64,000 nt of DNA from Bacteroidota bacterium (GTDB taxonomy: Bacteria > Bacteroidota > Bacteroidia > UKL13-3): assembly GCA_027488905.1 (NCBI GenBank), contig JAIYAT010000035.1, forward strand, positions 496,001 through 560,000. Direction: 5' to 3'. A program made the translations under genes and the position numbers. The stretch's first letter is position 1. Each line of letters starts with the position of its first letter. Shown one piece after another: positions 1 through 64,000 of this stretch. The notes beneath the pieces are model-generated. The model worked only from the letters and a program-made list of their open reading frames with translations. It made no database searches and was not told where the DNA came from.

Positions 1-2307
1 GGATTTAACAGGGTTTGGGTTGAAGGACAAATGCTTGAAATTGAAGACTTCTTAGGAAACATTAAACCAAAGTCAAAAATTAAGGAAAAGGTGTTCCTTT
101 TAGTGGATCGTTTTGCGGTATTGCAAAATGATGAAGATTTTCTAAATCGTATCAGTGATTCGGTTCAAACCGCTTTCTTTGAAGGCCACGGAGAACTTGA
201 GTTATTGGTTCAAAACGAAACAACCACAACTATTTTTAACAATAAATTTGAAGCAGATGGAATGAGTTTTGAGGAACCCACTGTAAACTTTTTTAGTTTT
301 AACAATCCTTATGGGGCATGCAAAACATGCGAAGGATTTGGTAGTGTAATTGGGATTGATGAGGATTTGGTGATACCAGATAAAGGCCTAAGCGTATTTG
401 AAGATGCTATAGTTGCTTGGAAGGGCGAGAAAATGCAGGATTGGAAGAAAGCATTTTTAGCATTTAGCCGCAAAAATGATTTTCCTATTCACAAACCTTA
501 TTATGAATTATCTCAAAAACACAAAGATTATTTATGGCATGGTGGAAGCGGTTGGGAAGGCATTGATGGCTTCTTTAAAGAATTAGAAAAACAAACCTAT
601 AAAATTCAGTATAGGGTAATGTTGGCAAGGTACAGAGGTAAAACAACTTGTCCTGATTGCAGAGGAACCAGACTCAGAAAAGATGCAGGTTATGTAAAAC
701 TAACGCCCGCTAATTACTTACCAGAATGGAATGATACAGACAATGATTTACGCACTTCGTTAACCCAATTATTGCTTTTAAGCATAGACGATTGTTTATT
801 GTATTTTAATGGTTTGACCCAACGCGAACATCATGAAGAAATAGCTAAAAGAATTAAAATCGAAATTGTAAGTAGGTTAACGTTTCTGCAAAAAGTTGGT
901 TTAGGATATTTATCCTTGAACCGATTGTCGAATACCCTTAGTGGCGGAGAAACACAAAGAATTAATTTAGCAACTTCCTTGGGTTCTAGTTTGGTGGGCT
1001 CATTATATATTTTAGATGAACCAAGTATTGGATTGCATAGCAAAGACACTGAAAAATTGATTGAGGTTTTAAAGACGCTGAGAGACATTGGTAATACCGT
1101 TGTTGTGGTTGAACATGACCAAGATATTATGGAGCAAGCTGATTACATAGTGGATATGGGACCGTTTGCTGGCATTCATGGCGGAGAAGTTGTAGCAACT
1201 GGAACCTTAAAAGAAATAACCAAAGAAGGTAAAAGTTTAACTGCCAAGTATCTGAATGGAGAAGAAAGTATTCCATTACCAGAGCGAAGAAGAAAATGGT
1301 CGAATGCCATAACTATAAAAGGGGCTAAACAAAACAACTTAAAAAACATAGATGTAAAATTCCCTTTAAATGTTTTAACGGTGGTAACGGGTGTTAGTGG
1401 TAGTGGCAAAACTACGCTTATAAAAAGCATCTTATACCCTGCCCTGCTTAAGCATTTGGGCAATTACACAGGAGAGAAAACAGGTATTTTTGACAACATT
1501 GGTGGCGATTTAAAATTAATAAAGCAAGTTGAGTTTGTAGACCAAAATCCAATTGGAAAATCATCTAGATCAAATCCAGTTACCTATATTAAAGCCTATG
1601 ATAGTATAAGAGAATTATATGCTTCGCAAGCTATATCCAAAGCAAGAGGATATAAACCACAACATTTTAGCTTTAATGTGGATGGAGGAAGGTGCGAAAC
1701 CTGCTCAGGTGAAGGAGAAATAACCATAGAAATGCAATTTATGGCAGATGTTCATTTACCTTGTGAGGACTGCGGTGGTAGCAGATTCAAAGAAGAAATT
1801 AGAGAGGTATTATTCAATCAAAAAAACATCAGTGAAGTATTAAAAATGAGCATTGATGAATCTATAGAATTTTTTGCCTCAGAAAAAAACATAGCATCAA
1901 AGCTTAGGCCCCTTCAAGAAGTAGGTTTAGGGTATATTCAACTAGGACAAAGTTCTAATACTTTAAGTGGTGGAGAAGCACAAAGGGTTAAATTAGCATC
2001 GTTTTTGGGCAAAGGCAAGCAAACAGAACACGTTTTTTTCATTTTTGACGAACCAACCACAGGGCTTCATTTTAACGATATTAAAAAACTCATGGGTTCA
2101 TTAAATGCCTTGTTAGATCAAGGACATACTATTTTAGTTATTGAACACAATATGGATGTAATTAAATGCGCAGATTGGCTGATAGATTTAGGTCCGGAAG
2201 CCGGGAACATTGGTGGAAACTTAGTTTTTGAAGGCACTCCGGAGGAATTGGTTAAACAAAATGTGGGTCATACCGCCAAGTACTTAGCGCAAAAATTAAA
2301 TAAATAA
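1..2307 (+). CDS. uvrA: Excinuclease ABC subunit A (UvrA), 5' end outside the window
   Basis: Damage-recognition ATPase of nucleotide excision repair; it acts in the cytoplasm as a dimer that loads UvrB on damaged DNA. The frame is open from base 1 (GFNRVWVEGQ precedes the first Met), so the N-terminal part with the first Walker A is outside the window. Seen in order: zinc module 1 (CKTC, later CPDC), signature LSGGETQRINLA with Walker B ILDEPSIGLH, second Walker A GVSGSGKTT near residue 463 of the visible 768, zinc module 2 (CETC, CEDC), second signature LSGGEAQRVKLA and Walker B FIFDEPTTGLH. The GETQRINLATSLG form of the first signature differs from the commoner GEAQRIRLA, so this may be a second UvrA paralogue; that is inference. 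One GGTTCAAACC motif lies at 162-171. Confidence 0.95.
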   Translation, partial: GFNRVWVEGQMLEIEDFLGNIKPKSKIKEKVFLLVDRFAVLQNDEDFLNRISDSVQTAFFEGHGELELLVQNETTTTIFNNKFEADGMSFEEPTVNFFSFNNPYGACKTCEGFGSVIGIDEDLVIPDKGLSVFEDAIVAWKGEKMQDWKKAFLAFSRKNDFPIHKPYYELSQKHKDYLWHGGSGWEGIDGFFKELEKQTYKIQYRVMLARYRGKTTCPDCRGTRLRKDAGYVKLTPANYLPEWNDTDNDLRTSLTQLLLLSIDDCLLYFNGLTQREHHEEIAKRIKIEIVSRLTFLQKVGLGYLSLNRLSNTLSGGETQRINLATSLGSSLVGSLYILDEPSIGLHSKDTEKLIEVLKTLRDIGNTVVVVEHDQDIMEQADYIVDMGPFAGIHGGEVVATGTLKEITKEGKSLTAKYLNGEESIPLPERRRKWSNAITIKGAKQNNLKNIDVKFPLNVLTVVTGVSGSGKTTLIKSILYPALLKHLGNYTGEKTGIFDNIGGDLKLIKQVEFVDQNPIGKSSRSNPVTYIKAYDSIRELYASQAISKARGYKPQHFSFNVDGGRCETCSGEGEITIEMQFMADVHLPCEDCGGSRFKEEIREVLFNQKNISEVLKMSIDESIEFFASEKNIASKLRPLQEVGLGYIQLGQSSNTLSGGEAQRVKLASFLGKGKQTEHVFFIFDEPTTGLHFNDIKKLMGSLNALLDQGHTILVIEHNMDVIKCADWLIDLGPEAGNIGGNLVFEGTPEELVKQNVGHTAKYLAQKLNK

Positions 2308-2326
2308 TTAACACATCCATATTAGG

Positions 2327-2357
2327 TTTGTAATTCAACTTGTAAATTATAACTTTC
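2327..2357 (+). promoter_or_regulatory. Candidate Bacteroidota-type promoter of pyc
   Basis: TTTG at 2327-2330 is followed after 19 bases by TAACTTTC at 2350-2357, one mismatch from the Bacteroides -7 consensus TAnnTTTG. The spacing fits the known -33/-7 arrangement and leaves 16 bases to the pyc ATG at 2374. It is a pattern match only. Confidence 0.4.
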
Positions 2358-2373
2358 AATCAAAATTAAACCT

Positions 2374-5300
2374 ATGAAAATTCAAAAAATCTTGGTTGCA
2401 AACCGAGGTGAAATTGCGATACGCGTATTTAGAGCAGCAGTTGAATTGAATATTAAAACAGTAGCGGTTTATACCTATGAAGACAGGTATTCTTTACATC
2501 GCTATAAGGCTGATGAAAGCTATCAAATTGGTAAAGAGACAGAGCCTTTAAAACCTTATTTAAATATTGAAGAAATTATAAATGTTGCGAAAAGCCATAA
2601 TGTAACGGCCATCCACCCTGGCTATGGGTTTTTAAGTGAGAATTCTGTTTTTGCAAGAAGGTGTGCAGAAGAAGGAATTGTTTTCATTGGGCCTTCGAGT
2701 GAGGTAATGAAACAGCTTGGAGACAAAGTACTGGCTAAGTTAGTAGCCATAAAAGCAGAAGTTCCAATTATTGCAGACAGCAAAGAAGAATTATTAAGTT
2801 TTGAAATTGCTGCAAAGGAAGCAGACCGCATAGGGTTTCCAGTGATGTTGAAGGCCGCCGCCGGAGGCGGCGGCAGAGGAATGCGTGTGGTAAGAAATGC
2901 TGAGGAATTAGAGAAAAATTTTAATGAAGCTAAAAATGAAGCACGCGTTGCTTTTGGCGACGATACCATCTTCATTGAAAAATTTATTGATCAACCTAGA
3001 CATATAGAAGTGCAAATCATGGGTGACCACCATGGCAATCTCATACATTTACATGAAAGAGATTGTAGTGTTCAAAGACGCTTTCAAAAGGTGGTAGAAA
3101 TGGCTCCAGCTCCCAATATCAAACAAGAAACACGGGAGGCCTTGCATGCTTATGCGATTAAGATTTGTAAAGAAGTAGGTTATAACAATGTAGGAACTGT
3201 TGAATTCTTAGTTGACAAAGAAGAAAGAATTTTTTTCATAGAAGTAAATCCACGCATTCAAGTTGAGCATACCGTTACAGAAGAGGTAACTGGTATTGAT
3301 ATAGTAAAGTGCCAAATTAGAATTGCAGAAGGCTTTCCTTTAACTTCTCCAGAAATTGGAATTGCAAACCAAACAAGTGTTAAGGTAGAAGGATTTGCCG
3401 TTCAAGTTAGGATTACTACAGAAGATCCAGCAAATGGGTTCAAACCTGACCATGGGACAATTATTGCTTATAGAAATGCTGGTGGACCTGGAATTAGACT
3501 TGATGAAGGTAGCGCTTATCCTAATGTGAAAATTTCCCCTTTTTTTGATTCACTTTTAGTAAAAATTACTGCAAGCGGCAAAAATCTATTTGAAGCCTCT
3601 GAAAGATTGCAAAGGGTGTTAAAAGAATTCAGAATTAGAGGGGTAAAAACAAATATATCATTTCTTGAAAATGTACTTCAACATCCTACCTTCCTAAATG
3701 GGGCTTGCACTGTAAACTTTATAGATGCCCATCCAGAATTATTTAAATACTCTAAACGCCTAGACAGAGGAACAAAAGCACTAATCTACCTAGCTGATAT
3801 AACCGTCAATGGGAATCCTGATGTTAAAAAAGTTGAAAAGGATAAAGTCCTAAAACCTGCTGTAATCCCTGAATTTGATAAATATGGCGCTTATCCATTT
3901 GGTACCAAAGATAAATTAAAAGAACTTGGTAGGGACGGTTTTGTAACTTGGCTAAAAAACGAAAAAGCAATTCATTATACAGATTGTACGATGCGAGATG
4001 CGCATCAAAGTTTATTAGCAACTAGGGTAAGAACAATAGATTTGTTAAAAATCTCTGAAGCCTATGCTAAGTTAGCGCCTGAGGTGTTTTCTTTAGAATT
4101 ATGGGGAGGTGCTACTTTTGATGTAGCCTTACGCTTTCTTCATGAAAACCCTTGGCAGCGCTTGCAAATGCTGAGAGATTGCATCCCGAATGTACTATTC
4201 CAAATGCTGATTAGAGGTGCAAATGCAATAGGTTATAAGGCATACCCAGATAATTTAATAGAGAGGTTTATTGAAGAAAGTGCGGCCAAAGGAATGGATA
4301 TTTTTAGGATATTCGACTCCCTCAACTGGATCGAAGGCATGCGCACAAGTATAAAAGCAGTAAACCAAAGGACAGAAGGAATTGCAGAAGCTTGTATTTG
4401 TTATACTGGAGATTTTCTTGATCCACAAAGAAATCATAAATTCAATCTTGAATACTATCTTTCTTTGGCTAGACAATTAGAAGATGCAGGTGCACATATG
4501 TTAGCCATAAAAGACATGGCTGGATTACTAAAGCCTTTCCAAGCAGAGGTGTTAATCAAAGAATTGAAGAAGACAGTAGATTTACCAATCCATTTACATA
4601 CACATGACACTAGCAGTATTCAGTCAGCTACCTACCTTAAGGCCATAGAGGCTGGTGTTTCTGTGATTGATGTGGCTTTGGCATCAATGAGTGGACTTAC
4701 CTCTCAACCAAATTTCAACTCCATTGTTGCTATGATGCAAGGGCATGAAAGGGAGCAGCCAATGAATCTTGCTGCGCTCAATCAACTTTCTGGGTATTGG
4801 GAAAATGTAAGGGAATATTATTATCCATTTGAACACGAATTAAAAGCAGGTACAGCAGAGGTTTATGACCATGAAATACCAGGTGGGCAATATTCTAATC
4901 TTAAGCCTCAGGCTAGAAGTTTGGGGTTAGAAGACAAATTTGAAACCATCAAACAAAACTATACAGTAGTCAACCAATTGTTCGGAGATATTGTTAAAGT
5001 AACACCATCCTCTAAAGTAGTTGGAGATATGGCATTATTTATGACGGCAAACGGTTATAGTGCAGAAGACATTTTGAATAATGGTGATAGCATTTCGTTT
5101 CCAGACAGCGTTATAGAATTATTTAGAGGAGAATTAGGTCAAAATCCAGGCGGCTTCCCATCTAAATTAAGGAAATTAATTCTGAAGGATAAAGAAGCCT
5201 TTACAGACAAGCCAAATGAGCATTTATCCCCTATTGACTTTGATTTAGAATGGAAAAAGTTTCAAGAAAAATTTGGAGCAGAATATAGTTTTACTGATTT

Positions 5301-5811
5301 ACTTTCTTATCTATTTTATCCGAAGGTTTTTGAAGACTATGCCATGCATAGAGAAAGTTATGGTTCCTTATGGCACTTGCCAACTCCTCCGTTTTTCTAT
5401 GGACTCAAGCAAAATGAAGAAATACTTATAGAGCTTGCTCCTGGTAAAAATATCTTAGTGAGGCTGTTAAATGTTATTGATGAAGGAGATGGAAAACGCT
5501 CAGTTTTCTTTAGGCTTAACGGACAAACAAGAAGCATCGAAATAAAGGAAAAAGGATTTGTAAGCATTAAGCCAAGTCACAGAAAGGTGAAGAATGAAGG
5601 AGAAATTGGCTCACCTTTACAAGGAAAACTATCAAAGGTTCTTGTTAAAAAAGGAGATAAAGTAAGTAAGAATACACCACTATTTACGATAGAGGCCATG
5701 AAAATGGAGAATACTGTTGTGGCATCTGGTGATGGAGAAATATCTGAAATACTGCTTAATGAAGGGATTTTAATAGAACAAGATGATGTAGTATTAATAA
5801 TCCTATCATGA
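2374..5811 (+). CDS. pyc: Pyruvate carboxylase
   Basis: Biotin enzyme that carboxylates pyruvate to oxaloacetate with ATP and bicarbonate (anaplerosis). The 1145 residues are the full single-chain length. An ATP-grasp biotin carboxylase domain comes first (start ILVANRGEIAIRVFRAA, glycine-rich KAAAGGGGRGMR near 160-170, NPRIQVEHTVTE), then the carboxyltransferase domain (TDCTMRDAHQSLLATR, and AIKDMAGLLKP with the expected carboxylated lysine at K713), then a biotinyl domain with EAMKMEN, biotin lysine K1110, 35 residues from the C-terminus as in the family. The last codon overlaps the next gene (ATGA), suggesting translational coupling. Bases 2854-2874 make a GC-only perfect hairpin inside the gene, and a GGTTCAAACC motif lies at 3437-3446. 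Confidence 0.97.
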   Translation: MKIQKILVANRGEIAIRVFRAAVELNIKTVAVYTYEDRYSLHRYKADESYQIGKETEPLKPYLNIEEIINVAKSHNVTAIHPGYGFLSENSVFARRCAEEGIVFIGPSSEVMKQLGDKVLAKLVAIKAEVPIIADSKEELLSFEIAAKEADRIGFPVMLKAAAGGGGRGMRVVRNAEELEKNFNEAKNEARVAFGDDTIFIEKFIDQPRHIEVQIMGDHHGNLIHLHERDCSVQRRFQKVVEMAPAPNIKQETREALHAYAIKICKEVGYNNVGTVEFLVDKEERIFFIEVNPRIQVEHTVTEEVTGIDIVKCQIRIAEGFPLTSPEIGIANQTSVKVEGFAVQVRITTEDPANGFKPDHGTIIAYRNAGGPGIRLDEGSAYPNVKISPFFDSLLVKITASGKNLFEASERLQRVLKEFRIRGVKTNISFLENVLQHPTFLNGACTVNFIDAHPELFKYSKRLDRGTKALIYLADITVNGNPDVKKVEKDKVLKPAVIPEFDKYGAYPFGTKDKLKELGRDGFVTWLKNEKAIHYTDCTMRDAHQSLLATRVRTIDLLKISEAYAKLAPEVFSLELWGGATFDVALRFLHENPWQRLQMLRDCIPNVLFQMLIRGANAIGYKAYPDNLIERFIEESAAKGMDIFRIFDSLNWIEGMRTSIKAVNQRTEGIAEACICYTGDFLDPQRNHKFNLEYYLSLARQLEDAGAHMLAIKDMAGLLKPFQAEVLIKELKKTVDLPIHLHTHDTSSIQSATYLKAIEAGVSVIDVALASMSGLTSQPNFNSIVAMMQGHEREQPMNLAALNQLSGYWENVREYYYPFEHELKAGTAEVYDHEIPGGQYSNLKPQARSLGLEDKFETIKQNYTVVNQLFGDIVKVTPSSKVVGDMALFMTANGYSAEDILNNGDSISFPDSVIELFRGELGQNPGGFPSKLRKLILKDKEAFTDKPNEHLSPIDFDLEWKKFQEKFGAEYSFTDLLSYLFYPKVFEDYAMHRESYGSLWHLPTPPFFYGLKQNEEILIELAPGKNILVRLLNVIDEGDGKRSVFFRLNGQTRSIEIKEKGFVSIKPSHRKVKNEGEIGSPLQGKLSKVLVKKGDKVSKNTPLFTIEAMKMENTVVASGDGEISEILLNEGILIEQDDVVLIILS

Positions 5812-6233
5812 GATATTTTACATTCACAATAGCCTTTCTTTTCTTAATCATTCAATCCTTTGCGCAATCAAATACTAAAAAGGAAATAGTTGGCATTTTA
5901 AATGAGCAACAAAACTCATGGAATCAAAGCAATTTGGCTGGCTTTATGAAGCATTATTGGAAAAGTGATTCACTAACCTTTGTCAGTAAAAATGGCGTAA
6001 AAAGAGGTTGGCAATCTGTTTACGATGGATATCAAAAAAGCTATGCAGATAAAGGTGAAATGGGTATTTTAAATTTTGAAATTTTTAAAGTTGAATTATT
6101 GTCCAAAAAAAACGCACTAGTATTAGGAAGTTGGAAAGTTGTAAATGCTAAAGGAACTTACCAAGGCTACTTTACCCTTTGGTTCAAAAAGATAAAAAGA
6201 AAATGGGTGATTGTTCAGGACCATACGAGTTAA
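5808..6233 (+). CDS. Secreted SnoaL-like/DUF4440 family protein
   Basis: Small 141-residue protein with a clear signal peptide (MRYFTFTIAFLFLIIQSFAQ, cleavage after AQ likely), so probably periplasmic. The rest has the pattern of the NTF2/SnoaL-like DUF4440 fold: an N-terminal helix IVGILNEQQNSWNQSNLAGF, then a beta sheet ending in GYFTLWFKKIKRKWVIVQDHTS. Proteins of this fold bind small ligands or have diverse enzymatic roles; no specific function can be assigned. Its ATG overlaps the pyc stop codon (ATGA), so it is probably co-translated with pyc. Confidence 0.75.
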   Translation: MRYFTFTIAFLFLIIQSFAQSNTKKEIVGILNEQQNSWNQSNLAGFMKHYWKSDSLTFVSKNGVKRGWQSVYDGYQKSYADKGEMGILNFEIFKVELLSKKNALVLGSWKVVNAKGTYQGYFTLWFKKIKRKWVIVQDHTS

Positions 6234-6261
6234 TGAAAAAATTTGCCATATAATTGCATGT

Positions 6262-6972
6262 ATGCCTCGCAAATCGCTAACTATCGTTCTGCCCTGCTAT
6301 AACCCAGAAACCAATTGGCATCAAAATCTCCTGCAACAATATGAGGCAGTCCTCAAACATTTAAACGACTTTGAGATTGACATTATCTTAGTTAATGATG
6401 GAAGTAAATCTCAAATAACTAAGGACGTTGAAATATTACAACAGTTAATTCCAAAATTCACTTATATCCACAATAAGGTTAACCAAGGAAAAGGAGCTGC
6501 CATACGAAGTGGTGTTTATGCTGCAAAAGGCGAGTATATTATTTATACAGATATCGATTTCCCTTACACAAGTCAAAGCTTTAATAAGATTACGCAAGCA
6601 TTAGCAAACTATGAAATTTCAATAGGCACTAGAGACAATTCGTATTTCCATGCTATTCCAAAGCACCGTGCCTTAATTTCAAAGTGTCTTAAGTTTATGA
6701 TTAAAACCAGTTTACAATTGCCAACTTCTGACACACAAGGAGGGTTAAAAGGAATGCGGGCTTCAATTAAACCGCTATTCTTGCGCACAGAAATTAACAG
6801 ATATTTATTCGATTTGGAATTCCTTTTTTTGGCCACAAAAGAGAAAAAAACAATCAGCATTCAACCCATAGAATTGCGAAGTGAAACCGACGTTAAAAAA
6901 ATGAATTTATGGTTAGTTTCCAAAGAAATTTCTAACTTTATGAAGATATTTTTAAAAGCAAAATTCACATAA
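6262..6972 (+). CDS. Glycosyltransferase family 2 (polyprenyl-phosphate sugar transferase-like)
   Basis: GT-A fold glycosyltransferase of the dolichyl/polyprenyl-phosphate hexose synthase type, cytoplasmic and probably membrane-associated. The start is placed at the ATG at 6262 (MPRKSLTIVLPCYNPE), because the family begins directly with the strand TIVLPCYNPE; an upstream in-frame start at 6211 would lie inside the preceding gene. Motifs: IILVNDGSK, NQGKGAAIRSGVYAAKGEYI, the metal-binding YTDIDFPY, and a late SDTQGGLKGMR block typical of this subfamily. There is no C-terminal membrane segment. It ends three bases before a GT39-like membrane gene, so the pair may make and use a lipid-linked sugar (inference). 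Confidence 0.85.
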   Translation: MPRKSLTIVLPCYNPETNWHQNLLQQYEAVLKHLNDFEIDIILVNDGSKSQITKDVEILQQLIPKFTYIHNKVNQGKGAAIRSGVYAAKGEYIIYTDIDFPYTSQSFNKITQALANYEISIGTRDNSYFHAIPKHRALISKCLKFMIKTSLQLPTSDTQGGLKGMRASIKPLFLRTEINRYLFDLEFLFLATKEKKTISIQPIELRSETDVKKMNLWLVSKEISNFMKIFLKAKFT

Positions 6973-6975
6973 AGT

Positions 6976-8397
6976 ATGTTAAAAAAATGGCAACATTTTA
7001 TTCCTTGGTTGGTAGCGCTTTTATTTGGATTGTATAAAATTCAAGACCTTTCTCTTCCCTATTTTTGGGATGAGGCTTGGTCTTATTTTCCTGCATTGGA
7101 AGCAATGCAGGAAACAGGGCCATCTGTGCTGCCCAATGCAATTGACCCGCAGCTATACAGAGGACACCCTTTGCTATTCTATTTTCTACAAAGTACATGG
7201 ATGAATTTTCTGCCAAATAATATTGATTGGGCTAAAACTTTTCCTTTAATCATAAGTATACTTTTACTTGGGTGTACCTATAAATTTTCAGCTGAAGTAT
7301 TCAATAAAAAAGTTGGCATTCTTTCAATTGTTTTATTGGCAATTCAACCTGTTTTTCTAGCACAGTCAAGCTTGCTTTTACCTGAAATTTTATTAAGCCT
7401 TTTTACTATTCTTGCCTTAAATGCCTTTATAAAAAACCAGAGATTTCAAGTTATGTTATGGGTAACATGTGCGCTTTATACCAAAGAAAGTGCGCTTGTG
7501 CTTGGTTTAAGTTTAATCATTTGGCAGCTGATGCAGGTTTATTTAAACAAAGAAAAGACTTCGCTTTGGCTAGGACTGCTTAAGAGCATTTATCTCTTAA
7601 TTCCATTCGGATTAATCACTATCTTTTTTGTGCTTCAAAAACTTTGGGTGGGTTGGGTTTTCTTTCCAGAACACTTAGGATATATAAACCTTTCAGAAAG
7701 CCTAGAAAAGGCTAATAATTACATTGGTTATTTATTGATTTTCCAAGGAAGAAACCTACTAACATTTGCAGGAATTTCAGGGCTTTTCATACTGATTTAT
7801 AAAAAAGATAAACAACTTAAAAATAAGCAAAATGAATTACTAGGTTTAAGTTTTTTTATGCTTAGTTATTTGGCGTTTTCTTCACTCAATTTTTACTCTC
7901 CAAGGTATTTATTGTCAATACTACCCATTACAATTGTGATGTTTAGTTTTCTAATTGTTACAGCATTCTCTCCTAAAAATTGGATTTTTATACCATTAGT
8001 TCTTGTGTTAATTATCAATAATGGTTATCATAGTTTTTTTCGGTTTGAACCAAATGACCATACACTCGGATACCGAGACATGATTGAAGTTCACCAAAAA
8101 ATTATCAGTACCTTAGAAAAAGAAACCAAAATTGAAAGCGAAATTGCCACACATTTCTTAATGAAATATAATTTAGAAAATCCTAGTTTAGGCTATTTAA
8201 CTAATAAAAAGCCCTTTACCAATGTGAATTCTAAAGTAAGTAACCACACGCAATTTGTAATAATTAGCAATATTGAATCTAGTAGTGTTTTGAATGATTT
8301 TTTAGCAAATTCTTCTAAAAAATTGGTAAGTCGGGCAGAAAAAGGAAATTGTTGGTCGGAATTATACCAGATTAATCTAGCCGATTCATTAAAATAA
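6976..8397 (+). CDS. Membrane glycosyltransferase, GT39/ArnT-like (PMT_2 type)
   Basis: Integral membrane protein of 473 residues with about ten or more hydrophobic segments and a short hydrophilic C-terminal tail. The first extracytoplasmic loop carries PYFWDEAWSYFPA, whose Asp-Glu pair matches the catalytic acidic motif of GT39/ArnT-like transferases; a second loop has RGHPLLFYFLQ, also typical. Such enzymes transfer sugars from polyprenyl-phosphate donors to acceptors on the periplasmic side. Its neighbour is a GT2 gene that may supply the donor. The acceptor is unknown. A GGTTTGAACC motif is at 8042-8051. Confidence 0.8.
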   Translation: MLKKWQHFIPWLVALLFGLYKIQDLSLPYFWDEAWSYFPALEAMQETGPSVLPNAIDPQLYRGHPLLFYFLQSTWMNFLPNNIDWAKTFPLIISILLLGCTYKFSAEVFNKKVGILSIVLLAIQPVFLAQSSLLLPEILLSLFTILALNAFIKNQRFQVMLWVTCALYTKESALVLGLSLIIWQLMQVYLNKEKTSLWLGLLKSIYLLIPFGLITIFFVLQKLWVGWVFFPEHLGYINLSESLEKANNYIGYLLIFQGRNLLTFAGISGLFILIYKKDKQLKNKQNELLGLSFFMLSYLAFSSLNFYSPRYLLSILPITIVMFSFLIVTAFSPKNWIFIPLVLVLIINNGYHSFFRFEPNDHTLGYRDMIEVHQKIISTLEKETKIESEIATHFLMKYNLENPSLGYLTNKKPFTNVNSKVSNHTQFVIISNIESSSVLNDFLANSSKKLVSRAEKGNCWSELYQINLADSLK

Positions 8398-8400
8398 AAA

Positions 8401-8431
8401 TTTGTCATTTAATAGCAAATTCTTATTTTAG
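8401..8431 (+). promoter_or_regulatory. Candidate promoter upstream of the CxxCH/Reeler-like gene
   Basis: TTTG at 8401-8404, then 19 bases, then TATTTTAG at 8424-8431, one mismatch from TAnnTTTG. It ends 21 bases before the ATG at 8453. The same octamer TATTTTAG followed by TAAA occurs at 17107-17114 before the large T9SS gene. Pattern match only. Confidence 0.4.
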
Positions 8432-8452
8432 TAAAATATAATAACACAGCAC

Positions 8453-9280
8453 ATGAAAAAACCTATATTATTAATTTTTACAGCTTTACTCGCAATTATA
8501 ACGCTTGAGTCGTTTGAAGCCGGAAAGCGAAGAGATGGCACAGATCCTGGCCATACTGGCTCACCTGGCGATAGCTTAAAAACCTGTATTGTTTGTCATG
8601 GTGGAGTAAATGAATTCCAAGCCGGATGGATCTCTTCTAACATCCCTGAATCTGGATTTGAGCCAGGAAAAACATATACTATTACAGCTACCAACACCAA
8701 TATTGGCTACAATATTTTTGGGTTTCAAGTATCGCCTCAAGCCAAGGATGGAAAATTGTTAGGAGAAATTATTGTAACCAATAAAACAGAAACCAAATTG
8801 GTGGGTGATAATAAATACATCACTTATACAGTTTTTGGAGTAGATGGACAAGACAGCAAAAGTTGGAACTTTGATTGGAAGGCGCCAGATGAAACTGTGA
8901 ATGAAGTTACCTTTTATGGTGCCTTTAATTCGAATATGGATGGCCACAAATTCTCAGATAAAACCACAACTACAAACCTACGCGTTTTTAGAAAAGGATT
9001 TACTTCAGTAAAAGAAACACAAACGAATATTTCTAATTGGATTGCCTATAAGCCTTTTGGTTCAAACCAAATTCACTTAAATGGCCATTCAAATGATAAT
9101 GGCTTAATGGAAGTTACCCTTTATAATTTACAAGGCCAAAAAACTTGGAGTAAATCTTTCTTGGTTCAAACCGGAAAAAATAATATTAGCGAAGAAATTG
9201 CAGAATTACCAGCTGGAATTTATGTGTTAAATTTCAACTTAAACGGTTCAAACCTAACTAAAAAGGTATATTTACCTTAG
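8453..9280 (+). CDS. Secreted choice-of-anchor V (Reeler-like) protein with CxxCH motif and T9SS sorting domain
   Basis: Exported 275-residue protein. An N-terminal signal segment (MKKPILLIFTALLAIITLES) is followed by DPGHTGSPGD and CIVCHGG, a CxxCH motif at C45-C48-H49 that could bind one c-type haem. Residues about 60-185 form a beta-rich domain (PGKTYTITATN, FGFQVSPQA, FNWDWKAP-like pattern) resembling the Reeler-like choice-of-anchor V domain. The last 80 residues are a type A T9SS sorting domain (LYNLQGQKTW, LPAGIYVLNF, KKVYLP at the end), so surface attachment or secretion through T9SS is expected. Function unknown; an electron-transfer role is a guess from the haem motif. It holds three GGTTCAAACC motifs within 200 bases (9059, 9163, 9245). 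Confidence 0.8.
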   Translation: MKKPILLIFTALLAIITLESFEAGKRRDGTDPGHTGSPGDSLKTCIVCHGGVNEFQAGWISSNIPESGFEPGKTYTITATNTNIGYNIFGFQVSPQAKDGKLLGEIIVTNKTETKLVGDNKYITYTVFGVDGQDSKSWNFDWKAPDETVNEVTFYGAFNSNMDGHKFSDKTTTTNLRVFRKGFTSVKETQTNISNWIAYKPFGSNQIHLNGHSNDNGLMEVTLYNLQGQKTWSKSFLVQTGKNNISEEIAELPAGIYVLNFNLNGSNLTKKVYLP

Positions 9281-9319
9281 TTCTGATAACAAAAAACAGT
9301 GCAAACAAGTTATTTTCAA

Positions 9320-11461
9320 ATGAAACTCTTAGTTGCACTGTTTTTATACTTACCCGTATTAAGTTTTGCTCAGCAAAAATTTGATGTTGAGAAATTAAAA
9401 TCTCCCAAAAAACATGGGGTTGCAATTGCCAACCTCTTATCTGAAAAACGTGTCTATGAATACCGAGTAAGCAAAGGTAAACATGCTATTTTTTTGCCTA
9501 ATGGTTTAAGGAGTTCTACCTTTCTTGACCCAAATGTTTACTTAAGAAAAAAGGATAGCATATTTCCATACAGAGTTGATGTTGTATATTCCAGGTATCC
9601 TGTAATTGATAGTGTTTACAAAGAATTTTATGGCTTATTGTGCAACCGATTAATTCGTCTATTTGAGTTAGACCCAGAATTAAATACAGAAGAAATTGCG
9701 TTTAATAAGGTATTACAAACACATTGCGAATCGGATGAACAAGTGAATACCTTGTTCCATGGAATTGTAATTTGGTATCGCACTACCGCCGAAGAAATCT
9801 TATTTCAAAAATCAAATGAGGATAGCTTAAACATAACGGAGGCAAAAACAGAAAAGAACTCTACTTCCCAGGGTTCATTTAAAGAATACGTAGCTGCCAT
9901 AGAAACCGCTAAAGAATCTGTTCAATTAAATGATTCATTAAGAAATGCCTTAACAGGCAAACCAATTGACTTGCAGCAACAGATTATTAAAAATTATTTA
10001 GAGCAAGAAGTAAACAAACAGAATTCGATTTCTCTACTGCAGCGTTCGCCCGCCGAGATTCAAATGTATAAAAGACAAATCAATGAATTTCTAAAATTCA
10101 ATCCTTTTTCTGATTCAGTAGTTTGGAAAGTAATGAACCGGCATCCAAATTGGCAAAATGCCATTGTAATTAATGATTGGACAGGTTCTATGTATGGTTA
10201 TGGCGCACAGATTGTACATTGGCATCTTAATAATTTTAGACAATCAGGGGTAAAACGGATTACGCTTTTTAATGATGGAGATAAGAAATCGCAATTTGAA
10301 AAAATAATTGGAGAAACTGGTGGCATTTACAGTTCTGATGCCTCTGACCTTCCAAAAATAATGAGTCTTTTTAATTTGGTTAGGCTAAATGGTCATGGAG
10401 GAGATAGGCCAGAAAATGATGTCGAGGCTTTGGTTCAAGCCGTAAAAGAATACCCAGAAGCCACCGACGTAATTCTAATTGCAGATAATTATGCATGTAT
10501 AAGAGACATTGAATTAGTAGCAAAAATTGGTAAACCAGTAAAAATTTTGGTTTGTGGCTATATCAAAGAATTAGGTGTAAATCCACATTTGGTATATTTA
10601 GCCAAAGCAACTGGTGGCAGTTTACATACCTTAGAAAATGACTTTGAAAACATCAAAACAGAAATTGACGAAAAAGGAGAAATAAAGGTTTTTAATGACA
10701 AAAGATTTTTGTTGAGCTTAATGGATTGTTCGCCATACCAACCTAATGAAATTAAATTTGGCAAAGAAGCTTTCAAAACCTTCACCGATTTAGATAGTGC
10801 TATGCTTGAGCCTAAGGTAGTAAGGAAAATAGAACTCAAACAACAAAATTTAGAAAGCTTCCCAAAAGCAATTTTTAAACTAGAGAATGTATATGATTTG
10901 AACCTATCCGGCAATGAAATACCGGTTATTCCTAATAAAATAAAACAACTCAAACACTTGAAGTCGATAGATTTTTCTAGCAATCAATTAGTAGCACTTC
11001 CGAAGTCAATTTTGAGTATAAAAGGTTTGGAAGCAATAAATTTAAATGATAATAAAATTAAGGAGTTAAGCCAGTTTTTTCCATCCATGTATTATGTGAA
11101 AACCCTATTTGTTTCAGGAAATCAATTAGGGAATATTAATGGCATTAATCAGTTAAAGAATGCAAAAACTCTTAACTTTTCAAATAATAAAATTAGTGAA
11201 ATTCCTATTGAAATTAATCAACTAAAATCGCTTCAAATTTTGGATTTATCAAACAATCTATTATTGGGTTTACCAAAAAGCATTATTGGATTAAGCAGAT
11301 TAGAAGAGTTAAATTTAGAAAACAACCAATTAGGCTCACTTCCACCCTATTTGTACAGACTTAGGAAGCTTAAAGTATTAAAGCTTTCAGGAAATCCTTT
11401 AACTGAAAGGGAAAAAGAAAGAATTAGGAAAGAGTTACCTTTTGTAATGGTAAGTTTTTAA
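9320..11461 (+). CDS. Exported protein with vWA-like domain and C-terminal leucine-rich repeats
   Basis: The ATG at 9320 gives a good signal peptide (MKLLVALFLYLPVLSFAQ); an ATG at 9299 would add seven residues before it. Residues about 25-250 are unrecognised and mostly helical. Around residues 280-440 is a vWA-like Rossmann fold: VINDWTGSMYGYG supplies a DxTxS MIDAS motif, followed by ITLFNDGD and DVILIADNYACIRD. Residues about 500-710 hold seven or so leucine-rich repeats of 22-23 residues (LNLSGNEIPVIPNKIKQL, LDLSNNLLLGLPKSI, LNLENNQLGSLP). No sorting domain is present, so a periplasmic location is likely. The stop codon overlaps the stop of the convergent kinase gene by three bases. The combination suggests a metal-dependent binding protein; its partner is unknown. 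Confidence 0.75.
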   Translation: MKLLVALFLYLPVLSFAQQKFDVEKLKSPKKHGVAIANLLSEKRVYEYRVSKGKHAIFLPNGLRSSTFLDPNVYLRKKDSIFPYRVDVVYSRYPVIDSVYKEFYGLLCNRLIRLFELDPELNTEEIAFNKVLQTHCESDEQVNTLFHGIVIWYRTTAEEILFQKSNEDSLNITEAKTEKNSTSQGSFKEYVAAIETAKESVQLNDSLRNALTGKPIDLQQQIIKNYLEQEVNKQNSISLLQRSPAEIQMYKRQINEFLKFNPFSDSVVWKVMNRHPNWQNAIVINDWTGSMYGYGAQIVHWHLNNFRQSGVKRITLFNDGDKKSQFEKIIGETGGIYSSDASDLPKIMSLFNLVRLNGHGGDRPENDVEALVQAVKEYPEATDVILIADNYACIRDIELVAKIGKPVKILVCGYIKELGVNPHLVYLAKATGGSLHTLENDFENIKTEIDEKGEIKVFNDKRFLLSLMDCSPYQPNEIKFGKEAFKTFTDLDSAMLEPKVVRKIELKQQNLESFPKAIFKLENVYDLNLSGNEIPVIPNKIKQLKHLKSIDFSSNQLVALPKSILSIKGLEAINLNDNKIKELSQFFPSMYYVKTLFVSGNQLGNINGINQLKNAKTLNFSNNKISEIPIEINQLKSLQILDLSNNLLLGLPKSIIGLSRLEELNLENNQLGSLPPYLYRLRKLKVLKLSGNPLTEREKERIRKELPFVMVSF

Positions 11462-14349
11462 TTGTCAAATGGAATTCTAATTCTAACCCTAGTTCCAATT
11501 GCCATTCCAGTTTCATCAATTTTATCTACAAACTCAATTCCAATTAAGTTTTCTCTATGGGTATTTAATATTTGCAAACGTTTTTCATTTGCAGAAGTAG
11601 AGAAAGAATTCCATTTTTCTGCCTTATAACTATTTATCCTAGTAGATTCCCTTCTACCCACACCATTATCATCCACTATAACAAACATGGCATCATCAGT
11701 TCTACTAAAGTTAATCATTACTTTTTTGGGACCAATTTTATGCAAAAGACCGTGTTTAATGGCATTCTCCACATAAGGCTGAATCATCATAGATGGAATC
11801 TGAATGAGTTCTGTTTCTAGTTGTTCATCAACTATAAACTCATATTCAAAGTCACCAGTTTGAAAACGTGCTTTTTCTAATTCAAGATAAAAACGTAAGG
11901 CTTTTATTTCATCATCTAAGCTTACAAATTCCTTACCCGACATGTCGAGAATCATTCTGGTTAATCGAGAAAATTTATTCAAATAAGCAGAGGCTAATTG
12001 CTTGTCATTTGTGAGTATATAAGATTGAATAGTGTTAAGTGCATTATAAAAGAAGTGGGGATTCATTTGAGATTTTATGGCAGTTAACATAGATTGACCC
12101 AAACTTTTTTCTAACTCAACCTTTTCCATTTGCAACCTATTGCTTTCACTAATTTGGTTGATTCTTAATTGATAAAAGGCAATAAATACTAATATAATTA
12201 AACAGATAATGAGTAACAAAAACCAAAACTTTTTGTAAAAAGGTGCATTAATGGTAAACTTTAATTTTTGTTCTTCAGGTTCAAATTCACCTTGTTTAAA
12301 TTGAATTTCGTATGAACCTGGTGACAATGATGGCAACTCTAATTTCCTATTGCCAGAAGAAGTTAACACCCAATCGCCTTCATTTATTTTATAATATAAA
12401 TCAATGTCATTTGCTGTATTAAAATTTAACAAAGCATAATTTACGAGTACTTTATTATCTTTAGGTAAAACGTTTTCAATATTTTGAAGCGGCCGCTCTA
12501 CACCACCTAATTGCCAGCTTGTAATATAAAATGGGGCTCGCTTTTTAAGCTGAAAGTTTGATTTGGGTTCAACAATAATTAAACCATTATTAACAGCAAT
12601 TAATAATTCACTTTTACTATATAAAATATCATTAATTTCTTGCCCCTTTGAAAGATAGGCTAATTGCAAGGGTTTAGATTTTTGTTGACCCAAAGGCAAT
12701 GAATACAAGTAGTTTTCACCTATCAAAAAAAGCACATCATAGTTTATCTTTATATCTTTAAGGTTAAAGGGCAATGGCATTTTCGAGAACTGCTTTTCCT
12801 CATTCATTACAAACAATTGTCCATTTCCATTTAAACAATACAAATTGTCTTTGTAACCAATAATTTTGCTTGCAAAAAAGTCTTCCCCATTTACTTTGAT
12901 TTCATTTAATCCATAAGGAGATAATTCAAATAAGCCTAAATTTGTTGCGAAAAACACTTTGGAATGATTAGGCAAAGCGGCAACTGACTTTCCTCTTACG
13001 GCATATGGCAATAAATTTGCTTCATTTTTAATTTCCTTATCCTGAAAAACAGAAAAAATAGAATCCCAAACAGAATTTTCAGCATTTTTATTTACACGCA
13101 CTAAACAAATATTACCAGAGGAAGCATAGGCATAATATTTATGATCTAAGCGCGCAACTTCCTTCACAGAGGTTGTTCGTTTATGAAGAACTTTAAGATT
13201 ATTTTGGGCTATAATAAACTCAAAATCTGTGTAAATAAGGTATTGTAAAACTGAATCATATTTTAAGTTCAAAATTTCATGATCTCGTCCTTTTATAATC
13301 CTTTTAGGCAATGCTCTATTTTCAAAATGGTAGATACTTCCTTTTCGAGTTCCAACAAAAAATCCAGTCTTACCCTCTTCTAATTTTATAGGTTTTTCTG
13401 AGGGCAATTCATGGTAATTGGTTTTCAAATCTGTAACAAGCAACAGTCCATCTGATAAAGAAGTAAACCATAAATTTCCTTCCCTATCCTCAAAAACACT
13501 TGAAATATTATAACTTCCAAATAGCGGTTTGCCATAATTACTTAAAATTTTCCCACTTTCTGAAATTCCAAAAACGCCAGTAGGTGTGCAGGCCCAATAA
13601 TGATTTCCTGCATAAGTATAGTTTTGAAAGAAGTACTTTTGAGGGAATTTTTTTATGTTAAATTTTCCGTCAGATTGCCAATCATAAAGCAAGCCTTCGC
13701 TATTAGCCCTATCCCCAAATAAAATTCCAGTTTTAGTAATCGCTATTGGTATATAGGCCTGTTTGGTGGTTCTGCTTTTTATCAATTCATGCACAGCAAC
13801 CAAATTTAATCCCTCAATTACATATAGCTTCTTTGATTGTAGATAGAATTTGTTCCCTTTACTTATACATGCACTGTAGTATTTCGATTCAATTTTTAGG
13901 GTTTTTACCTTTCTCAAATCCTTCAAGGTGTAAATATCTATGCCATTCTTAAGCACCACATACAAATATTCTTCTGTAATACCATACCTTGTATACCCAA
14001 AAGGTTCATCCATTTTAAGTGGCCATAAACTATCATTCTCAACATAAAAAATATACCCATCAAAATTACTGTACCAAATTCTTTCATATTTATCTTCATT
14101 GATATAACTTCCTGCTTTGGAAGATTGCCGCACTGAATAGTAAGTTTTAAAATTAACACCATCAAACCTGCTTATGCCTTCATTATGCGAGACCCAAATA
14201 AATCCCTTTTTATCTTGAGTAATGCAATAAACAGAATTTGAAGGTAATCCTTTGCTTTTGTCAATCACCGTAAAATAGGGCTCTTGAGCAAAAACTACAA
14301 AAGAAATTAAGGTTTGAACCAAGAGTAGATAAAGTCTATTTTTATTCAT
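11458..14349 (-). CDS. Propeller-type LytS/YehU family sensor histidine kinase
   Basis: Membrane sensor kinase of 963 residues from the ATG at 14349 (one codon after an in-frame TTG). A signal segment (LYLLLVQTLISFVVFAQ) precedes a periplasmic beta-propeller with regulator-propeller repeats such as GLPSNSVYCITQDKKGFIWV and DREGNLWFTSLSDGLL. A Y_Y_Y-like Ig domain follows near 640-700, then one membrane helix (about 708-726), a short coiled coil, and a His_kinase domain with SQMNPHFFYNALN (H765) and ATPase motifs PYVENAIKHG and DDNGVG. Such kinases normally pair with a LytTR response regulator, but none is adjacent. The ligand is unknown. It converges on the vWA-LRR gene and ends 8 bases after the start side of no other gene; the cytochrome gene upstream is 8 bases away and may be co-transcribed. 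Confidence 0.88.
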   Translation of the reverse strand: MNKNRLYLLLVQTLISFVVFAQEPYFTVIDKSKGLPSNSVYCITQDKKGFIWVSHNEGISRFDGVNFKTYYSVRQSSKAGSYINEDKYERIWYSNFDGYIFYVENDSLWPLKMDEPFGYTRYGITEEYLYVVLKNGIDIYTLKDLRKVKTLKIESKYYSACISKGNKFYLQSKKLYVIEGLNLVAVHELIKSRTTKQAYIPIAITKTGILFGDRANSEGLLYDWQSDGKFNIKKFPQKYFFQNYTYAGNHYWACTPTGVFGISESGKILSNYGKPLFGSYNISSVFEDREGNLWFTSLSDGLLLVTDLKTNYHELPSEKPIKLEEGKTGFFVGTRKGSIYHFENRALPKRIIKGRDHEILNLKYDSVLQYLIYTDFEFIIAQNNLKVLHKRTTSVKEVARLDHKYYAYASSGNICLVRVNKNAENSVWDSIFSVFQDKEIKNEANLLPYAVRGKSVAALPNHSKVFFATNLGLFELSPYGLNEIKVNGEDFFASKIIGYKDNLYCLNGNGQLFVMNEEKQFSKMPLPFNLKDIKINYDVLFLIGENYLYSLPLGQQKSKPLQLAYLSKGQEINDILYSKSELLIAVNNGLIIVEPKSNFQLKKRAPFYITSWQLGGVERPLQNIENVLPKDNKVLVNYALLNFNTANDIDLYYKINEGDWVLTSSGNRKLELPSLSPGSYEIQFKQGEFEPEEQKLKFTINAPFYKKFWFLLLIICLIILVFIAFYQLRINQISESNRLQMEKVELEKSLGQSMLTAIKSQMNPHFFYNALNTIQSYILTNDKQLASAYLNKFSRLTRMILDMSGKEFVSLDDEIKALRFYLELEKARFQTGDFEYEFIVDEQLETELIQIPSMMIQPYVENAIKHGLLHKIGPKKVMINFSRTDDAMFVIVDDNGVGRRESTRINSYKAEKWNSFSTSANEKRLQILNTHRENLIGIEFVDKIDETGMAIGTRVRIRIPFDN

Positions 14350-14357
14350 CAATTTCT

Positions 14358-15317
14358 TTAATTGGATTGATTTCTCTTGAAAGCAATAATAGGTTCAAAC
14401 GGACCAAACTTATGCTGGTACAAAGAAAAGGTGTCAGCAAATGGACCAATGCCATAATCAAATGGCTTGTTTTTGATATTTGGGTAATCCACCTTTAAAG
14501 GAATTGCTCTTGGGTGTATGGAATCATTGTTAATAAAAGCTGCTATATCTAAAGCTTCTTTATCAGTCAAAGCAGGTTGATTATGTTTAGCAATTAAATG
14601 TGGCATATTTGCCTTTAACCACGAAGCCATTATTGTTATCCTATGCATGCTTGAACCTGCTTGATAGGCATTTTTACCCCACAAGGGAGGATATACATAA
14701 AAGTTATTGCTGGCATGCATAACACCTTCCCCATTTTCGCCATGGCAACTGCTACACTTATTTAAATAAAGCTGTGCGCCAATCCTTGAATTTGCAGGCA
14801 TTTTGGGGAATTCGAGTTTTAAATTTTTCTCTCCAGGAAAGGAATCTAATTTTTGAACAAAAGAATTTATCCATTTGAAATAAGATAAAAATGCGATCAT
14901 TTCTTTGCTATCATAAGGAAGTGGCTTTCCTAAATGGGGTCTTTCAATACAATTATTAATTCTATCCGCTAAGCTCAAAACTTTGTTTTCTCTTGGTCTG
15001 TATTGTGGATACCGTTGATGTGCACGCATTAAATTAAAAGCAAAAGGCTTGGTGCCAGCCTCTTGATGGCAATTGCTGCAGTTCATTTTATTCCCTAGGT
15101 ATTTGCCCATATTTCCCTCAGGGCCTATTAATTCTGAGGTATGAAGCATTAAGTCTCTACCTAGTTTTACACTTTCTCCAAATTCGTCATTTGTAATCAA
15201 TGTGCTATCAACAAAAACAAAATTAGCGTTTTCTGAAAAGGTTTTTCCGTCTTGATTTTCAATTGAACAACCAAAATAAAAAATCATGAGTAAACTCGCT
15301 ACAATCAAATATTTCAT
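14358..15317 (-). CDS. Dihaem cytochrome c lipoprotein, TsdA-like
   Basis: Exported c-type cytochrome. The ATG at 15317 gives a lipoprotein signal (MKYLIVASLLMIFYFGCS, lipid Cys17); a start three codons upstream is possible. Two CxxCH haem sites are present: CSNCH at 80-84 and CSSCH at 188-192. Between them, RYPQYRPRENKVLSLADRIN, NNCIERPHLGKPLP and EMIAFLSYFKWI closely follow the N-terminal domain of thiosulfate dehydrogenase TsdA and related SoxA/TsdA cytochromes; LYLNKCSSCHGENGEGV and the later WL.ANMPHL block form a standard cytochrome c domain. TsdA joins two thiosulfates to tetrathionate; whether this homologue does so is not shown here. A divergent arylsulfotransferase-like gene lies 82 bases away, so a sulfur-compound theme is possible but unproven. 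Confidence 0.82.
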   Translation of the reverse strand: MKYLIVASLLMIFYFGCSIENQDGKTFSENANFVFVDSTLITNDEFGESVKLGRDLMLHTSELIGPEGNMGKYLGNKMNCSNCHQEAGTKPFAFNLMRAHQRYPQYRPRENKVLSLADRINNCIERPHLGKPLPYDSKEMIAFLSYFKWINSFVQKLDSFPGEKNLKLEFPKMPANSRIGAQLYLNKCSSCHGENGEGVMHASNNFYVYPPLWGKNAYQAGSSMHRITIMASWLKANMPHLIAKHNQPALTDKEALDIAAFINNDSIHPRAIPLKVDYPNIKNKPFDYGIGPFADTFSLYQHKFGPFEPIIAFKRNQSN

Positions 15318-15398
15318 GCAAATCAAAAATAGGAAACTTCCAATGCCTAATCAAAGTTTAATTTTTTTTAGTTACTTTGATTACTTTAATAACAAGAT

Positions 15399-17066
15399 AT
15401 GTTGGCAAGAAAAATACATTACATCTTAATAATTTTTTGTTTCGGTTTGAACCAAACCCTTAATGCTCAAGATATTTTACCGATGGATGGGGCAACCTTA
15501 AACTATACTCAAATTATGTTTGAAATGCCTTTTAATAACCAAGCAGATAAGTACCAAATTATTATAAGTGAATGTGATTTAAGAGGAGAGAAATGCAAAG
15601 AAATTATTAAAACTACTAATAAATCGCATGCAATTATGGTAAGAGCGGGAATTGAATTTGGGAAAACTTATAAATGGAATTACGCTGCATTTAAAGATAA
15701 AAAAAGATTAACCTTCTCTAAAGATTTTACTTTCTACGTTGGTTCAAACCAACTCTTAGATACTAATTTACAAAAACTCACATACACTCAAATAAACAAA
15801 TCAAAAAAAGAAGGCATTCTAATCATAGATGGTTTAAAATTAATCACCGATTTAAAAGGAAAACCAATTTTGTACCTAAATTATAAAAGTGACCATTCTG
15901 TGAGAGACATAAATTTAACACCACAAGGCACCTTAACCTTGGTTGATAATAGATTTGGGGAAATAAAAGAGTTGCAATTAAATGGTGAAATGGTATGGAT
16001 TGGCGCTGGGAAATATGAAAACACAGAAGGTAGGGATGACAAGTATCACCATGAATTTGAAAAGGTAAATCAAAACTTTTATTTGGCGGCAGGTAAAAAG
16101 AAAGTAGGTAGTTTTGAGGAAACCTATGGCTTAGAAGAAGTGCCTAGTGAAACGCTTTGTGAAACTATTATTGGATTTGACAAAGAGGGAACAGAAGTTT
16201 GGCGGTTTAACTTGTTACCCGAATTAAAAAGACAATACGACATAGCTCCCGATGTGAACATGTTTAATCCTACTCGCCTAGGACATCTTAATGGAATGGT
16301 TGTAGATACGACGAATAAGATAGTATATGCCAGCTTCAAGACCTTTAACACTGTAATGAAAATTGATATGGCTTCCAATCGAATTTTATATCAATATGGA
16401 TTAAAGAAAATTAATTTTAAAGATTCTTTAGAAGAAGGATTGCTTTTTGAGCAACAACATGCCCCAACATTTAATAAAAACGGGAATTTGTTAATTTTTA
16501 ACAATGGCAACGAAAAGACAGGATCAGGAATTACAGAACTAAGAGTAGGAGAAAACTTAGATAGCGCCAATGAAGTGGTAAAAAACATTTACTTTAAAGA
16601 TTACCTTTCAAAGGATTACTATGCGGTTCAAATGGGTTCGGTTCAGGAAACAGGGAAAAACAAGTATTTAGTATGTATGGGAAGTTCACCGCATTTCTTT
16701 GAAATTGACACTAAAAAGAAAAAGTTACTTTGGCAAGCCTATACTTTTCAAAATTACAGGTATCATGAAAATGGAAAAATATGGAGACCTGTGTTTTCTT
16801 ATAGAATAAAACAATATTCCTCTTTATATCAATTTCATTTTACGATTGATAGAAAAGTTACAAAAGGAAAGGAGTTTTTGCTGTTAAGTAACAATGGAAC
16901 AGAAAGTGATTCCTACCAAATTTCTTTCGAAGGAGAAAATTCAAACCTAAATTTTTACTTAAAAAATATTAAACCAGGAAAAATTAAAATGATTAAAATC
17001 CCAAGGCATGCCCAATTATCAGTGAGGTCAATGAAAAGTGAAACCGATAAAATCTTGCAACCTTGA
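15399..17066 (+). CDS. Arylsulfotransferase (ASST)-like secreted beta-propeller protein
   Basis: Exported protein of 555 residues with a signal peptide (KIHYILIIFCFGLNQTLNAQ). Residues about 25-125 look like a fibronectin-type III-like domain (YQIIISECD, TYKWNYAAFK). The rest resembles the six-bladed propeller of ASST-family sulfotransferases: LVDNRFGEIKELQLNGEMVW, FEKVNQNFYLAAG, HLNGMVVDTTNKIVYASF, QQHAPTFNKNGNLLIFNNG, with histidines placed where the family has active-site residues. ASST enzymes move sulfate between phenols without PAPS in the periplasm. I assign the family, not the substrate. It has no sorting domain. The divergent neighbour is a TsdA-like cytochrome. Two GGTTCAAACC motifs occur (15444, 15741). 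Confidence 0.7.
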   Translation: MLARKIHYILIIFCFGLNQTLNAQDILPMDGATLNYTQIMFEMPFNNQADKYQIIISECDLRGEKCKEIIKTTNKSHAIMVRAGIEFGKTYKWNYAAFKDKKRLTFSKDFTFYVGSNQLLDTNLQKLTYTQINKSKKEGILIIDGLKLITDLKGKPILYLNYKSDHSVRDINLTPQGTLTLVDNRFGEIKELQLNGEMVWIGAGKYENTEGRDDKYHHEFEKVNQNFYLAAGKKKVGSFEETYGLEEVPSETLCETIIGFDKEGTEVWRFNLLPELKRQYDIAPDVNMFNPTRLGHLNGMVVDTTNKIVYASFKTFNTVMKIDMASNRILYQYGLKKINFKDSLEEGLLFEQQHAPTFNKNGNLLIFNNGNEKTGSGITELRVGENLDSANEVVKNIYFKDYLSKDYYAVQMGSVQETGKNKYLVCMGSSPHFFEIDTKKKKLLWQAYTFQNYRYHENGKIWRPVFSYRIKQYSSLYQFHFTIDRKVTKGKEFLLLSNNGTESDSYQISFEGENSNLNFYLKNIKPGKIKMIKIPRHAQLSVRSMKSETDKILQP

Positions 17067-17132
17067 TTTTTGATATTTACATAATATTAATATTAATTAA
17101 AAAACATATTTTAGTAAATCAATTAAAACAAC

Positions 17133-20100
17133 ATGAAAAAACTACTACCTAGAATTTTGATTCTTTTCCTAGTGCTTTTTGGAATAGAAACAAGGGCTGT
17201 TCAACTCAGTGGGGTTTACACAATTAACCCCTCACTTCCAGCAACAGCCACCAACTTTCAAAACATTAGGTCGGCTGTGACTTATATGACTAGCACTGGA
17301 GTAAGAGCCGATGCAGGTCCAGCAAACTCAGGTACTGTTGGTGTAAGTGGGCCAGTGGAATTTCAAATTGCCACAGCCACTTTTAACGAACAGATTACTA
17401 TTCCAGCAATTACTGGTTCATCTACCACAAATACAATCGTTTTTAAAGGAAATGGAAGAACCAATACTTTACTAACTTTTGCAACGGCAGATGCAAACAA
17501 TAGACACACACTAAAATTCAATTTATGTAACAATGTTACTTTTAGGGACATGACTATTAGGGGTACTGGTACTACTTATGCTTGGGTGGTTCATATCATG
17601 GGCTTAAATGCCAACAATAACAAATTGAAGAATTGCACAGTTGATATAACTGGAACAGGTATAACTTCTGGTTCAACATTTTATATTGGAGTGGTAATTA
17701 ATAACAGTGCAACCTCAGCTACAACTGGAACAAGAATAGATGGAACTGAAATTGATAGCTGTTTAATTAATTATGGCTATTATGGAATTGTTTCTGCCGG
17801 AGCTTCCGCTAATTTGCACGTTGGATTTAAAGTAACCAATACTCAAATAATTAATTCATATTTATTTGGATTGTATTCAACTTTTGCAAATGGAGTAACC
17901 TTTCAAAACAACTACATTAACCCAAGAGCAGCCTATTTATATAACTATGGCGTTTATTTATTAAATTCAATCTGTACTACTCCTAATAGACATATCATAA
18001 CTAACAATAAAATTAATGGATTTGGGTATTATGGCGTATACATTTCTGGTTCAAGTAATTTAAGCGGTAACAAAGGATTATTTGCAAATAATATGATTGG
18101 TGGTGGCATTAAATATGAATACAGTAATTGTATTTATTTTTCAGGTACCAGCCAATGGAGAATAGCTCACAATACCTTTAACCATGACATAAATGGACAA
18201 AGTAATAATAATGGGGCAGTTTTTATAAGCTCTGGTTCTGGCAACTCCTTTATTAACAATATTTGTAATGAAAAAGTAGCATCAAGCGCCTTGCCGCTTT
18301 ATGCCTCTTCTAGTGCGGTATTCGACACTATGAATTACAATCTATTTAATCGTCCAGATACTGCCACAGGTGGTCTTATTTATGTAGGTTCAATCTTAAA
18401 TAGTGGAAGTTTTAAAGGCGCTGCAGGTCAAAATATCAATTCAATCTATAGCAACCCAATGTTTGCTAATGACACTGCCATGTTGAACAGAAATGCTTGT
18501 CATCAAGGAATGCCTTTAAGCTATGTACCTTCAGATATTTTTGGAACAACAAGATCAACAACAAACCCTGTAATGGGTGCATTTGAAACACCTTCCATTG
18601 GCAATAATTTGGCTGTTTTAAGTGTAACAAACATTAAGGCTCCAATAACATCGGGTGCTCAAGACCTTACCGTTTTAGTTAGAAATAACGGAAACAACTC
18701 AGTTACATCCTTTAACTTGAGTTATACCTTAAACAATGGAACACCTGTGGTTTATCCGTGGACTGGCACTTTAAATGCCTGTGATACTATCTCAGTTTCA
18801 TTTACAGGTACACAACAACCTTCACTCGGTGCGGTAAATCAATTTAAAATTTATTCAAGCTTGCCAAATGCTGCAAATGATTCAGATGCAACAAATGACA
18901 CAATTAATCCGGCTTTCTTCCTTCCATTAAATGGCGTATATTATATTGGTGGAACTACTCCAGACTTTGCAAAACCTAGTGATGCATTCAATGCTTTGCA
19001 ATCAGCGGGTATGACTGGACCAGTTAGATTTGAAGTTAGACCAGGTACTTACATTGATCAAGTTAGTATTGACAATCCAATTTTGGGGTTAAGCAGCACA
19101 AACAATGTAGTTATGGCTGGCACAAACAGAAATACTTGTATCATTCAAACTAATAATACTAGCGCTTCTCAAAGGCATACCATAAGAATTGGGCAAAGTC
19201 ATATCAGAATTGATAGTTTAACCCTAAGAGGAAATAGCCCTTCTTTTGGTTGGGTTGTGCATATCAATAAAAACCTAACTAGAAATATAAGAGTTAAAAA
19301 TTGTAATATAGAATTAACTCATCCAAATGCACAGACTTCAACTTCAGACGTTTTCGCAGGTGTTGTTATGTCTGGGTCAAATAATAGCTTGTACTATTCG
19401 GATAACTTTGTGCTAGATAGCATAGAAATTGATTCTAATTTCATCAATTATGGTTATGCAGGTATTTACCAATATTCTTATTTCTATAATTATTATTATT
19501 CTTATGGAGCTCCGTCAGAAACCATTAAAATGAGAAATAACACAATAAACAATGTTTATAGTTTTGGTATCAACACTAATGGAACTTCTAGTTTGGATAT
19601 AAGTAATAACACGATTAGGTTTAGAATTGACTTATTAAACATAATTTACAATTATGGTTTATATATCGGAAACCATGATGCAACTTCCTCAGCAAATAAA
19701 CAATTTAGAGTAAATGGAAACCGAGTAATTAATGCAAATTACTTTGGGGTTTACTTTAATAATATTCTAACCAACGCTAATAATCGTGGGCAATTCAATA
19801 ACAATAGTGTTAATGTTGGTATAAACCTTCAAAACTGTAATGGACTTTATTTTTACAATTTAACCAATACAGATATCTACCATAACTCAGTTTTAAATAA
19901 CCAAGCTTCAACCTCAAATTCTAGTGGCGCCTTTTATTTTGGACAAGGAACAGGTATGCGCATTAGAAACAATCATTTTGTTTGTAGCAATCCGAGCACT
20001 TTAGGAAGTCCAGTATATTTTTCTGGGGTTTCTTATACAGCAAATAATCAATTGAATTATAATAATTATTTCCGTTTAGAAAAGACTGGAAACTATGTAT

Positions 20101-22976
20101 ATATTAATTCTTGGTACAATGCAACAAGCTTTATAGCTGTAGGAGGAAGTAATGTTAATGCCTTAACTATCAACCCAAAATTTGAATCAGACACCCTATT
20201 AAAAAGTATCAATGGTTGCATGGATGGAGATTCTATAAGCACTGTTACAACAGATATTTTAAATCTCACTAGAAATGTTAAACCAGATATAGGAGCATAT
20301 GAAGTTCAAACGGTTGCAAATGATGCAGGTGTTTTAGAAATTACTAGTCCAAGAAATCCAGCTATATCAGGATTACAAGATTTAAATGCAAAAATCATTA
20401 ATTATGGCAGCGCAACTTTAACAAGTGCAAATGTTGGCTATAAATTAAATACAAGTGCAAATGTTACGCAACTTTGGACTGGCACATTAAATACATGTGA
20501 TACAACTTCGGTTTATTTTACTGGAACGCAGCAAATAAATGTTGCTCCTGTTATTTTAAACAACCTTAAAGTTTATACAGATAGTCCAAATGCCCAATTG
20601 GATAGTGTAGCAACCAATGATACGGCTAGAGCAATCATTGCAACAGGTTTAAGAGGAAATTACATTATTGGACCAGCCCCAAGCAATTTCTTAACCATCA
20701 ATGATGCAATTAATGAATTAACTATTAGAGGCGTTGATAGTATAGTAAATTTGTTAATTAAAACAGGCACTTACAACGAAAACTTTAGTATTCCTGCAAT
20801 TATTGGAGCTTCAGCAACTAATATTATTACATTTACCTCATTTGCAAACCATGTAGATTCTGTTACTATCAGTAAAAATAATTCGACTGCTGCATCCAAT
20901 TTTATTGTAAAACTTAATGGTTGCCGATTTGTAAATTTCGATAAACTTACCATGACTGCTCAAGGCACCACTTTTGGGTATGTAATTGATATTGGCCAAA
21001 ATGCAGGATTTATTAATGTTAGAAATTGTAAATTAAATGCACCTATAACCACTACCACAAGCACCAACATGGCCATTGTTTATGGTATAGATAATACTCC
21101 TGGTAATATTAATTTTGTAAACAACATTATTAATGGAGGCGCTTATGGTATTTACTTCAGAGGAACGTCAACCGTTGCCCTTTCTGATAACAATACTATT
21201 GATAGTAATACCATATCAAATCATTATTATATGGGAATTTATAATTGGTACACTTCCAACTATAAAATCAGAAAAAATACTGTTACAACAACAGGAACAT
21301 TTACAAGTTATTATGGTATTTATTCTTATTACAGTGACAGCGCATTAGAAATAACTGGCAATAATGTATTCTCAACAACTGCAAATGGGTATGGAATTGT
21401 AAATTATTATTGCGATGGAACTTCATCAAAACCTGCTACAATAGCTAACAATGTAATAAGAATTGGATCAGGAAGCACCACTTCAAACTTTGCTTTAAGA
21501 GACCAATACTCAAGTAACATGTTAATTGCAAATAATACTTGCATAATTAATACTACTAGCACAGCTGGTTATGCTGGGTATTTTTATTACAATACTACTA
21601 GTTCTAATTCAACTAGAATTAGAAATAATATATTCAGTAATACAAACACAGGTGCATGTTTATATCACTATAATCCAACTTTTGGAACAAGTGATTTCAA
21701 CTTAGTTCATACAAACGGAACTGCCAATTTTGTTCAAAGAGGTTTACCTGCAAATACCTACACTAGTTTGGCTGCATTTAAAACAGCAGTAACCAATTAT
21801 GAACGTAATTCAATACAATACAGACCTGGTTTTGTTTCCGCTACTAATCCTGCTCCAAATCCTGCAGATACTGCTGTTTGGTCTATTAATGGTAGAGGTA
21901 TTCAATTGCCAGAAATTGCGACAGACTATAATGGAAATCCTCGTTCAACCACAGTTCAAACGGGTGTTCCTGACATTGGAGCCTATGAAGTAACTCCAAC
22001 AAGTGTTCCTCCAATGTGTACAGCTGTTCCAGCTACAATTATTGCAGGAACCACCCAAAGCTTTTTATTTGCTGGAGATACTGTTTGTAGAATTTCGCAT
22101 GATGCTACTTCGACCCTTCCAACAAGTTTAGTTGTTAGACAATATTCTGGAACAAATCCACTATTTTCTAGTCCTACAGATTTTCGCTTTAATATGTACC
22201 TAGATATCATTGCTCCATCTGGCACTTATAATTTCAACATTGATATGAAATATAAGGATTCATGGATTGGCTCAAACCCTTCTGAAACAGATTCACGTCT
22301 TGCGTGGAGAGCACCATCAAGTCCTTGGGTAAGTTTTAGTGGAACAGCAAGTATTGTTGATTCTATTAACAATACCCTTACTGCTTTATTTGTCACTGAT
22401 TATGGCAATTTTACAGGAACCGATGGTTTTACGCCACTTCCAATCAAGCTATCAGACTTTAATGGATATGCCCTTGAAACAGATGCTGTACTTATTTGGA
22501 AAACAGTTTCAGAAAAGAATAGTAGACACTTTGAAGTTGAAAGAAAATTAGAAGGTGAGAAGTTTGTGGGCATTGGTGCAGTAAAAGCAGCTGGTAATAG
22601 TAACTCTACTCAGAGTTATGCGTTCTATGACAAAGAGGTTTTTTCTAATCATAACTTAGCTTATTACCGCTTAAAAATGGTTGATATAGATGGAACTTTT
22701 GAATACAGCAATATCGTTAAAGTTGGAACAGAAAAAGAGCCTTTAACTATCATTGCCTCACCTAATCCATTCAGAAATAGCTTTACCATCAATAACCTAG
22801 AGCCAAATCAAACTATCGAGGTTTTAGATGCGCAAGGAAAAGTGGTTTACAATCATTTTAATTCTAAAGAAACTGCTCAAAAAGTTACCCTTCCAAACAA
22901 TTTAAGCAATGGCTTATACTTTGTGAGAGTAAGTGCGAATGAGAAAGTTCAAATCCTTAAATTGATTAAAGAATAA
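17133..22976 (+). CDS. Giant secreted right-handed beta-helix protein with T9SS sorting domain
   Basis: Surface or secreted protein of 1947 residues. After a signal peptide (MKKLLPRILILFLVLFGIETRA) it repeats one module three times: each begins G-x-Y-x-I (GVYTINPSL at 27, GVYYIGGTT at 601, GNYIIGPAP at 1175), exactly 574 residues apart, and contains a parallel beta-helix rich in N-N-x-I turns (NNVTFRDMTIRG, NNTINNVYSFG). Modules one and two end in CARDB-like Ig domains (WTGTLNACDT at 543, WTGTLNTCDT at 1115). The C-terminus has a fibronectin-like part (LIWKTVSEKNSRHFEVER) and a T9SS type A sorting domain (SPNPFRNSFTINNL, LSNGLYFVRV, LKLIKE). Such helices usually bind or cleave polysaccharides, but no catalytic site is evident. 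TATTTTAG at 17107-17114 may be the promoter -7 element; a strong terminator follows. Confidence 0.85.
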   Translation: MKKLLPRILILFLVLFGIETRAVQLSGVYTINPSLPATATNFQNIRSAVTYMTSTGVRADAGPANSGTVGVSGPVEFQIATATFNEQITIPAITGSSTTNTIVFKGNGRTNTLLTFATADANNRHTLKFNLCNNVTFRDMTIRGTGTTYAWVVHIMGLNANNNKLKNCTVDITGTGITSGSTFYIGVVINNSATSATTGTRIDGTEIDSCLINYGYYGIVSAGASANLHVGFKVTNTQIINSYLFGLYSTFANGVTFQNNYINPRAAYLYNYGVYLLNSICTTPNRHIITNNKINGFGYYGVYISGSSNLSGNKGLFANNMIGGGIKYEYSNCIYFSGTSQWRIAHNTFNHDINGQSNNNGAVFISSGSGNSFINNICNEKVASSALPLYASSSAVFDTMNYNLFNRPDTATGGLIYVGSILNSGSFKGAAGQNINSIYSNPMFANDTAMLNRNACHQGMPLSYVPSDIFGTTRSTTNPVMGAFETPSIGNNLAVLSVTNIKAPITSGAQDLTVLVRNNGNNSVTSFNLSYTLNNGTPVVYPWTGTLNACDTISVSFTGTQQPSLGAVNQFKIYSSLPNAANDSDATNDTINPAFFLPLNGVYYIGGTTPDFAKPSDAFNALQSAGMTGPVRFEVRPGTYIDQVSIDNPILGLSSTNNVVMAGTNRNTCIIQTNNTSASQRHTIRIGQSHIRIDSLTLRGNSPSFGWVVHINKNLTRNIRVKNCNIELTHPNAQTSTSDVFAGVVMSGSNNSLYYSDNFVLDSIEIDSNFINYGYAGIYQYSYFYNYYYSYGAPSETIKMRNNTINNVYSFGINTNGTSSLDISNNTIRFRIDLLNIIYNYGLYIGNHDATSSANKQFRVNGNRVINANYFGVYFNNILTNANNRGQFNNNSVNVGINLQNCNGLYFYNLTNTDIYHNSVLNNQASTSNSSGAFYFGQGTGMRIRNNHFVCSNPSTLGSPVYFSGVSYTANNQLNYNNYFRLEKTGNYVYINSWYNATSFIAVGGSNVNALTINPKFESDTLLKSINGCMDGDSISTVTTDILNLTRNVKPDIGAYEVQTVANDAGVLEITSPRNPAISGLQDLNAKIINYGSATLTSANVGYKLNTSANVTQLWTGTLNTCDTTSVYFTGTQQINVAPVILNNLKVYTDSPNAQLDSVATNDTARAIIATGLRGNYIIGPAPSNFLTINDAINELTIRGVDSIVNLLIKTGTYNENFSIPAIIGASATNIITFTSFANHVDSVTISKNNSTAASNFIVKLNGCRFVNFDKLTMTAQGTTFGYVIDIGQNAGFINVRNCKLNAPITTTTSTNMAIVYGIDNTPGNINFVNNIINGGAYGIYFRGTSTVALSDNNTIDSNTISNHYYMGIYNWYTSNYKIRKNTVTTTGTFTSYYGIYSYYSDSALEITGNNVFSTTANGYGIVNYYCDGTSSKPATIANNVIRIGSGSTTSNFALRDQYSSNMLIANNTCIINTTSTAGYAGYFYYNTTSSNSTRIRNNIFSNTNTGACLYHYNPTFGTSDFNLVHTNGTANFVQRGLPANTYTSLAAFKTAVTNYERNSIQYRPGFVSATNPAPNPADTAVWSINGRGIQLPEIATDYNGNPRSTTVQTGVPDIGAYEVTPTSVPPMCTAVPATIIAGTTQSFLFAGDTVCRISHDATSTLPTSLVVRQYSGTNPLFSSPTDFRFNMYLDIIAPSGTYNFNIDMKYKDSWIGSNPSETDSRLAWRAPSSPWVSFSGTASIVDSINNTLTALFVTDYGNFTGTDGFTPLPIKLSDFNGYALETDAVLIWKTVSEKNSRHFEVERKLEGEKFVGIGAVKAAGNSNSTQSYAFYDKEVFSNHNLAYYRLKMVDIDGTFEYSNIVKVGTEKEPLTIIASPNPFRNSFTINNLEPNQTIEVLDAQGKVVYNHFNSKETAQKVTLPNNLSNGLYFVRVSANEKVQILKLIKE

Positions 22977-22993
22977 TCTCAAATCGATTAACT

Positions 22994-23032
22994 AAAAAGC
23001 CTGCTTATCAATTTATAAGCAGGCTTTTTTTT
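22994..23032 (+). terminator. Rho-independent terminator of the beta-helix gene
   Basis: A perfect 15-bp stem (left arm 22994-23008, AAAAAGCCTGCTTAT; right arm 23015-23029) with a 6-base loop is followed by a T run to 23032. It starts 18 bases after the stop codon. The A/T flanks make it usable from both strands. Confidence 0.9.
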
Positions 23033-23263
23033 GTTTATTATTATTGGGTAAAGAACAATTAAGCTATTTCAAATTCAACTATTGGATACAAACTAAATAT
23101 AAGAATACAATCGGGTTAACAACACTTCTGTATGGGGTTTATTCTAATTTGATTCAGCAATTACATTCATAAATAACTTCTAAAAACATGCTAACAAACG
23201 TACTTTTAAATACAGTGCTTGGTTCAAACCGATAAGAAGTTATTAGCTATTGTTTTACAAAAC

Positions 23264-23298
23264 TTGAATTGTAGTTTTTACTAGAAACTACAATTCAA
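23264..23298 (-). terminator. AT-rich hairpin, possible lepB terminator
   Basis: A perfect 14-bp inverted repeat (TTGAATTGTAGTTT at 23264-23277 and its complement at 23285-23298) with a 7-base loop, 32 bases past the lepB stop codon. On the minus strand only a short GTTTTG follows, so it may be a weak terminator or an mRNA 3'-end stabiliser. Confidence 0.5.
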
Positions 23299-23329
23299 TT
23301 CAAATTTTTAAATAGATAAAATAAGTTAA

Positions 23330-24919
23330 TTATTTAATCCCCATGAATATTCTATTCCAACGAACTTTCTTTAATACATTTGGAGCAAATTGATCCCAAC
23401 TCATCCAAACAAAAAGTGCTTTTCCAACAATATTGGTTTCTGGTACAAATCCCCAAAAACGACTATCTAAGCTATTGTGGCGATTATCACCCATCATAAA
23501 ATAATAGTTATAGGTAAATGTGTAAGTTGTAATTTCTTTTCCATCAAGGTAAAACTTACCATTCTCACGTCTAAAATCTGGATGATTTTCGTACAAGGTA
23601 ATTACCCTATTGTACATCTCATAATTTAAACTATCTAAAGTTACTACATCTCCAGCCTTAGGAATATAAATGCTACCATAATTATCTACGTTCCAATTCA
23701 ATTGAGGTAAATTTGCAATTGGAAACATTCTAGGGTCTCTTCCTTCCTTGCTATATCTAAATGAATCAATCGAAAGAATGCGGTTGTCAGCGCGAATCTT
23801 AGCAATTTTATCAGGGGTGGTAGGGTAAATTAAAATCAAATCATTGGAATGAGCTTGGTCTATGATGTCATTCATGTTAATATCATAGGAATATAACATT
23901 TCTTGCAGTTTGGTTTGATCCAACATACCACGATTATCAGTTAAATAGGCAGGGTCAAATTTAATAGAATAACCGTATTGCATCATCTCAGGCTTGTAGT
24001 TCAATTGCCCATTTACAAACAATTCTCCTTCTACCACCTTTAAACTATCACCCGGAATTCCAACACAACGCTTAATGTAATTATCGCGTTTATCAAATGG
24101 CCTAGTTTCTTCAAATGGATGGATAAAAGCAGGAAAATTAAACACAACAACATCGTTGTTTTTGATTTGACTCAAAGCTGGCATCCTTTTATAAGGCATT
24201 TGCATCCATGTAAGATAACTTGGAATAGAATCTCCAACCGGCATCATGTTGTGTGCAAATGGAAAAGATAAAGGTGTAACAGGCAACCTATTTCCATAAT
24301 GATACTTACTCACAAATAAGAAGTCGCCCACCAATAGCGATTTTTCCATGGAAGGGGTAGGAATTGTATATGCTTCTATAAAGTATGACCTAATTACTGT
24401 AGCTGCCAAAGTAGCAAACCATAAAGCATCAGACCATTCGTAAACTAATTTGTTTTCTGGTTTTTCAAATCCTAATAAATAAATAACAACCAGAATAGCA
24501 AAACTTATGAAAGTAGGGAAATTATAAGCCAAAATAAATCCCAAAGCAATCGTTATAACTAAGGCGAGATAGTCGAATTTCTCTTTGGATTTACCAAATT
24601 TAACCAATTGGTCTGCGGTATGTTTTACAGCATATAACACATACAAAACCAAAAATATTATAGGTGAAACTGCAAAGGCAAGCAATCTAGTAAAGTATAA
24701 AAAAATCAATGCACAACCATACAATGCATTGAGCGCTGCCAAACCAATACTAGCGCCTGCACTAAAGTATAATCCACCGATTATAAAATTAAGTACACAC
24801 CAAATGGAAATGATAATCCATTGCTTTTTAGAAAAGGATTTTGGACTTCTATAATAAAATGAGAAAGTTTCTTTTAAGTTAATAGGGTTGGTTTGACCCG
24901 AAATGCTTTTTGTTGACAT
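23330..24919 (-). CDS. lepB: Signal peptidase I, long Bacteroidota form
   Basis: Membrane serine protease that removes signal peptides from exported proteins. The 529 residues are much longer than E. coli LepB. The first ~165 residues carry several hydrophobic segments (WIIISIWCVLNFIIGGLYF, LALVITIALGFILAYNF), typical of Bacteroidota homologues. Catalytic motifs: PTPSMEKSL with S190, the Lys in NYIKRCVGIPGDS (K283), and the late MMGDNRHNSLDSRFWG box. Ser and Lys are 93 residues apart, longer than the 55 of E. coli, because of an inserted loop. It is the last gene of the par-dapB-lepB cluster. Confidence 0.95.
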   Translation of the reverse strand: MSTKSISGQTNPINLKETFSFYYRSPKSFSKKQWIIISIWCVLNFIIGGLYFSAGASIGLAALNALYGCALIFLYFTRLLAFAVSPIIFLVLYVLYAVKHTADQLVKFGKSKEKFDYLALVITIALGFILAYNFPTFISFAILVVIYLLGFEKPENKLVYEWSDALWFATLAATVIRSYFIEAYTIPTPSMEKSLLVGDFLFVSKYHYGNRLPVTPLSFPFAHNMMPVGDSIPSYLTWMQMPYKRMPALSQIKNNDVVVFNFPAFIHPFEETRPFDKRDNYIKRCVGIPGDSLKVVEGELFVNGQLNYKPEMMQYGYSIKFDPAYLTDNRGMLDQTKLQEMLYSYDINMNDIIDQAHSNDLILIYPTTPDKIAKIRADNRILSIDSFRYSKEGRDPRMFPIANLPQLNWNVDNYGSIYIPKAGDVVTLDSLNYEMYNRVITLYENHPDFRRENGKFYLDGKEITTYTFTYNYYFMMGDNRHNSLDSRFWGFVPETNIVGKALFVWMSWDQFAPNVLKKVRWNRIFMGIK

Positions 24920-25005
24920 GTGTACTGTTGCTTATAACAAAGAAATTAAAATCTAACTTGCTTGGCAAATGAGATTTTTTAATGGAACTATAACTAATTA
25001 AAAGG

Positions 25006-25773
25006 TTAGGATTTAAGAATTTCGTCTAAGTTTAAGATATCATCCATGGTATAAATTCCTTTTTTACCTTGAATCCATTCAGCTGCCATTACAGCTCCTT
25101 TAGCAAATCCAAACCTTGATTTGGCATCGTGGGTTAATTCAATGGTATCAATCACAGATTCGTATATTACTTTATGTAATCCTGTAACTTCCCCTTCTCT
25201 ATAAGATTCTATAAGTAATTCGTTTGGTTTAGCACTTTGACCTGGAACATTGTTTTCTTTACCAAAAATCAAGCGGTCTTTTATGCTTACTTTCTCCTTA
25301 AACTCATCCATAATTTGCTGGGCCATACTTAAAGCAGTCCCACTTGGGTGATCTTGTTTTGCAGTATGGTGAATCTCTTCAATTCGAACATCATAGGAAT
25401 CAAAATGATGCATCATTGATGCCATGATTCTGTTAATTTTATAAAACAAGTTAACGCCTATGCTAAAATTTGTGCTGTGCACCATAGCTTGCTGTTCTAA
25501 CTCACATTTCTCCTTAATAAACTCAAATTGATCATACCATCCAGTAGTTCCAACGATAATTGGAATTTGAGCTTCAAAACATTTTAAAATATTATCAACT
25601 GCAGCGGTAGGCATGCTAAAATCTATTGCTACATCTACTTTTTTTAGACTTACCGGAATAAAATCGTAAGCATTTTCTAAATTGACCTTATAAACAATTT
25701 CATGTCCTTTAGCTATAGCAATTTTTTCAACTGCCATGCCCATTTTGCCATAACCTAGTAATGCAATTCTCAT
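25006..25773 (-). CDS. dapB: 4-hydroxy-tetrahydrodipicolinate reductase
   Basis: Reduces hydroxy-tetrahydrodipicolinate with NAD(P)H in the diaminopimelate/lysine pathway, needed for peptidoglycan. 255 residues is normal length. The N-terminal Rossmann motif is IALLGYGKMG; IDFSMPTAAVDN and VGTTGWYDQ follow; the catalytic HHTAKQDHPSGTAL contains the usual His and Lys; RFGFAKGAVMAAEWI closes the C-terminal dimerisation part. It lies 86 bases upstream of lepB and 72 bases downstream of the DUF5683 gene, in the order found in many Bacteroidota. Confidence 0.96.
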   Translation of the reverse strand: MRIALLGYGKMGMAVEKIAIAKGHEIVYKVNLENAYDFIPVSLKKVDVAIDFSMPTAAVDNILKCFEAQIPIIVGTTGWYDQFEFIKEKCELEQQAMVHSTNFSIGVNLFYKINRIMASMMHHFDSYDVRIEEIHHTAKQDHPSGTALSMAQQIMDEFKEKVSIKDRLIFGKENNVPGQSAKPNELLIESYREGEVTGLHKVIYESVIDTIELTHDAKSRFGFAKGAVMAAEWIQGKKGIYTMDDILNLDEILKS

Positions 25774-25845
25774 TTATGTTACTTTTTGAATTTAATTGAG
25801 GAAATATAAGAAAATTAAAGTGCTAAGCCAAAATCAAACTAACTT

Positions 25846-26391
25846 TTAAAACCGAGCCTGTAATTTAATCCCAAAATTATTACCAAATGATGTCACTTGG
25901 TAAGCTGGCTTAATTCTAAATGATAGATTTTCCCCTACATCAAATTCTTTAAGATGGGCTTCAACTGTGGCGTCTAAAATTGTTAAGGCATACCAACCAA
26001 ATATTCCAATGGCAGACAAGTCTCTGGATTTGCGGTAGCTTTCTCTGACATTGTATAGCATGTATTCAGGAACATTTGAAAACTCAGGATTGGTAACAAC
26101 TTGACCATTAATCTTTTGAATATAAGCTTCTCTGACTGAGTTATACTCGCGATTATAAAACATTAAGCTGTAGGCTAAAACTCCAAATCCCGCATAAACT
26201 ACGGGTACTTTCCAATAACTTTTATTGTACACTTGCCCTCCACCAGGAATCAATCCATAAAGGGTAGCCTTCTTAGCTCTAGGGTCAACTGGTGCGCCAG
26301 CAGGTGGTGCTTTATAAGTTGTATCTTGACCGAAACTAGGAAATACGCTTAGGGTCAATAATAACCCGAATACAATTTTTTTACCTATCAA
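25846..26391 (-). CDS. DUF5683 family exported protein
   Basis: 181-residue protein of unknown function, conserved downstream of parB in Bacteroidota. It starts at TTG (26391), overlapping the parB stop as TTGA; no ATG is available early, and this start gives a proper signal peptide (IGKKIVFGLLLTLSVFPSFGQ). The body has KKATLYGLIPGGGQVYNKSYWKVPVVYAGFG, typical of DUF5683, with two further hydrophobic stretches (YAGFGVLAYSLMF, AIGIFGWYALTILDA) and a beta-like C-terminus (LSFRIKPAYQV). Probably inner-membrane or periplasmic. Confidence 0.85.
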   Translation of the reverse strand: MIGKKIVFGLLLTLSVFPSFGQDTTYKAPPAGAPVDPRAKKATLYGLIPGGGQVYNKSYWKVPVVYAGFGVLAYSLMFYNREYNSVREAYIQKINGQVVTNPEFSNVPEYMLYNVRESYRKSRDLSAIGIFGWYALTILDATVEAHLKEFDVGENLSFRIKPAYQVTSFGNNFGIKLQARF

Positions 26392-27293
26392 AGTAAGTCG
26401 AGTATCTTTTTAAGTTCCTGTTGAGATTTAAAAGGAATTTGCACATTGCCTCTGCCACGTTCATCTGCTTTAATTTTAACTTTTACAGACAATTTGCTTG
26501 TCAATGTTTTTTGTATTTCTAAAAAAGCAGCAGGTAAATCAGCTTTTTTTGCCTTGGGCTCCGGTGATTTCTCATCTTCTAATAAATCAGAATCTTTTCT
26601 TTCGTGGGCACTTCTCACCAAATTCTCAATTTGCCTAACAGACATGCCTTCGTCAACCATTTTCTGAAAAAGAAATTGTTGTTCATCTGGATTATCAACA
26701 GAAACAATAGCCCTAGCATGACCCATGCTTATTTTACCATCTCTGATAGAGGCCTGAATATTATCTGGAAGCTTTAATAACCTTAAGTAGTTATTTACAG
26801 TTGAACGATTTTTTCCAACCCGTTCGCCTAATTGTTCTTGGTTCAAACTACATTCATCCACCAAACGCTTATAACTAAAGGCAATTTCCATTGCATTTAA
26901 TTCTTCTCTTTGAATATTTTCAATAAGCGCCATCTCCAACATTCCTTGGTCATCGGCTAACCTAATAAAGGCAGGAATAGTTGTAAGTCCAGCTAAGCGA
27001 CTTGCACGGGTACGACGCTCTCCACTGATGATTTGATACGAATCGTATCCAAGTTTTCTAACGGTAATTGGCTGAATAATGCCATGTACCTTTATAGATT
27101 CTGCTAGTTCATTTAATGCTGTTTCATCAAACTCTTCTCTGGGTTGAAATGGATTTGCCTGTACTTGCGAAATAGGAATTTCGCTAATAGAGTGAAGGGG
27201 TTTACTTTCATTGGCAGTGATATCTGTGCTGCTGTTTTCCAATAAAGCACTCAAGCCTCTTCCTAAGGCATTTCTTTTGTTGTTATTGCTCAT
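26388..27293 (-). CDS. parB: Chromosome-partitioning protein ParB
   Basis: CTP-dependent DNA clamp that loads at parS and works with ParA to segregate origins. 301 residues. The N-terminus has NALGRGLSALLEN, then the ParB core: QVQANPFQPREEFDE, ELAESIKVHGIIQPI, and the CTP-binding GERRTRASR (GERR at 91-94). A helix-turn-helix follows (LNQEQLGERVGKNRSTVNNYLRL) and a C-terminal dimer domain. It is 18 bases downstream of parA. No complete parS occurs in the window, but half sites lie upstream of this operon at 28851-28910. Confidence 0.96.
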   Translation of the reverse strand: MSNNNKRNALGRGLSALLENSSTDITANESKPLHSISEIPISQVQANPFQPREEFDETALNELAESIKVHGIIQPITVRKLGYDSYQIISGERRTRASRLAGLTTIPAFIRLADDQGMLEMALIENIQREELNAMEIAFSYKRLVDECSLNQEQLGERVGKNRSTVNNYLRLLKLPDNIQASIRDGKISMGHARAIVSVDNPDEQQFLFQKMVDEGMSVRQIENLVRSAHERKDSDLLEDEKSPEPKAKKADLPAAFLEIQKTLTSKLSVKVKIKADERGRGNVQIPFKSQQELKKILDLL

Positions 27294-27311
27294 TCTCTCT
27301 TATTTTCCTAT

Positions 27312-28118
27312 TTAATTTAATTCATGATTTGACTCCATTTTCGAAGACTTGGTAAGGCCATTTTTCTGAAGTAATTCCTTGGCCAAATTCAAATAATTAA
27401 TAGCACCTTTGCTTTCAGCATCATGTGAAATTGCTGCTAAACCAAAGCTTGGCGCCTCACTCAGTTTTGTATTTCGCTGAATAATGGTATCAAAAACCAA
27501 ATCTTGAAAATGCATTTTAACCTCTTCAACCACTTGATTACTCAAACGCGTGCGCATATCGTACATGGTTAATAAAAGTCCTTCAATTTGTAATTCTGTG
27601 TTCAAATTGTTTTGAATAATCTTTACAGTGTTCAACAATTTGCCTAAACCTTCCAAGGCAAAATATTCGCATTGAACTGGAATAATCACAGAATCAGAGG
27701 CCACTAAAGCATTTGTTGTGATCAAACCTAAAGAAGGTGAACAATCAATAATCACAAAATCATATGGGTCTTTAATCTTTTGTATTTCATGCTTCATCAA
27801 ACGCTCTCTGTTTGGAACATTTATCATCTCAATTTCAGCACCCACCAAGTCGATATTTGAAGGAAGAATATCGAGGTAAGTAAAAATAGTTTTTAAAATA
27901 GCGTTCTTGGCAGGCACTTCATTTATCAATACCTCATACAAGCCTGTACGAATATCTTTTGGGTCCATGCCTAAGCCAGAAGTTGTATTTGCCTGAGGGT
28001 CTGCATCAATAACCAAAGTTTTAAACTCTAGTACAGCTAAACTTGCTGCCAAATTAATGGCGGTAGTAGTTTTTCCAACTCCTCCTTTTTGGTTTACAAT
28101 TGAAATAATTTTTGTCAT
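27312..28118 (-). CDS. parA: Chromosome-partitioning ATPase ParA (Soj)
   Basis: Walker-type ATPase that moves ParB-parS complexes along the nucleoid. 268 residues. The deviant Walker A NQKGGVGKTTTAINLAA is at the N-terminus (KGGVGKTT 11-18); VIDADPQANTTSGLG and FVIIDCSPSLGLITTNAL are the A' and B motifs. It has no N-terminal DNA-binding extension, so it is the chromosomal type. It lies six bases downstream of the hydrolase gene and 18 upstream of parB. Confidence 0.96.
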   Translation of the reverse strand: MTKIISIVNQKGGVGKTTTAINLAASLAVLEFKTLVIDADPQANTTSGLGMDPKDIRTGLYEVLINEVPAKNAILKTIFTYLDILPSNIDLVGAEIEMINVPNRERLMKHEIQKIKDPYDFVIIDCSPSLGLITTNALVASDSVIIPVQCEYFALEGLGKLLNTVKIIQNNLNTELQIEGLLLTMYDMRTRLSNQVVEEVKMHFQDLVFDTIIQRNTKLSEAPSFGLAAISHDAESKGAINYLNLAKELLQKNGLTKSSKMESNHELN

Positions 28119-28124
28119 ATCTAT

Positions 28125-28805
28125 TTAAATGGCAATCTCTTCGCCTATATTCATTAATGTTAAACTTGCTCCAGAATTGTCAAAGGCTGTTTTGGCCTCT
28201 ATTTCATCAATAACAATGTATCCAAACGTATTAAAATGCATGCCTATTACATTCTTTGTACGTAAAAAACTCGCTGCCTCTGCGGCATCAACTGCATCCA
28301 TGGTAAAATTACCACCAATAGGAAGTATTGCCCAATCAATGGTAGAGCGTTCGCCTAATAATTTCATTTCTTGAGTTAAGGCTGTGTCCCCACTATAATA
28401 AATTATTTTACCTTCAATCGCTAGCAAAAATCCAGCTGCCACGCCCCCATAAGTTCCATCGGCAAAACTGCTGCTGTGCATAGCATAAGTCATGGTAACC
28501 TTGCCAAAATCAAAGGTTCTTTTGCCGCCAATATTCATAGGATGAGTGTTGCTTATTCCTTGTTTTTGCAACCATGCGTGTATTTCCCAAATAGCTATTA
28601 CAACTGCACCTGTTCTTTTTGCAATGGATACTAAATCAGCAGTATGGTCTTCATGCGCATGAGAAACTAAGATAAAGTCGGCTTGAACCAAGGCTGCATC
28701 GATTTCACTAGACAATGGATTTCCACTAATAAAAGGGTCAAACAACAAGGTATATCCTTGTGTTTCTATAGTAAAGCACGAATGTCCTAAATATTTGATT
28801 TTCAT
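28125..28805 (-). CDS. UPF0173-type metallo-beta-lactamase-fold hydrolase
   Basis: Metal-dependent hydrolase of the MBL fold, cytoplasmic. The ATG at 28805 is chosen because the family begins MKIKYLGHSCF; the upstream start at 28823 would add six unrelated residues and run into a DnaA-box-like site. Metal ligands: HAHEDHTAD (the HxHxDH motif), then MHSSSFADG, YSGDTALT and the late MHFNTFGYI. 226 residues is the family norm. The substrate is unknown. It is the first gene of the likely operon with parA and parB. Confidence 0.88.
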   Translation of the reverse strand: MKIKYLGHSCFTIETQGYTLLFDPFISGNPLSSEIDAALVQADFILVSHAHEDHTADLVSIAKRTGAVVIAIWEIHAWLQKQGISNTHPMNIGGKRTFDFGKVTMTYAMHSSSFADGTYGGVAAGFLLAIEGKIIYYSGDTALTQEMKLLGERSTIDWAILPIGGNFTMDAVDAAEAASFLRTKNVIGMHFNTFGYIVIDEIEAKTAFDNSGASLTLMNIGEEIAI

Positions 28806-28813
28806 AAATGCAG

Positions 28814-28822
28814 TTATCCACA
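28814..28822 (+). promoter_or_regulatory. DnaA box
   Basis: TTATCCACA is a perfect match to the consensus DnaA box. A one-mismatch box, TGTGGATTA on this strand (TAATCCACA on the other), lies at 28974-28982. One perfect box alone does not prove an origin. Confidence 0.5.
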
Positions 28823-28850
28823 AATTTTAAAGTATCCTTATAAAAAAACA

Positions 28851-28910
28851 TTTCACGCCAAATCCCTTTAATTATTGTCCGTGAAACGCTTTTCTCTCTA
28901 GCGTGAAACA
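28851..28910. promoter_or_regulatory. parS-like half sites
   Basis: The consensus parS is a 16-bp palindrome made of TTTCACG and CGTGAAAC arms. Here TTTCACGC is at 28851-28858, CGTGAAAC at 28880-28887 and GCGTGAAACA at 28901-28910. The arms are separated by 22 and 44 bases, so this is not a classical parS; ParB autoregulation or a degenerate site is possible. Confidence 0.4.
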
Positions 28911-29030
28911 ATTTCTACTTTTTCAAAAATCGACAATGGATTTGGTAACTAATCCACTCTCTATCAACAGCCGTGTGGATTACTTTATATACTGATTATT
29001 TGAACCTTAAAAAAAATAACTTGGATTATT

Positions 29031-30257
29031 CTAAACATGCGCAGCAAGTAAAAGATCTAAATCTTTATTATAGATACTCAAGCGTTTACCTAAATGTTTA
29101 TTGGTAAGATTTCCTTTATAAATATAAACTCCTGGCCTCACTTCGGCGTTATCACACAAGAATTTTGCAAAATTATTTGATGCACCTATTCTTAATAGTA
29201 AAGGGGTAATCACATTGCTTAAGGCATAGCTCGCAGTTCTGCATACATTGCTGGTAATATTGGGAACACAATAATGAATGACGTCGTGTTTTTTGTAGGT
29301 GGGATTTTCGTGGGTTGTAAGTTCTGAAGTTTCAAAAACACCACCTTGATCTATACTTATATCAATAATTACACTATTAGGTTTCATTTGTGAAACCATT
29401 TCCTCGCTCACCACAACAGGCGATCTGCCTTCTTCACTCCTGATACAACCTATACACACATCTGCATTTAAAATTGCTTTTTGAAGTATTTTTGGATTAA
29501 TTAAGGAGGTAAATATTGGCTGACCCAAATGGTTTTGCAATTGTCTTAGTTTTGTTAAGGAATTATCAAATACCTTAATATTGGCTCCCATACCCAAAGC
29601 AGCTCTTGCGGCATATTCGCCAACCGTTCCGGCACCTAAAATAACTATTTCTGTAGGAGGTATTCCAGTTACACCTCCCAACATCTCGCCCTTTCCACCC
29701 CCATTAACCTTTAGCAATTGCGCTGCAACAGCGATTGCATTAATACCTGCTATTTCACTTAAACTTCTTACAATTGGGTAAACACCACTTTCTTCCCTTA
29801 AATATTCAAATCCAATAGCATTGATTCTTTTAGCCATTAAGCTTCTAACATAAGCTTCATTTCTTGCTCCATGTTGAAGTGCTGAAATAAGCAGCTTTTC
29901 TTGCCCTAACCAACCAACTTCCTCGTTGGTAGGGGGTTCAACTTTTACAATGATATCTGCCTTGTAAACCTCTTCCCTATTATAGCATATTTTTGCACCC
30001 GCATCGCTAAACTCCTTATCTGTAAAAAAGGCATCTTTACCGGCATTACTTTCTAACCAAATCTCATTTCCATTGTTCACCAAAAGTTGAACACTCGATG
30101 GCGTTAATGCGATTCGATGTTCTTGTAGGGTGGTTTCTTTTGGAACACCAATAAATAGTGCTTTATTAGGCTGCTTTAATTCCAACATAGCCTCTTGCGG
30201 CTGAAGACTCGCCTGACGCGCCAAATCACTGAAGCCAAAAGAATTGCTCTCTGCCAT
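29031..30257 (-). CDS. ald: Alanine dehydrogenase (AlaDH/PNT family)
   Basis: NAD-dependent enzyme that interconverts alanine with pyruvate and ammonia. 408 residues, longer than the usual ~370 by an N-terminal extension of about 35 residues before FIGVPKETTLQEHRIAL. Substrate-site residues are in ADIIVKVEPP (Lys) and SALQHGARNE (His). The NAD-binding Rossmann motif is VILGAGTVGEYAARAALGMGA; a glycine-rich KVNGGGKGEMLGGVTG precedes it. Transhydrogenase alpha subunits share the fold, but the conserved substrate motifs and the lack of a beta-subunit gene favour alanine dehydrogenase. Confidence 0.88.
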   Translation of the reverse strand: MAESNSFGFSDLARQASLQPQEAMLELKQPNKALFIGVPKETTLQEHRIALTPSSVQLLVNNGNEIWLESNAGKDAFFTDKEFSDAGAKICYNREEVYKADIIVKVEPPTNEEVGWLGQEKLLISALQHGARNEAYVRSLMAKRINAIGFEYLREESGVYPIVRSLSEIAGINAIAVAAQLLKVNGGGKGEMLGGVTGIPPTEIVILGAGTVGEYAARAALGMGANIKVFDNSLTKLRQLQNHLGQPIFTSLINPKILQKAILNADVCIGCIRSEEGRSPVVVSEEMVSQMKPNSVIIDISIDQGGVFETSELTTHENPTYKKHDVIHYCVPNITSNVCRTASYALSNVITPLLLRIGASNNFAKFLCDNAEVRPGVYIYKGNLTNKHLGKRLSIYNKDLDLLLAAHV

Positions 30258-30310
30258 AGAAGTTAAAATAGGTTTCTCTCAAAAATAAGAATAATTTGAT
30301 ACATTTCAAT

Positions 30311-30715
30311 CTATTCCAAAACTAACTTCCTTCTCTCCCCTATCAAAGAAATGTGTATTTTTAGATGCCGCTCTACTTTAAGTATTTCTTCAATGTTCTC
30401 GGGCCACTCAATTAGGCATAAACTTCCCGAATCAAAATAGGCTTCAAAACCTAAATCATATACTTCTGTAATTGATTTAATCCGATAAAAATCAAAATGA
30501 TATATTGATTGCCCAGCGCTTGTTTGATATTCATTCACGATGGAAAAACTAGGACTGCTAACCAAATCTATTACCCCAAGCTGTTTAAGCAATGATTTTA
30601 TTAAGGTAGTTTTACCTACCCCCATTTCTCCATAAAAGCACCAAATTTTGTGCTGTTCATTTGCCCCTATGAGATAATTTGCAACCTTATCAAGTTCCTC
30701 GAGATTATACTCCAT
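30311..30715 (-). CDS. tsaE: tRNA threonylcarbamoyladenosine biosynthesis ATPase TsaE
   Basis: ATPase subunit that works with TsaB and TsaD to make t6A37 in ANN-decoding tRNAs. The ATG at 30715 is preferred over an in-frame TTG at 30721. 134 residues, normal length. Walker A is YGEMGVGKTTLIKSLL; the family motifs SPSFSIVNEY, YHFDFYRI and CLIEWPENIE are all present. It starts 11 bases after the proline dehydrogenase stop, so both are probably one transcript. Confidence 0.95.
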   Translation of the reverse strand: MEYNLEELDKVANYLIGANEQHKIWCFYGEMGVGKTTLIKSLLKQLGVIDLVSSPSFSIVNEYQTSAGQSIYHFDFYRIKSITEVYDLGFEAYFDSGSLCLIEWPENIEEILKVERHLKIHISLIGERRKLVLE

Positions 30716-30726
30716 AACCAAGAAAA

Positions 30727-31902
30727 CTACTTTTTGCGGCGTTGCAACTCAGCAATGATTAATTTAAGTTCTCTACCTGCCTGACCTTGAACGCTTGTAT
30801 TTTCTTGCGCCCTTCTAAACAAATAAGGAAGAACTGCTCTCACCGGACCATATGGTAAATATTTTGCAACCCTATATCCAGCATGTGCTAAGTTGTAGCT
30901 CAAATTGTCACTCATGCCATATAATTGAGAAAAATAAATCCTTTCATCAGTTGGGTTCAGACCATTTTGTTCCATTAAATCCATCAAATACGCACAACTG
31001 TCTTGGTTATGTGTTCCAGCACAAATTGAAACCAAATCATGATGAGTTAAACAAACCTTTAAACCTTCATTGTAATCTTTATCACTTGCTGCCTTGCTGG
31101 GTTGAATTGGATTTTCATATCCCATTTCTTTGGCACGTAAGGCTTCCTTTTCCATATAGGCACCACGAACCAATTTAACCCCATAAAAATAGTTTCCACT
31201 TTTAGCATTATCGATAGATTGCTTTAAGAAGGCTAATCTATCATGTCTGTAAAACTGAATGGTATTATATATAATAGCTCTTTTGCCATTGAATTCCTCC
31301 ATCATTTCTGCCACAATTCCATCAATAGTATCTTGAATCCAACTTTCTTCGGCATCTATAAATAATCGAACATTTAAGTCAAATGCTCTTTTACAAATTG
31401 AGTGAATTCTACCTTTGACTCTCGCAAATTCGGAAGATTCATTAATTGTTAGACCTTTCTTCTCATTTACTTTTTGCAATAAAGCAAATCTTCCAACACC
31501 TGTAACTTTAAACACACTGAAAGGTATCGCAGGATTATTTTGTGCCTTTTCAATTGTTTTAATGATTTCTTTGGCTGTTGCATCAAAAACTTCCTCCTCT
31601 TCCTCTCCTTCTACAGAATAATCAAGGATAGTTCCAACTCCAAATTGGTGCATTTGCTGAATGGTAGCCTCACAATCTGAAACACTTTCTCCGCCACAAA
31701 ATTGATGAAAGACCGTTTTTTTAATAATTCCTTTAATGGGTAAACCCAACTTAAATCCAAAATCTACAAAGGCAGGGCCGGTTTGAACCAACCAATTATA
31801 CCCAATGGCTTTATATAGTAAATAAGAATTTTGTAATTCTTTGTTATTTCTTGCCTGAAAGGCAATTTGAGTATTTGAAAAATCTACCTTTAATTTTGTC
31901 AT
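30727..31902 (-). CDS. Proline dehydrogenase
   Basis: Flavoenzyme that oxidises proline to pyrroline-5-carboxylate, the first step of proline breakdown. 391 residues, the stand-alone form without the P5C dehydrogenase part. The beta/alpha barrel is recognisable by GTILDYSVEGE, RLFIDAEESWIQDTIDG, AIIYNTIQFYRHDRL, GVKLVRGAYMEKEA and the late YGPVRAVLPYLFRRAQEN, which holds the Arg residues that bind the proline carboxylate. It ends just upstream of tsaE. A GGTTTGAACC motif is at 31780-31789. Confidence 0.93.
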   Translation of the reverse strand: MTKLKVDFSNTQIAFQARNNKELQNSYLLYKAIGYNWLVQTGPAFVDFGFKLGLPIKGIIKKTVFHQFCGGESVSDCEATIQQMHQFGVGTILDYSVEGEEEEEVFDATAKEIIKTIEKAQNNPAIPFSVFKVTGVGRFALLQKVNEKKGLTINESSEFARVKGRIHSICKRAFDLNVRLFIDAEESWIQDTIDGIVAEMMEEFNGKRAIIYNTIQFYRHDRLAFLKQSIDNAKSGNYFYGVKLVRGAYMEKEALRAKEMGYENPIQPSKAASDKDYNEGLKVCLTHHDLVSICAGTHNQDSCAYLMDLMEQNGLNPTDERIYFSQLYGMSDNLSYNLAHAGYRVAKYLPYGPVRAVLPYLFRRAQENTSVQGQAGRELKLIIAELQRRKK

Positions 31903-31985
31903 AAGTCTTTTTACACTTTAACTGATGTTTGTTAACAAATGATTAACTATAATTGCGCTGCGAAAGTAAGTGCAAACTCTGTTAG

Positions 31986-33047
31986 ATGAAAGAAATTATT
32001 CAAAAGGATTTTGAGATTTTTCTAGGTGAAGAAGTTCTAGAACACCTTTCAGCAGTCCTTATTGAAAACAGCTACTCTAAAGTATTTGTTTTAATGGACA
32101 CCAACACCCAACGATTTTGTTGGCCACTATTAAGTCCTTATTTAGTTAACTTTTTCCCTATTGTTATTCCAGATGGAGAAGCTAGCAAAAGCTTGGTTCA
32201 AGCCGAAAAAATATGGGAAACGCTGCAAAACAACATGGCTGATAGGCGTGCAGTACTCATCAATTTAGGCGGTGGAGTAATATCAGACCTTGGAGGATTT
32301 TGTGCTGCCACCTATAAACGCGGTATTGATTTTATAAATGTTCCTACTTCTCTCTTAGGCATGGTGGATGCTGCAATTGGCGGAAAATTGGGTATAGATT
32401 TTTTATCCTTTAAAAATTCAATTGGCCTATTTAAGCATCCTAAATATATATTCATTTATCCAAGTTTTATAAAGACCTTGCCTTCCGAGGAAATAAGAAA
32501 TGGATTGGCGGAAGTGGTAAAACATGGGCTAATTGATAACAAATCATTATTCGAAAAACTATCACATTTAGAGGGTCAAGCCATTGAAAAAGCAGGAAAT
32601 CTTATTTTTCAATCCTTAAAAATAAAAGCTGATTTTGTAAAAAAAGATCCTTTTGAGAAGGACATTAGAAAATCCTTAAACTTTGGACATACCATTGGGC
32701 ATGCCATAGAAACTTGGTCTTTACTTAATGACGCAATTCCTTTAAAACACGGGGAAGCAATTGCCATAGGAATGATTTGCGAAGCATACTTGAGTCATGT
32801 AATTCTTGACATGCCGCTTTCTGAATTAGAAGCAATAAATGCTTATTTTACAAAGCATTATCCTAAATACAAGGGCTCACTCAATAAAGATATATTGATT
32901 GAATACATGCGCAATGACAAAAAAAATGATGCTGGATTTATTAACTTCACTTTGCTCAAACGAATTGGGAAAGCGAAAATAAACATTCATTGCCAAGAAG
33001 ATTTGATAGTAAAAGCCATAGATTACTACCGAAAAAACAACGCATGA
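31986..33047 (+). CDS. aroB: 3-dehydroquinate synthase
   Basis: Second enzyme of the shikimate pathway, a zinc- and NAD-dependent enzyme that cyclises DAHP to dehydroquinate. 353 residues, normal length. Motifs: PDGEASKSL, GGGVISDLGGFCAATYKRG (NAD loop), NVPTSLLGMVDAAIGGKLGID, NGLAEVVKHG and FGHTIGHAIE with zinc-binding histidines. The stop overlaps the aroA start (ATGA), so the two are translationally coupled. It is divergent from proline dehydrogenase across an 83-base gap. Confidence 0.96.
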   Translation: MKEIIQKDFEIFLGEEVLEHLSAVLIENSYSKVFVLMDTNTQRFCWPLLSPYLVNFFPIVIPDGEASKSLVQAEKIWETLQNNMADRRAVLINLGGGVISDLGGFCAATYKRGIDFINVPTSLLGMVDAAIGGKLGIDFLSFKNSIGLFKHPKYIFIYPSFIKTLPSEEIRNGLAEVVKHGLIDNKSLFEKLSHLEGQAIEKAGNLIFQSLKIKADFVKKDPFEKDIRKSLNFGHTIGHAIETWSLLNDAIPLKHGEAIAIGMICEAYLSHVILDMPLSELEAINAYFTKHYPKYKGSLNKDILIEYMRNDKKNDAGFINFTLLKRIGKAKINIHCQEDLIVKAIDYYRKNNA

Positions 33048-34297
33048 AATCGGTAAAAATAAGTGCATTCAAAACGCATATCAAAGGAAATATTCAGCTA
33101 CCAGCTTCCAAAAGTATAAGCAACAGAGCCTTAATTTTACAAGCCATAACCAAGCAACTGCATCAAACAGAAACCTCTTTACTAAACCTTTCTGAAGCAG
33201 ATGATACTTCAATTATAAAAATCGCGCTTCTTTCTAAAAATGGTCGTATAAATATTAAAAATGCTGGCACCTGCGCAAGGTTTTTGTGTGCTTATTATGC
33301 CGCAACACAGGATGCTGATATTGAACTTTATGGTGAAGCCCGTATGAGCGAAAGACCCATTGCGCCTTTGGTTGAAGCATTGAGGTCTTTGGGTGCAGAC
33401 ATTTCTTACCTAAACACCGAAGGACATTTGCCTGTTCATATCAAAGGCAAGCAATTGAGTGGTGGTTCAATTACTTTAGATTCAAATGTTTCTAGTCAAT
33501 TTGCTTCTGCCTTAATGTTAGTTTCGCCTCTTTTAAGTGGCGGTTTGAACCTAAACTTATCTGAAAACATAGTAAGCAAAAGCTATATTGAAATGACTGC
33601 TGAGGTGATGAAGGCATTTGGGTATGAACCTTTGCTAGATTTTGGTTCGAACCAAATAACTTTAAGTCAAACCAATACACCCAAACCAATAGAAAGTTAC
33701 ACCATTGAAGCAGATTGGAGCAGTGCAGCTTTTTTTTATGAAGCGGCGCTTTTGTCTGAAGAAGCTGAATTGATTTTAAGCGACTTAAAACTTCCTTCTA
33801 TTCAAGGGGACGCGATTGTTGCAGAATGGTTCGAAAAACTTGGAGTTTCAAGCGAATTGGTTCAAACCGGCATAAAAATTCGCAAGACCCATAAAGTGCC
33901 TACAGCCTCAGTTGAATTAGACTTTACAGATTATCCAGATTTGGCACCTTCCCTCATCTGTGCAAGTGCAGGCGCAGGAATTGCAATGAAAGCAACAGGT
34001 TTAAGCAGTTTGGTGCACAAGGAAAGCAATCGTGTTTTAGCTTTACTGCAATTGTTGCAAAAGCTTCATATCAAAACAGAAAGTGACACAATAAATTATA
34101 TTTCGCATGATGGCTTGCAAAGGCAGTTTTACCATGGCGAAATACTTTCTACAGAAAAAGACCATCGTTTGGCAATGGCTTTTGGCATGTTGGTTCAATA
34201 CTTTTCTTTGGTGCGTTTGAGTGAAGCCAATTCGGTAATAAAATCATTCCCCGACTTTTGGGAAGAAGCAGAGAAAATTGGAATCGAACTAAATTAA
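33044..34297 (+). CDS. aroA: 3-phosphoshikimate 1-carboxyvinyltransferase (EPSP synthase)
   Basis: Joins PEP to shikimate-3-phosphate in the shikimate pathway. The ATG at 33044 overlaps the aroB stop; an upstream in-frame ATG at 32990 lies inside aroB and would add 18 residues foreign to the family. 417 residues. Motifs: LPASKSISNRALIL (shikimate phosphate), NAGTCARFLCAYYA, YGEARMSERPI, SSQFASALML, DWSSAAFFYEAA, DYPDLAP and SLVHKESNRVLAL. The NAGTCARFL form deviates from the common NAGTAxRxL loop. Two GGTTCAAACC motifs (33542, 33859) and a fully palindromic variant GGTTCGAACC (33644) occur in it. Confidence 0.94.
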   Translation: MKSVKISAFKTHIKGNIQLPASKSISNRALILQAITKQLHQTETSLLNLSEADDTSIIKIALLSKNGRINIKNAGTCARFLCAYYAATQDADIELYGEARMSERPIAPLVEALRSLGADISYLNTEGHLPVHIKGKQLSGGSITLDSNVSSQFASALMLVSPLLSGGLNLNLSENIVSKSYIEMTAEVMKAFGYEPLLDFGSNQITLSQTNTPKPIESYTIEADWSSAAFFYEAALLSEEAELILSDLKLPSIQGDAIVAEWFEKLGVSSELVQTGIKIRKTHKVPTASVELDFTDYPDLAPSLICASAGAGIAMKATGLSSLVHKESNRVLALLQLLQKLHIKTESDTINYISHDGLQRQFYHGEILSTEKDHRLAMAFGMLVQYFSLVRLSEANSVIKSFPDFWEEAEKIGIELN

Positions 34298-34382
34298 GAA
34301 ATTTATGCTTCAACTTTATCCTTAAAATTGTACTTTAGTATGAGTAAACTTAGGAAATTTAGCTCAACTCAACTAAAAAAAC

Positions 34383-35000
34383 ATGAAAATAGCAATTATA
34401 GGAACTGGCAATGTGGGGGGTGCATTAGCTACTAAATGGGCACATACTGGCCATGAAATTAACTTAGGTGTTAGAAATAAAGAGCAGTTTAAAGGTAAAG
34501 CCTTGTTATCTAATCCAAATACAAACTTGTTAGGCATTTTGGAAGCAGTTGAAGCTTCTGAAGTTATTTTGCTAGCAACCCCAGCCATGCATGCTATTGA
34601 AGTGGCTAAAAGTTTAGGAAACACAGAAAACAAAATAGTAATTGACAGCATGAATATCATAATGGGCAAAGGGCCTGAAGGATTTTCAACCACCTCAGAT
34701 GCTGTTCTTGCTCATACTGGAAGTAAACATATTGTAAAATGTTTCAATACCACAGGTTTTAACAATATGATGAACACTGAATATGGCAATCAAAAACTAG
34801 ATTTATTTGTTGCTGGAGACAGTGAAAAAGGCAAATCAGTTGCTATTCAATTGGCAAATGATGCTGGATTTGAAAACTGCTTTGACATTGGAGGCAATGA
34901 TAAGTTTGGAATGATGGAACAATTCGCTTGGTTTTGGATTAACCTGGCATTGTTTCAAGGCCAAGGAAGAGATATCGGATTCAAATTGCTAAAGAGATAA
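34383..35000 (+). CDS. NADPH-dependent F420 reductase-like oxidoreductase
   Basis: Cytoplasmic NAD(P)-binding protein of 205 residues. The N-terminal Rossmann motif is IAIIGTGNVGGALATKWAHTGHEI, followed by VRNKEQF, which suits NADP. VILLATPAMHAIEV, KIVIDSMNIIMG and VKCFNTTGFNNM match the F420-reductase/NAD-binding_2 family; DIGGNDKFGMMEQFAWFWINLALFQG ends it. The family is widespread in bacteria that lack F420, so the true substrate is unknown. Confidence 0.8.
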   Translation: MKIAIIGTGNVGGALATKWAHTGHEINLGVRNKEQFKGKALLSNPNTNLLGILEAVEASEVILLATPAMHAIEVAKSLGNTENKIVIDSMNIIMGKGPEGFSTTSDAVLAHTGSKHIVKCFNTTGFNNMMNTEYGNQKLDLFVAGDSEKGKSVAIQLANDAGFENCFDIGGNDKFGMMEQFAWFWINLALFQGQGRDIGFKLLKR

Positions 35001-35033
35001 TTTGATTGTTCCTCAAAAAATAATCAAATAAAA

Positions 35034-35687
35034 TCAATCCTTGATACAACGCACTGACAACCCATACTGCTTTTCAATGTTGACCCTGCCCATAGAGCCA
35101 CCTGAGTAATACAAGGTTCGGGTTCGTGCACTGCTAGAATCGTGTTCAGTAGCAAGCCACCAGTAACCGTATTTACCTAAGCCACGGAACGCTCCAAGGG
35201 TATCTCTTAAGCCACCTGGTAGTGCTGAATAACCACTGCTATTGGTGGCATCAGCATTAGGAGCATCCCACCCAAAAGTATTCTTCAATTTGCTACCTGC
35301 AAAATTTTCACCACACAAACTATTGGTTAATACCACCCATTCTGTTTCACTTGGGAGGTGCCAGCCTTCTGGGCAGGCTATCATAGCAGTTTGCCAATCG
35401 TACAAACGGCCATAAAGATTACCATTAGAAGGCTTATTATCATAATACCAACTGTTGCCAATTTGATAGTTTAAGTTTTGGGCAAACCACCATTGATTGC
35501 CTATTTTAACAGTAATGTATTTTTGGCCATCCCTTGGGTCGGTAAATGTAGAAAACTCAGGAGGGGGAATGGTATATTTGATTGTGTCAGTATCATTCTG
35601 CTTAATCTCCTCCTTCTTGCAAGCATCAAGCGATAATAATGCAGTAAATACAAAAGCTGTACTTAAAATTAAACGTACTTTTTTCAT
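35034..35687 (-). CDS. FISUMP-domain lipoprotein
   Basis: Predicted outer-membrane lipoprotein: signal peptide ending LLSLDACKK with the lipid Cys. The body is a FISUMP domain (Fibrobacter succinogenes major paralogous domain), with DGQKYITVKIGNQWWFAQNLN, CPEGWHLPSETEWVVLTN, SALPGGLRD, YWWLATE and the final LSVRCIKD. These domains are abundant in Bacteroidota surface proteins; the function is unknown. It converges on the F420-reductase-like gene with a 33-base gap. A second paralogue lies at 38741-39418. Confidence 0.85.
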   Translation of the reverse strand: MKKVRLILSTAFVFTALLSLDACKKEEIKQNDTDTIKYTIPPPEFSTFTDPRDGQKYITVKIGNQWWFAQNLNYQIGNSWYYDNKPSNGNLYGRLYDWQTAMIACPEGWHLPSETEWVVLTNSLCGENFAGSKLKNTFGWDAPNADATNSSGYSALPGGLRDTLGAFRGLGKYGYWWLATEHDSSSARTRTLYYSGGSMGRVNIEKQYGLSVRCIKD

Positions 35688-35932
35688 TTTGGTCTCTTAA
35701 TTTAATTTCTACTTTAGGTTTTCAAATTGGCTAATCAAATTTAATGATTTTTTATAATATTGACTAACCATTGAAGGCTAAAGTTAAACCTTGAAAAAAC
35801 CATAACGCTGTTTGATGCTTAAATGTTGAAATAATAACTTAGAAAGGCAAAAAGAAAAGCGGTTGATTTGTTTTACACTAATCAGGAGTTTTATGAAAAG
35901 GTAAAGTGATAGCTAATTATAGACTCTTACCC

Positions 35933-36268
35933 TTATTTCAGTAAGTTTATTATTTCAGCCTTCAATTTGGGCAAACTATTAATCACAATTGACCAAATCA
36001 TGTCGTCTGCGATGTTATCATAACTATGAATAATGCGATTCCTGGTTCCAACTATATTTCTAGCATTCTCAATTTTGAAATCTGGCTTTTCCTTAAGAAT
36101 TCTGTTTACCGCCTCACCAATAATTTCAATATTTCGTTCAACAGCTCTTTTAGTTTTAATGTTCTTTTGGTAAGCGATAAAATCTAAGGGTTTGTCTTCA
36201 AAGAATGATTCAATTTCTTCAATTGAATTAAGAATATCAAAAAGCCAACTATTGATTTTGTTATCCAT
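35933..36268 (-). CDS. hepT: HepT-like toxin ribonuclease (DUF86)
   Basis: HEPN-domain toxin of a HepT/MntA type VII toxin-antitoxin system. The start at 36268 (MDNKINSWLFDIL) fits the family and overlaps mntA by 8 bases; an upstream start would add eight residues. The HEPN active motif R-x4-H-x-Y is intact: R76, H81, Y83 in RNRIIHSYD. Residues 1-75 show the helical pattern IEEIESFF and RAVERNIEIIGEAVNRIL. In characterised pairs MntA adds AMP to the Tyr and so blocks RNase activity. 111 residues is normal. Confidence 0.88.
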   Translation of the reverse strand: MDNKINSWLFDILNSIEEIESFFEDKPLDFIAYQKNIKTKRAVERNIEIIGEAVNRILKEKPDFKIENARNIVGTRNRIIHSYDNIADDMIWSIVINSLPKLKAEIINLLK

Positions 36269-36560
36269 AAATGAGTTGCTTTTCAATATCAATTTGCTTT
36301 CTCAGAAATGAATTCCGAATACCCTTCATTTCAAGTAAATCAACTGGGCGATTGAAAATTGACTCTAATTGTTCTTTGAGGTCAAAGTAGTTGTCTGCAT
36401 AATCATATAAATCAAGGTTTTCAAAATCAACAACTAAATCTATATCACTTTTGTCAGTAAAAGAATCCTTAAGAACTGAACCAAATGCAAAAAGCTTATT
36501 CACTTTGTGCTTTAAGCAAAGGTGCTGTATCTTTTCAATATTTAACTCAATAAGATTCAT
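36261..36560 (-). CDS. mntA: MntA-like nucleotidyltransferase antitoxin
   Basis: Minimal nucleotidyltransferase of 99 residues, antitoxin partner of the overlapping hepT gene. The family motif GSx10DxD is exact: G27-S28, D39, D41 (FGSVLKDSFTDKSDIDLVV). The C-terminal RPVDLLEMKGIRNSFL matches the family. Antitoxin-first order with an 8-base overlap is the usual arrangement for this system. All residues needed for AMP transfer are visible, so the module looks functional. Confidence 0.88.
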   Translation of the reverse strand: MNLIELNIEKIQHLCLKHKVNKLFAFGSVLKDSFTDKSDIDLVVDFENLDLYDYADNYFDLKEQLESIFNRPVDLLEMKGIRNSFLRKQIDIEKQLIYG

Positions 36561-36672
36561 GTTGTAAAGGTAGTAGGTTTTTCAAATAGTTCAAAGTGGT
36601 ATTGCGGGAATCAAATACAAAAAGTTTATTCACCTAGTGTTTTAAGTATAGGTAATATTAATAGCAGTTATG

Positions 36673-37443
36673 CTATTCTTCTGTTCGTTCATTTTCTATA
36701 ATTTCTGCCACAAAAATTCCACTTTGGTCTTTATAAATTTCTACTAAAAGGTTTGCCCCTCCTTCTTGATAGGTCCGCTTTATTTTGAGCAAATACTTGT
36801 CGCCTTGCTTGTTAATGCTTAAAATTTCGTCAGTTGCGCCATCATCCTCTTTTAGTTCAAAATAAGGATAATCTTGTTCGTAATTTTTGTTCTTGATCAT
36901 TTTTACAAGCCCTACGTAGTTTGCTGACTTGTCAGAAAAAACTACGGGTGTGTGAATGGTACACCCTGTTAAACCATCTTCGTCCGAAATGCCCACACCA
37001 AAATAAGCGGTAGCATTAAATGAAACTTCGCTATTGTCAATTTTTACTGTTTTGTTTTGCGTGTTTTGAATTGGCTCATAAATTTTCCTTCCATCAACAT
37101 AGCCTTCCAAATCTTTCGTTCTTATTTTGACATATTTGAATTCTTGGCAATAGTCGTCTGTTGGTTTATTTTTATGGTATTTGTCGCTTACTTCTGTTAC
37201 AGCTACAAACTGTTCGTTTAAGTAGGATATATCCTTTATTTCTTTAAAATTTTCGTCTAACAGTTTGATGTCGTCACCCAGTAAAATTCCTTTTGCATTG
37301 ACTTTGTAAAAAGTGATTCTAATTTGGTTTGTATCTGGCTTTACACCTTCTACCTTTTCAGTGGTTTCTTTGTTCGTTTGGCTTTCTTGTTGCCCACAAG
37401 AAATTAGTATTAACAAACTTAATATTGCTGCTATCCTTTTCAT
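36673..37443 (-). CDS. Hypothetical lipoprotein
   Basis: I do not recognise the family. The 256-residue protein has a lipoprotein signal (MKRIAAILSLLILISCGQQ, lipid Cys16) and a Lys/Glu-rich linker, then a beta-rich body. YVKIRTKDLEGYVDGRKIYE near 110-130 looks like an SH3-like strand pattern, as in bacterial cell-wall binding domains; YLLKIKRTYQEGGANLLVEIYKD closes it. It has no catalytic motif I can name. Likely at the inner leaflet of the outer membrane. It is divergent from the CAP-domain gene. Confidence 0.55.
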   Translation of the reverse strand: MKRIAAILSLLILISCGQQESQTNKETTEKVEGVKPDTNQIRITFYKVNAKGILLGDDIKLLDENFKEIKDISYLNEQFVAVTEVSDKYHKNKPTDDYCQEFKYVKIRTKDLEGYVDGRKIYEPIQNTQNKTVKIDNSEVSFNATAYFGVGISDEDGLTGCTIHTPVVFSDKSANYVGLVKMIKNKNYEQDYPYFELKEDDGATDEILSINKQGDKYLLKIKRTYQEGGANLLVEIYKDQSGIFVAEIIENERTEE

Positions 37444-37533
37444 TGTTCTTGTTACTTTTTAGAATTGATGCTAACTTAATTGTAAATTAACATAATACCT
37501 GATAAATTCGTATTCTTTAAAAATTAGCCACTT

Positions 37534-38502
37534 ATGAAATTATCTAATTTAGCAATTATTTTTTACATTACCCTATTAATGGTTTCTTGTTCGAAAGGTG
37601 AAGATGCAACAAAAACTGAACAAAAAATTGAAACTCCAAGTGCAAGACAGCAGGCCATTAATGATTACCAGAATATGTTTGTTGCAGCGAAAGTGAACAA
37701 TTTTACATGGAATGGAAACACGAGCAATTGCACAGCAGGAACTTTATCCAAAGAAGTATTAGATAAAGCTTTACTGCGCCTACATTACTTTAGAAAAGCA
37801 GCAGGTCTTTCAAACAATGGGATAGTTTTTTTAAACGATTTAAATAATAAATCGCAACAAAACGCTTTGATGATAAAAGCAAATAACAAACTAGATCATT
37901 TTCCTACCTCAGATTGGAAATGCTATACTGCTGAAGGAGCAGAGGCTGCGCGATATGGAAATATAGCCTATGGTTTGAGTGATGTTGATAATATTGACCT
38001 TTGGATTGAAGATGAAGGTAACAACAATAAAGAGGTTGGACATAGAAGATGGATGTTGTTTTCAAAAGCAACTAATTTTGGATTTGGATGCACAAATAGC
38101 ACTGGAACACTTTGGGTGATAAACTCCGGAGCATCAAAAATTCCATTGCCAGCTTCTACTCCTAAATTTATAGCATGGCCTCCAGCCAATTTTATACCTA
38201 GTGCGGTTGTATACCCGCGCTGGTCATTTTCAGTTCCAGTATCCAGCTATCCTTTTCAAGTGGATTTCAGCAAGGCAACTGTATCCATGACTGATGCCGC
38301 AGGAGTAGCAATTCCCTTGCTTATAGAGTATGCAAATACCATTCAATCCATTTACGTGGGTGATAACGCCATCGTTTGGCGCCCAAGTGGTATTAAGCTA
38401 AATAGCAAAGAAGACCAAAAGTATAAGGTTAATATCTCGAATGTAATGGTTGAAGGAAATCCAAAAAATTACTCATACGAAGTCACCATCATCAATCCAT
38501 AG
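37534..38502 (+). CDS. CAP-domain lipoprotein
   Basis: 322-residue lipoprotein (signal ending LLMVSCSKG). Residues about 70-200 fit the CAP/SCP-PR1 fold: LRLHYFRKAAGL, NDLNNKSQQNALMIKANNKLDHFP, DLWIEDEG, VGHRRWMLFSKATNFGFG, where the last block is the conserved CAP signature with His. A C-terminal Ig-like beta domain follows (FIAWPPANFIPSAVVYPRWSFSVP, YKVNISNVMV). Bacterial CAP proteins are often extracellular and of unknown activity. The reading frame is intact. Confidence 0.75.
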   Translation: MKLSNLAIIFYITLLMVSCSKGEDATKTEQKIETPSARQQAINDYQNMFVAAKVNNFTWNGNTSNCTAGTLSKEVLDKALLRLHYFRKAAGLSNNGIVFLNDLNNKSQQNALMIKANNKLDHFPTSDWKCYTAEGAEAARYGNIAYGLSDVDNIDLWIEDEGNNNKEVGHRRWMLFSKATNFGFGCTNSTGTLWVINSGASKIPLPASTPKFIAWPPANFIPSAVVYPRWSFSVPVSSYPFQVDFSKATVSMTDAAGVAIPLLIEYANTIQSIYVGDNAIVWRPSGIKLNSKEDQKYKVNISNVMVEGNPKNYSYEVTIINP

Positions 38503-38740
38503 GATGATATTGTAAATACAGGAAGAAAATCACACGCTTTTTTCGATAGCGGTCATTTGGAATTTAGAACTAGAAAGAGAGATTATTGGGTTTGGAGAAC
38601 AAGTGCTAGTCATCAGTCCTAGGAGATTGGCCTTAAAAATTCAACTAAGCTAACAGCAGACTTTAGAAAATTATGGGTACTGGGGTAGTTAGTATGGCTA
38701 GTTATTTAAAGCTTTAAAAGGAAAACCTATTTGGTACAAA
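38503..38740. other. Intergenic region, no recognised content
   Basis: A 238-base gap between a plus-strand CAP-domain gene and a convergent FISUMP gene. I see no gene, strong hairpin or repeat in it. Confidence 0.5.
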
Positions 38741-39418
38741 TCAATCTTTAATACAACGAATATAACGACAACCTTCTTCTGTACCACGATCTGAAAAAGC
38801 AGCGCTATAATCATGTAACAGCGCGATACCAATTTGAAAACTGTTACTGGTATCAATTTTAGAATTCCAGAAACTAATGTTAAAACCAATGGCCCCAGTG
38901 TGTCCCGGAAGTCCAGTTCCTCCTGGTAGTGCATTAAATCCAAATGCATCAACCCCTCCAGTATTTGGTTTTTGCCATAATTGTGTTCCTTTAGCCTTTA
39001 AATTTCCGCCAGCGATTGAATCTCCACCACAATAATTAATGAGTTGGTTCCACTCTGCAATTGAGGGAATATGCCATCCGGGAGGACATGCGCTTTGAGC
39101 TGCTACCCAATTGTATGCCACGCCATATGTTGAATAATTAAAGGTGTTTTTTGCCTCTGAAACCTGATCCTCCTCATAACCGGCTACACAATAATAAGGC
39201 ATAGTTTGAGAATATTGCCTCCATTTAATCATATAAGGCAGGTACCTAAGATTTTCAGCCATCCAAGTTTGGGAACCAATTTTTACAGTTTTATAGACTG
39301 TCCCATCCCTAGGGTCTTTATATTGATTAGCCAATTCTTCTTTTTTGCAAGCACTAAGCGTTAAAAGCAAAATAGAAAGCATGAATAAAACACGATTTAT
39401 CAATTTATTAATTTTCAT
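38741..39418 (-). CDS. FISUMP-domain lipoprotein, second paralogue
   Basis: 225-residue predicted lipoprotein (signal ending LLLTLSACKK). FISUMP motifs: DPRDGTVYKTVKIGSQTWMAENLRY, CPPGWHIPSIAEWNQLINYCGG, FNALPGG, and the last residues YIRCIKD, which match the other copy at 35034-35687. An inserted loop (MPYYCVAGYEEDQ) is absent from that copy. The two share signal type and architecture but differ clearly in sequence, so duplication is not recent. Function unknown. Confidence 0.83.
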   Translation of the reverse strand: MKINKLINRVLFMLSILLLTLSACKKEELANQYKDPRDGTVYKTVKIGSQTWMAENLRYLPYMIKWRQYSQTMPYYCVAGYEEDQVSEAKNTFNYSTYGVAYNWVAAQSACPPGWHIPSIAEWNQLINYCGGDSIAGGNLKAKGTQLWQKPNTGGVDAFGFNALPGGTGLPGHTGAIGFNISFWNSKIDTSNSFQIGIALLHDYSAAFSDRGTEEGCRYIRCIKD

Positions 39419-40046
39419 TTTTCAGAAGATATATTTTCAAAAATAATTCAAATGCTAACATAAATAAAACTAATTGTTTCGATCAAAAATTTAAGGATTT
39501 TATGGTTTCCGATTAAATGGTCTATGTCCAGAACTTTGTAGGCTAAGCTAAGTTGGACCTATTTTAAATGGGCTAGTTTTTCTTTATCCATGTCGTCACT
39601 AAAATTACTGCCAATGTCAGCGTCCAAAGTGTTGGGATGCTGGTGAAAACCGCCCCTACTCCTATTCTTTAAATGTAGTAATTAAATCAATTAAAAATGA
39701 ATTGCTAAAGGGGTAATAATGGTTGAACCAAAGTGCTTAATACAATGGTTTTGGGGTGGTTTCGGGTTGAACCAATTAGAAATGAAGGGAGTAAGTTGTG
39801 CTTTTAAAAGCTCCATAGGAGCGTTCTGTTTGTAGGAAATGATTTGTATTTAAACAAAGCTCCGTAGGAGCGTTCTGTTGTTAAAATAGATGTGCATCCT
39901 AGTTTCCAAAGGGATTTTTTATAAGGCTAGCCGCCGAAGGTAAACTTGAAGGACCAAAGAATTCTTTTAGTATGCTTCAAGAAAAGAGATAGGAACTGCA
40001 AAAACTAACTTCGGAACACGAAACACTGCCTATTGCAAATGTGCTG
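39419..40046. other. Non-coding accessory stretch with short repeats
   Basis: A 628-base gap between the FISUMP and Sel1-repeat genes. It holds two GGTTGAACC sites (39721-39729, 39765-39773), two copies of an AGCTCC-x-TAGGAGCG repeat (39809, 39858), and the downstream side of the cassette-like junction after the Sel1 gene (40009-40050). I see no gene. Confidence 0.55.
39809..39879. repeat. Pair of short direct repeats with internal palindrome
   Basis: Two 22-base copies, 39809-39830 and 39858-39879, differ at one position: AGCTCCRTAGGAGCG followed by TTCTGTT. CTCC-GTA-GGAG is a small hairpin. The AGTAGCTCCGCACC units of the tandem array at 45867-46394 share only the AGCTCC core. They look like members of an interspersed non-coding repeat. 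Confidence 0.6.
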
Positions 40047-40060
40047 TTAGTGGCTGGTGT
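40009..40060 (-). repeat. Cassette-end (attC-like) sequence after the Sel1-repeat gene
   Basis: GTTAGTGGCTGGTGT (40046-40060, plus strand) matches the inverted upstream end of the same gene (40785-40799) at 13 of 15 positions. The gene's TAA stop codon lies inside this core. Bases 40012-40050 match 41895-41933, the same place after the SIR2-like gene, at 31 of 39 positions. The full fold on the downstream side is not evident. Confidence 0.5.
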
Positions 40061-40745
40061 TCTTGTCATTCTTAGGTGTCCTTCCGATAATTATTAATAT
40101 TTCCTGTGCACTTCTATGGTCACCGTCTTTGTCTGCCAACTCTAAATGAAATCTTGCTTTGTCAATGTCTTTTTTAACTACTTCACCTTCTAAGTAAATT
40201 TTCCCAATCATATAATTTGCCTCGTCAACCTCATAAGGTGTCACGTTTGGCAACGCAATTGATTTGAAAATTTCTAATGCCTTCAATTTGTCTTTGGTCA
40301 CTCCAACCCCGTGATAATAACACATTCCAATTGTCAATTCTTGAAAGAACTCTTCATTTCGATTTGCTTTCACATAATGGTCAAAAGCCTTTTCAAACTC
40401 TTGCCTGTTCCTATATTCAAGTCCTAAGCAATAGGTGGCATCTTTGTCTCCATTGTTCATTTCCTCCTCATATAATTTCATACCTAATTCAATGTCAAGA
40501 ACACCAGGTGGGTTATTTCTGTCTGTCAAGTAGTGAGCATAACTGATTTTTGCTTTTTTGTGTCCATTTTCATAAGCCTTTTTTGTCCAACTAAAAGCAC
40601 TTTGTATATTCTTTTTTACAATTTCAAGGTTGTCAATATTCAGTCCGTTTTCATAAATAGTCGCAACTTCAAATTGAGCAGAAGTGTCGCCTAATTCTGC
40701 CTTTTTCAAAAGGTCATTCCATTTTTCAGTTGTATTTATGTCCAT
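40047..40745 (-). CDS. Sel1-repeat (TPR-like) protein
   Basis: Cytoplasmic 232-residue protein with no signal peptide. It consists of helical Sel1-like repeats: AELGDTSAQFEVATIYENG, AYENGHKKAKISYAHYL, GDKDATYCLGLEYRNRQEFEKAFDHY, IGMCYYHGVGVTKDKLKALEIF, EANYMIGKIYLEGEVVKKDIDKARFHLELA. Such repeats mediate protein-protein contacts; no enzymatic domain is present. It is flanked by matched inverted GTTAGTGGC ends, 40 bases before the start codon and overlapping the stop codon, as in a single-gene cassette. Its role as an accessory gene is unknown. Confidence 0.8.
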   Translation of the reverse strand: MDINTTEKWNDLLKKAELGDTSAQFEVATIYENGLNIDNLEIVKKNIQSAFSWTKKAYENGHKKAKISYAHYLTDRNNPPGVLDIELGMKLYEEEMNNGDKDATYCLGLEYRNRQEFEKAFDHYVKANRNEEFFQELTIGMCYYHGVGVTKDKLKALEIFKSIALPNVTPYEVDEANYMIGKIYLEGEVVKKDIDKARFHLELADKDGDHRSAQEILIIIGRTPKNDKNTSH

Positions 40746-40784
40746 TTATCAGAATTTGTTTGTCTGTCACCGGTCTGCTGCGTT

Positions 40785-40799
40785 ACACTTGCCACTAAC
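40785..40799 (-). repeat. Upstream matched end of the Sel1-repeat cassette
   Basis: On the minus strand it reads GTTAGTGGCAAGTGT, 40 bases before the start codon at 40745. It matches the inverted end at 40046-40060 at 13 of 15 positions. CCGTTA here is complementary to TAACGG beyond the downstream end of the neighbouring unit (41378-41383 side), as expected for the two arms of one attC-like junction. Confidence 0.5.
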
Positions 40800-40921
40800 G
40801 GCAGAGTGTGAAAAAACCTCTCCACACTGTTTAGTGTAAAATTATTGAAAAGGGAGTGATTAAGCAAGTAGCTGTGTATTTAAATTTGCTTCAACAAAAG
40901 AGGTATGAACTATATTTAAGG

Positions 40922-41128
40922 AAGTAACCATGGGCAGTTTGAGTTTAGTTGATAGTCGGCCCGTTTTTTATTTCCTATTGCAGTCAGTTTACCCCTAACC
41001 TATATTTTTCCATCCGTTAACGAAACTTCCTTCAACAACTGTGGCATTTTATTCCTTCACGGTTTCTTCACCGTAGGGGTAATAAACTTGATGCACATAT
41101 CTCCTTCAGCAAGGGACTTTTTATCCAT
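40922..41128 (-). pseudogene. Remnant of a type I restriction subunit R (hsdR) N-terminus
   Basis: Reading from the ATG at 41128 in one frame gives MDKKSLAEGDMCIKFITP, then, after an in-frame TGA, RNKMPQLLKEVSLTDGKI, then, after a TAG, VRGKLTAIGNKKRADY. This follows the start of EcoEI-type HsdR proteins as I remember them (xxKKxLSExDICxKFITPA, QLREEVxFTDGKI, VRGKLTxRGxxKRADYxL). About 69 codons remain, with two stops and no frameshift. No hsdM or hsdS is nearby. It marks a former restriction locus or captured fragment. Confidence 0.75.
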
Positions 41129-41382
41129 TAGTTAATTTAAATAGGGTTCAGCAAAATACGAATCTTATTATTGGGTTGAAAAAAAATGGATTTAATGAGT
41201 TTGTGAAAGGTTTTTTCTTTTGAATGGCTTGTCTAAAAAGCCATTTTAGTGCTGTTTAAGACAACCAGTTTTAACACTAAATAAAAAATTAAATGCGCTT
41301 AAATCTCAGACAAATACATCTATTTTTAGGAAAAAGAAGTTGGTTTTTAAAGTTTGAAAGAAGTTGTGCAACAGCTACCACC

Positions 41383-41399
41383 GTTATGCGCATACCAAT
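41383..41399 (-). repeat. Downstream matched end of the small-protein cassette
   Basis: GTTATGCGCATACCAAT on the plus strand matches, inverted, the upstream end of the same gene at 41800-41816 at 16 of 17 positions. It lies 15 bases beyond the stop codon of the 41415-41786 gene. Confidence 0.55.
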
Positions 41400-41414
41400 T
41401 TACGAGATATGCTT

Positions 41415-41786
41415 TTAGTAATGAAAATAATATGAATCAGTCTCTACTCCATCATCAAGCATTTTAACTTCAACATTAAGAAGTTCATTCTCTAGATATT
41501 TCCTTTCTGAAATATCAATAAAATCCAAATCCAAAGAACTCAACGAAGTATTAATTCTATCTAAATTAATTAGCTCATTGTTTTTTAAAAAGTCAATTGT
41601 TTTTCTGACACTCTCGCTTGGAACATTCTCTTCGGTCATATGCCAAATAAAATCTTGCTTTTCTTCAGAATCATTTAAATCATATATAATTGTGCCTATA
41701 ATTTTGTTATAATCAATATGACTCCAATGGATTTTCTGTGAACCAATGGCTCCGAGAAATGATTCTAAAAATTTCTTTCTTTTCAT
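41415..41786 (-). CDS. Small unknown protein in a cassette-like unit
   Basis: I do not recognise this 123-residue protein. It starts MKRKKFLESFLGAIGSQ, has no signal peptide or clear membrane segment, and is rich in acidic residues after residue 35 (DLNDSEEKQDF, LSSLDLDFIDISERKYLENELLNVEVKMLDDGVE). The pattern suggests a mixed helical cytoplasmic protein, perhaps with immunity-protein-like character, but nothing proves that. The ATG is 14 bases from a matched inverted end (41800-41816) and the stop codon 15 bases from the other (41383-41399), which supports it as the gene carried by a cassette. Confidence 0.55.
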   Translation of the reverse strand: MKRKKFLESFLGAIGSQKIHWSHIDYNKIIGTIIYDLNDSEEKQDFIWHMTEENVPSESVRKTIDFLKNNELINLDRINTSLSSLDLDFIDISERKYLENELLNVEVKMLDDGVETDSYYFHY

Positions 41787-41799
41787 TTAATATATTTTT

Positions 41800-41943
41800 A
41801 TTGGTTTGCGCATAACCTTTACAGATTTGGGCAAGCTTTACAGCACAAAAGTTTTTTGGGAGAACTAAACTTTCGACTACTACAAGATTGTCTGCGGAGT
41901 GCGAAACCCCGCCTACTGACAATGTGCTGTTAGCTGATGTGCC
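41800..41943 (-). repeat. attC-like junction between the SIR2-like and small-protein units
   Basis: Read on the minus strand, this starts with the downstream end of the SIR2-like unit (GGCACATCAGCTAAC, 41929-41943) and ends with the upstream end of the small-protein unit (GTTATGCGCAAACCAAT, 41800-41816). Inner arms are inverted: AGCTAACAGCACA near the first end and TGTGCTGTAAAGCT (41834-41847) near the second. A second nested pair ATTGTC/GACAAT surrounds a GC-rich core. This architecture, ends plus nested imperfect arms of about 140 bases, is what integron attC sites look like. The cores are GTTA rather than strict GTTRRRY. Confidence 0.5.
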
Positions 41944-42013
41944 TTTTTTCATTTGAAATGTTGTCGGTGTAAAGTCCTAACCATAAGTAAGTGAAAGTCC
42001 AATACTCCGTTGT

Positions 42014-43096
42014 TCAGTGTTCATTTGGAATGTGAAAAGTAGAAAGATTATACACGGGTTTTGTTATTGCTCGTAAGTTTGGATTTATACCGTCAAGTTT
42101 GTCGAGCAGTTCATCCATTTCATCTTTCGGTGCTTGGTAATAAATCTTTTTAAGTTTAGGAATGTTCTCGAAAATTTGTCTGTCAACTATTTTATTGAAA
42201 GTCGGAAACGAATAACCGATAATTACAAGAATGCTTGTTTCTTCCATTATCCGTTTTGCAAATTGTCGGGTTTCATTTACAATAGGTTCGTTCTCCCAAG
42301 CAAAAGAGAAAAGTGGTTTATTAAAAGAACGATGATAATTCTTCTCTAAAAGTTCAACTAAGAATTCTAGGTTGTCCACGAGTTTATGCTCTCTCAAGTC
42401 AAACAGGTTATAGTATCTCTTTGCTGTGTAGTCGTCAATTAAACCTGCTGTTCCATTTAGTTTTAGGATACATGATTTTTTGATGTCAAATTTCTTTTGA
42501 GGGGAGGGAAAAACTTGCAGGTTCTGTTGGGATAATTCTAAGCTGTAATTCTTTACATGAGAATATGATGATTCAAATTGCATATCATAATTCCATGAAA
42601 GAATTTTTATATTTTCAGGTAGAGTTCCGTTTGTTTCTGTTAAGTAGTCTCCCCAAAAAGTAATATACCGTTTGTCAATGTTTGTTTTAATCATCACTTG
42701 CAACTCTTCTTCTAATTGAAGTCGTATTGGTGGTAATATACTGTCGTCGTATTCATCAGAAAAAAACAACATTTCTTCAGGCTTTACGAGTTGCTCAAAA
42801 ATTATGTAGCTACTTAAAAGTGCTTTTAGTCGTAAGAGTTTTATTTGTGCATCTGGTCCACCGTTGATTGAAAGTTCCCTTGCGTAAGCGTCAATTGAAG
42901 TTCGTTTAGTTTCTATACCTATTAACTCGTGAAGGTCTTTAATAAATTGGTTAGTAAACTTGTGCTTTAGTTTTCCATCAGTAAGTTGTATTTCTAAAAA
43001 AGTTCTGAATGCCCTCATGCGGTCATTCATTGTTCTGATTAGAGGCAAACTGTAATAGCTTGCTCCTGCACCGATAAAGTATGTGATGTTCTCCAT
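42014..43096 (-). CDS. SIR2-like domain protein, possible anti-phage effector
   Basis: 360-residue cytoplasmic protein. The N-terminal ITYFIGAGASYYSLPLI is the NAD-binding GAGxS motif of SIR2-like domains; ILSWNYDMQFE (N169) matches their conserved (T/W)NYD; VIIGYSFPTFNKIVDRQIF matches the late GYSxxD block. Many SIR2-like NADases act in defence systems such as Thoeris, where the Asn and a later His are catalytic. Here the position of the His (usual LHG) reads KLNGTAG, with N214. That could mean loss of NADase activity or a subfamily with altered chemistry. No partner gene is fused or adjacent in an operon; it sits in its own cassette-like unit, between ends 41929-41943 and 43163-43177. Confidence 0.75.
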   Translation of the reverse strand: MENITYFIGAGASYYSLPLIRTMNDRMRAFRTFLEIQLTDGKLKHKFTNQFIKDLHELIGIETKRTSIDAYARELSINGGPDAQIKLLRLKALLSSYIIFEQLVKPEEMLFFSDEYDDSILPPIRLQLEEELQVMIKTNIDKRYITFWGDYLTETNGTLPENIKILSWNYDMQFESSYSHVKNYSLELSQQNLQVFPSPQKKFDIKKSCILKLNGTAGLIDDYTAKRYYNLFDLREHKLVDNLEFLVELLEKNYHRSFNKPLFSFAWENEPIVNETRQFAKRIMEETSILVIIGYSFPTFNKIVDRQIFENIPKLKKIYYQAPKDEMDELLDKLDGINPNLRAITKPVYNLSTFHIPNEH

Positions 43097-43384
43097 GTAA
43101 TTCTAAAAGTCTTTTTGTATTCAGTTCATATTTTGTAGAAATGTTAAGGTTAGAAGTTCGCTGGCATTGTAGCTAACTATTCAATACCCAAAACTATAAC
43201 AGTTATCAAAACAAACCTACCTAATTCACCTCGATCAAAAAATACCCATAAGTGGGTATATTTTAAAATAGAAATATTTTTAAATAAATAGAAGTTTTCT
43301 ACTAGCAATTGAAGGTTCCGTTCAACCGGAGTTTCATGGCTTGGCTTGCAACCACCATGAAACTCTAGCTGTTAGGGGTAGTTT
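43097..43384. other. Junction region between the DUF262 and SIR2-like units
   Basis: A 288-base gap. It holds the upstream end of the SIR2-like unit (43163-43177), a perfect 11-bp hairpin (43329-43365) and the downstream end of the DUF262 unit (43371-43387). No gene is present. Confidence 0.5.
43163..43177 (-). repeat. Upstream matched end of the SIR2-like cassette
   Basis: On the minus strand it reads GTTAGCTACAATGCC, 66 bases before the start codon. The other end of the unit, GTTAGCTGATGTGCC at 41929-41943 on the plus strand, matches at 11 of 15 positions, with the first seven and last four identical. Confidence 0.45.
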
Positions 43385-43387
43385 TTA
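43329..43387 (-). repeat. attC-like end and hairpin after the DUF262 gene
   Basis: GTTAGGGGTAGTTTTTA (43371-43387, plus strand) is the inverted match, 16 of 17, of 44957-44973 upstream of the same gene. Next to it lies an 11-bp perfect stem GAGTTTCATGG (43329-43339) / CCATGAAACTC (43355-43365) with a 15-base loop, followed by GTTGAAC on the minus strand, a perfect GTTRRRY match. Confidence 0.55.
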
Positions 43388-44947
43388 TATTATGCTTCTT
43401 GCCTTGTCTGTCAGTATTACGACACGCTTAGCAATAAAATCTTCATAAGTCAAGTCTAAAGAGTCTGTCGGGCAAATTGCTCTTTCCATTACATTTGCTA
43501 AAGCACCTGGATTAATAAGAGCTTTATAAGTTTTTGGATCTTTATTCTTTATTTTTTGATTATCACCAGAACTTAAAAAGCAAAAGTTCGCAATCATATT
43601 GATTTTTTTACTGTCAACTTTTAAGTCTTGAAGGTGCTTTTTAGGAAAAATGTGATGAAATTCATTTCTATTTACTGTCTTAAGCACCTCACTTAAAGAT
43701 ACATTTGCCCCAGAAAGGAAAGATAATGGATTTTGATATGCAAGGAATAAAACAAATGTTTTTGAATTTACTGAGCCAATGTTGAACTGATTGTTCTGGA
43801 AGAATTCGTTTGTAATTTCACAGTCGAATTCCGCAATTAATTGATTCTCATCTGAGCTCAATTTTTTCATTAAGGCGATGTCTTGTTTGTGTTTGTCTGT
43901 AATACCTCCTGTATATCTGCGTGAGAAATTGGAACGCCAAAACCATTTTATTAATTGTTCTCTTTGTTTATGCGTAACATTTTTACCATTTACTTTATCT
44001 GTCGCAAAAAAGTATGACAACGATACAAGCATTGAAGGATAAGGCAGCCAGTCTAAAGAATAAACATTTAATTCATTACGAAGAAAGTCAACTGCACCTT
44101 TAATGCCGTTTTTTATCCGTTCAAAATTTTTACGAACGTCTTCTCCTTTTAAGTTTATTATTGAAGAAGGAGACGCTTCCTCTTTTATTATACCACTACA
44201 ACACTTTAATTGCAAATCTTTGTCATCTGAAATATTCCCAAAGCCAAAGGGCTGCATTTCTGCAGCCAATTCTGAGAACTCTTCTTGTAAGTCGAAATCA
44301 GAACTCCAACTCCATGCAGTTAAAAGTTGATAAGTGTCTAATGGTTCACCCGCTCTATTTATTCGTTCAAAAATAATCGCAACACTTTCTTTGTCATCTG
44401 TTTCAATTTCCTGAGATGGAAGGTTGAATTCCAAAAACTTTTGATATACCTCAGTAATTAATTTTTGTTTTGATTCATCTAATTTACTTACATATTTATG
44501 AAAGTCAAGTGGTCGTAAAATTGCATTCATAGGGAAATGAATATTCTCGTCTACTTGGTCATTTTTGATTGCAATAAAACAAGGTTCTTGTATTTGTCCT
44601 GCTTTAGAGAAGTCAAAATATATATCAATCCATTCGTAGTTGTCGTCTGGGCTTAATTCAGTCTGAAATACACTAAACAATGAAGTAATCCGCTGTTGGC
44701 CATCCAAAACATAATATATTGGATGGTCTTTTTTAGGTTCAGGTACTGTGAAATTACCTAATGTTTTTTCTGTCTCAAGACGTTCGTGTGTCTTCCACAA
44801 AAACACTGTCCCGATAGGAAAATTCTTATAGATACTATCCAAAAGAAATGCGACTTGATTCGGTGACCAAACAAAACCGCGTTGGAAAGCAGGAATTCTG
44901 ATTTCTCCTGAAATGACTCTGTCAATTATTTTTCTTATTGTTATCAT
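43385..44947 (-). CDS. DUF262/HNH nuclease-like protein (GmrSD-type)
   Basis: 520-residue cytoplasmic protein. The N-terminal DUF262 domain has the ParB/Srx-like core: IPAFQRGFVWSPNQVAFLLDSI and YVLDGQQRITSLFSVF, with DGQQR at 82-86, the motif tied to nucleotide binding in GmrS-type proteins; FERINRAGEPLD also fits. The C-terminus has an HNH-like (DUF1524-type) nuclease motif, RNEFHHIFPKKHL (H431-H432), with NMIANFCFLSSGDNQKIKNKDP downstream. Related proteins restrict modified DNA (GmrSD, BrxU) or work with phosphorothioation systems (SspE). Intact frame; likely a defence gene. Its ends are a 17-bp inverted pair, 43371-43387 and 44957-44973. Confidence 0.85.
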   Translation of the reverse strand: MITIRKIIDRVISGEIRIPAFQRGFVWSPNQVAFLLDSIYKNFPIGTVFLWKTHERLETEKTLGNFTVPEPKKDHPIYYVLDGQQRITSLFSVFQTELSPDDNYEWIDIYFDFSKAGQIQEPCFIAIKNDQVDENIHFPMNAILRPLDFHKYVSKLDESKQKLITEVYQKFLEFNLPSQEIETDDKESVAIIFERINRAGEPLDTYQLLTAWSWSSDFDLQEEFSELAAEMQPFGFGNISDDKDLQLKCCSGIIKEEASPSSIINLKGEDVRKNFERIKNGIKGAVDFLRNELNVYSLDWLPYPSMLVSLSYFFATDKVNGKNVTHKQREQLIKWFWRSNFSRRYTGGITDKHKQDIALMKKLSSDENQLIAEFDCEITNEFFQNNQFNIGSVNSKTFVLFLAYQNPLSFLSGANVSLSEVLKTVNRNEFHHIFPKKHLQDLKVDSKKINMIANFCFLSSGDNQKIKNKDPKTYKALINPGALANVMERAICPTDSLDLTYEDFIAKRVVILTDKARSII

Positions 44948-44956
44948 GTCTTTCTT

Positions 44957-44973
44957 TAAAAATTACCCCTAAC
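44957..44973 (-). repeat. Upstream matched end of the DUF262 cassette
   Basis: On the minus strand GTTAGGGGTAATTTTTA, 9 bases before the DUF262 start codon. It matches the inverted end at 43371-43387 at 16 of 17 positions. Confidence 0.55.
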
Positions 44974-45058
44974 TAAACCTATCTGCGCTAAAAACCACTT
45001 TTTACTTTATTAGAAACCAAGCCTATTCGAAATTTACTAGGTATTTATTATTGTTAAT

Positions 45059-45385
45059 TTACTCCTCCTCCACCCTCGCATCCCCCGCATTCTTCTTCAC
45101 CGAAGCAATACCATTTTCTCTTGCGGCTTCGCTTTCATAAAATTCGCTTTTGCCGATGATTTGGCCATTAGAGGCTTTCAGGTTAAAGTAAGGCTTGTTG
45201 TTGGTGGAGGTTTTGCGTTCATAGCGCTCGTCTACTTGCGAGTTTACTTTTGCCGAGGCAATGCCGTTTTCGCAGCCAGCTTTGTTGGTATAGCCTTCGC
45301 TTGTTAAAATAACTTGTCCATTGCCAGCTTTCAAGTTAAACTGATACTCGCCGTTGGCTCTTTGAGTGATTACAAATTTTCCCAT
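45059..45385 (-). CDS. YegP/DUF1508 family protein
   Basis: 108-residue protein made of two copies of the ~50-residue DUF1508 (YegP, UPF0339) domain: YQFNLKAGNGQVILTSEGYTNKAGCENGIASAK and YFNLKASNGQIIGKSEFYESEAARENGIASVKKNA. Each copy has the GQIIxxSExY and ENGIxSVK motifs of the family. Function is not established; the family occurs in stress-related contexts. No signal peptide. A GGTTCAAACC lies 51 bases upstream of its start codon. Confidence 0.9.
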   Translation of the reverse strand: MGKFVITQRANGEYQFNLKAGNGQVILTSEGYTNKAGCENGIASAKVNSQVDERYERKTSTNNKPYFNLKASNGQIIGKSEFYESEAARENGIASVKKNAGDARVEEE

Positions 45386-45606
45386 GGGTTTGGTGTTTTA
45401 TGGTTAATTAAAATAATTGCTTGATCATATGCTTCGGTTCAAACCGAACCCACTTTGTTTATAGACTAATACCCAGAAGGTATAAACTTCGCAGGATTGG
45501 GTGGTATGCATACATGGCGTACGGGGGTAATTTTAGGTTTCATTGCTAATTAAATTTAAGGGTATTACAAGTTAGGGGATTTTAGGTGAGAATTCCAAAT
45601 TTTGCT

Positions 45607-45676
45607 GCTGGTGGTTGGCTTTTGGCAGTTGGTGGTTAGCTTTTAGCTATTGGTTTTTGGCGGTTGGTTTTTGGCA
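45607..45676 (+). repeat. Left flanking tract of the tandem array
   Basis: Simple-sequence tract of GGTTGGC, TTGGCAGTTGG, GGTTAGCT and TAGCTATTGG blocks. The tract at 46395-46458 carries the same blocks in inverted orientation, so the array sits between long imperfect inverted repeats. Confidence 0.65.
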
Positions 45677-45866
45677 TCGTGCTGGATACCAGTATCTTTT
45701 TGAGTTTACACACTAAATAAGGACACTCCTTCTCCTGCTGCTTCTCTTTCTATGAAACTCCTTCTCTTGCTCCTCCTCCTTCTGTTAACACTTTACACAC
45801 TAAATGAGATGCTAAATTCTACAAGACACTCACAATCAATCATTTCCATTGAAATTCTTATGTACC

Positions 45867-46394
45867 TTTTATGGAGTAGCTCCGCACCTTTTATGGAGTA
45901 GCTCCGCACCTCTTATGGAGTAGCTCCGCACCTCTTATAGAGTAGCTTCGCACCTCTTATGGAGTAGCTTCGCACCTCTTGTATAGTAGCTTCACACCTC
46001 TTATGGAGTAGCTTCGCACCTCTTGTATAGTAGCTTCGCACCTCTTATGGAGTAGCTTCGCACCTCTTATGGAGTAGCTTCGCACCTCTTGTATAGTAGC
46101 TTCGCACCTCTTATGGAGTAGCTTCGCACCTTTTATGGAGTAGCTCCCCACCATTTGGGTAGTAGCTCCCCACCATTTGGGTAGTAGCTTCCCACCATTT
46201 GGGTAGTAGCTCCCCACCATTTGGGTACTAGCTTCCCACCATTTGGGTACTAGCTTCCCACCATTTGGGTACCAGCTTCCCACCATTTGTATAGTAGGTC
46301 CCCACCATTTGGGTAGTAGCTTCCCACCACTTGGGTAGTAGCTTCCCACCATTTGGGTAGTAGCTCCCCACCACTTGTATAATAGCTCCCCAAA
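45867..46394. repeat. 22-bp tandem repeat array, 24 units
   Basis: Twenty-four contiguous 22-base units occupy 528 bases without a length change. Units 1-13 (45867-46152) carry AGTAGCTYCGCACC preceded by TCTTATGG or TCTTGTAT variants; units 14-24 carry ATTTGGGTAGTAGCT followed by YCCCACC. The switch at 46153 is abrupt. Because 22 is not a multiple of three, an open frame on the minus strand cycles every 66 bases. There are no spacers, so it is not CRISPR. Confidence 0.95.
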
Positions 46395-46458
46395 AGCCAA
46401 TAGCTAAAGGCAAAGACACGCCAACTGCCAATAGCTAACCACCAATAGCCAACCACCG
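46395..46458 (-). repeat. Right flanking tract of the tandem array, inverted
   Basis: Contains CCAACTGCCAATAGCTAACC and CCAATAGCCAACCACC, the complement of blocks at 45607-45676. The pair frames the 22-bp array as one composite element. Confidence 0.65.
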
Positions 46459-46476
46459 GAACAAAGCCAAAGAGAC

Positions 46477-46517
46477 AAAAAAAAAGCTGAGCAATCAATC
46501 ATGAATGCTCAGCTTTT
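46477..46517 (-). terminator. Rho-independent terminator of the tRNA genes
   Basis: On the minus strand a 12-bp stem AAAAGCTGAGCA/TGCTCAGCTTTT (46506-46517 and 46482-46493) with a 12-base loop runs into a T stretch (the A run 46477-46485). It begins two bases after the end of tRNA-Leu. Confidence 0.85.
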
Positions 46518-46518
46518 G

Positions 46519-46603
46519 TACCCGGGGCGGGACTTGAACCCGCACGTCTTTAAAGGACACAGGATTTTAAGTCCTGCGTGTCTACCAATTCCACCACCCG
46601 GGC
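46519..46603 (-). tRNA. tRNA-Leu (TAA anticodon)
   Basis: An 85-base cloverleaf with a long variable arm. Acceptor GCCCGGG pairs with CCCGGGT (one G-T pair) before discriminator A. D-arm region GGTGGAATTGGTAGACAC, anticodon arm CAGGACTTAAAATCCTG with TAA, and T-arm GCGGGTTCAAGTCCCGC are all present. CCA is not encoded. Confidence 0.95.
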
Positions 46604-46618
46604 GCACTATTTCAAAAT

Positions 46619-46648
46619 AAAAAGTTACAGCGCTAACTGTAACTTTTT
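46619..46648 (-). terminator. Hairpin in the tRNA spacer
   Basis: A perfect 12-bp stem AAAAAGTTACAG (46619-46630) with its complement at 46637-46648 and a 6-base loop, between tRNA-Gly and tRNA-Leu. The arm ends in TTTTT on both strands, so it could attenuate transcription or guide processing of a joint transcript. Confidence 0.55.
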
Positions 46649-46651
46649 TTG

Positions 46652-46724
46652 AGCGAGAGACGAGGCTCGAACCCGCGACCTCAACCTTGGCAAGGTTGCG
46701 CTCTACCAACTGAGCTACTCTCGC
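46652..46724 (-). tRNA. tRNA-Gly (GCC anticodon)
   Basis: A 73-base cloverleaf: acceptor GCGAGAG with CTCTCGC and discriminator T, D-arm TAGCTCAGTTGGTAGAGC, anticodon arm AACCTTGCCAAGGTT with GCC, T-arm CGGGTTCGAGCC. CCA is not encoded. It is followed by a hairpin and tRNA-Leu on the same strand. Confidence 0.95.
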
Positions 46725-46861
46725 ATTTACCGAAACGGGAGTGCAAATATAGAATTGCTATGCTACTTTGCAAATGTTCTCCTAAAATAACTGATGTTTT
46801 CTTAGTTAGTCGCTGATTTACAAAAGAAAATTTTATAACATTGCTGCCTTTAAAGTTCAAT

Positions 46862-49462
46862 TTATTCTAGCAACTTCTTAATCTCATTCAATTTCAACAA
46901 GGCTTCTATAGGAGAAATCGCATTTAAATCTAAGGTTTGAAGCAATCCTCTAATTTCTTGCATCTGGGGATCATCTATCTGAAACATGCTCAATTGAATG
47001 GGATTTACTTTTAGCTTTGTGTCTTTGGTACTCATGTTCTGCCTGCCCTTTTCCAATTCTTTTAGCAATACATCTGCGCGTGAAAGTACCGTTTTGGGTA
47101 TACCTGCCATTTGCGCCACATGGATACCAAAGCTATGCTCGCTGCCACCTTCTACCAATTTGCGCAAAAAGATTACCTTGTTGTTTTGCTCTTTAATTTT
47201 AACATGAAAGTTTCTTATCCCATTGGTGGGTTGAGATAATTCGTTTAATTCATGGTAATGGGTGGCAAACAAGGTTCGCGGACGATACGGATGCTGATTG
47301 AGGTATTCTGTGATAGACCATGCCAAAGAAATGCCATCATAAGTGCTCGTTCCTCTTCCAATCTCATCCAATAAAATTAAGCTTCGAGCAGATAAGTTGT
47401 TAAGGATACTGGCTGTTTCTGTCATCTCCACCATAAAAGTACTTTCGCCAGACGACAAATTATCACTCGCTCCTACCCTTGTAAAAATTTTATCTACCAC
47501 TCCAATTTGTGCCTCAGAGGCTGGCACAAAGCAACCCATTTGAGCCATTAAAACACACAAAGCAGTTTGCCTTAAAACTGCAGATTTACCACTCATGTTT
47601 GGACCCGTTAAGATGATAATTTGTTGAGTGGTTTTATCTAAAAAAATATCATTGGCAATATAAGGCTCGCCATGGGGCAATTGCTTTTCAATTACAGGAT
47701 GTCTTGCATCCTTAATCATCAGGCTTTCTGCATCTGTAACTTCTGGCTTGCAATAATTATTTTGTGCTGCTAAATGCGCAAAAGCAAATAAGCAGTCTGC
47801 TTTGGCCAATAGTTGGGCATTGGTTTGTACAATACTTACTTGCTCGGCTAAGGAAGTTACTAAAGCCGTATACATCCGTTCTTCTATGACATTAATTTTC
47901 TCCTCGGCACCTAAAATTTGCTCTTCATATTGCTTGAGTTCTTCGGTGATGTAGCGTTCTGCATTCGTGAGGGTTTGCTTGCGCATCCAATCTGCTGGCA
48001 CTTTATCTTTATGCGTATTGGTTACTTCCAAATAATAGCCAAACACATTGTTAAACGCAATTTTAAGACTAGGTATATTGGTGCGTTCTTGTTCCTTCTT
48101 CTGAAGTTGAAGCAAATAATCTTTGCCCCCAAAAGCTATTTTTCTTAATGCATCTAATTGTTCATCTACGCCTTCTTTAATGATTTGTCCTTTATTGGCC
48201 AAAACAGGTGGTTCTGGCATCAATTGCTTGTCTATGGTTTCTATTAACCACTCACAACTGTTTAATTGCCCTGCCAAGGTTTGCATCAAAGGATTATCAA
48301 ACTTAAGTAAGAGACTTTTTAGCGGAGCAATATTTTTAACCGAACGATTGAGTTGTTGTAATTCTCTAGGACCAATGCGCCGCATGGCTAATTTAGAAAT
48401 AAGTCTTTCCAAATCGCCTACCTGACTCAACACTTCTAATACTTCTTTTCTTAAGGCTGTTTTATCTTTGGCCAAGGCAACCATGTTTAAGCGCTCATTA
48501 ATCAGCACTATATCTTTTAAAGGCATCACCAACCACTTCTTTAGCAATCGGGCACCCATGGGGGTTACGGTTTGATCCAACACCTGAATCAGTGGAACGC
48601 CGCTTTCGGCGGCGGAAGACAACAACTCGAGGTTTCTGATGGTAAACCTATCCAACCAAACATATTTTTCTTCGTCTATCCTAGAAACCTGCTGTATATG
48701 CCCAACTTGATGGTGATGCGTTTCTCCTAAATAATGCAAACAAACTCCAGCACAAATTATGGCTAAAGGCAATTCTTGAATGCCAAATCCTTTTAGGTTT
48801 TTGGTATTAAAGTGCTGAAGCAATTTATCATAGGCAAAGTTTTGTTGAAATATCCATTCCTCTTGGGTGAAAGTATAAAACCTATCTCCAAAGACTTGTT
48901 TAAAGGCATTGAGTTGCTTTTTGCATACCAACACTTCAGAAGGTCTAAAGCCTTGTAAAAGCTTGTCTATATAAGCGGTTGGACCTTGGGTAGTAAGAAA
49001 TTCACCTGTTGAGATATCTAACAAAGCAAGCCCAGCAAGACTTTCATTTTCCATGAACCAAGCCGCTAGGTAATTATTGCTTTTATGGTCTAGAATTTTG
49101 TCGTTGTAACTTACCCCTGGGGTTATGAGCTCTGTAACACCACGCTTTACAATTTTCTTAGTAAGTTTTGGGTCTTCGAGTTGGTCGCAAATGGCCACGC
49201 GTTGGCCAGCTCTTACTAACTTAGGAAGGTAATTATCTAAAGAATGGTGCGGAAAACCTGCTAATTCAATGTGTGAGGCAGAACCATTGGCTCTTTTGGT
49301 TAAAACTATGCCAAGGATTTGTGCTGCTTTGATGGCATCCTCTCCAAATGTTTCATAAAAATCGCCAACCCTAAATAACAAAATCGCATCTGGATATTTA
49401 CCTTTAATATCAAGGTATTGTTTCATTAAGGGTGTTTCGCTTATCTCAGCCTTTTTTGACAT
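46862..49462 (-). CDS. mutS: DNA mismatch repair protein MutS
   Basis: Mismatch-recognition ATPase. 866 residues, normal for MutS1. The N-terminal mismatch-binding FxE motif is in FRVGDFYETFGEDA, followed by RVAICDQLEDPK. A connector and core domain follow, then the ATPase: Walker A TGPNMSGKSAVLRQTAL, the STFMVEMTETASIL box, Walker B ILLDEIGRGTSTYDGISLAW and ATHYHELNEL. The C-terminal helical part (LDLNAISPIEALLKLNEIKKLL) is present. A GC-rich hairpin coding for SSAAESG is at 48598-48614. No GGTTCAAACC site occurs in it. Confidence 0.97.
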   Translation of the reverse strand: MSKKAEISETPLMKQYLDIKGKYPDAILLFRVGDFYETFGEDAIKAAQILGIVLTKRANGSASHIELAGFPHHSLDNYLPKLVRAGQRVAICDQLEDPKLTKKIVKRGVTELITPGVSYNDKILDHKSNNYLAAWFMENESLAGLALLDISTGEFLTTQGPTAYIDKLLQGFRPSEVLVCKKQLNAFKQVFGDRFYTFTQEEWIFQQNFAYDKLLQHFNTKNLKGFGIQELPLAIICAGVCLHYLGETHHHQVGHIQQVSRIDEEKYVWLDRFTIRNLELLSSAAESGVPLIQVLDQTVTPMGARLLKKWLVMPLKDIVLINERLNMVALAKDKTALRKEVLEVLSQVGDLERLISKLAMRRIGPRELQQLNRSVKNIAPLKSLLLKFDNPLMQTLAGQLNSCEWLIETIDKQLMPEPPVLANKGQIIKEGVDEQLDALRKIAFGGKDYLLQLQKKEQERTNIPSLKIAFNNVFGYYLEVTNTHKDKVPADWMRKQTLTNAERYITEELKQYEEQILGAEEKINVIEERMYTALVTSLAEQVSIVQTNAQLLAKADCLFAFAHLAAQNNYCKPEVTDAESLMIKDARHPVIEKQLPHGEPYIANDIFLDKTTQQIIILTGPNMSGKSAVLRQTALCVLMAQMGCFVPASEAQIGVVDKIFTRVGASDNLSSGESTFMVEMTETASILNNLSARSLILLDEIGRGTSTYDGISLAWSITEYLNQHPYRPRTLFATHYHELNELSQPTNGIRNFHVKIKEQNNKVIFLRKLVEGGSEHSFGIHVAQMAGIPKTVLSRADVLLKELEKGRQNMSTKDTKLKVNPIQLSMFQIDDPQMQEIRGLLQTLDLNAISPIEALLKLNEIKKLLE

Positions 49463-49527
49463 AGCATTGCAAGATACACCTTTCTAAACGGTGGTTTCCT
49501 GCTGTGCATATTTTGGGGAAAAGCCTC

Positions 49528-50460
49528 TTACTTGCAGGCCTCTTCTACTGGTGGTCTCGAATAAAACCCAGTTCCATTGTATATCCTTTTACCAGGGGCT
49601 TGCATGCAAGCTTCCGAACAACATCCTTCCATTTCTTCTGAGCAGGTTTCGCACATCACAAATTGCTCATTGCAATCTACATTTGCGCAATTTAAACTGC
49701 GGGCTGTAGAAGTATTGCATTTTTTACATTTACTGATAACTGTTGGGTTTACCTCATTAATAGGAACAGTTACCCTGCCATCAAAAACATACAATACACC
49801 GTCAAAGTCTTTACCACCTGTTTCTTTTGCATAACCAATGATGCCATCATGCAATTGATACACATCCTTAAACCCACTTTCGATTAAAAAGGCAGAAGCC
49901 TTTTCGCATTTGATGCCACCAGTGCAATAAGTAATTACTTTTTTGTCTTTGTAAACTTCTAATTCTTTAAGTTTTGTAGGAAACTCTCTAAACGTTTCAA
50001 TATCAAAACTGAGTGCATTTTTAAACTTACCAAGGCGCGTTTCATAATTCGAGCGAACATCCACCACCACCACATCGTCATTGTACATCATTTGCTGAAA
50101 TTCCTCTCCATGCAAATGCTTCCCTGTTCTGCGAATAGGATTTACATTTTGCAAACCAGAATGCACAATTTCTTTCTTTAATCGCACATGCAAACGGTTA
50201 AAGGCATTGGTATCCGATGGGTCTATTTTAAAACTTACCCCCTCAAACCGTGGATCGCTTTGCAGGTCGTCCATATATACTTGGCATTGTTGCGGTGTAC
50301 CACAAATGGTACCGTTTATGCCTTCTATTGCAACATAAATCCTACCTGTAAGTCCAAGTTGGCGGCAGTATTTTAAATGATGTTGCACATAATCTTCCGC
50401 ATCAAAGATGGGCGTGTAAAAGTAGTAGGCTAATACCCAATATTTAGAATTACTATCCAT
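49528..50460 (-). CDS. trhO: tRNA uridine 5-oxyacetic acid-type hydroxylase TrhO (rhodanese family)
   Basis: Rhodanese-domain enzyme that hydroxylates U34 of some tRNAs (YceA/TrhO family). The ATG at 50460 is chosen over an in-frame TTG at 50472. Residues 1-100 form the ferredoxin-like acylphosphatase-type part with IYVAIEGINGTICG and RLHVRLKKEIVHSGL. The rhodanese domain has VVVDVRSNYETRLGKFKNAL and the active-site loop TYCTGGIKCEKASAFL. A Cys-rich C-terminal zinc-like segment (CKKCNTS, CVMCETCSEEMEGCC-like spacing) is typical of long family members. 310 residues. Confidence 0.88.
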   Translation of the reverse strand: MDSNSKYWVLAYYFYTPIFDAEDYVQHHLKYCRQLGLTGRIYVAIEGINGTICGTPQQCQVYMDDLQSDPRFEGVSFKIDPSDTNAFNRLHVRLKKEIVHSGLQNVNPIRRTGKHLHGEEFQQMMYNDDVVVVDVRSNYETRLGKFKNALSFDIETFREFPTKLKELEVYKDKKVITYCTGGIKCEKASAFLIESGFKDVYQLHDGIIGYAKETGGKDFDGVLYVFDGRVTVPINEVNPTVISKCKKCNTSTARSLNCANVDCNEQFVMCETCSEEMEGCCSEACMQAPGKRIYNGTGFYSRPPVEEACK

Positions 50461-50511
50461 AACAGCATGCAAAGATATGGATTTATGCTATGCCTAAAAT
50501 GATATTTATCA

Positions 50512-53500
50512 TTAGAACCAAAGTACTTTTTCTACTTGTTTTCTACCCCCAGTTTCGGTTAACTCTAATAAGTATATTCCTTTTGCCAAATCACTCAAAT
50601 CCAAGGTTTGCCAGCCGCTCAATAAACTTACCTCCTTAATTAACTTTCCACTTTGGTTATACAATTTTCCATTAACTGCATTCACTGTATTGATTTGTAG
50701 GTTCAAACCAGAAAAACCAGGTTGGTGATAGACGTTAAACAAAGGGGGAAGTAAATCTGTACTTTCAATTTTTATAATTTTAGAAAACTCAAATCTGCCA
50801 TCCTCATCAATTTGTTTGAGGCGATAGTATAAATTATCTTTTTCAGCTTGTTCATCGGTAAAGGTATAATACTTCATCGATTGTGCATTGCCTGCGCCTT
50901 TCACAAATCCAATGCTTTGGAAGTTAAACCCGTCCTCACTTCTTTCTATCTCAAAACCTTTGTTGTTTTTTTCTGAGGCAGTGCTAAAATTCAAAACCAC
51001 TTGTTCCTGACTGATTCTTTTCCCAGAAAAATTAAGCAGATTTACAGGCAATGCGGCGTTATTTGGGCCAGTAATCTCAAAATCATCCACAGCCATTCCT
51101 GCATCTGTTAAGCCTCCATCTGATTTAAACACAATTCTAAATGAAACCTTAGAATTTCCTGCTAAAGCAGAAACATTATACTGCATTAAAGTAAAGGAAG
51201 TTCTAGTAACATTAAAAAATGGCTGATTAACAGGAAAGGCAGCACCTCCCCCGGTATTTGCAAAGTCGTACCAATTTGCGGCCACTGCATTGCCAAGTTT
51301 GGTCCAAGTATTACCAAGGTCTAAACTATATTCCACTATATAGCCATCATAAGAAATTTCAAATCTATTTTTCGTTTTGAACCGAATGGTATAGGTTCCA
51401 GATGCGGTAAAATTAAAGCAAGGACTGTACAATCTTGTATCATTGTTATCGCCGTAGTTACCCGTAATACCAGTTACCCAAGCGAAACTGCCACTTGCTG
51501 TGCCACTTTTTGAAGCCACAGTTGAGTTCCCTCTTGCGAATGCAACTCCAGAAGGAGTTTCAGAACCAAAATCATTGGGATTTAAATCAAAGCTGCCACC
51601 AAGCGCAAGCGTGTATGGAACTGGGCGATAAGGTAAAATTTGAATATAGGAATTGATGAGTTTAGTATTTGCACCACCATTAATAGTTAAACTAACATTG
51701 TAAATTCCAGGAGTTAAATATTGCTTTACTGGATTGGCTAAAGTGCTAGTGGTTCCATCTCCAAAATCCCAAAGGAAACTTGTGGCACCGTTACTGGTGT
51801 TCGTAAATTGTATGAAAGAACTCACATAGGCAAGTCGCTTATTAGAAGTAAAGTCTGCAAAAGGAGGAGCAAATACATTGGTGGTGAAAAAACCTCTACC
51901 ATGCGTGGCAGCTACAACTTGTTTGTCTATTCCACGCATTTTTAACATATCGGTTCTTACATTCGCAAAACCTGAATTACTAGGTTGCCAATTGGTAGTT
52001 GTACCTCTTAAAGAGTCTGTAGTCCAAACCCCAAGTTCAGTGGCAATCATGGCTTGCCAAGGTTTTGAGGGATGTAAAATCAACCAACGAATTGGCATAT
52101 CTGGAAGATTTCCTTCTACGCTGGTCCAAGTAGCACCAGCATTCGTTGTTTCCCAAACACTATTAACGCCATAATTTGAATAAGTGGCTAGGATGTGATT
52201 CTCATTGCCATTTTCTATTTCAATACACGAGATACTTCCGGATGGCATACCCTTGCCATTATTGATAAATGAATCTACTCCAGCAATTATATTCGCATTG
52301 TCTATACGAATGATGCGACCACCATTGGTTCCAAAATAAACTCTATGTGCAGTATTTGGAGAAACCCTCACATGTGTTGCTCTGCCATTGTTAAATAGCG
52401 GGACAGTATCAAATTCTAAACTGCTGCCTGTTTGAGGATTATCCCAACGAGTAAAGGTATTATTATTACCTGAAGAATACATTTTATTGTTGATATCGTC
52501 ATAATCTGAAGGGTTGATGAAGGAACCAACATTTTGGCTCGTGTTCAATACATTGCTAAAGCTTGCTCCTGTGTTGGTAGAGCGGTAATAAGAGGTGTAC
52601 ACATAAGAAGTAAACCAAAATTGCGGCTGGTCTTGGTCTATATGACAAAAGGCACCATCACCGCCTGTAACCTCAACGGTAGCATTGATGCCTGCAGTTG
52701 AAAACCGGTGTGAGCCATTATCCTGCGTACCTCCTAGATAAGAATTGGTTGCAGCTGTAGGATTGATGTCACAAGCGTAAAATTGGGTAGTATTATAATT
52801 AAACTCTTTGGATGTGATGATGGGTGCTGCGGCTGTAAAATTTTCTGTGCTATATACGCCGCCATCATTACCATAATAACAAATGCTTGAGCTGCCAGGT
52901 GAAAAAATTGCAAAGTGTTGGTCGGCATGTACCTCTTGAAAACCAAAACCGCCATACCAGTGTGAAAGTTGTGTCCATGAGGTTCCGCCATTGGCAGATT
53001 TAAACAAATCTACCCCACCTACAGTAAGCACATTTGAATTGTTTGGGTCAACCGCAATACTTAAATCGTACCAGGCTTGGCCGCGACTGAAATCTTTAAT
53101 ATTTGGAGCGGCTGAAACGCCACCATCCGCATCAATTGGGTGTGAAACAACAGTATCAAAACTAGCACCTGCATTAGTAGATTTGATAATGGCAGAAATT
53201 CTTGAACTATTTTCTACCAAGCCGTAAATGGTATTGGTATCAACCACAGAAACGCCTAATTCTATTTCTCTCTTTCCTACATAAGCAGGGATTGAAAGAG
53301 GTGTTGTCCAAGTTGCACCATTGTTAAAGGATTTGTGAATGGTACCGCTATTTGCACCGGTCCCACTCATGCTTGCATATAGGGTTCCATTGCTCATTCT
53401 TTCAATGTCTTGGGCAACATCGCCGCCTGAGCTTGCAATGCCAGTACCCAGAACTTTGGTAAAACTTGTTCCACCATTTACACTACGAAACAATCCTGAG

Positions 53501-54204
53501 CGAGTAGCAACAAAAAGGGTATCACCATTGCCAATAGGCATTACCTTTTGGCAATAATGATAGGTTGCGTTGTTAGTTGCTGCAAGTTGGGCCCATGTTT
53601 GTCCGCCATTGGTAGACTTCCAAACGCCAAGACCTCTAACTGCATCTAAATTATTATTTCCTTCGCCAGTTCCAAAATATAACACAGCAGGATTTAAAGG
53701 AGCTTGCGCCAAAGAAGTGATGGCAAGGTTTTGAAAGAAATCATCAATCACGGCCCAGTTTGGACTTGCAGCAGTGATGTCTGTTGTTTTCCATAATCCA
53801 CCAGCAACGCCCCCAGCCCACACTGTTTTGCGGGTTGGGTCGTTTAAATCAACCATCACAGTGCGTGTTCTTCCACCACAATTATTAGGACCGCGTTCTG
53901 TCCAAGACACGCCAGGAATGGCAGCTTTTCCGCTACCTTGTTTTGCAAAGAGTTGTTGTTGATATTGCCAAGCTTGTAGCAATCGTTCGCGAGGAACTTC
54001 GCCAGTTGCAGGGTCTTGCGTAATTTCTTTTTCTAATAACCAGGCCAAATCCATTCTATCTTTTTTAGGAACCTTTGTAGTGGTGTTGAAGGTTATGCCT
54101 TTAGCATTTCGACCAAAAAACTCCTGAGAGGGATGGTAAACCCAAGCAAAAGTTAGGACTAAGCCAATTGCTATAGATGATGTTACTTTGTCTAGTTTTT
54201 TCAT
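50512..54204 (-). CDS. Secreted VPS10/sortilin-like propeller protein with PKD and T9SS sorting domains
   Basis: Large exported protein (1230 residues from the ATG at 54204; an upstream GTG would add six). After a signal segment (TSSIAIGLVLTFAWVYH) comes a short helical part, then a long BNR/sortilin-type propeller with repeated STNGGQTWAQL, SVNGGTSFTKV, SFNNGATWTTP and ETTNAGATWTSVE blocks and GRTRTVMVDL, AGGVAGGLWKT at its start. A PKD domain follows (SFLWDFGDGTTSTLANP), then a jelly-roll-like domain (MAVDDFEITG), and a T9SS sorting region (LNFSTASEKNNKGFEIERS, LSDLAKGIYLLEL, at the C-terminus). Such proteins are surface adhesins or hydrolases; the target is unknown. Confidence 0.85.
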   Translation of the reverse strand: MKKLDKVTSSIAIGLVLTFAWVYHPSQEFFGRNAKGITFNTTTKVPKKDRMDLAWLLEKEITQDPATGEVPRERLLQAWQYQQQLFAKQGSGKAAIPGVSWTERGPNNCGGRTRTVMVDLNDPTRKTVWAGGVAGGLWKTTDITAASPNWAVIDDFFQNLAITSLAQAPLNPAVLYFGTGEGNNNLDAVRGLGVWKSTNGGQTWAQLAATNNATYHYCQKVMPIGNGDTLFVATRSGLFRSVNGGTSFTKVLGTGIASSGGDVAQDIERMSNGTLYASMSGTGANSGTIHKSFNNGATWTTPLSIPAYVGKREIELGVSVVDTNTIYGLVENSSRISAIIKSTNAGASFDTVVSHPIDADGGVSAAPNIKDFSRGQAWYDLSIAVDPNNSNVLTVGGVDLFKSANGGTSWTQLSHWYGGFGFQEVHADQHFAIFSPGSSSICYYGNDGGVYSTENFTAAAPIITSKEFNYNTTQFYACDINPTAATNSYLGGTQDNGSHRFSTAGINATVEVTGGDGAFCHIDQDQPQFWFTSYVYTSYYRSTNTGASFSNVLNTSQNVGSFINPSDYDDINNKMYSSGNNNTFTRWDNPQTGSSLEFDTVPLFNNGRATHVRVSPNTAHRVYFGTNGGRIIRIDNANIIAGVDSFINNGKGMPSGSISCIEIENGNENHILATYSNYGVNSVWETTNAGATWTSVEGNLPDMPIRWLILHPSKPWQAMIATELGVWTTDSLRGTTTNWQPSNSGFANVRTDMLKMRGIDKQVVAATHGRGFFTTNVFAPPFADFTSNKRLAYVSSFIQFTNTSNGATSFLWDFGDGTTSTLANPVKQYLTPGIYNVSLTINGGANTKLINSYIQILPYRPVPYTLALGGSFDLNPNDFGSETPSGVAFARGNSTVASKSGTASGSFAWVTGITGNYGDNNDTRLYSPCFNFTASGTYTIRFKTKNRFEISYDGYIVEYSLDLGNTWTKLGNAVAANWYDFANTGGGAAFPVNQPFFNVTRTSFTLMQYNVSALAGNSKVSFRIVFKSDGGLTDAGMAVDDFEITGPNNAALPVNLLNFSGKRISQEQVVLNFSTASEKNNKGFEIERSEDGFNFQSIGFVKGAGNAQSMKYYTFTDEQAEKDNLYYRLKQIDEDGRFEFSKIIKIESTDLLPPLFNVYHQPGFSGLNLQINTVNAVNGKLYNQSGKLIKEVSLLSGWQTLDLSDLAKGIYLLELTETGGRKQVEKVLWF

Positions 54205-54296
54205 AAATCCATTTAGTATCACAAGTTTAGGTTATTTAAATTAAAAAAATATGCATTCAATTGTCAACTTTGTCTACTTATTTTTGTTCAACTTGT

Positions 54297-55373
54297 GTGA
54301 AACATTTCTTCTTATTCGTTTTCATAATGATTTCAAACCTAAATGCAATAGCACAAGATTCTGTGTCTATTGGGTTTCAAGTGAATGTGCTTAAGGGAAA
54401 TATATTGCCTCATTCGGTAGATATTAAAGCCTTAAGCTACAGCAGTCCACATGGTTTTTCAGCTACATTATTGCGCCAAAATTCAAGATCAGGAAAAAGT
54501 GAAAGGTATCCAATAAAAAGCAGAAATGGCTTAAAGATGCAATTTGTAAACTTTAACAATTCTAAACAGTTAGGCAGCGCATTCAGTATTTCAGGTTTTA
54601 CAGAACCTTTGATTGGTTCAAACCGAAAACTATTTATGAGCGCACCTATAGAATTTGGATTTGTATATGTAAGCAAAATTTATCATCCAACTCAAAACCC
54701 AGAAAACTTATTCTTTTCAACTCCCATAAGTTTTTATTTAAACGCAGGACTTCACCTTAATTTTAAACTGGGGAAACAAACCTTATTAAATGCTGGAATA
54801 CAATACCAACACATTTCTAATGGAGGTATAAAAATGCCAAATAAGGGAATGAATTTTATCACAATGAATACTGGCATCAGTTATTATTTACAAGCACCAA
54901 ATTGGCAAAAAAACAAGCCTATGGCTTCAAAAAAGTTGCAAACCAAATACTTATTTGAATCCTACCTAATTGGAAGTGCAAAAACCTTAACTGAAACAAA
55001 TGAATTGCAGCCAATTATTGGATTTCAGATTTCTTACTTAAAGCCCATTAATTTTTTTCATCACTGGATGCTTTCAACCGAAGGTGTTTATCATAGCTTT
55101 AATAAGTCCTATTTTGCTAGAAGGGGCGCGGAAATAAACCCTTGGATGCAATCTATATTAGGTGGCTACGCACTTAAAATTGGCAATACTAGTTTTCAAG
55201 TTTTACTTGGGTTACCAGTTATAAACAAAACAAGTAATGAAAAACTACTTTACCAGCGTTATGCATTGGTTCAAACCTTTAAGCAAAGGTTTTTGCTGTC
55301 GATGAGTTTAAAAGCTGAAGGCCATGTTGCTGATATATTTGACCTTCGTTTGGGGTATCGAATTACACGTTAA
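54297..55373 (+). CDS. PagL-like lipid A 3-O-deacylase (outer-membrane beta-barrel)
   Basis: The GTG at 54297 is chosen because it yields an ideal signal peptide (MKHFFLFVFIMISNLNAIAQ); a TTG at 54261 in the same frame adds an odd Cys-containing leader and an ATG at 54251 is in another frame. 358 residues. The PagL motif is clear: YQHISNGGIKMPNKGMN with H172, S174, N175 as the expected catalytic group. The rest alternates polar and hydrophobic residues in barrel strands. PagL removes the 3-O-acyl chain of lipid A at the outer membrane. The protein is longer than classical PagL (~170 aa). It ends overlapping ychF convergently by 11 bases. Two GGTTCAAACC motifs (54615, 55268). Confidence 0.72.
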   Translation: MKHFFLFVFIMISNLNAIAQDSVSIGFQVNVLKGNILPHSVDIKALSYSSPHGFSATLLRQNSRSGKSERYPIKSRNGLKMQFVNFNNSKQLGSAFSISGFTEPLIGSNRKLFMSAPIEFGFVYVSKIYHPTQNPENLFFSTPISFYLNAGLHLNFKLGKQTLLNAGIQYQHISNGGIKMPNKGMNFITMNTGISYYLQAPNWQKNKPMASKKLQTKYLFESYLIGSAKTLTETNELQPIIGFQISYLKPINFFHHWMLSTEGVYHSFNKSYFARRGAEINPWMQSILGGYALKIGNTSFQVLLGLPVINKTSNEKLLYQRYALVQTFKQRFLLSMSLKAEGHVADIFDLRLGYRITR

Positions 55374-56460
55374 ATTTAAAGTGCATTACATCGCCATCTT
55401 GCACGATATATTCTTTGCCTTCCATGCTTAATTTACCTGCTTCACGGCAAGCGGATTCACTTCCAAATTGAACATAATCAGCATAATGTATAACCTCAGC
55501 TTTGATGAATCCTCTTTCGAAATCTGTATGAATTACACCAGCAGCCTGAGGCGCTTTCCAACCTCTTTGGATCGTCCATGCACGAACTTCTTGTACACCA
55601 GCCGTAAAATAGGTAATTAAATTTAACAGTTTATAGGCAGCGCCAATCAATTTTGCAACCCCTGATTCTTCTAAGCCTAAATCATTCAAAAACGCATTAC
55701 GATCTTCAAAGCTTTCCAATTGGGCAATATCTGCTTCAATAGCCGCACTTATAATAATTACTTGAGCATTTTCTGCTTTAACTGCTTCCTTAACTTTTTC
55801 AACAAATTGGTTTCCACTTACCACCGACGCTTCATCTACATTACAAACGTACATTACTGGCTTTAAGGTAAGAAGACAAAGGTCTTCAACTTGTTTCAAA
55901 TCTTCTTCCTCGGCAGGCATGGTGCGGGCATTCAGCCCTTGTTCTAGGTGCTGTTTGAACCTATTGAGCACAAGTTCTGTTTTTGAAGCATCTTTATCGC
56001 CAGTTTTAGCGGCACGAGCCACTTTTTGCAACTTCTTATCGATAGAATCTAAATCACGCAATTGTAGTTCTGTATCAATAACATCCTTATCTCTAAGCGG
56101 ATTAACACTTCCATCCACATGAATGATGTTATCATCCTCGAAACAACGCAATACGTGAATAATAGCATCTGTTTCTCTAATATTTGCTAGGAATTGATTT
56201 CCCAATCCTTCCCCTTGGCTTGCGCCCTTTACTAAACCAGCAATGTCTACAATCTCAATGGTTGTTGGCACAATGCGGTTAGGCTTAACAAATTCTGCCA
56301 ACTTATTGATACGCAAATCAGGAACAGTAATTACACCCACATTTGGTTCTATGGTACAAAATGGAAAATTGGCTGCTTGGGCTTTTGCATTGCTTAAACA
56401 GTTAAAGAGAGTAGACTTCCCTACATTTGGAAGTCCAACGATGCCACATTGTAATGCCAT
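55363..56460 (-). CDS. ychF: Redox-regulated ATPase YchF (Obg-like)
   Basis: Ribosome-associated P-loop ATPase of the OBG family. 365 residues. Walker A GLPNVGKSTLFNCLSNAKAQAANFPFCTIEPN is recognised by its position (8-15) and the family's PNVG; EIVDIAGLVKGASQGEGLGN is switch II; YVCNVDEASV is the altered NKxE-type motif giving ATP preference; VHTDFERGFIKAEVIHYADY is the TGS-like end. The gene is 33 bases downstream of glmM. Confidence 0.96.
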   Translation of the reverse strand: MALQCGIVGLPNVGKSTLFNCLSNAKAQAANFPFCTIEPNVGVITVPDLRINKLAEFVKPNRIVPTTIEIVDIAGLVKGASQGEGLGNQFLANIRETDAIIHVLRCFEDDNIIHVDGSVNPLRDKDVIDTELQLRDLDSIDKKLQKVARAAKTGDKDASKTELVLNRFKQHLEQGLNARTMPAEEEDLKQVEDLCLLTLKPVMYVCNVDEASVVSGNQFVEKVKEAVKAENAQVIIISAAIEADIAQLESFEDRNAFLNDLGLEESGVAKLIGAAYKLLNLITYFTAGVQEVRAWTIQRGWKAPQAAGVIHTDFERGFIKAEVIHYADYVQFGSESACREAGKLSMEGKEYIVQDGDVMHFKFNV

Positions 56461-56493
56461 ATATTTTTATTAGTGCAAGTTTGAGTTTATAAA

Positions 56494-57909
56494 TTAATCT
56501 TTTAAGAATTGTTTCATATCCATGATAAGCTTTTCTGCAAGACTATTGGCAGTGGTTTCGCTTTGACTTTCGGCATAGATACGAATGATTGGTTCTGTAT
56601 TAGAGCGACGTAAATGAACCCATTCTTTATCAAATTCTATTTTTACACCGTCGATATCATTGATTGGCTGCTTATTGTATTTAGCTTTAATTTTTGCCAT
56701 TAAATCATCGATGTTAATATCTGGGGTAAGTTCAATTTTCTTCTTTGCTATAAAATAATCAGGATAACTCTCTCTAAGCATTGAGCAAATTTTATCCGAC
56801 TTAGCAAGATGAGACAGAAACAATGCAATACCTACCATTGCATCTCTTCCATAATGTAATTCAGGAAAAATGATTCCACCATTTCCTTCACCTCCAATTA
56901 CTGCATTGGTTTCCTTCATCAGTTTAACCACATTTACTTCACCAACAGCACTTGCTTGGTAGTTTCCACCAACTTTTTCTGTTACATCTCTCAGCGCTCT
57001 TGTTGAAGAAAGGTTAGAGACTGTATTTTTTTCATAACCTAGGCGGGTTAGTTTTTCTTCTGTGCTATTTCTAAGCACATAATCTGAAATAGCAACCAAG
57101 GTATATTCTTCGCCAAACATGCTACCATCTTCGCTTACCAAAGCAAGACGATCCACATCGGGGTCAACAACAATTCCAAGGTCTGCTTTATTGCGTTTTA
57201 CTTCACCAGAAATTGCCGTTAAATTTTCTGGCAGAGGCTCTGGATTGTGAGGGAAACGACCATCTGGTGTGCAATATATTTCTATAATATCATCAACACC
57301 CAAAGCTTTTAATAAGGCAGGCACTGCAATGCCTCCAGTTGAGTTTACAGCATCCACTACCACCTTAAATTTTGCTTCTTTGATGGCTTTGGTATCTACT
57401 AAATCAATCGCCAAAATTGCTTCAATGTGTTTTTGAATATAAGAATCGTCTTGGGTATAGGAACCTAATTCATCAACTTCTGCAAAATCAATTTTATTTC
57501 CATCAGCTAAAGAAAGAATTTCTTTACCAACTTCGTCTGAAATAAACTCCCCTTTTGCATTTAATAGTTTTAGGGCATTCCATTGCTTAGGGTTGTGACT
57601 TGCAGTTAGGATAATTCCACCATTTGCATTTTCCATAACAACTGCCATTTCAACGGTTGGGGTAGTACTTAAACCTAGGTCGATTACATCAACACCCATT
57701 CCAATGAGTGTTCCTGTAACTAATCTATTTACCATATCACCGCTTAAGCGGGCATCTCTGCCTACTACGATTTTGCAATCACTTTTATTTTGCTTCATTA
57801 AATAAGCAAAAGCGGCGGTATATTTAACCACATCACCTGGGGTAAGTGAATCACCGGCTTTACCACCTATGGTACCTCTGATTCCGGAAATTGATTTAAT
57901 TAGTGTCAA
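56494..57909 (-). CDS. glmM: Phosphoglucosamine mutase
   Basis: Converts glucosamine-6-phosphate to glucosamine-1-phosphate for UDP-GlcNAc synthesis. It starts with TTG (57909); the N-terminus MTLIKSISGIRGTIGG matches relatives, so the start is credible. Motifs: active-site serine loop LTASHNPKQWNALK (S104), metal-binding DPDVDRLALV, GEGNGGIIFPELHYGRDAM, and phosphate-binding RRSNTEPIIRIYAES at the C-terminus. 471 residues. The DPDVDRL and RSNTEP forms are those of the Bacteroidota GlmM, though phosphomannomutase activity cannot be excluded. Confidence 0.9.
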   Translation of the reverse strand: MTLIKSISGIRGTIGGKAGDSLTPGDVVKYTAAFAYLMKQNKSDCKIVVGRDARLSGDMVNRLVTGTLIGMGVDVIDLGLSTTPTVEMAVVMENANGGIILTASHNPKQWNALKLLNAKGEFISDEVGKEILSLADGNKIDFAEVDELGSYTQDDSYIQKHIEAILAIDLVDTKAIKEAKFKVVVDAVNSTGGIAVPALLKALGVDDIIEIYCTPDGRFPHNPEPLPENLTAISGEVKRNKADLGIVVDPDVDRLALVSEDGSMFGEEYTLVAISDYVLRNSTEEKLTRLGYEKNTVSNLSSTRALRDVTEKVGGNYQASAVGEVNVVKLMKETNAVIGGEGNGGIIFPELHYGRDAMVGIALFLSHLAKSDKICSMLRESYPDYFIAKKKIELTPDINIDDLMAKIKAKYNKQPINDIDGVKIEFDKEWVHLRRSNTEPIIRIYAESQSETTANSLAEKLIMDMKQFLKD

Positions 57910-57979
57910 AATATTTTAAAATTTGGGCACGCGAAAATAGGCTTACATTTTAATAATAAGAAACTACACCCTAAAAAGC

Positions 57980-59692
57980 TTAAAAATCATACTGCCTATC
58001 ATTGATATTCAAACGAATGCCAAAAGTAAAATAGAAAGAATTCATTTCATAAATAGCCAAAGCAGAGTTTATTTTCCTCAGCCCAAGGCGCATATCTATG
58101 AATAAATTGTGTTTTAACATGTATGAACCTATGAGCTCACCTGTAATAAAGGTTGTAGCAACACCTTGCCCAATGAAGTTATTGTACTCACCTGAAGTAT
58201 GAATGTCATAATCTTTTCTTGGATCCTTACCCCAATTACTCCCATTTGAGTCGTTTCCATATTTGGCAAAAATTAGTTTGCCAGTAATAAACAATTTGTT
58301 AACTGGTTGGTAACGAGCAATACCAATGTACTCATAAAAATTTGCCCCATAAGGGTGAGCTAGGTTCTGACCAAAATTACTTAAGCTTTGGTAGGTATTA
58401 TAAGATGCATACAAAAAAGGCCTTGCAAAATTGAATTCGCCTTGCAGGTCAAAATTTTGAATACCAGCAACATCAATAATTTTTAAACCAATTTGACCTC
58501 CATATTTATTATGCATCCATCCATTTCTAGCCAAAAGCTGCTTAATCACAAACTCAGTTAAAACAACTTGTCCGTATAAAGAAAAATGCTTTAAGAAATT
58601 ATATTTATAGTTGAACCCAATGATGCTTTTGTCAACACTGTTGAGTCCATTTTCTACTGATTTATAAAAAATTACAGGATTGAGATAATTTGGTTCAAAC
58701 CCTGAGTTTACATATCCGCTGTCTCTATTAAACAAAATGGTTTCAAAAAGTCCGATGTTAAAATTTTTACCTAAATTTAGACTCAGATGATGCGTTGCCA
58801 TATAATGCCTAGGTTGTATTCCTCTTTGAAGCAAATTATCAAAAGTTCTTTCCCTTAATTCTCCCCAAATATTAGTATAATTTAGTCGCCAAACGCGTGT
58901 GTTTAATCTAAGGTTTAAGTATTCAGGATGGTTATTTCCTAAAATCATACTTCGGTAACCATCCCCAATAAAATTGGTAGTGTGTCCGAATTGCAAATCC
59001 ATATATTTATTAATGCTTCCTGTAACATAAGCATGGCTTAAGAAATAGTCAAATGTTTTAGCATCAGGATTCGATTTATAGAAGTTTACATAAGGTATTG
59101 TATAATCAGGATACTGAAAAGCCTTTTCTACCCAGCTATAATTTCGAATCACCTCATCGCTTACTTGGGTATAAAATCCAATGTTATTACCTATATTTCC
59201 TCTAATTTCTATCCCCCTATTGTTAATCATGGCAGGTTTACCACCCGGGTTCATTTCTGTAGATTGCTGCATCAAAAGAACTGGATTTACCACCAAATTA
59301 AAATCAGGAATTTGTACGCTATACATTGCTGCCTTCCTTTTATAAAACGTGTTTAAAATACTTCGCTTGGAAGAAGAAGACTCTTGGTTGCTCCATTCGA
59401 AATTATCATTGATTAGATAAGCCAAGTTTGCATAATCCTGCGTACTTAGTGAAATTTTACTTACAGGAAAACTATCCACATAATTTGCAATTGCTTTTCT
59501 CCTATAACTTTTTAAAGTGGTATGAAAGTAATCATTTGCCAAGGCTCCACTTTTTATTTCAAACCTATCAAGAAGATGGTCTGTTAGTCCACCAGACCTT
59601 GTATAGGTATGTTGAGAAAAACTAGTATTTACTTGCAGACTTGAAATAAAAAGTAACAATAAAATAGCTTTTGGAAGAATTCTGATTTTCAT
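57980..59692 (-). CDS. RemB/Wzi-like outer-membrane beta-barrel protein
   Basis: 570-residue exported protein with signal peptide MKIRILPKAILLLLFISSLQVNTSFSQ-like (cleavage after SQ). Residues about 120-570 show alternating strand patterns of a barrel; FGHTTNFIGDGYRSMIL and LNTRVWRLNYTNIWGEL resemble the block in gliding protein RemB and the capsule-assembly Wzi family. The last residues NDRQYDF end in an aromatic residue, as barrels do. It may bind surface polysaccharide. It is divergent from ligA. A GGTTCAAACC motif is at 58692-58701. Confidence 0.65.
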   Translation of the reverse strand: MKIRILPKAILLLLFISSLQVNTSFSQHTYTRSGGLTDHLLDRFEIKSGALANDYFHTTLKSYRRKAIANYVDSFPVSKISLSTQDYANLAYLINDNFEWSNQESSSSKRSILNTFYKRKAAMYSVQIPDFNLVVNPVLLMQQSTEMNPGGKPAMINNRGIEIRGNIGNNIGFYTQVSDEVIRNYSWVEKAFQYPDYTIPYVNFYKSNPDAKTFDYFLSHAYVTGSINKYMDLQFGHTTNFIGDGYRSMILGNNHPEYLNLRLNTRVWRLNYTNIWGELRERTFDNLLQRGIQPRHYMATHHLSLNLGKNFNIGLFETILFNRDSGYVNSGFEPNYLNPVIFYKSVENGLNSVDKSIIGFNYKYNFLKHFSLYGQVVLTEFVIKQLLARNGWMHNKYGGQIGLKIIDVAGIQNFDLQGEFNFARPFLYASYNTYQSLSNFGQNLAHPYGANFYEYIGIARYQPVNKLFITGKLIFAKYGNDSNGSNWGKDPRKDYDIHTSGEYNNFIGQGVATTFITGELIGSYMLKHNLFIDMRLGLRKINSALAIYEMNSFYFTFGIRLNINDRQYDF

Positions 59693-59741
59693 CTTTCAAA
59701 AATGAAGATTGTTGTCCACATTATTGATATTAAAATAGTAA

Positions 59742-61847
<2,106 letters not shown>

Positions 61848-61894
61848 GAAAAACAAGTCTTCTTCAAAGGTTCGCACCAATTTTAGGAAACTGA

Positions 61895-62440
61895 TTATTT
61901 ACCAGAATTGTAAACAAAAAACGAGAACGTGCTTTGCCCATAGGTTTTACTTTTCTCAAAACCTTTTACAAAACTTAAATCTTGCAAGGTAGCATGTTCA
62001 ACAATGGCCAAGCCACCTTCTTTTAAATGGGCACTGCTACAAATGGTTTGAGCCAACAAAGCTATTTGGGATAAGGCATAAGGCGGGTCTGCAAAAATAA
62101 TGTCATATTGCATTTTGTTTTGGTTCAAAAAGGCAAATGCATCCTGCTTCCTAGCCATTATTTGGTTCAAACCGAAACCTTTAGACGCTTGTTTGATAAA
62201 ATTAATGCACCCAAAGTCTTGGTCGATACTTATTACTTCTGCCGCACCTCTAGAAGCAAATTCGAAACTTAAGTTGCCAGTGCCAGCAAATAAATCTAAA
62301 ACCTGAATTCCGGATAAAGTTAATCTTGAATCAAGCATGTTAAATAAACTCTCTTTTGCTCTATCTGTAGTTGGCCTAACGGGTAATCCTTTGGGAGGCT
62401 GAATTAATAAGCCGCTTTTTTCACCTCCAATTATTCGCAC
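61895..62440 (-). CDS. rsmD: 16S rRNA (guanine966-N2)-methyltransferase RsmD
   Basis: SAM-dependent methyltransferase of 16S rRNA G966. 181 residues. It begins with GTG (62440) at MRIIGGEKSGLLIQPPKG, as the family does, and overlaps the DUF3822 stop by 10 bases. Motifs: RPTTDRAKESLFNML, VLDLFAGTGNLSFEFASRGA (SAM site) and the catalytic IIFADPPYALS. A GGTTCAAACC motif is at 62164-62173. Confidence 0.95.
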   Translation of the reverse strand: MRIIGGEKSGLLIQPPKGLPVRPTTDRAKESLFNMLDSRLTLSGIQVLDLFAGTGNLSFEFASRGAAEVISIDQDFGCINFIKQASKGFGLNQIMARKQDAFAFLNQNKMQYDIIFADPPYALSQIALLAQTICSSAHLKEGGLAIVEHATLQDLSFVKGFEKSKTYGQSTFSFFVYNSGK

Positions 62441-63285
62441 AATATTGCAGCAGATTCTGTGAAAAATTGATATTCTGCAAACTCTTTAAAACTGATAGGA
62501 TAAGTGAAGTTCTTTGGTTTTATAGCAAACTGCACGCTCCTAACATATTTAGTTAATAAATTTTGCAGTGAAGGCAAAGTTGGTGAATTGCCATAAATGA
62601 CAACATCGCAAGCATGAGAAATTTGAAGTTGTTCTGCTGAAGCCAACAAGAAATAAACTATTTCTGTTTCACTTTCAAAATCAAATGTATTATAAAAACG
62701 AATTTGCTTATCAATGTTTAACAATTCGAAATATCCGGGATGAATATGCAAGTGCAACTTATTTGCGGCCTCAGAGAATTGCTGATGCTCTACTGCTTTA
62801 ATAAACAACAAAGAGCCATGGTAAACATCAACCATTGGCATGTTGAAACGAATTAACTTAACCAATTCATTTCTTACATTAAACAAAACCGCAGTTTGCT
62901 GAACATGCATTTTGCAATAAAGCACTTGAGAGTTTGGCAACAAATGATGGTTCAATTGGTAATAACTTTCCGTTTCAACCACGTTAAGCAAGGCATCTGG
63001 CACCAAAGTGCAATTTTTATCAGAAATAACAACCTTTCTTTCTTTATACTTAACCTTAAGTTCCTCCATCAAGGGAAGAATAGATTTAAGTTCATCATAG
63101 CTGAGCTGCAAAACATTATGATGAATGCCCGAAAAAACCTTCATTTCAAGGATTTGCTTGGCAATTGGATCAAACGTAACAGTGCTAATATGGTTGGGTG
63201 AGAAAAAGAGAATATTCGTCAACCTTTGGTTATCAGCTGAATGATATTGATTATCAGAATATGTTTTGATGTTTATGGATTGCAC
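62431..63285 (-). CDS. DUF3822 family protein
   Basis: 284-residue cytoplasmic protein of unknown function, conserved next to rsmD in Bacteroidota. It starts with GTG (63285), since no ATG occurs early. The visible pattern, NQRLTNILFFSPNHIST, KERKVVISDKNCTLVPDALL, FNMPMVDVYHGSLLFIKAVEH, LHIHPGYFELLNID and VIYGNSPTLPSLQNLL, suggests an ASKHA-like (actin/hexokinase) fold. No catalytic site can be named. Its stop overlaps the rsmD start. Confidence 0.85.
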   Translation of the reverse strand: MQSINIKTYSDNQYHSADNQRLTNILFFSPNHISTVTFDPIAKQILEMKVFSGIHHNVLQLSYDELKSILPLMEELKVKYKERKVVISDKNCTLVPDALLNVVETESYYQLNHHLLPNSQVLYCKMHVQQTAVLFNVRNELVKLIRFNMPMVDVYHGSLLFIKAVEHQQFSEAANKLHLHIHPGYFELLNIDKQIRFYNTFDFESETEIVYFLLASAEQLQISHACDVVIYGNSPTLPSLQNLLTKYVRSVQFAIKPKNFTYPISFKEFAEYQFFTESAAILCE

Positions 63286-63338
63286 AATATTTCCTTCTTA
63301 CTTTCGCAAAGTAGTAAAACCAATACAAATAAAGAAAA

Positions 63339-63776
63339 GTGCAAGCATTTATCCCACAAAATCCAAATTTTGAGCAAATGATTAAAGACAAAATGGCTCA
63401 AAATCATTTCATGAATCATCTTGGGTTCAAACCTACCTTTATTGAGGCTGCTAAAGTCATTGGAATATTAGAAGTTAAGCCAGAACACAAACAACAAATA
63501 GGTTTTTTACATGGAGGTGTTACCGCTACCTTAGCAGATTTAGCTGCAGGATTTGCGGCTTTTACCTTGGTAAAAGAAGGTCAGACGCTAGTAACCATTG
63601 AAATGAAAGTTTCTTATCTCAACCCTGGTGTTGGAAGCCATGCTAAGGCCATTGGAAGTGTAGTTAAAATTGGCCAGAAAATGGCATTTGCGGAAGCAGA
63701 AATCTATTCTATTAACAATGATATAGAAACATTAATTGCCAAAAGCTCTGCAACTTATGCCATTCTAGATATTTAA
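63339..63776 (+). CDS. PaaI-type hotdog thioesterase
   Basis: Acyl-CoA thioesterase-like hotdog-fold protein of 145 residues. It starts with GTG (63339), giving the family's N-terminus FIPQNPNFEQMI; the next ATG at 63378 would cut it. QQIGFLHGGVTATLADLAAGFAAFT is the hotdog active-site helix (GG..aTLaDxAxG), followed by TIEMKVSYLNPGVGSHAKAIG. The substrate is unknown. It is divergent from DUF3822, with both start codons GTG. A GGTTCAAACC motif is at 63424-63433. Confidence 0.88.
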   Translation: MQAFIPQNPNFEQMIKDKMAQNHFMNHLGFKPTFIEAAKVIGILEVKPEHKQQIGFLHGGVTATLADLAAGFAAFTLVKEGQTLVTIEMKVSYLNPGVGSHAKAIGSVVKIGQKMAFAEAEIYSINNDIETLIAKSSATYAILDI

Positions 63777-64000
63777 TCATTTCTTCCATTTTATACCACA
63801 GCCAATTGCTTTGGTAACCGGATTTAAGATTGGCTTTCCATTCAAGAAGGCATCAAGTGCATTCTCAAGGTATTTTTCTTTTACCAATTTAGCATCTTCA
63901 AAGTTATCGTCTATTGCACCAATGTAAATCACATTTCTATTGGCATCCAATACATAAACATGCGGTGTTCGCATGGCGCCATAAGCTTTTGCAATGGCTT
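63777..64000 (-). CDS. Thioredoxin-like (redoxin) family protein, C-terminal part
   Basis: Only the last ~74 codons are in the window; the frame is open to base 64000 (AIAKAYGAMRTPHVYV). The piece matches the C-terminal part of Bacteroidota redoxin/peroxiredoxin-like proteins: RTPHVYVLDANRNVIYIGAIDD, with the cis-Pro loop TPHVY, and the tail VTKAIGCGIKWKK. The CxxC region would lie beyond the window end. Its stop codon begins one base after the thioesterase stop codon ends (convergent). Confidence 0.85.
   Translation of the reverse strand, partial: AIAKAYGAMRTPHVYVLDANRNVIYIGAIDDNFEDAKLVKEKYLENALDAFLNGKPILNPVTKAIGCGIKWKK

Follow-up and report, generated by a model that had tools for sequence, protein, structure and literature searches.

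What is the short, interrupted reading frame that runs leftward from position 41128 of the window, and how did it come to lie in a cassette-like island? The window is the whole 64,000-nucleotide stretch analysed here, corresponding to C32:496001-560000 of a 3.55-Mb genome in 40 contigs (G000). Judged by its sequence, the segment from 41128 to 40952 on the minus strand is a dead fragment from the 5' end of hsdR, which encodes the restriction subunit of a type I system, here of the EcoAI/EcoEI kind. The features on which this reading and the history proposed below rely are collected in Table 1.

Table 1. Coordinates of the hsdR remnant and of the features that surround it in the window.
Feature	Position	Strand	Description
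hsdR remnant	40952..41128	-	59 codons, residues 2-60 of an 803-aa EcoAI/EcoEI-type HsdR; one TGA, one TAG; no indel
Leader upstream of hsdR start	41129..41163	-	about 35 bp, common to the intact C27 hsdR and the hsdR genes of G033 and G086; blastn end at 41163
Left end of IS1182-family insertion sequence	40797..40951	+	transposase start at 40905, stop after four codons, cut at 40951
Junction of truncated transposase and truncated hsdR	40951..40952		neither parent sequence crosses
Cassette-like unit, Sel1-repeat gene (40047-40745)	40046..40799	-	inverted arms GTTAGTGGC at 40046-40054 and 40791-40799
Cassette-like unit, 123-aa gene without Pfam family (41415-41786)	41383..41816	-	inverted arms GTTATGCGCA
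Cassette-like unit, gene with weak PADLOC SIR2 match (42014-43096)	41929..43177	-	inverted arms GTTAGCT
Cassette-like unit, GmrSD_N (DUF262) gene (43385-44947)	43371..44973	-	inverted arms GTTAGGGGTA
Spacer repeat	41211..41379		88% identity with a spacer that belongs to a different array of this genome, on C23

The identity of the frame rests on two libraries. The NCBIfam model NF046051 (EcoAI/FtnUII type I restriction subunit R) matches residues 7-63 of the 70-aa translated piece at model positions 2-58/768 (E = 1.3e-9), and the remnant also matches the type I R subunit of PDB 3h1t (E = 2.9e-5). The initial annotation had read the frame at 40922-41128 as HsdR and had proposed a translated search against HsdR as a check, and that search is significant in both libraries. 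A Pfam search of the 70-aa piece returned 0 families; note that in the intact 803-aa protein the Pfam HSDR_N domain begins only at residue 52. Aligned with the intact hsdR of its own genome, the remnant is identical at 152/177 bases with no indel. The two in-frame stops, the unshifted frame and the decay by substitution and deletion that had been annotated all hold, and the EcoEI type is borne out indirectly, through the EcoEI_R_C domain that the intact paralogue carries above the Pfam cut-off. The annotated count of about 69 surviving codons has to be reduced to that of Table 1, since the last 10 or so codons are antisense IS1182 transposase. What survives amounts to 7% of the intact protein and contains none of the parts of a working enzyme (nuclease motif, helicase domain, EcoEI_R_C). 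The hsdR stub is without restriction function, a remnant and not an enzyme.

The intact relative lies elsewhere in the same genome, at C27:291761-294172, where an hsdR encoding 803 aa scores 1179 bits against a cut-off of 550 bits and is followed by a gene for a 298-aa protein and then by hsdM and hsdS. In Pfam its product shows the restriction/helicase region as well as EcoEI_R_C, among other domains. Homology of the window to this gene by blastn extends from 41163 to 40952 (83%). Because it takes in about 35 bp of leader, the stub represents a native gene start and not an internal fragment. The leader is also present at the intact hsdR genes of G033 and G086, which belong to two other genera, and its 12-base block TTCGTATTTTGC occurs upstream in 8/78 sequences, the remnant and the intact paralogue included.

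At its other side the hsdR homology ends bluntly at 40952, and the bases 40951..40922 belong to an IS1182-like left end. In other genomes, sequence matching 40797-40951 continues into a transposase, and homologues sharing this left end encode a transposase that scores 342 bits against NF033551 (NCBIfam IS1182; cut-off 270). Two nearly identical intact copies of 1756 bp in G038 are bounded by terminal inverted repeats of about 26 bp (88%). The window piece has the left terminal sequence and 15-16 transposase codons, and its right end is lost. Within the genome itself, 40951-40797 shows 92% identity to a C23 spacer (L007 7127-7281) and matches a second spacer of that contig at L007 3802-3930. 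From L007 7127 to about 7690 extends an internally deleted IS1182-like copy that keeps both ends and a 3' fragment of the transposase and resembles a small non-autonomous element. Two other assignments were considered and rejected. The 40797-40951 repeat is not the attC site of a 'fossil cassette', as its copies elsewhere read into the IS1182 transposase, and the spacer at 41211-41379 is not the right end of the element, as the right end of the intact copies differs.

We consider it probable that a type I operon once stood in the island, that a large deletion fused its hsdR to the insertion sequence, and that the stub then decayed. The stub would be the surviving 5' end of this operon, and an IS1182-family insertion sequence would have lain downstream of it in the opposite orientation. 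A large deletion would have fused hsdR codon 60 to transposase codon 16, taking out all that followed in hsdR, hsdM and hsdS if present, and the remainder of the insertion sequence; the stub, released from constraint, would thereafter have gained its two stop codons. That the whole operon was once at this place is something we infer, since the island showed no trace of hsdM or hsdS, and the junction was presumably made by a single deletion. No microhomology is visible at the 40951/40952 join, which backs no particular mechanism of deletion.

So short a fragment could also have been truncated before it reached the island, carried along by the insertion sequence or by an array spacer, in which case a full operon never existed here. 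Such a capture would fit the island, where no other restriction-modification gene was seen, the sister locus of G009, which is without the stretch, and the array spacers, copies of which stand in another of the genome's arrays. A mobile fragment should likewise be found in more than one place. However, when 98 genomes were searched with 40760-41430, some match was found in 18 (own included), and among the matches listed outside the own genome none spans the junction; furthermore, the remnant retains its own leader. We therefore regard capture of a pre-truncated piece as improbable and retain deletion of a resident operon as the preferred reading.

In G009, the closest relative compared (MutS 99% identical, aroA 92%), gene order at the locus is the same, 38519-46465 (7,947 bp) is missing with 92 other bases in its stead, and 34290-35027 and 35826-36670 are likewise absent. 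A pair of genes at 35933-36560, one for a nucleotidyltransferase (Pfam Polbeta/NTP_transf_2) and one HepT-like, which we take to be of the MNT-HEPN toxin-antitoxin kind, is also absent from the G009 locus. G005 (MutS 94%) holds pieces matching 38579-38685 and 39573-40049 near aroA, at a contig end. There the spacer at 39858-40049 is 94% identical to L058 9632-9823, as against 74% for aroA and its neighbours, and the two genomes diverge directly after the spacer, at a GTTA core. On these sequence comparisons a recent cassette exchange between the window genome and G005 is possible. Short palindromic AGCTCC(A/G)TAGGAGC repeats occur at 39800-39890 of the window and at L058 9440-9660, where in G005 they adjoin a gene recognised by eye as resembling a REP-associated transposase.

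The substitutions in the stub tell of relaxed constraint. Of 86 hsdR loci, 85 matched the first 70 residues and 77 allowed gap-free codon comparison, the rest being dropped; among these 77 intact sequences the C27 hsdR is the nearest to the remnant. The two differ by 7 synonymous and 15 nonsynonymous changes and the two stops (dS 0.22, dN 0.127), whereas in comparisons of the C27 gene with the ten intact relatives closest to it, synonymous changes number 12-24 and nonsynonymous ones 4-6.5 (dN 0.031-0.051). The dN/dS ratio is about 0.6 between remnant and paralogue and about 0.02-0.1 among intact genes. Stops and lost constraint, the marks of a pseudogene, are thus both found in the remnant. 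Because of this higher share of nonsynonymous change, which the intact comparisons do not have, the remnant appears to have evolved near-neutrally for most of the time since its split from the C27 copy. The initial annotation had called the decay fairly recent, which stands only as a dS of about 0.2, and had expected a full-length homologue in a sister strain to date the loss. G009 yielded no full-length hsdR at the locus, and in G005 the contig stops short of this position; the loss can thus be dated only indirectly.

Near-neutral change also bears on whether the stub could still function, with its leader as the promoter of the Sel1-repeat cassette gene that lies downstream in the same orientation. 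Several intact hsdR genes have kept the leader block in front of them, and the first gene to follow on the minus strand does begin at 40745. However, the block is found in just 8 of the 78 sequences, and the end of the insertion sequence intervenes between leader and gene; together with the neutrality of the remnant, this makes such a role very unlikely. Chance likeness of so short a frame to HsdR, for which the empty Pfam search might be cited, can be dismissed given the E values in two libraries and the indel-free identity with a real hsdR, leader included.

The stub is not the only one of its kind. A second hsdR start stub in the genome, at C23:323653-323808 (L012 1474-1656; L074 5614-5809), is of a different lineage and frameshifted, adjoins a Fic-family gene and ends near codon 65. 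In G009:C66, hsdR codons 1-142 with a stop are followed by an HsdS-like 3' end, and in G005:C9 (L070 2170-2511, minus strand) an open frame of 114 aa joins an HsdR-like start, which matches NF046051 (E = 5.1e-6), in frame to an HsdS-like end, the HsdS likeness being read by eye in both cases. The latter is apparently an in-frame deletion fusion. These stubs fit the loss of type I operons through large internal deletions. A clustering of breakpoints along hsdR (codon 60 in the window, about 65 in C23, about 55 in G005) was rejected as not clear, in view of the scattered pieces found when residues 1-133 of the intact HsdR were used to search 295 genomes of the class. Partial pieces were few, and those among the matches listed cover residues 1-32 (G183), 51-96 (G158) and, as a frameshifted pair, 2-78 and 71-133 (G125). 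A weak match in the own genome at C27:266749-267093 was rejected as a third stub, as it sits within an open frame of 156 aa.

The stub was annotated as lying inside a cassette region, and the flanking inverted arms and the sister genome that is without the stretch agree with this, with the qualification that we term the region only cassette-like. The longest inverted flank arm begins with GTTA in 4/4 array genes and in 0/13 control genes of the window, a pattern that was noticed before it was tested. Complementary core sites thus occur at both ends of the units, but the arm lengths are singly weak, being reached by 41, 23, 319 and 35 of 500 shuffles. Rfam assigns no family to the cassette-like sites over 35000-47000, and no integron integrase above the TIGR02249 cut-off was found in the own genome or in the 19 relatives searched; the highest score, 223 bits against 265, belongs to a candidate on C17 that matches the model in two pieces with positions 182-239 missing. 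It is for these three reasons that the more cautious term is used. When the array spacers were compared with the surroundings of 80 named hsdR loci, a single short match (51 bp, 82%, L075) was recovered, and consequently we claim no link between intact hsdR genes and arrays. Further along the island, a 22-bp unit is directly repeated about 20 times (45754-46435).

GTTA or GTTG stands beside the IS1182-like element in 13/15 distinct copies compared, and in the window copy as well. A preference of the element for the GTTA core is a lead, and part of the GTT may be the element's own terminus. More speculatively, and we judge this rather doubtful, an IS1182-family element may favour the GTTA core of cassette-like sites in this genus, with its deletions into type I operons regularly removing defence genes of the arrays and leaving hsdR start stubs behind.

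Finding a remnant of a type I gene is nothing unusual, and the stub in itself is an ordinary genomic scar. Its value is that the loss of one type I restriction system is documented beside an intact relative in the same genome, and that the island holding the stub is missing from the closest available relative, which makes it a concrete case of defence-gene turnover. The annotated turnover at the locus is partly supported by the adjoining GmrSD_N gene and the gene with the weak SIR2 match, although the defence role of both is only putative. The larger interest, if true, would be that an insertion sequence favouring cassette cores drives such losses of defence genes.

Three known systems provide a frame of comparison. 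With the EcoAI/FtnUII (type IB) hsdR of the C27 operon the remnant shares gene start, leader, frame and residues over 59 codons; the C27 protein, however, has all 803 aa with helicase and EcoEI_R_C, and hsdM and hsdS adjoin its gene, whereas the window has a 7% piece with two stops. Similarly, 40797-40951 matches the left end and transposase start of IS1182-family insertion sequences, but these elements measure about 1.75 kb and the window keeps just 155 bp, with an in-frame stop in the transposase start. Cassette genes usually face the other way than those in the window, which in this respect departs from integrons and from CALIN. CALIN are integron-like clusters of attC sites without an integrase (PMC7923331). 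In the window, too, genes stand singly, each flanked by short inverted arms of its own that start with GTTA and are candidate sites, and a spacer body is common to the window and G005 up to the GTTA core.
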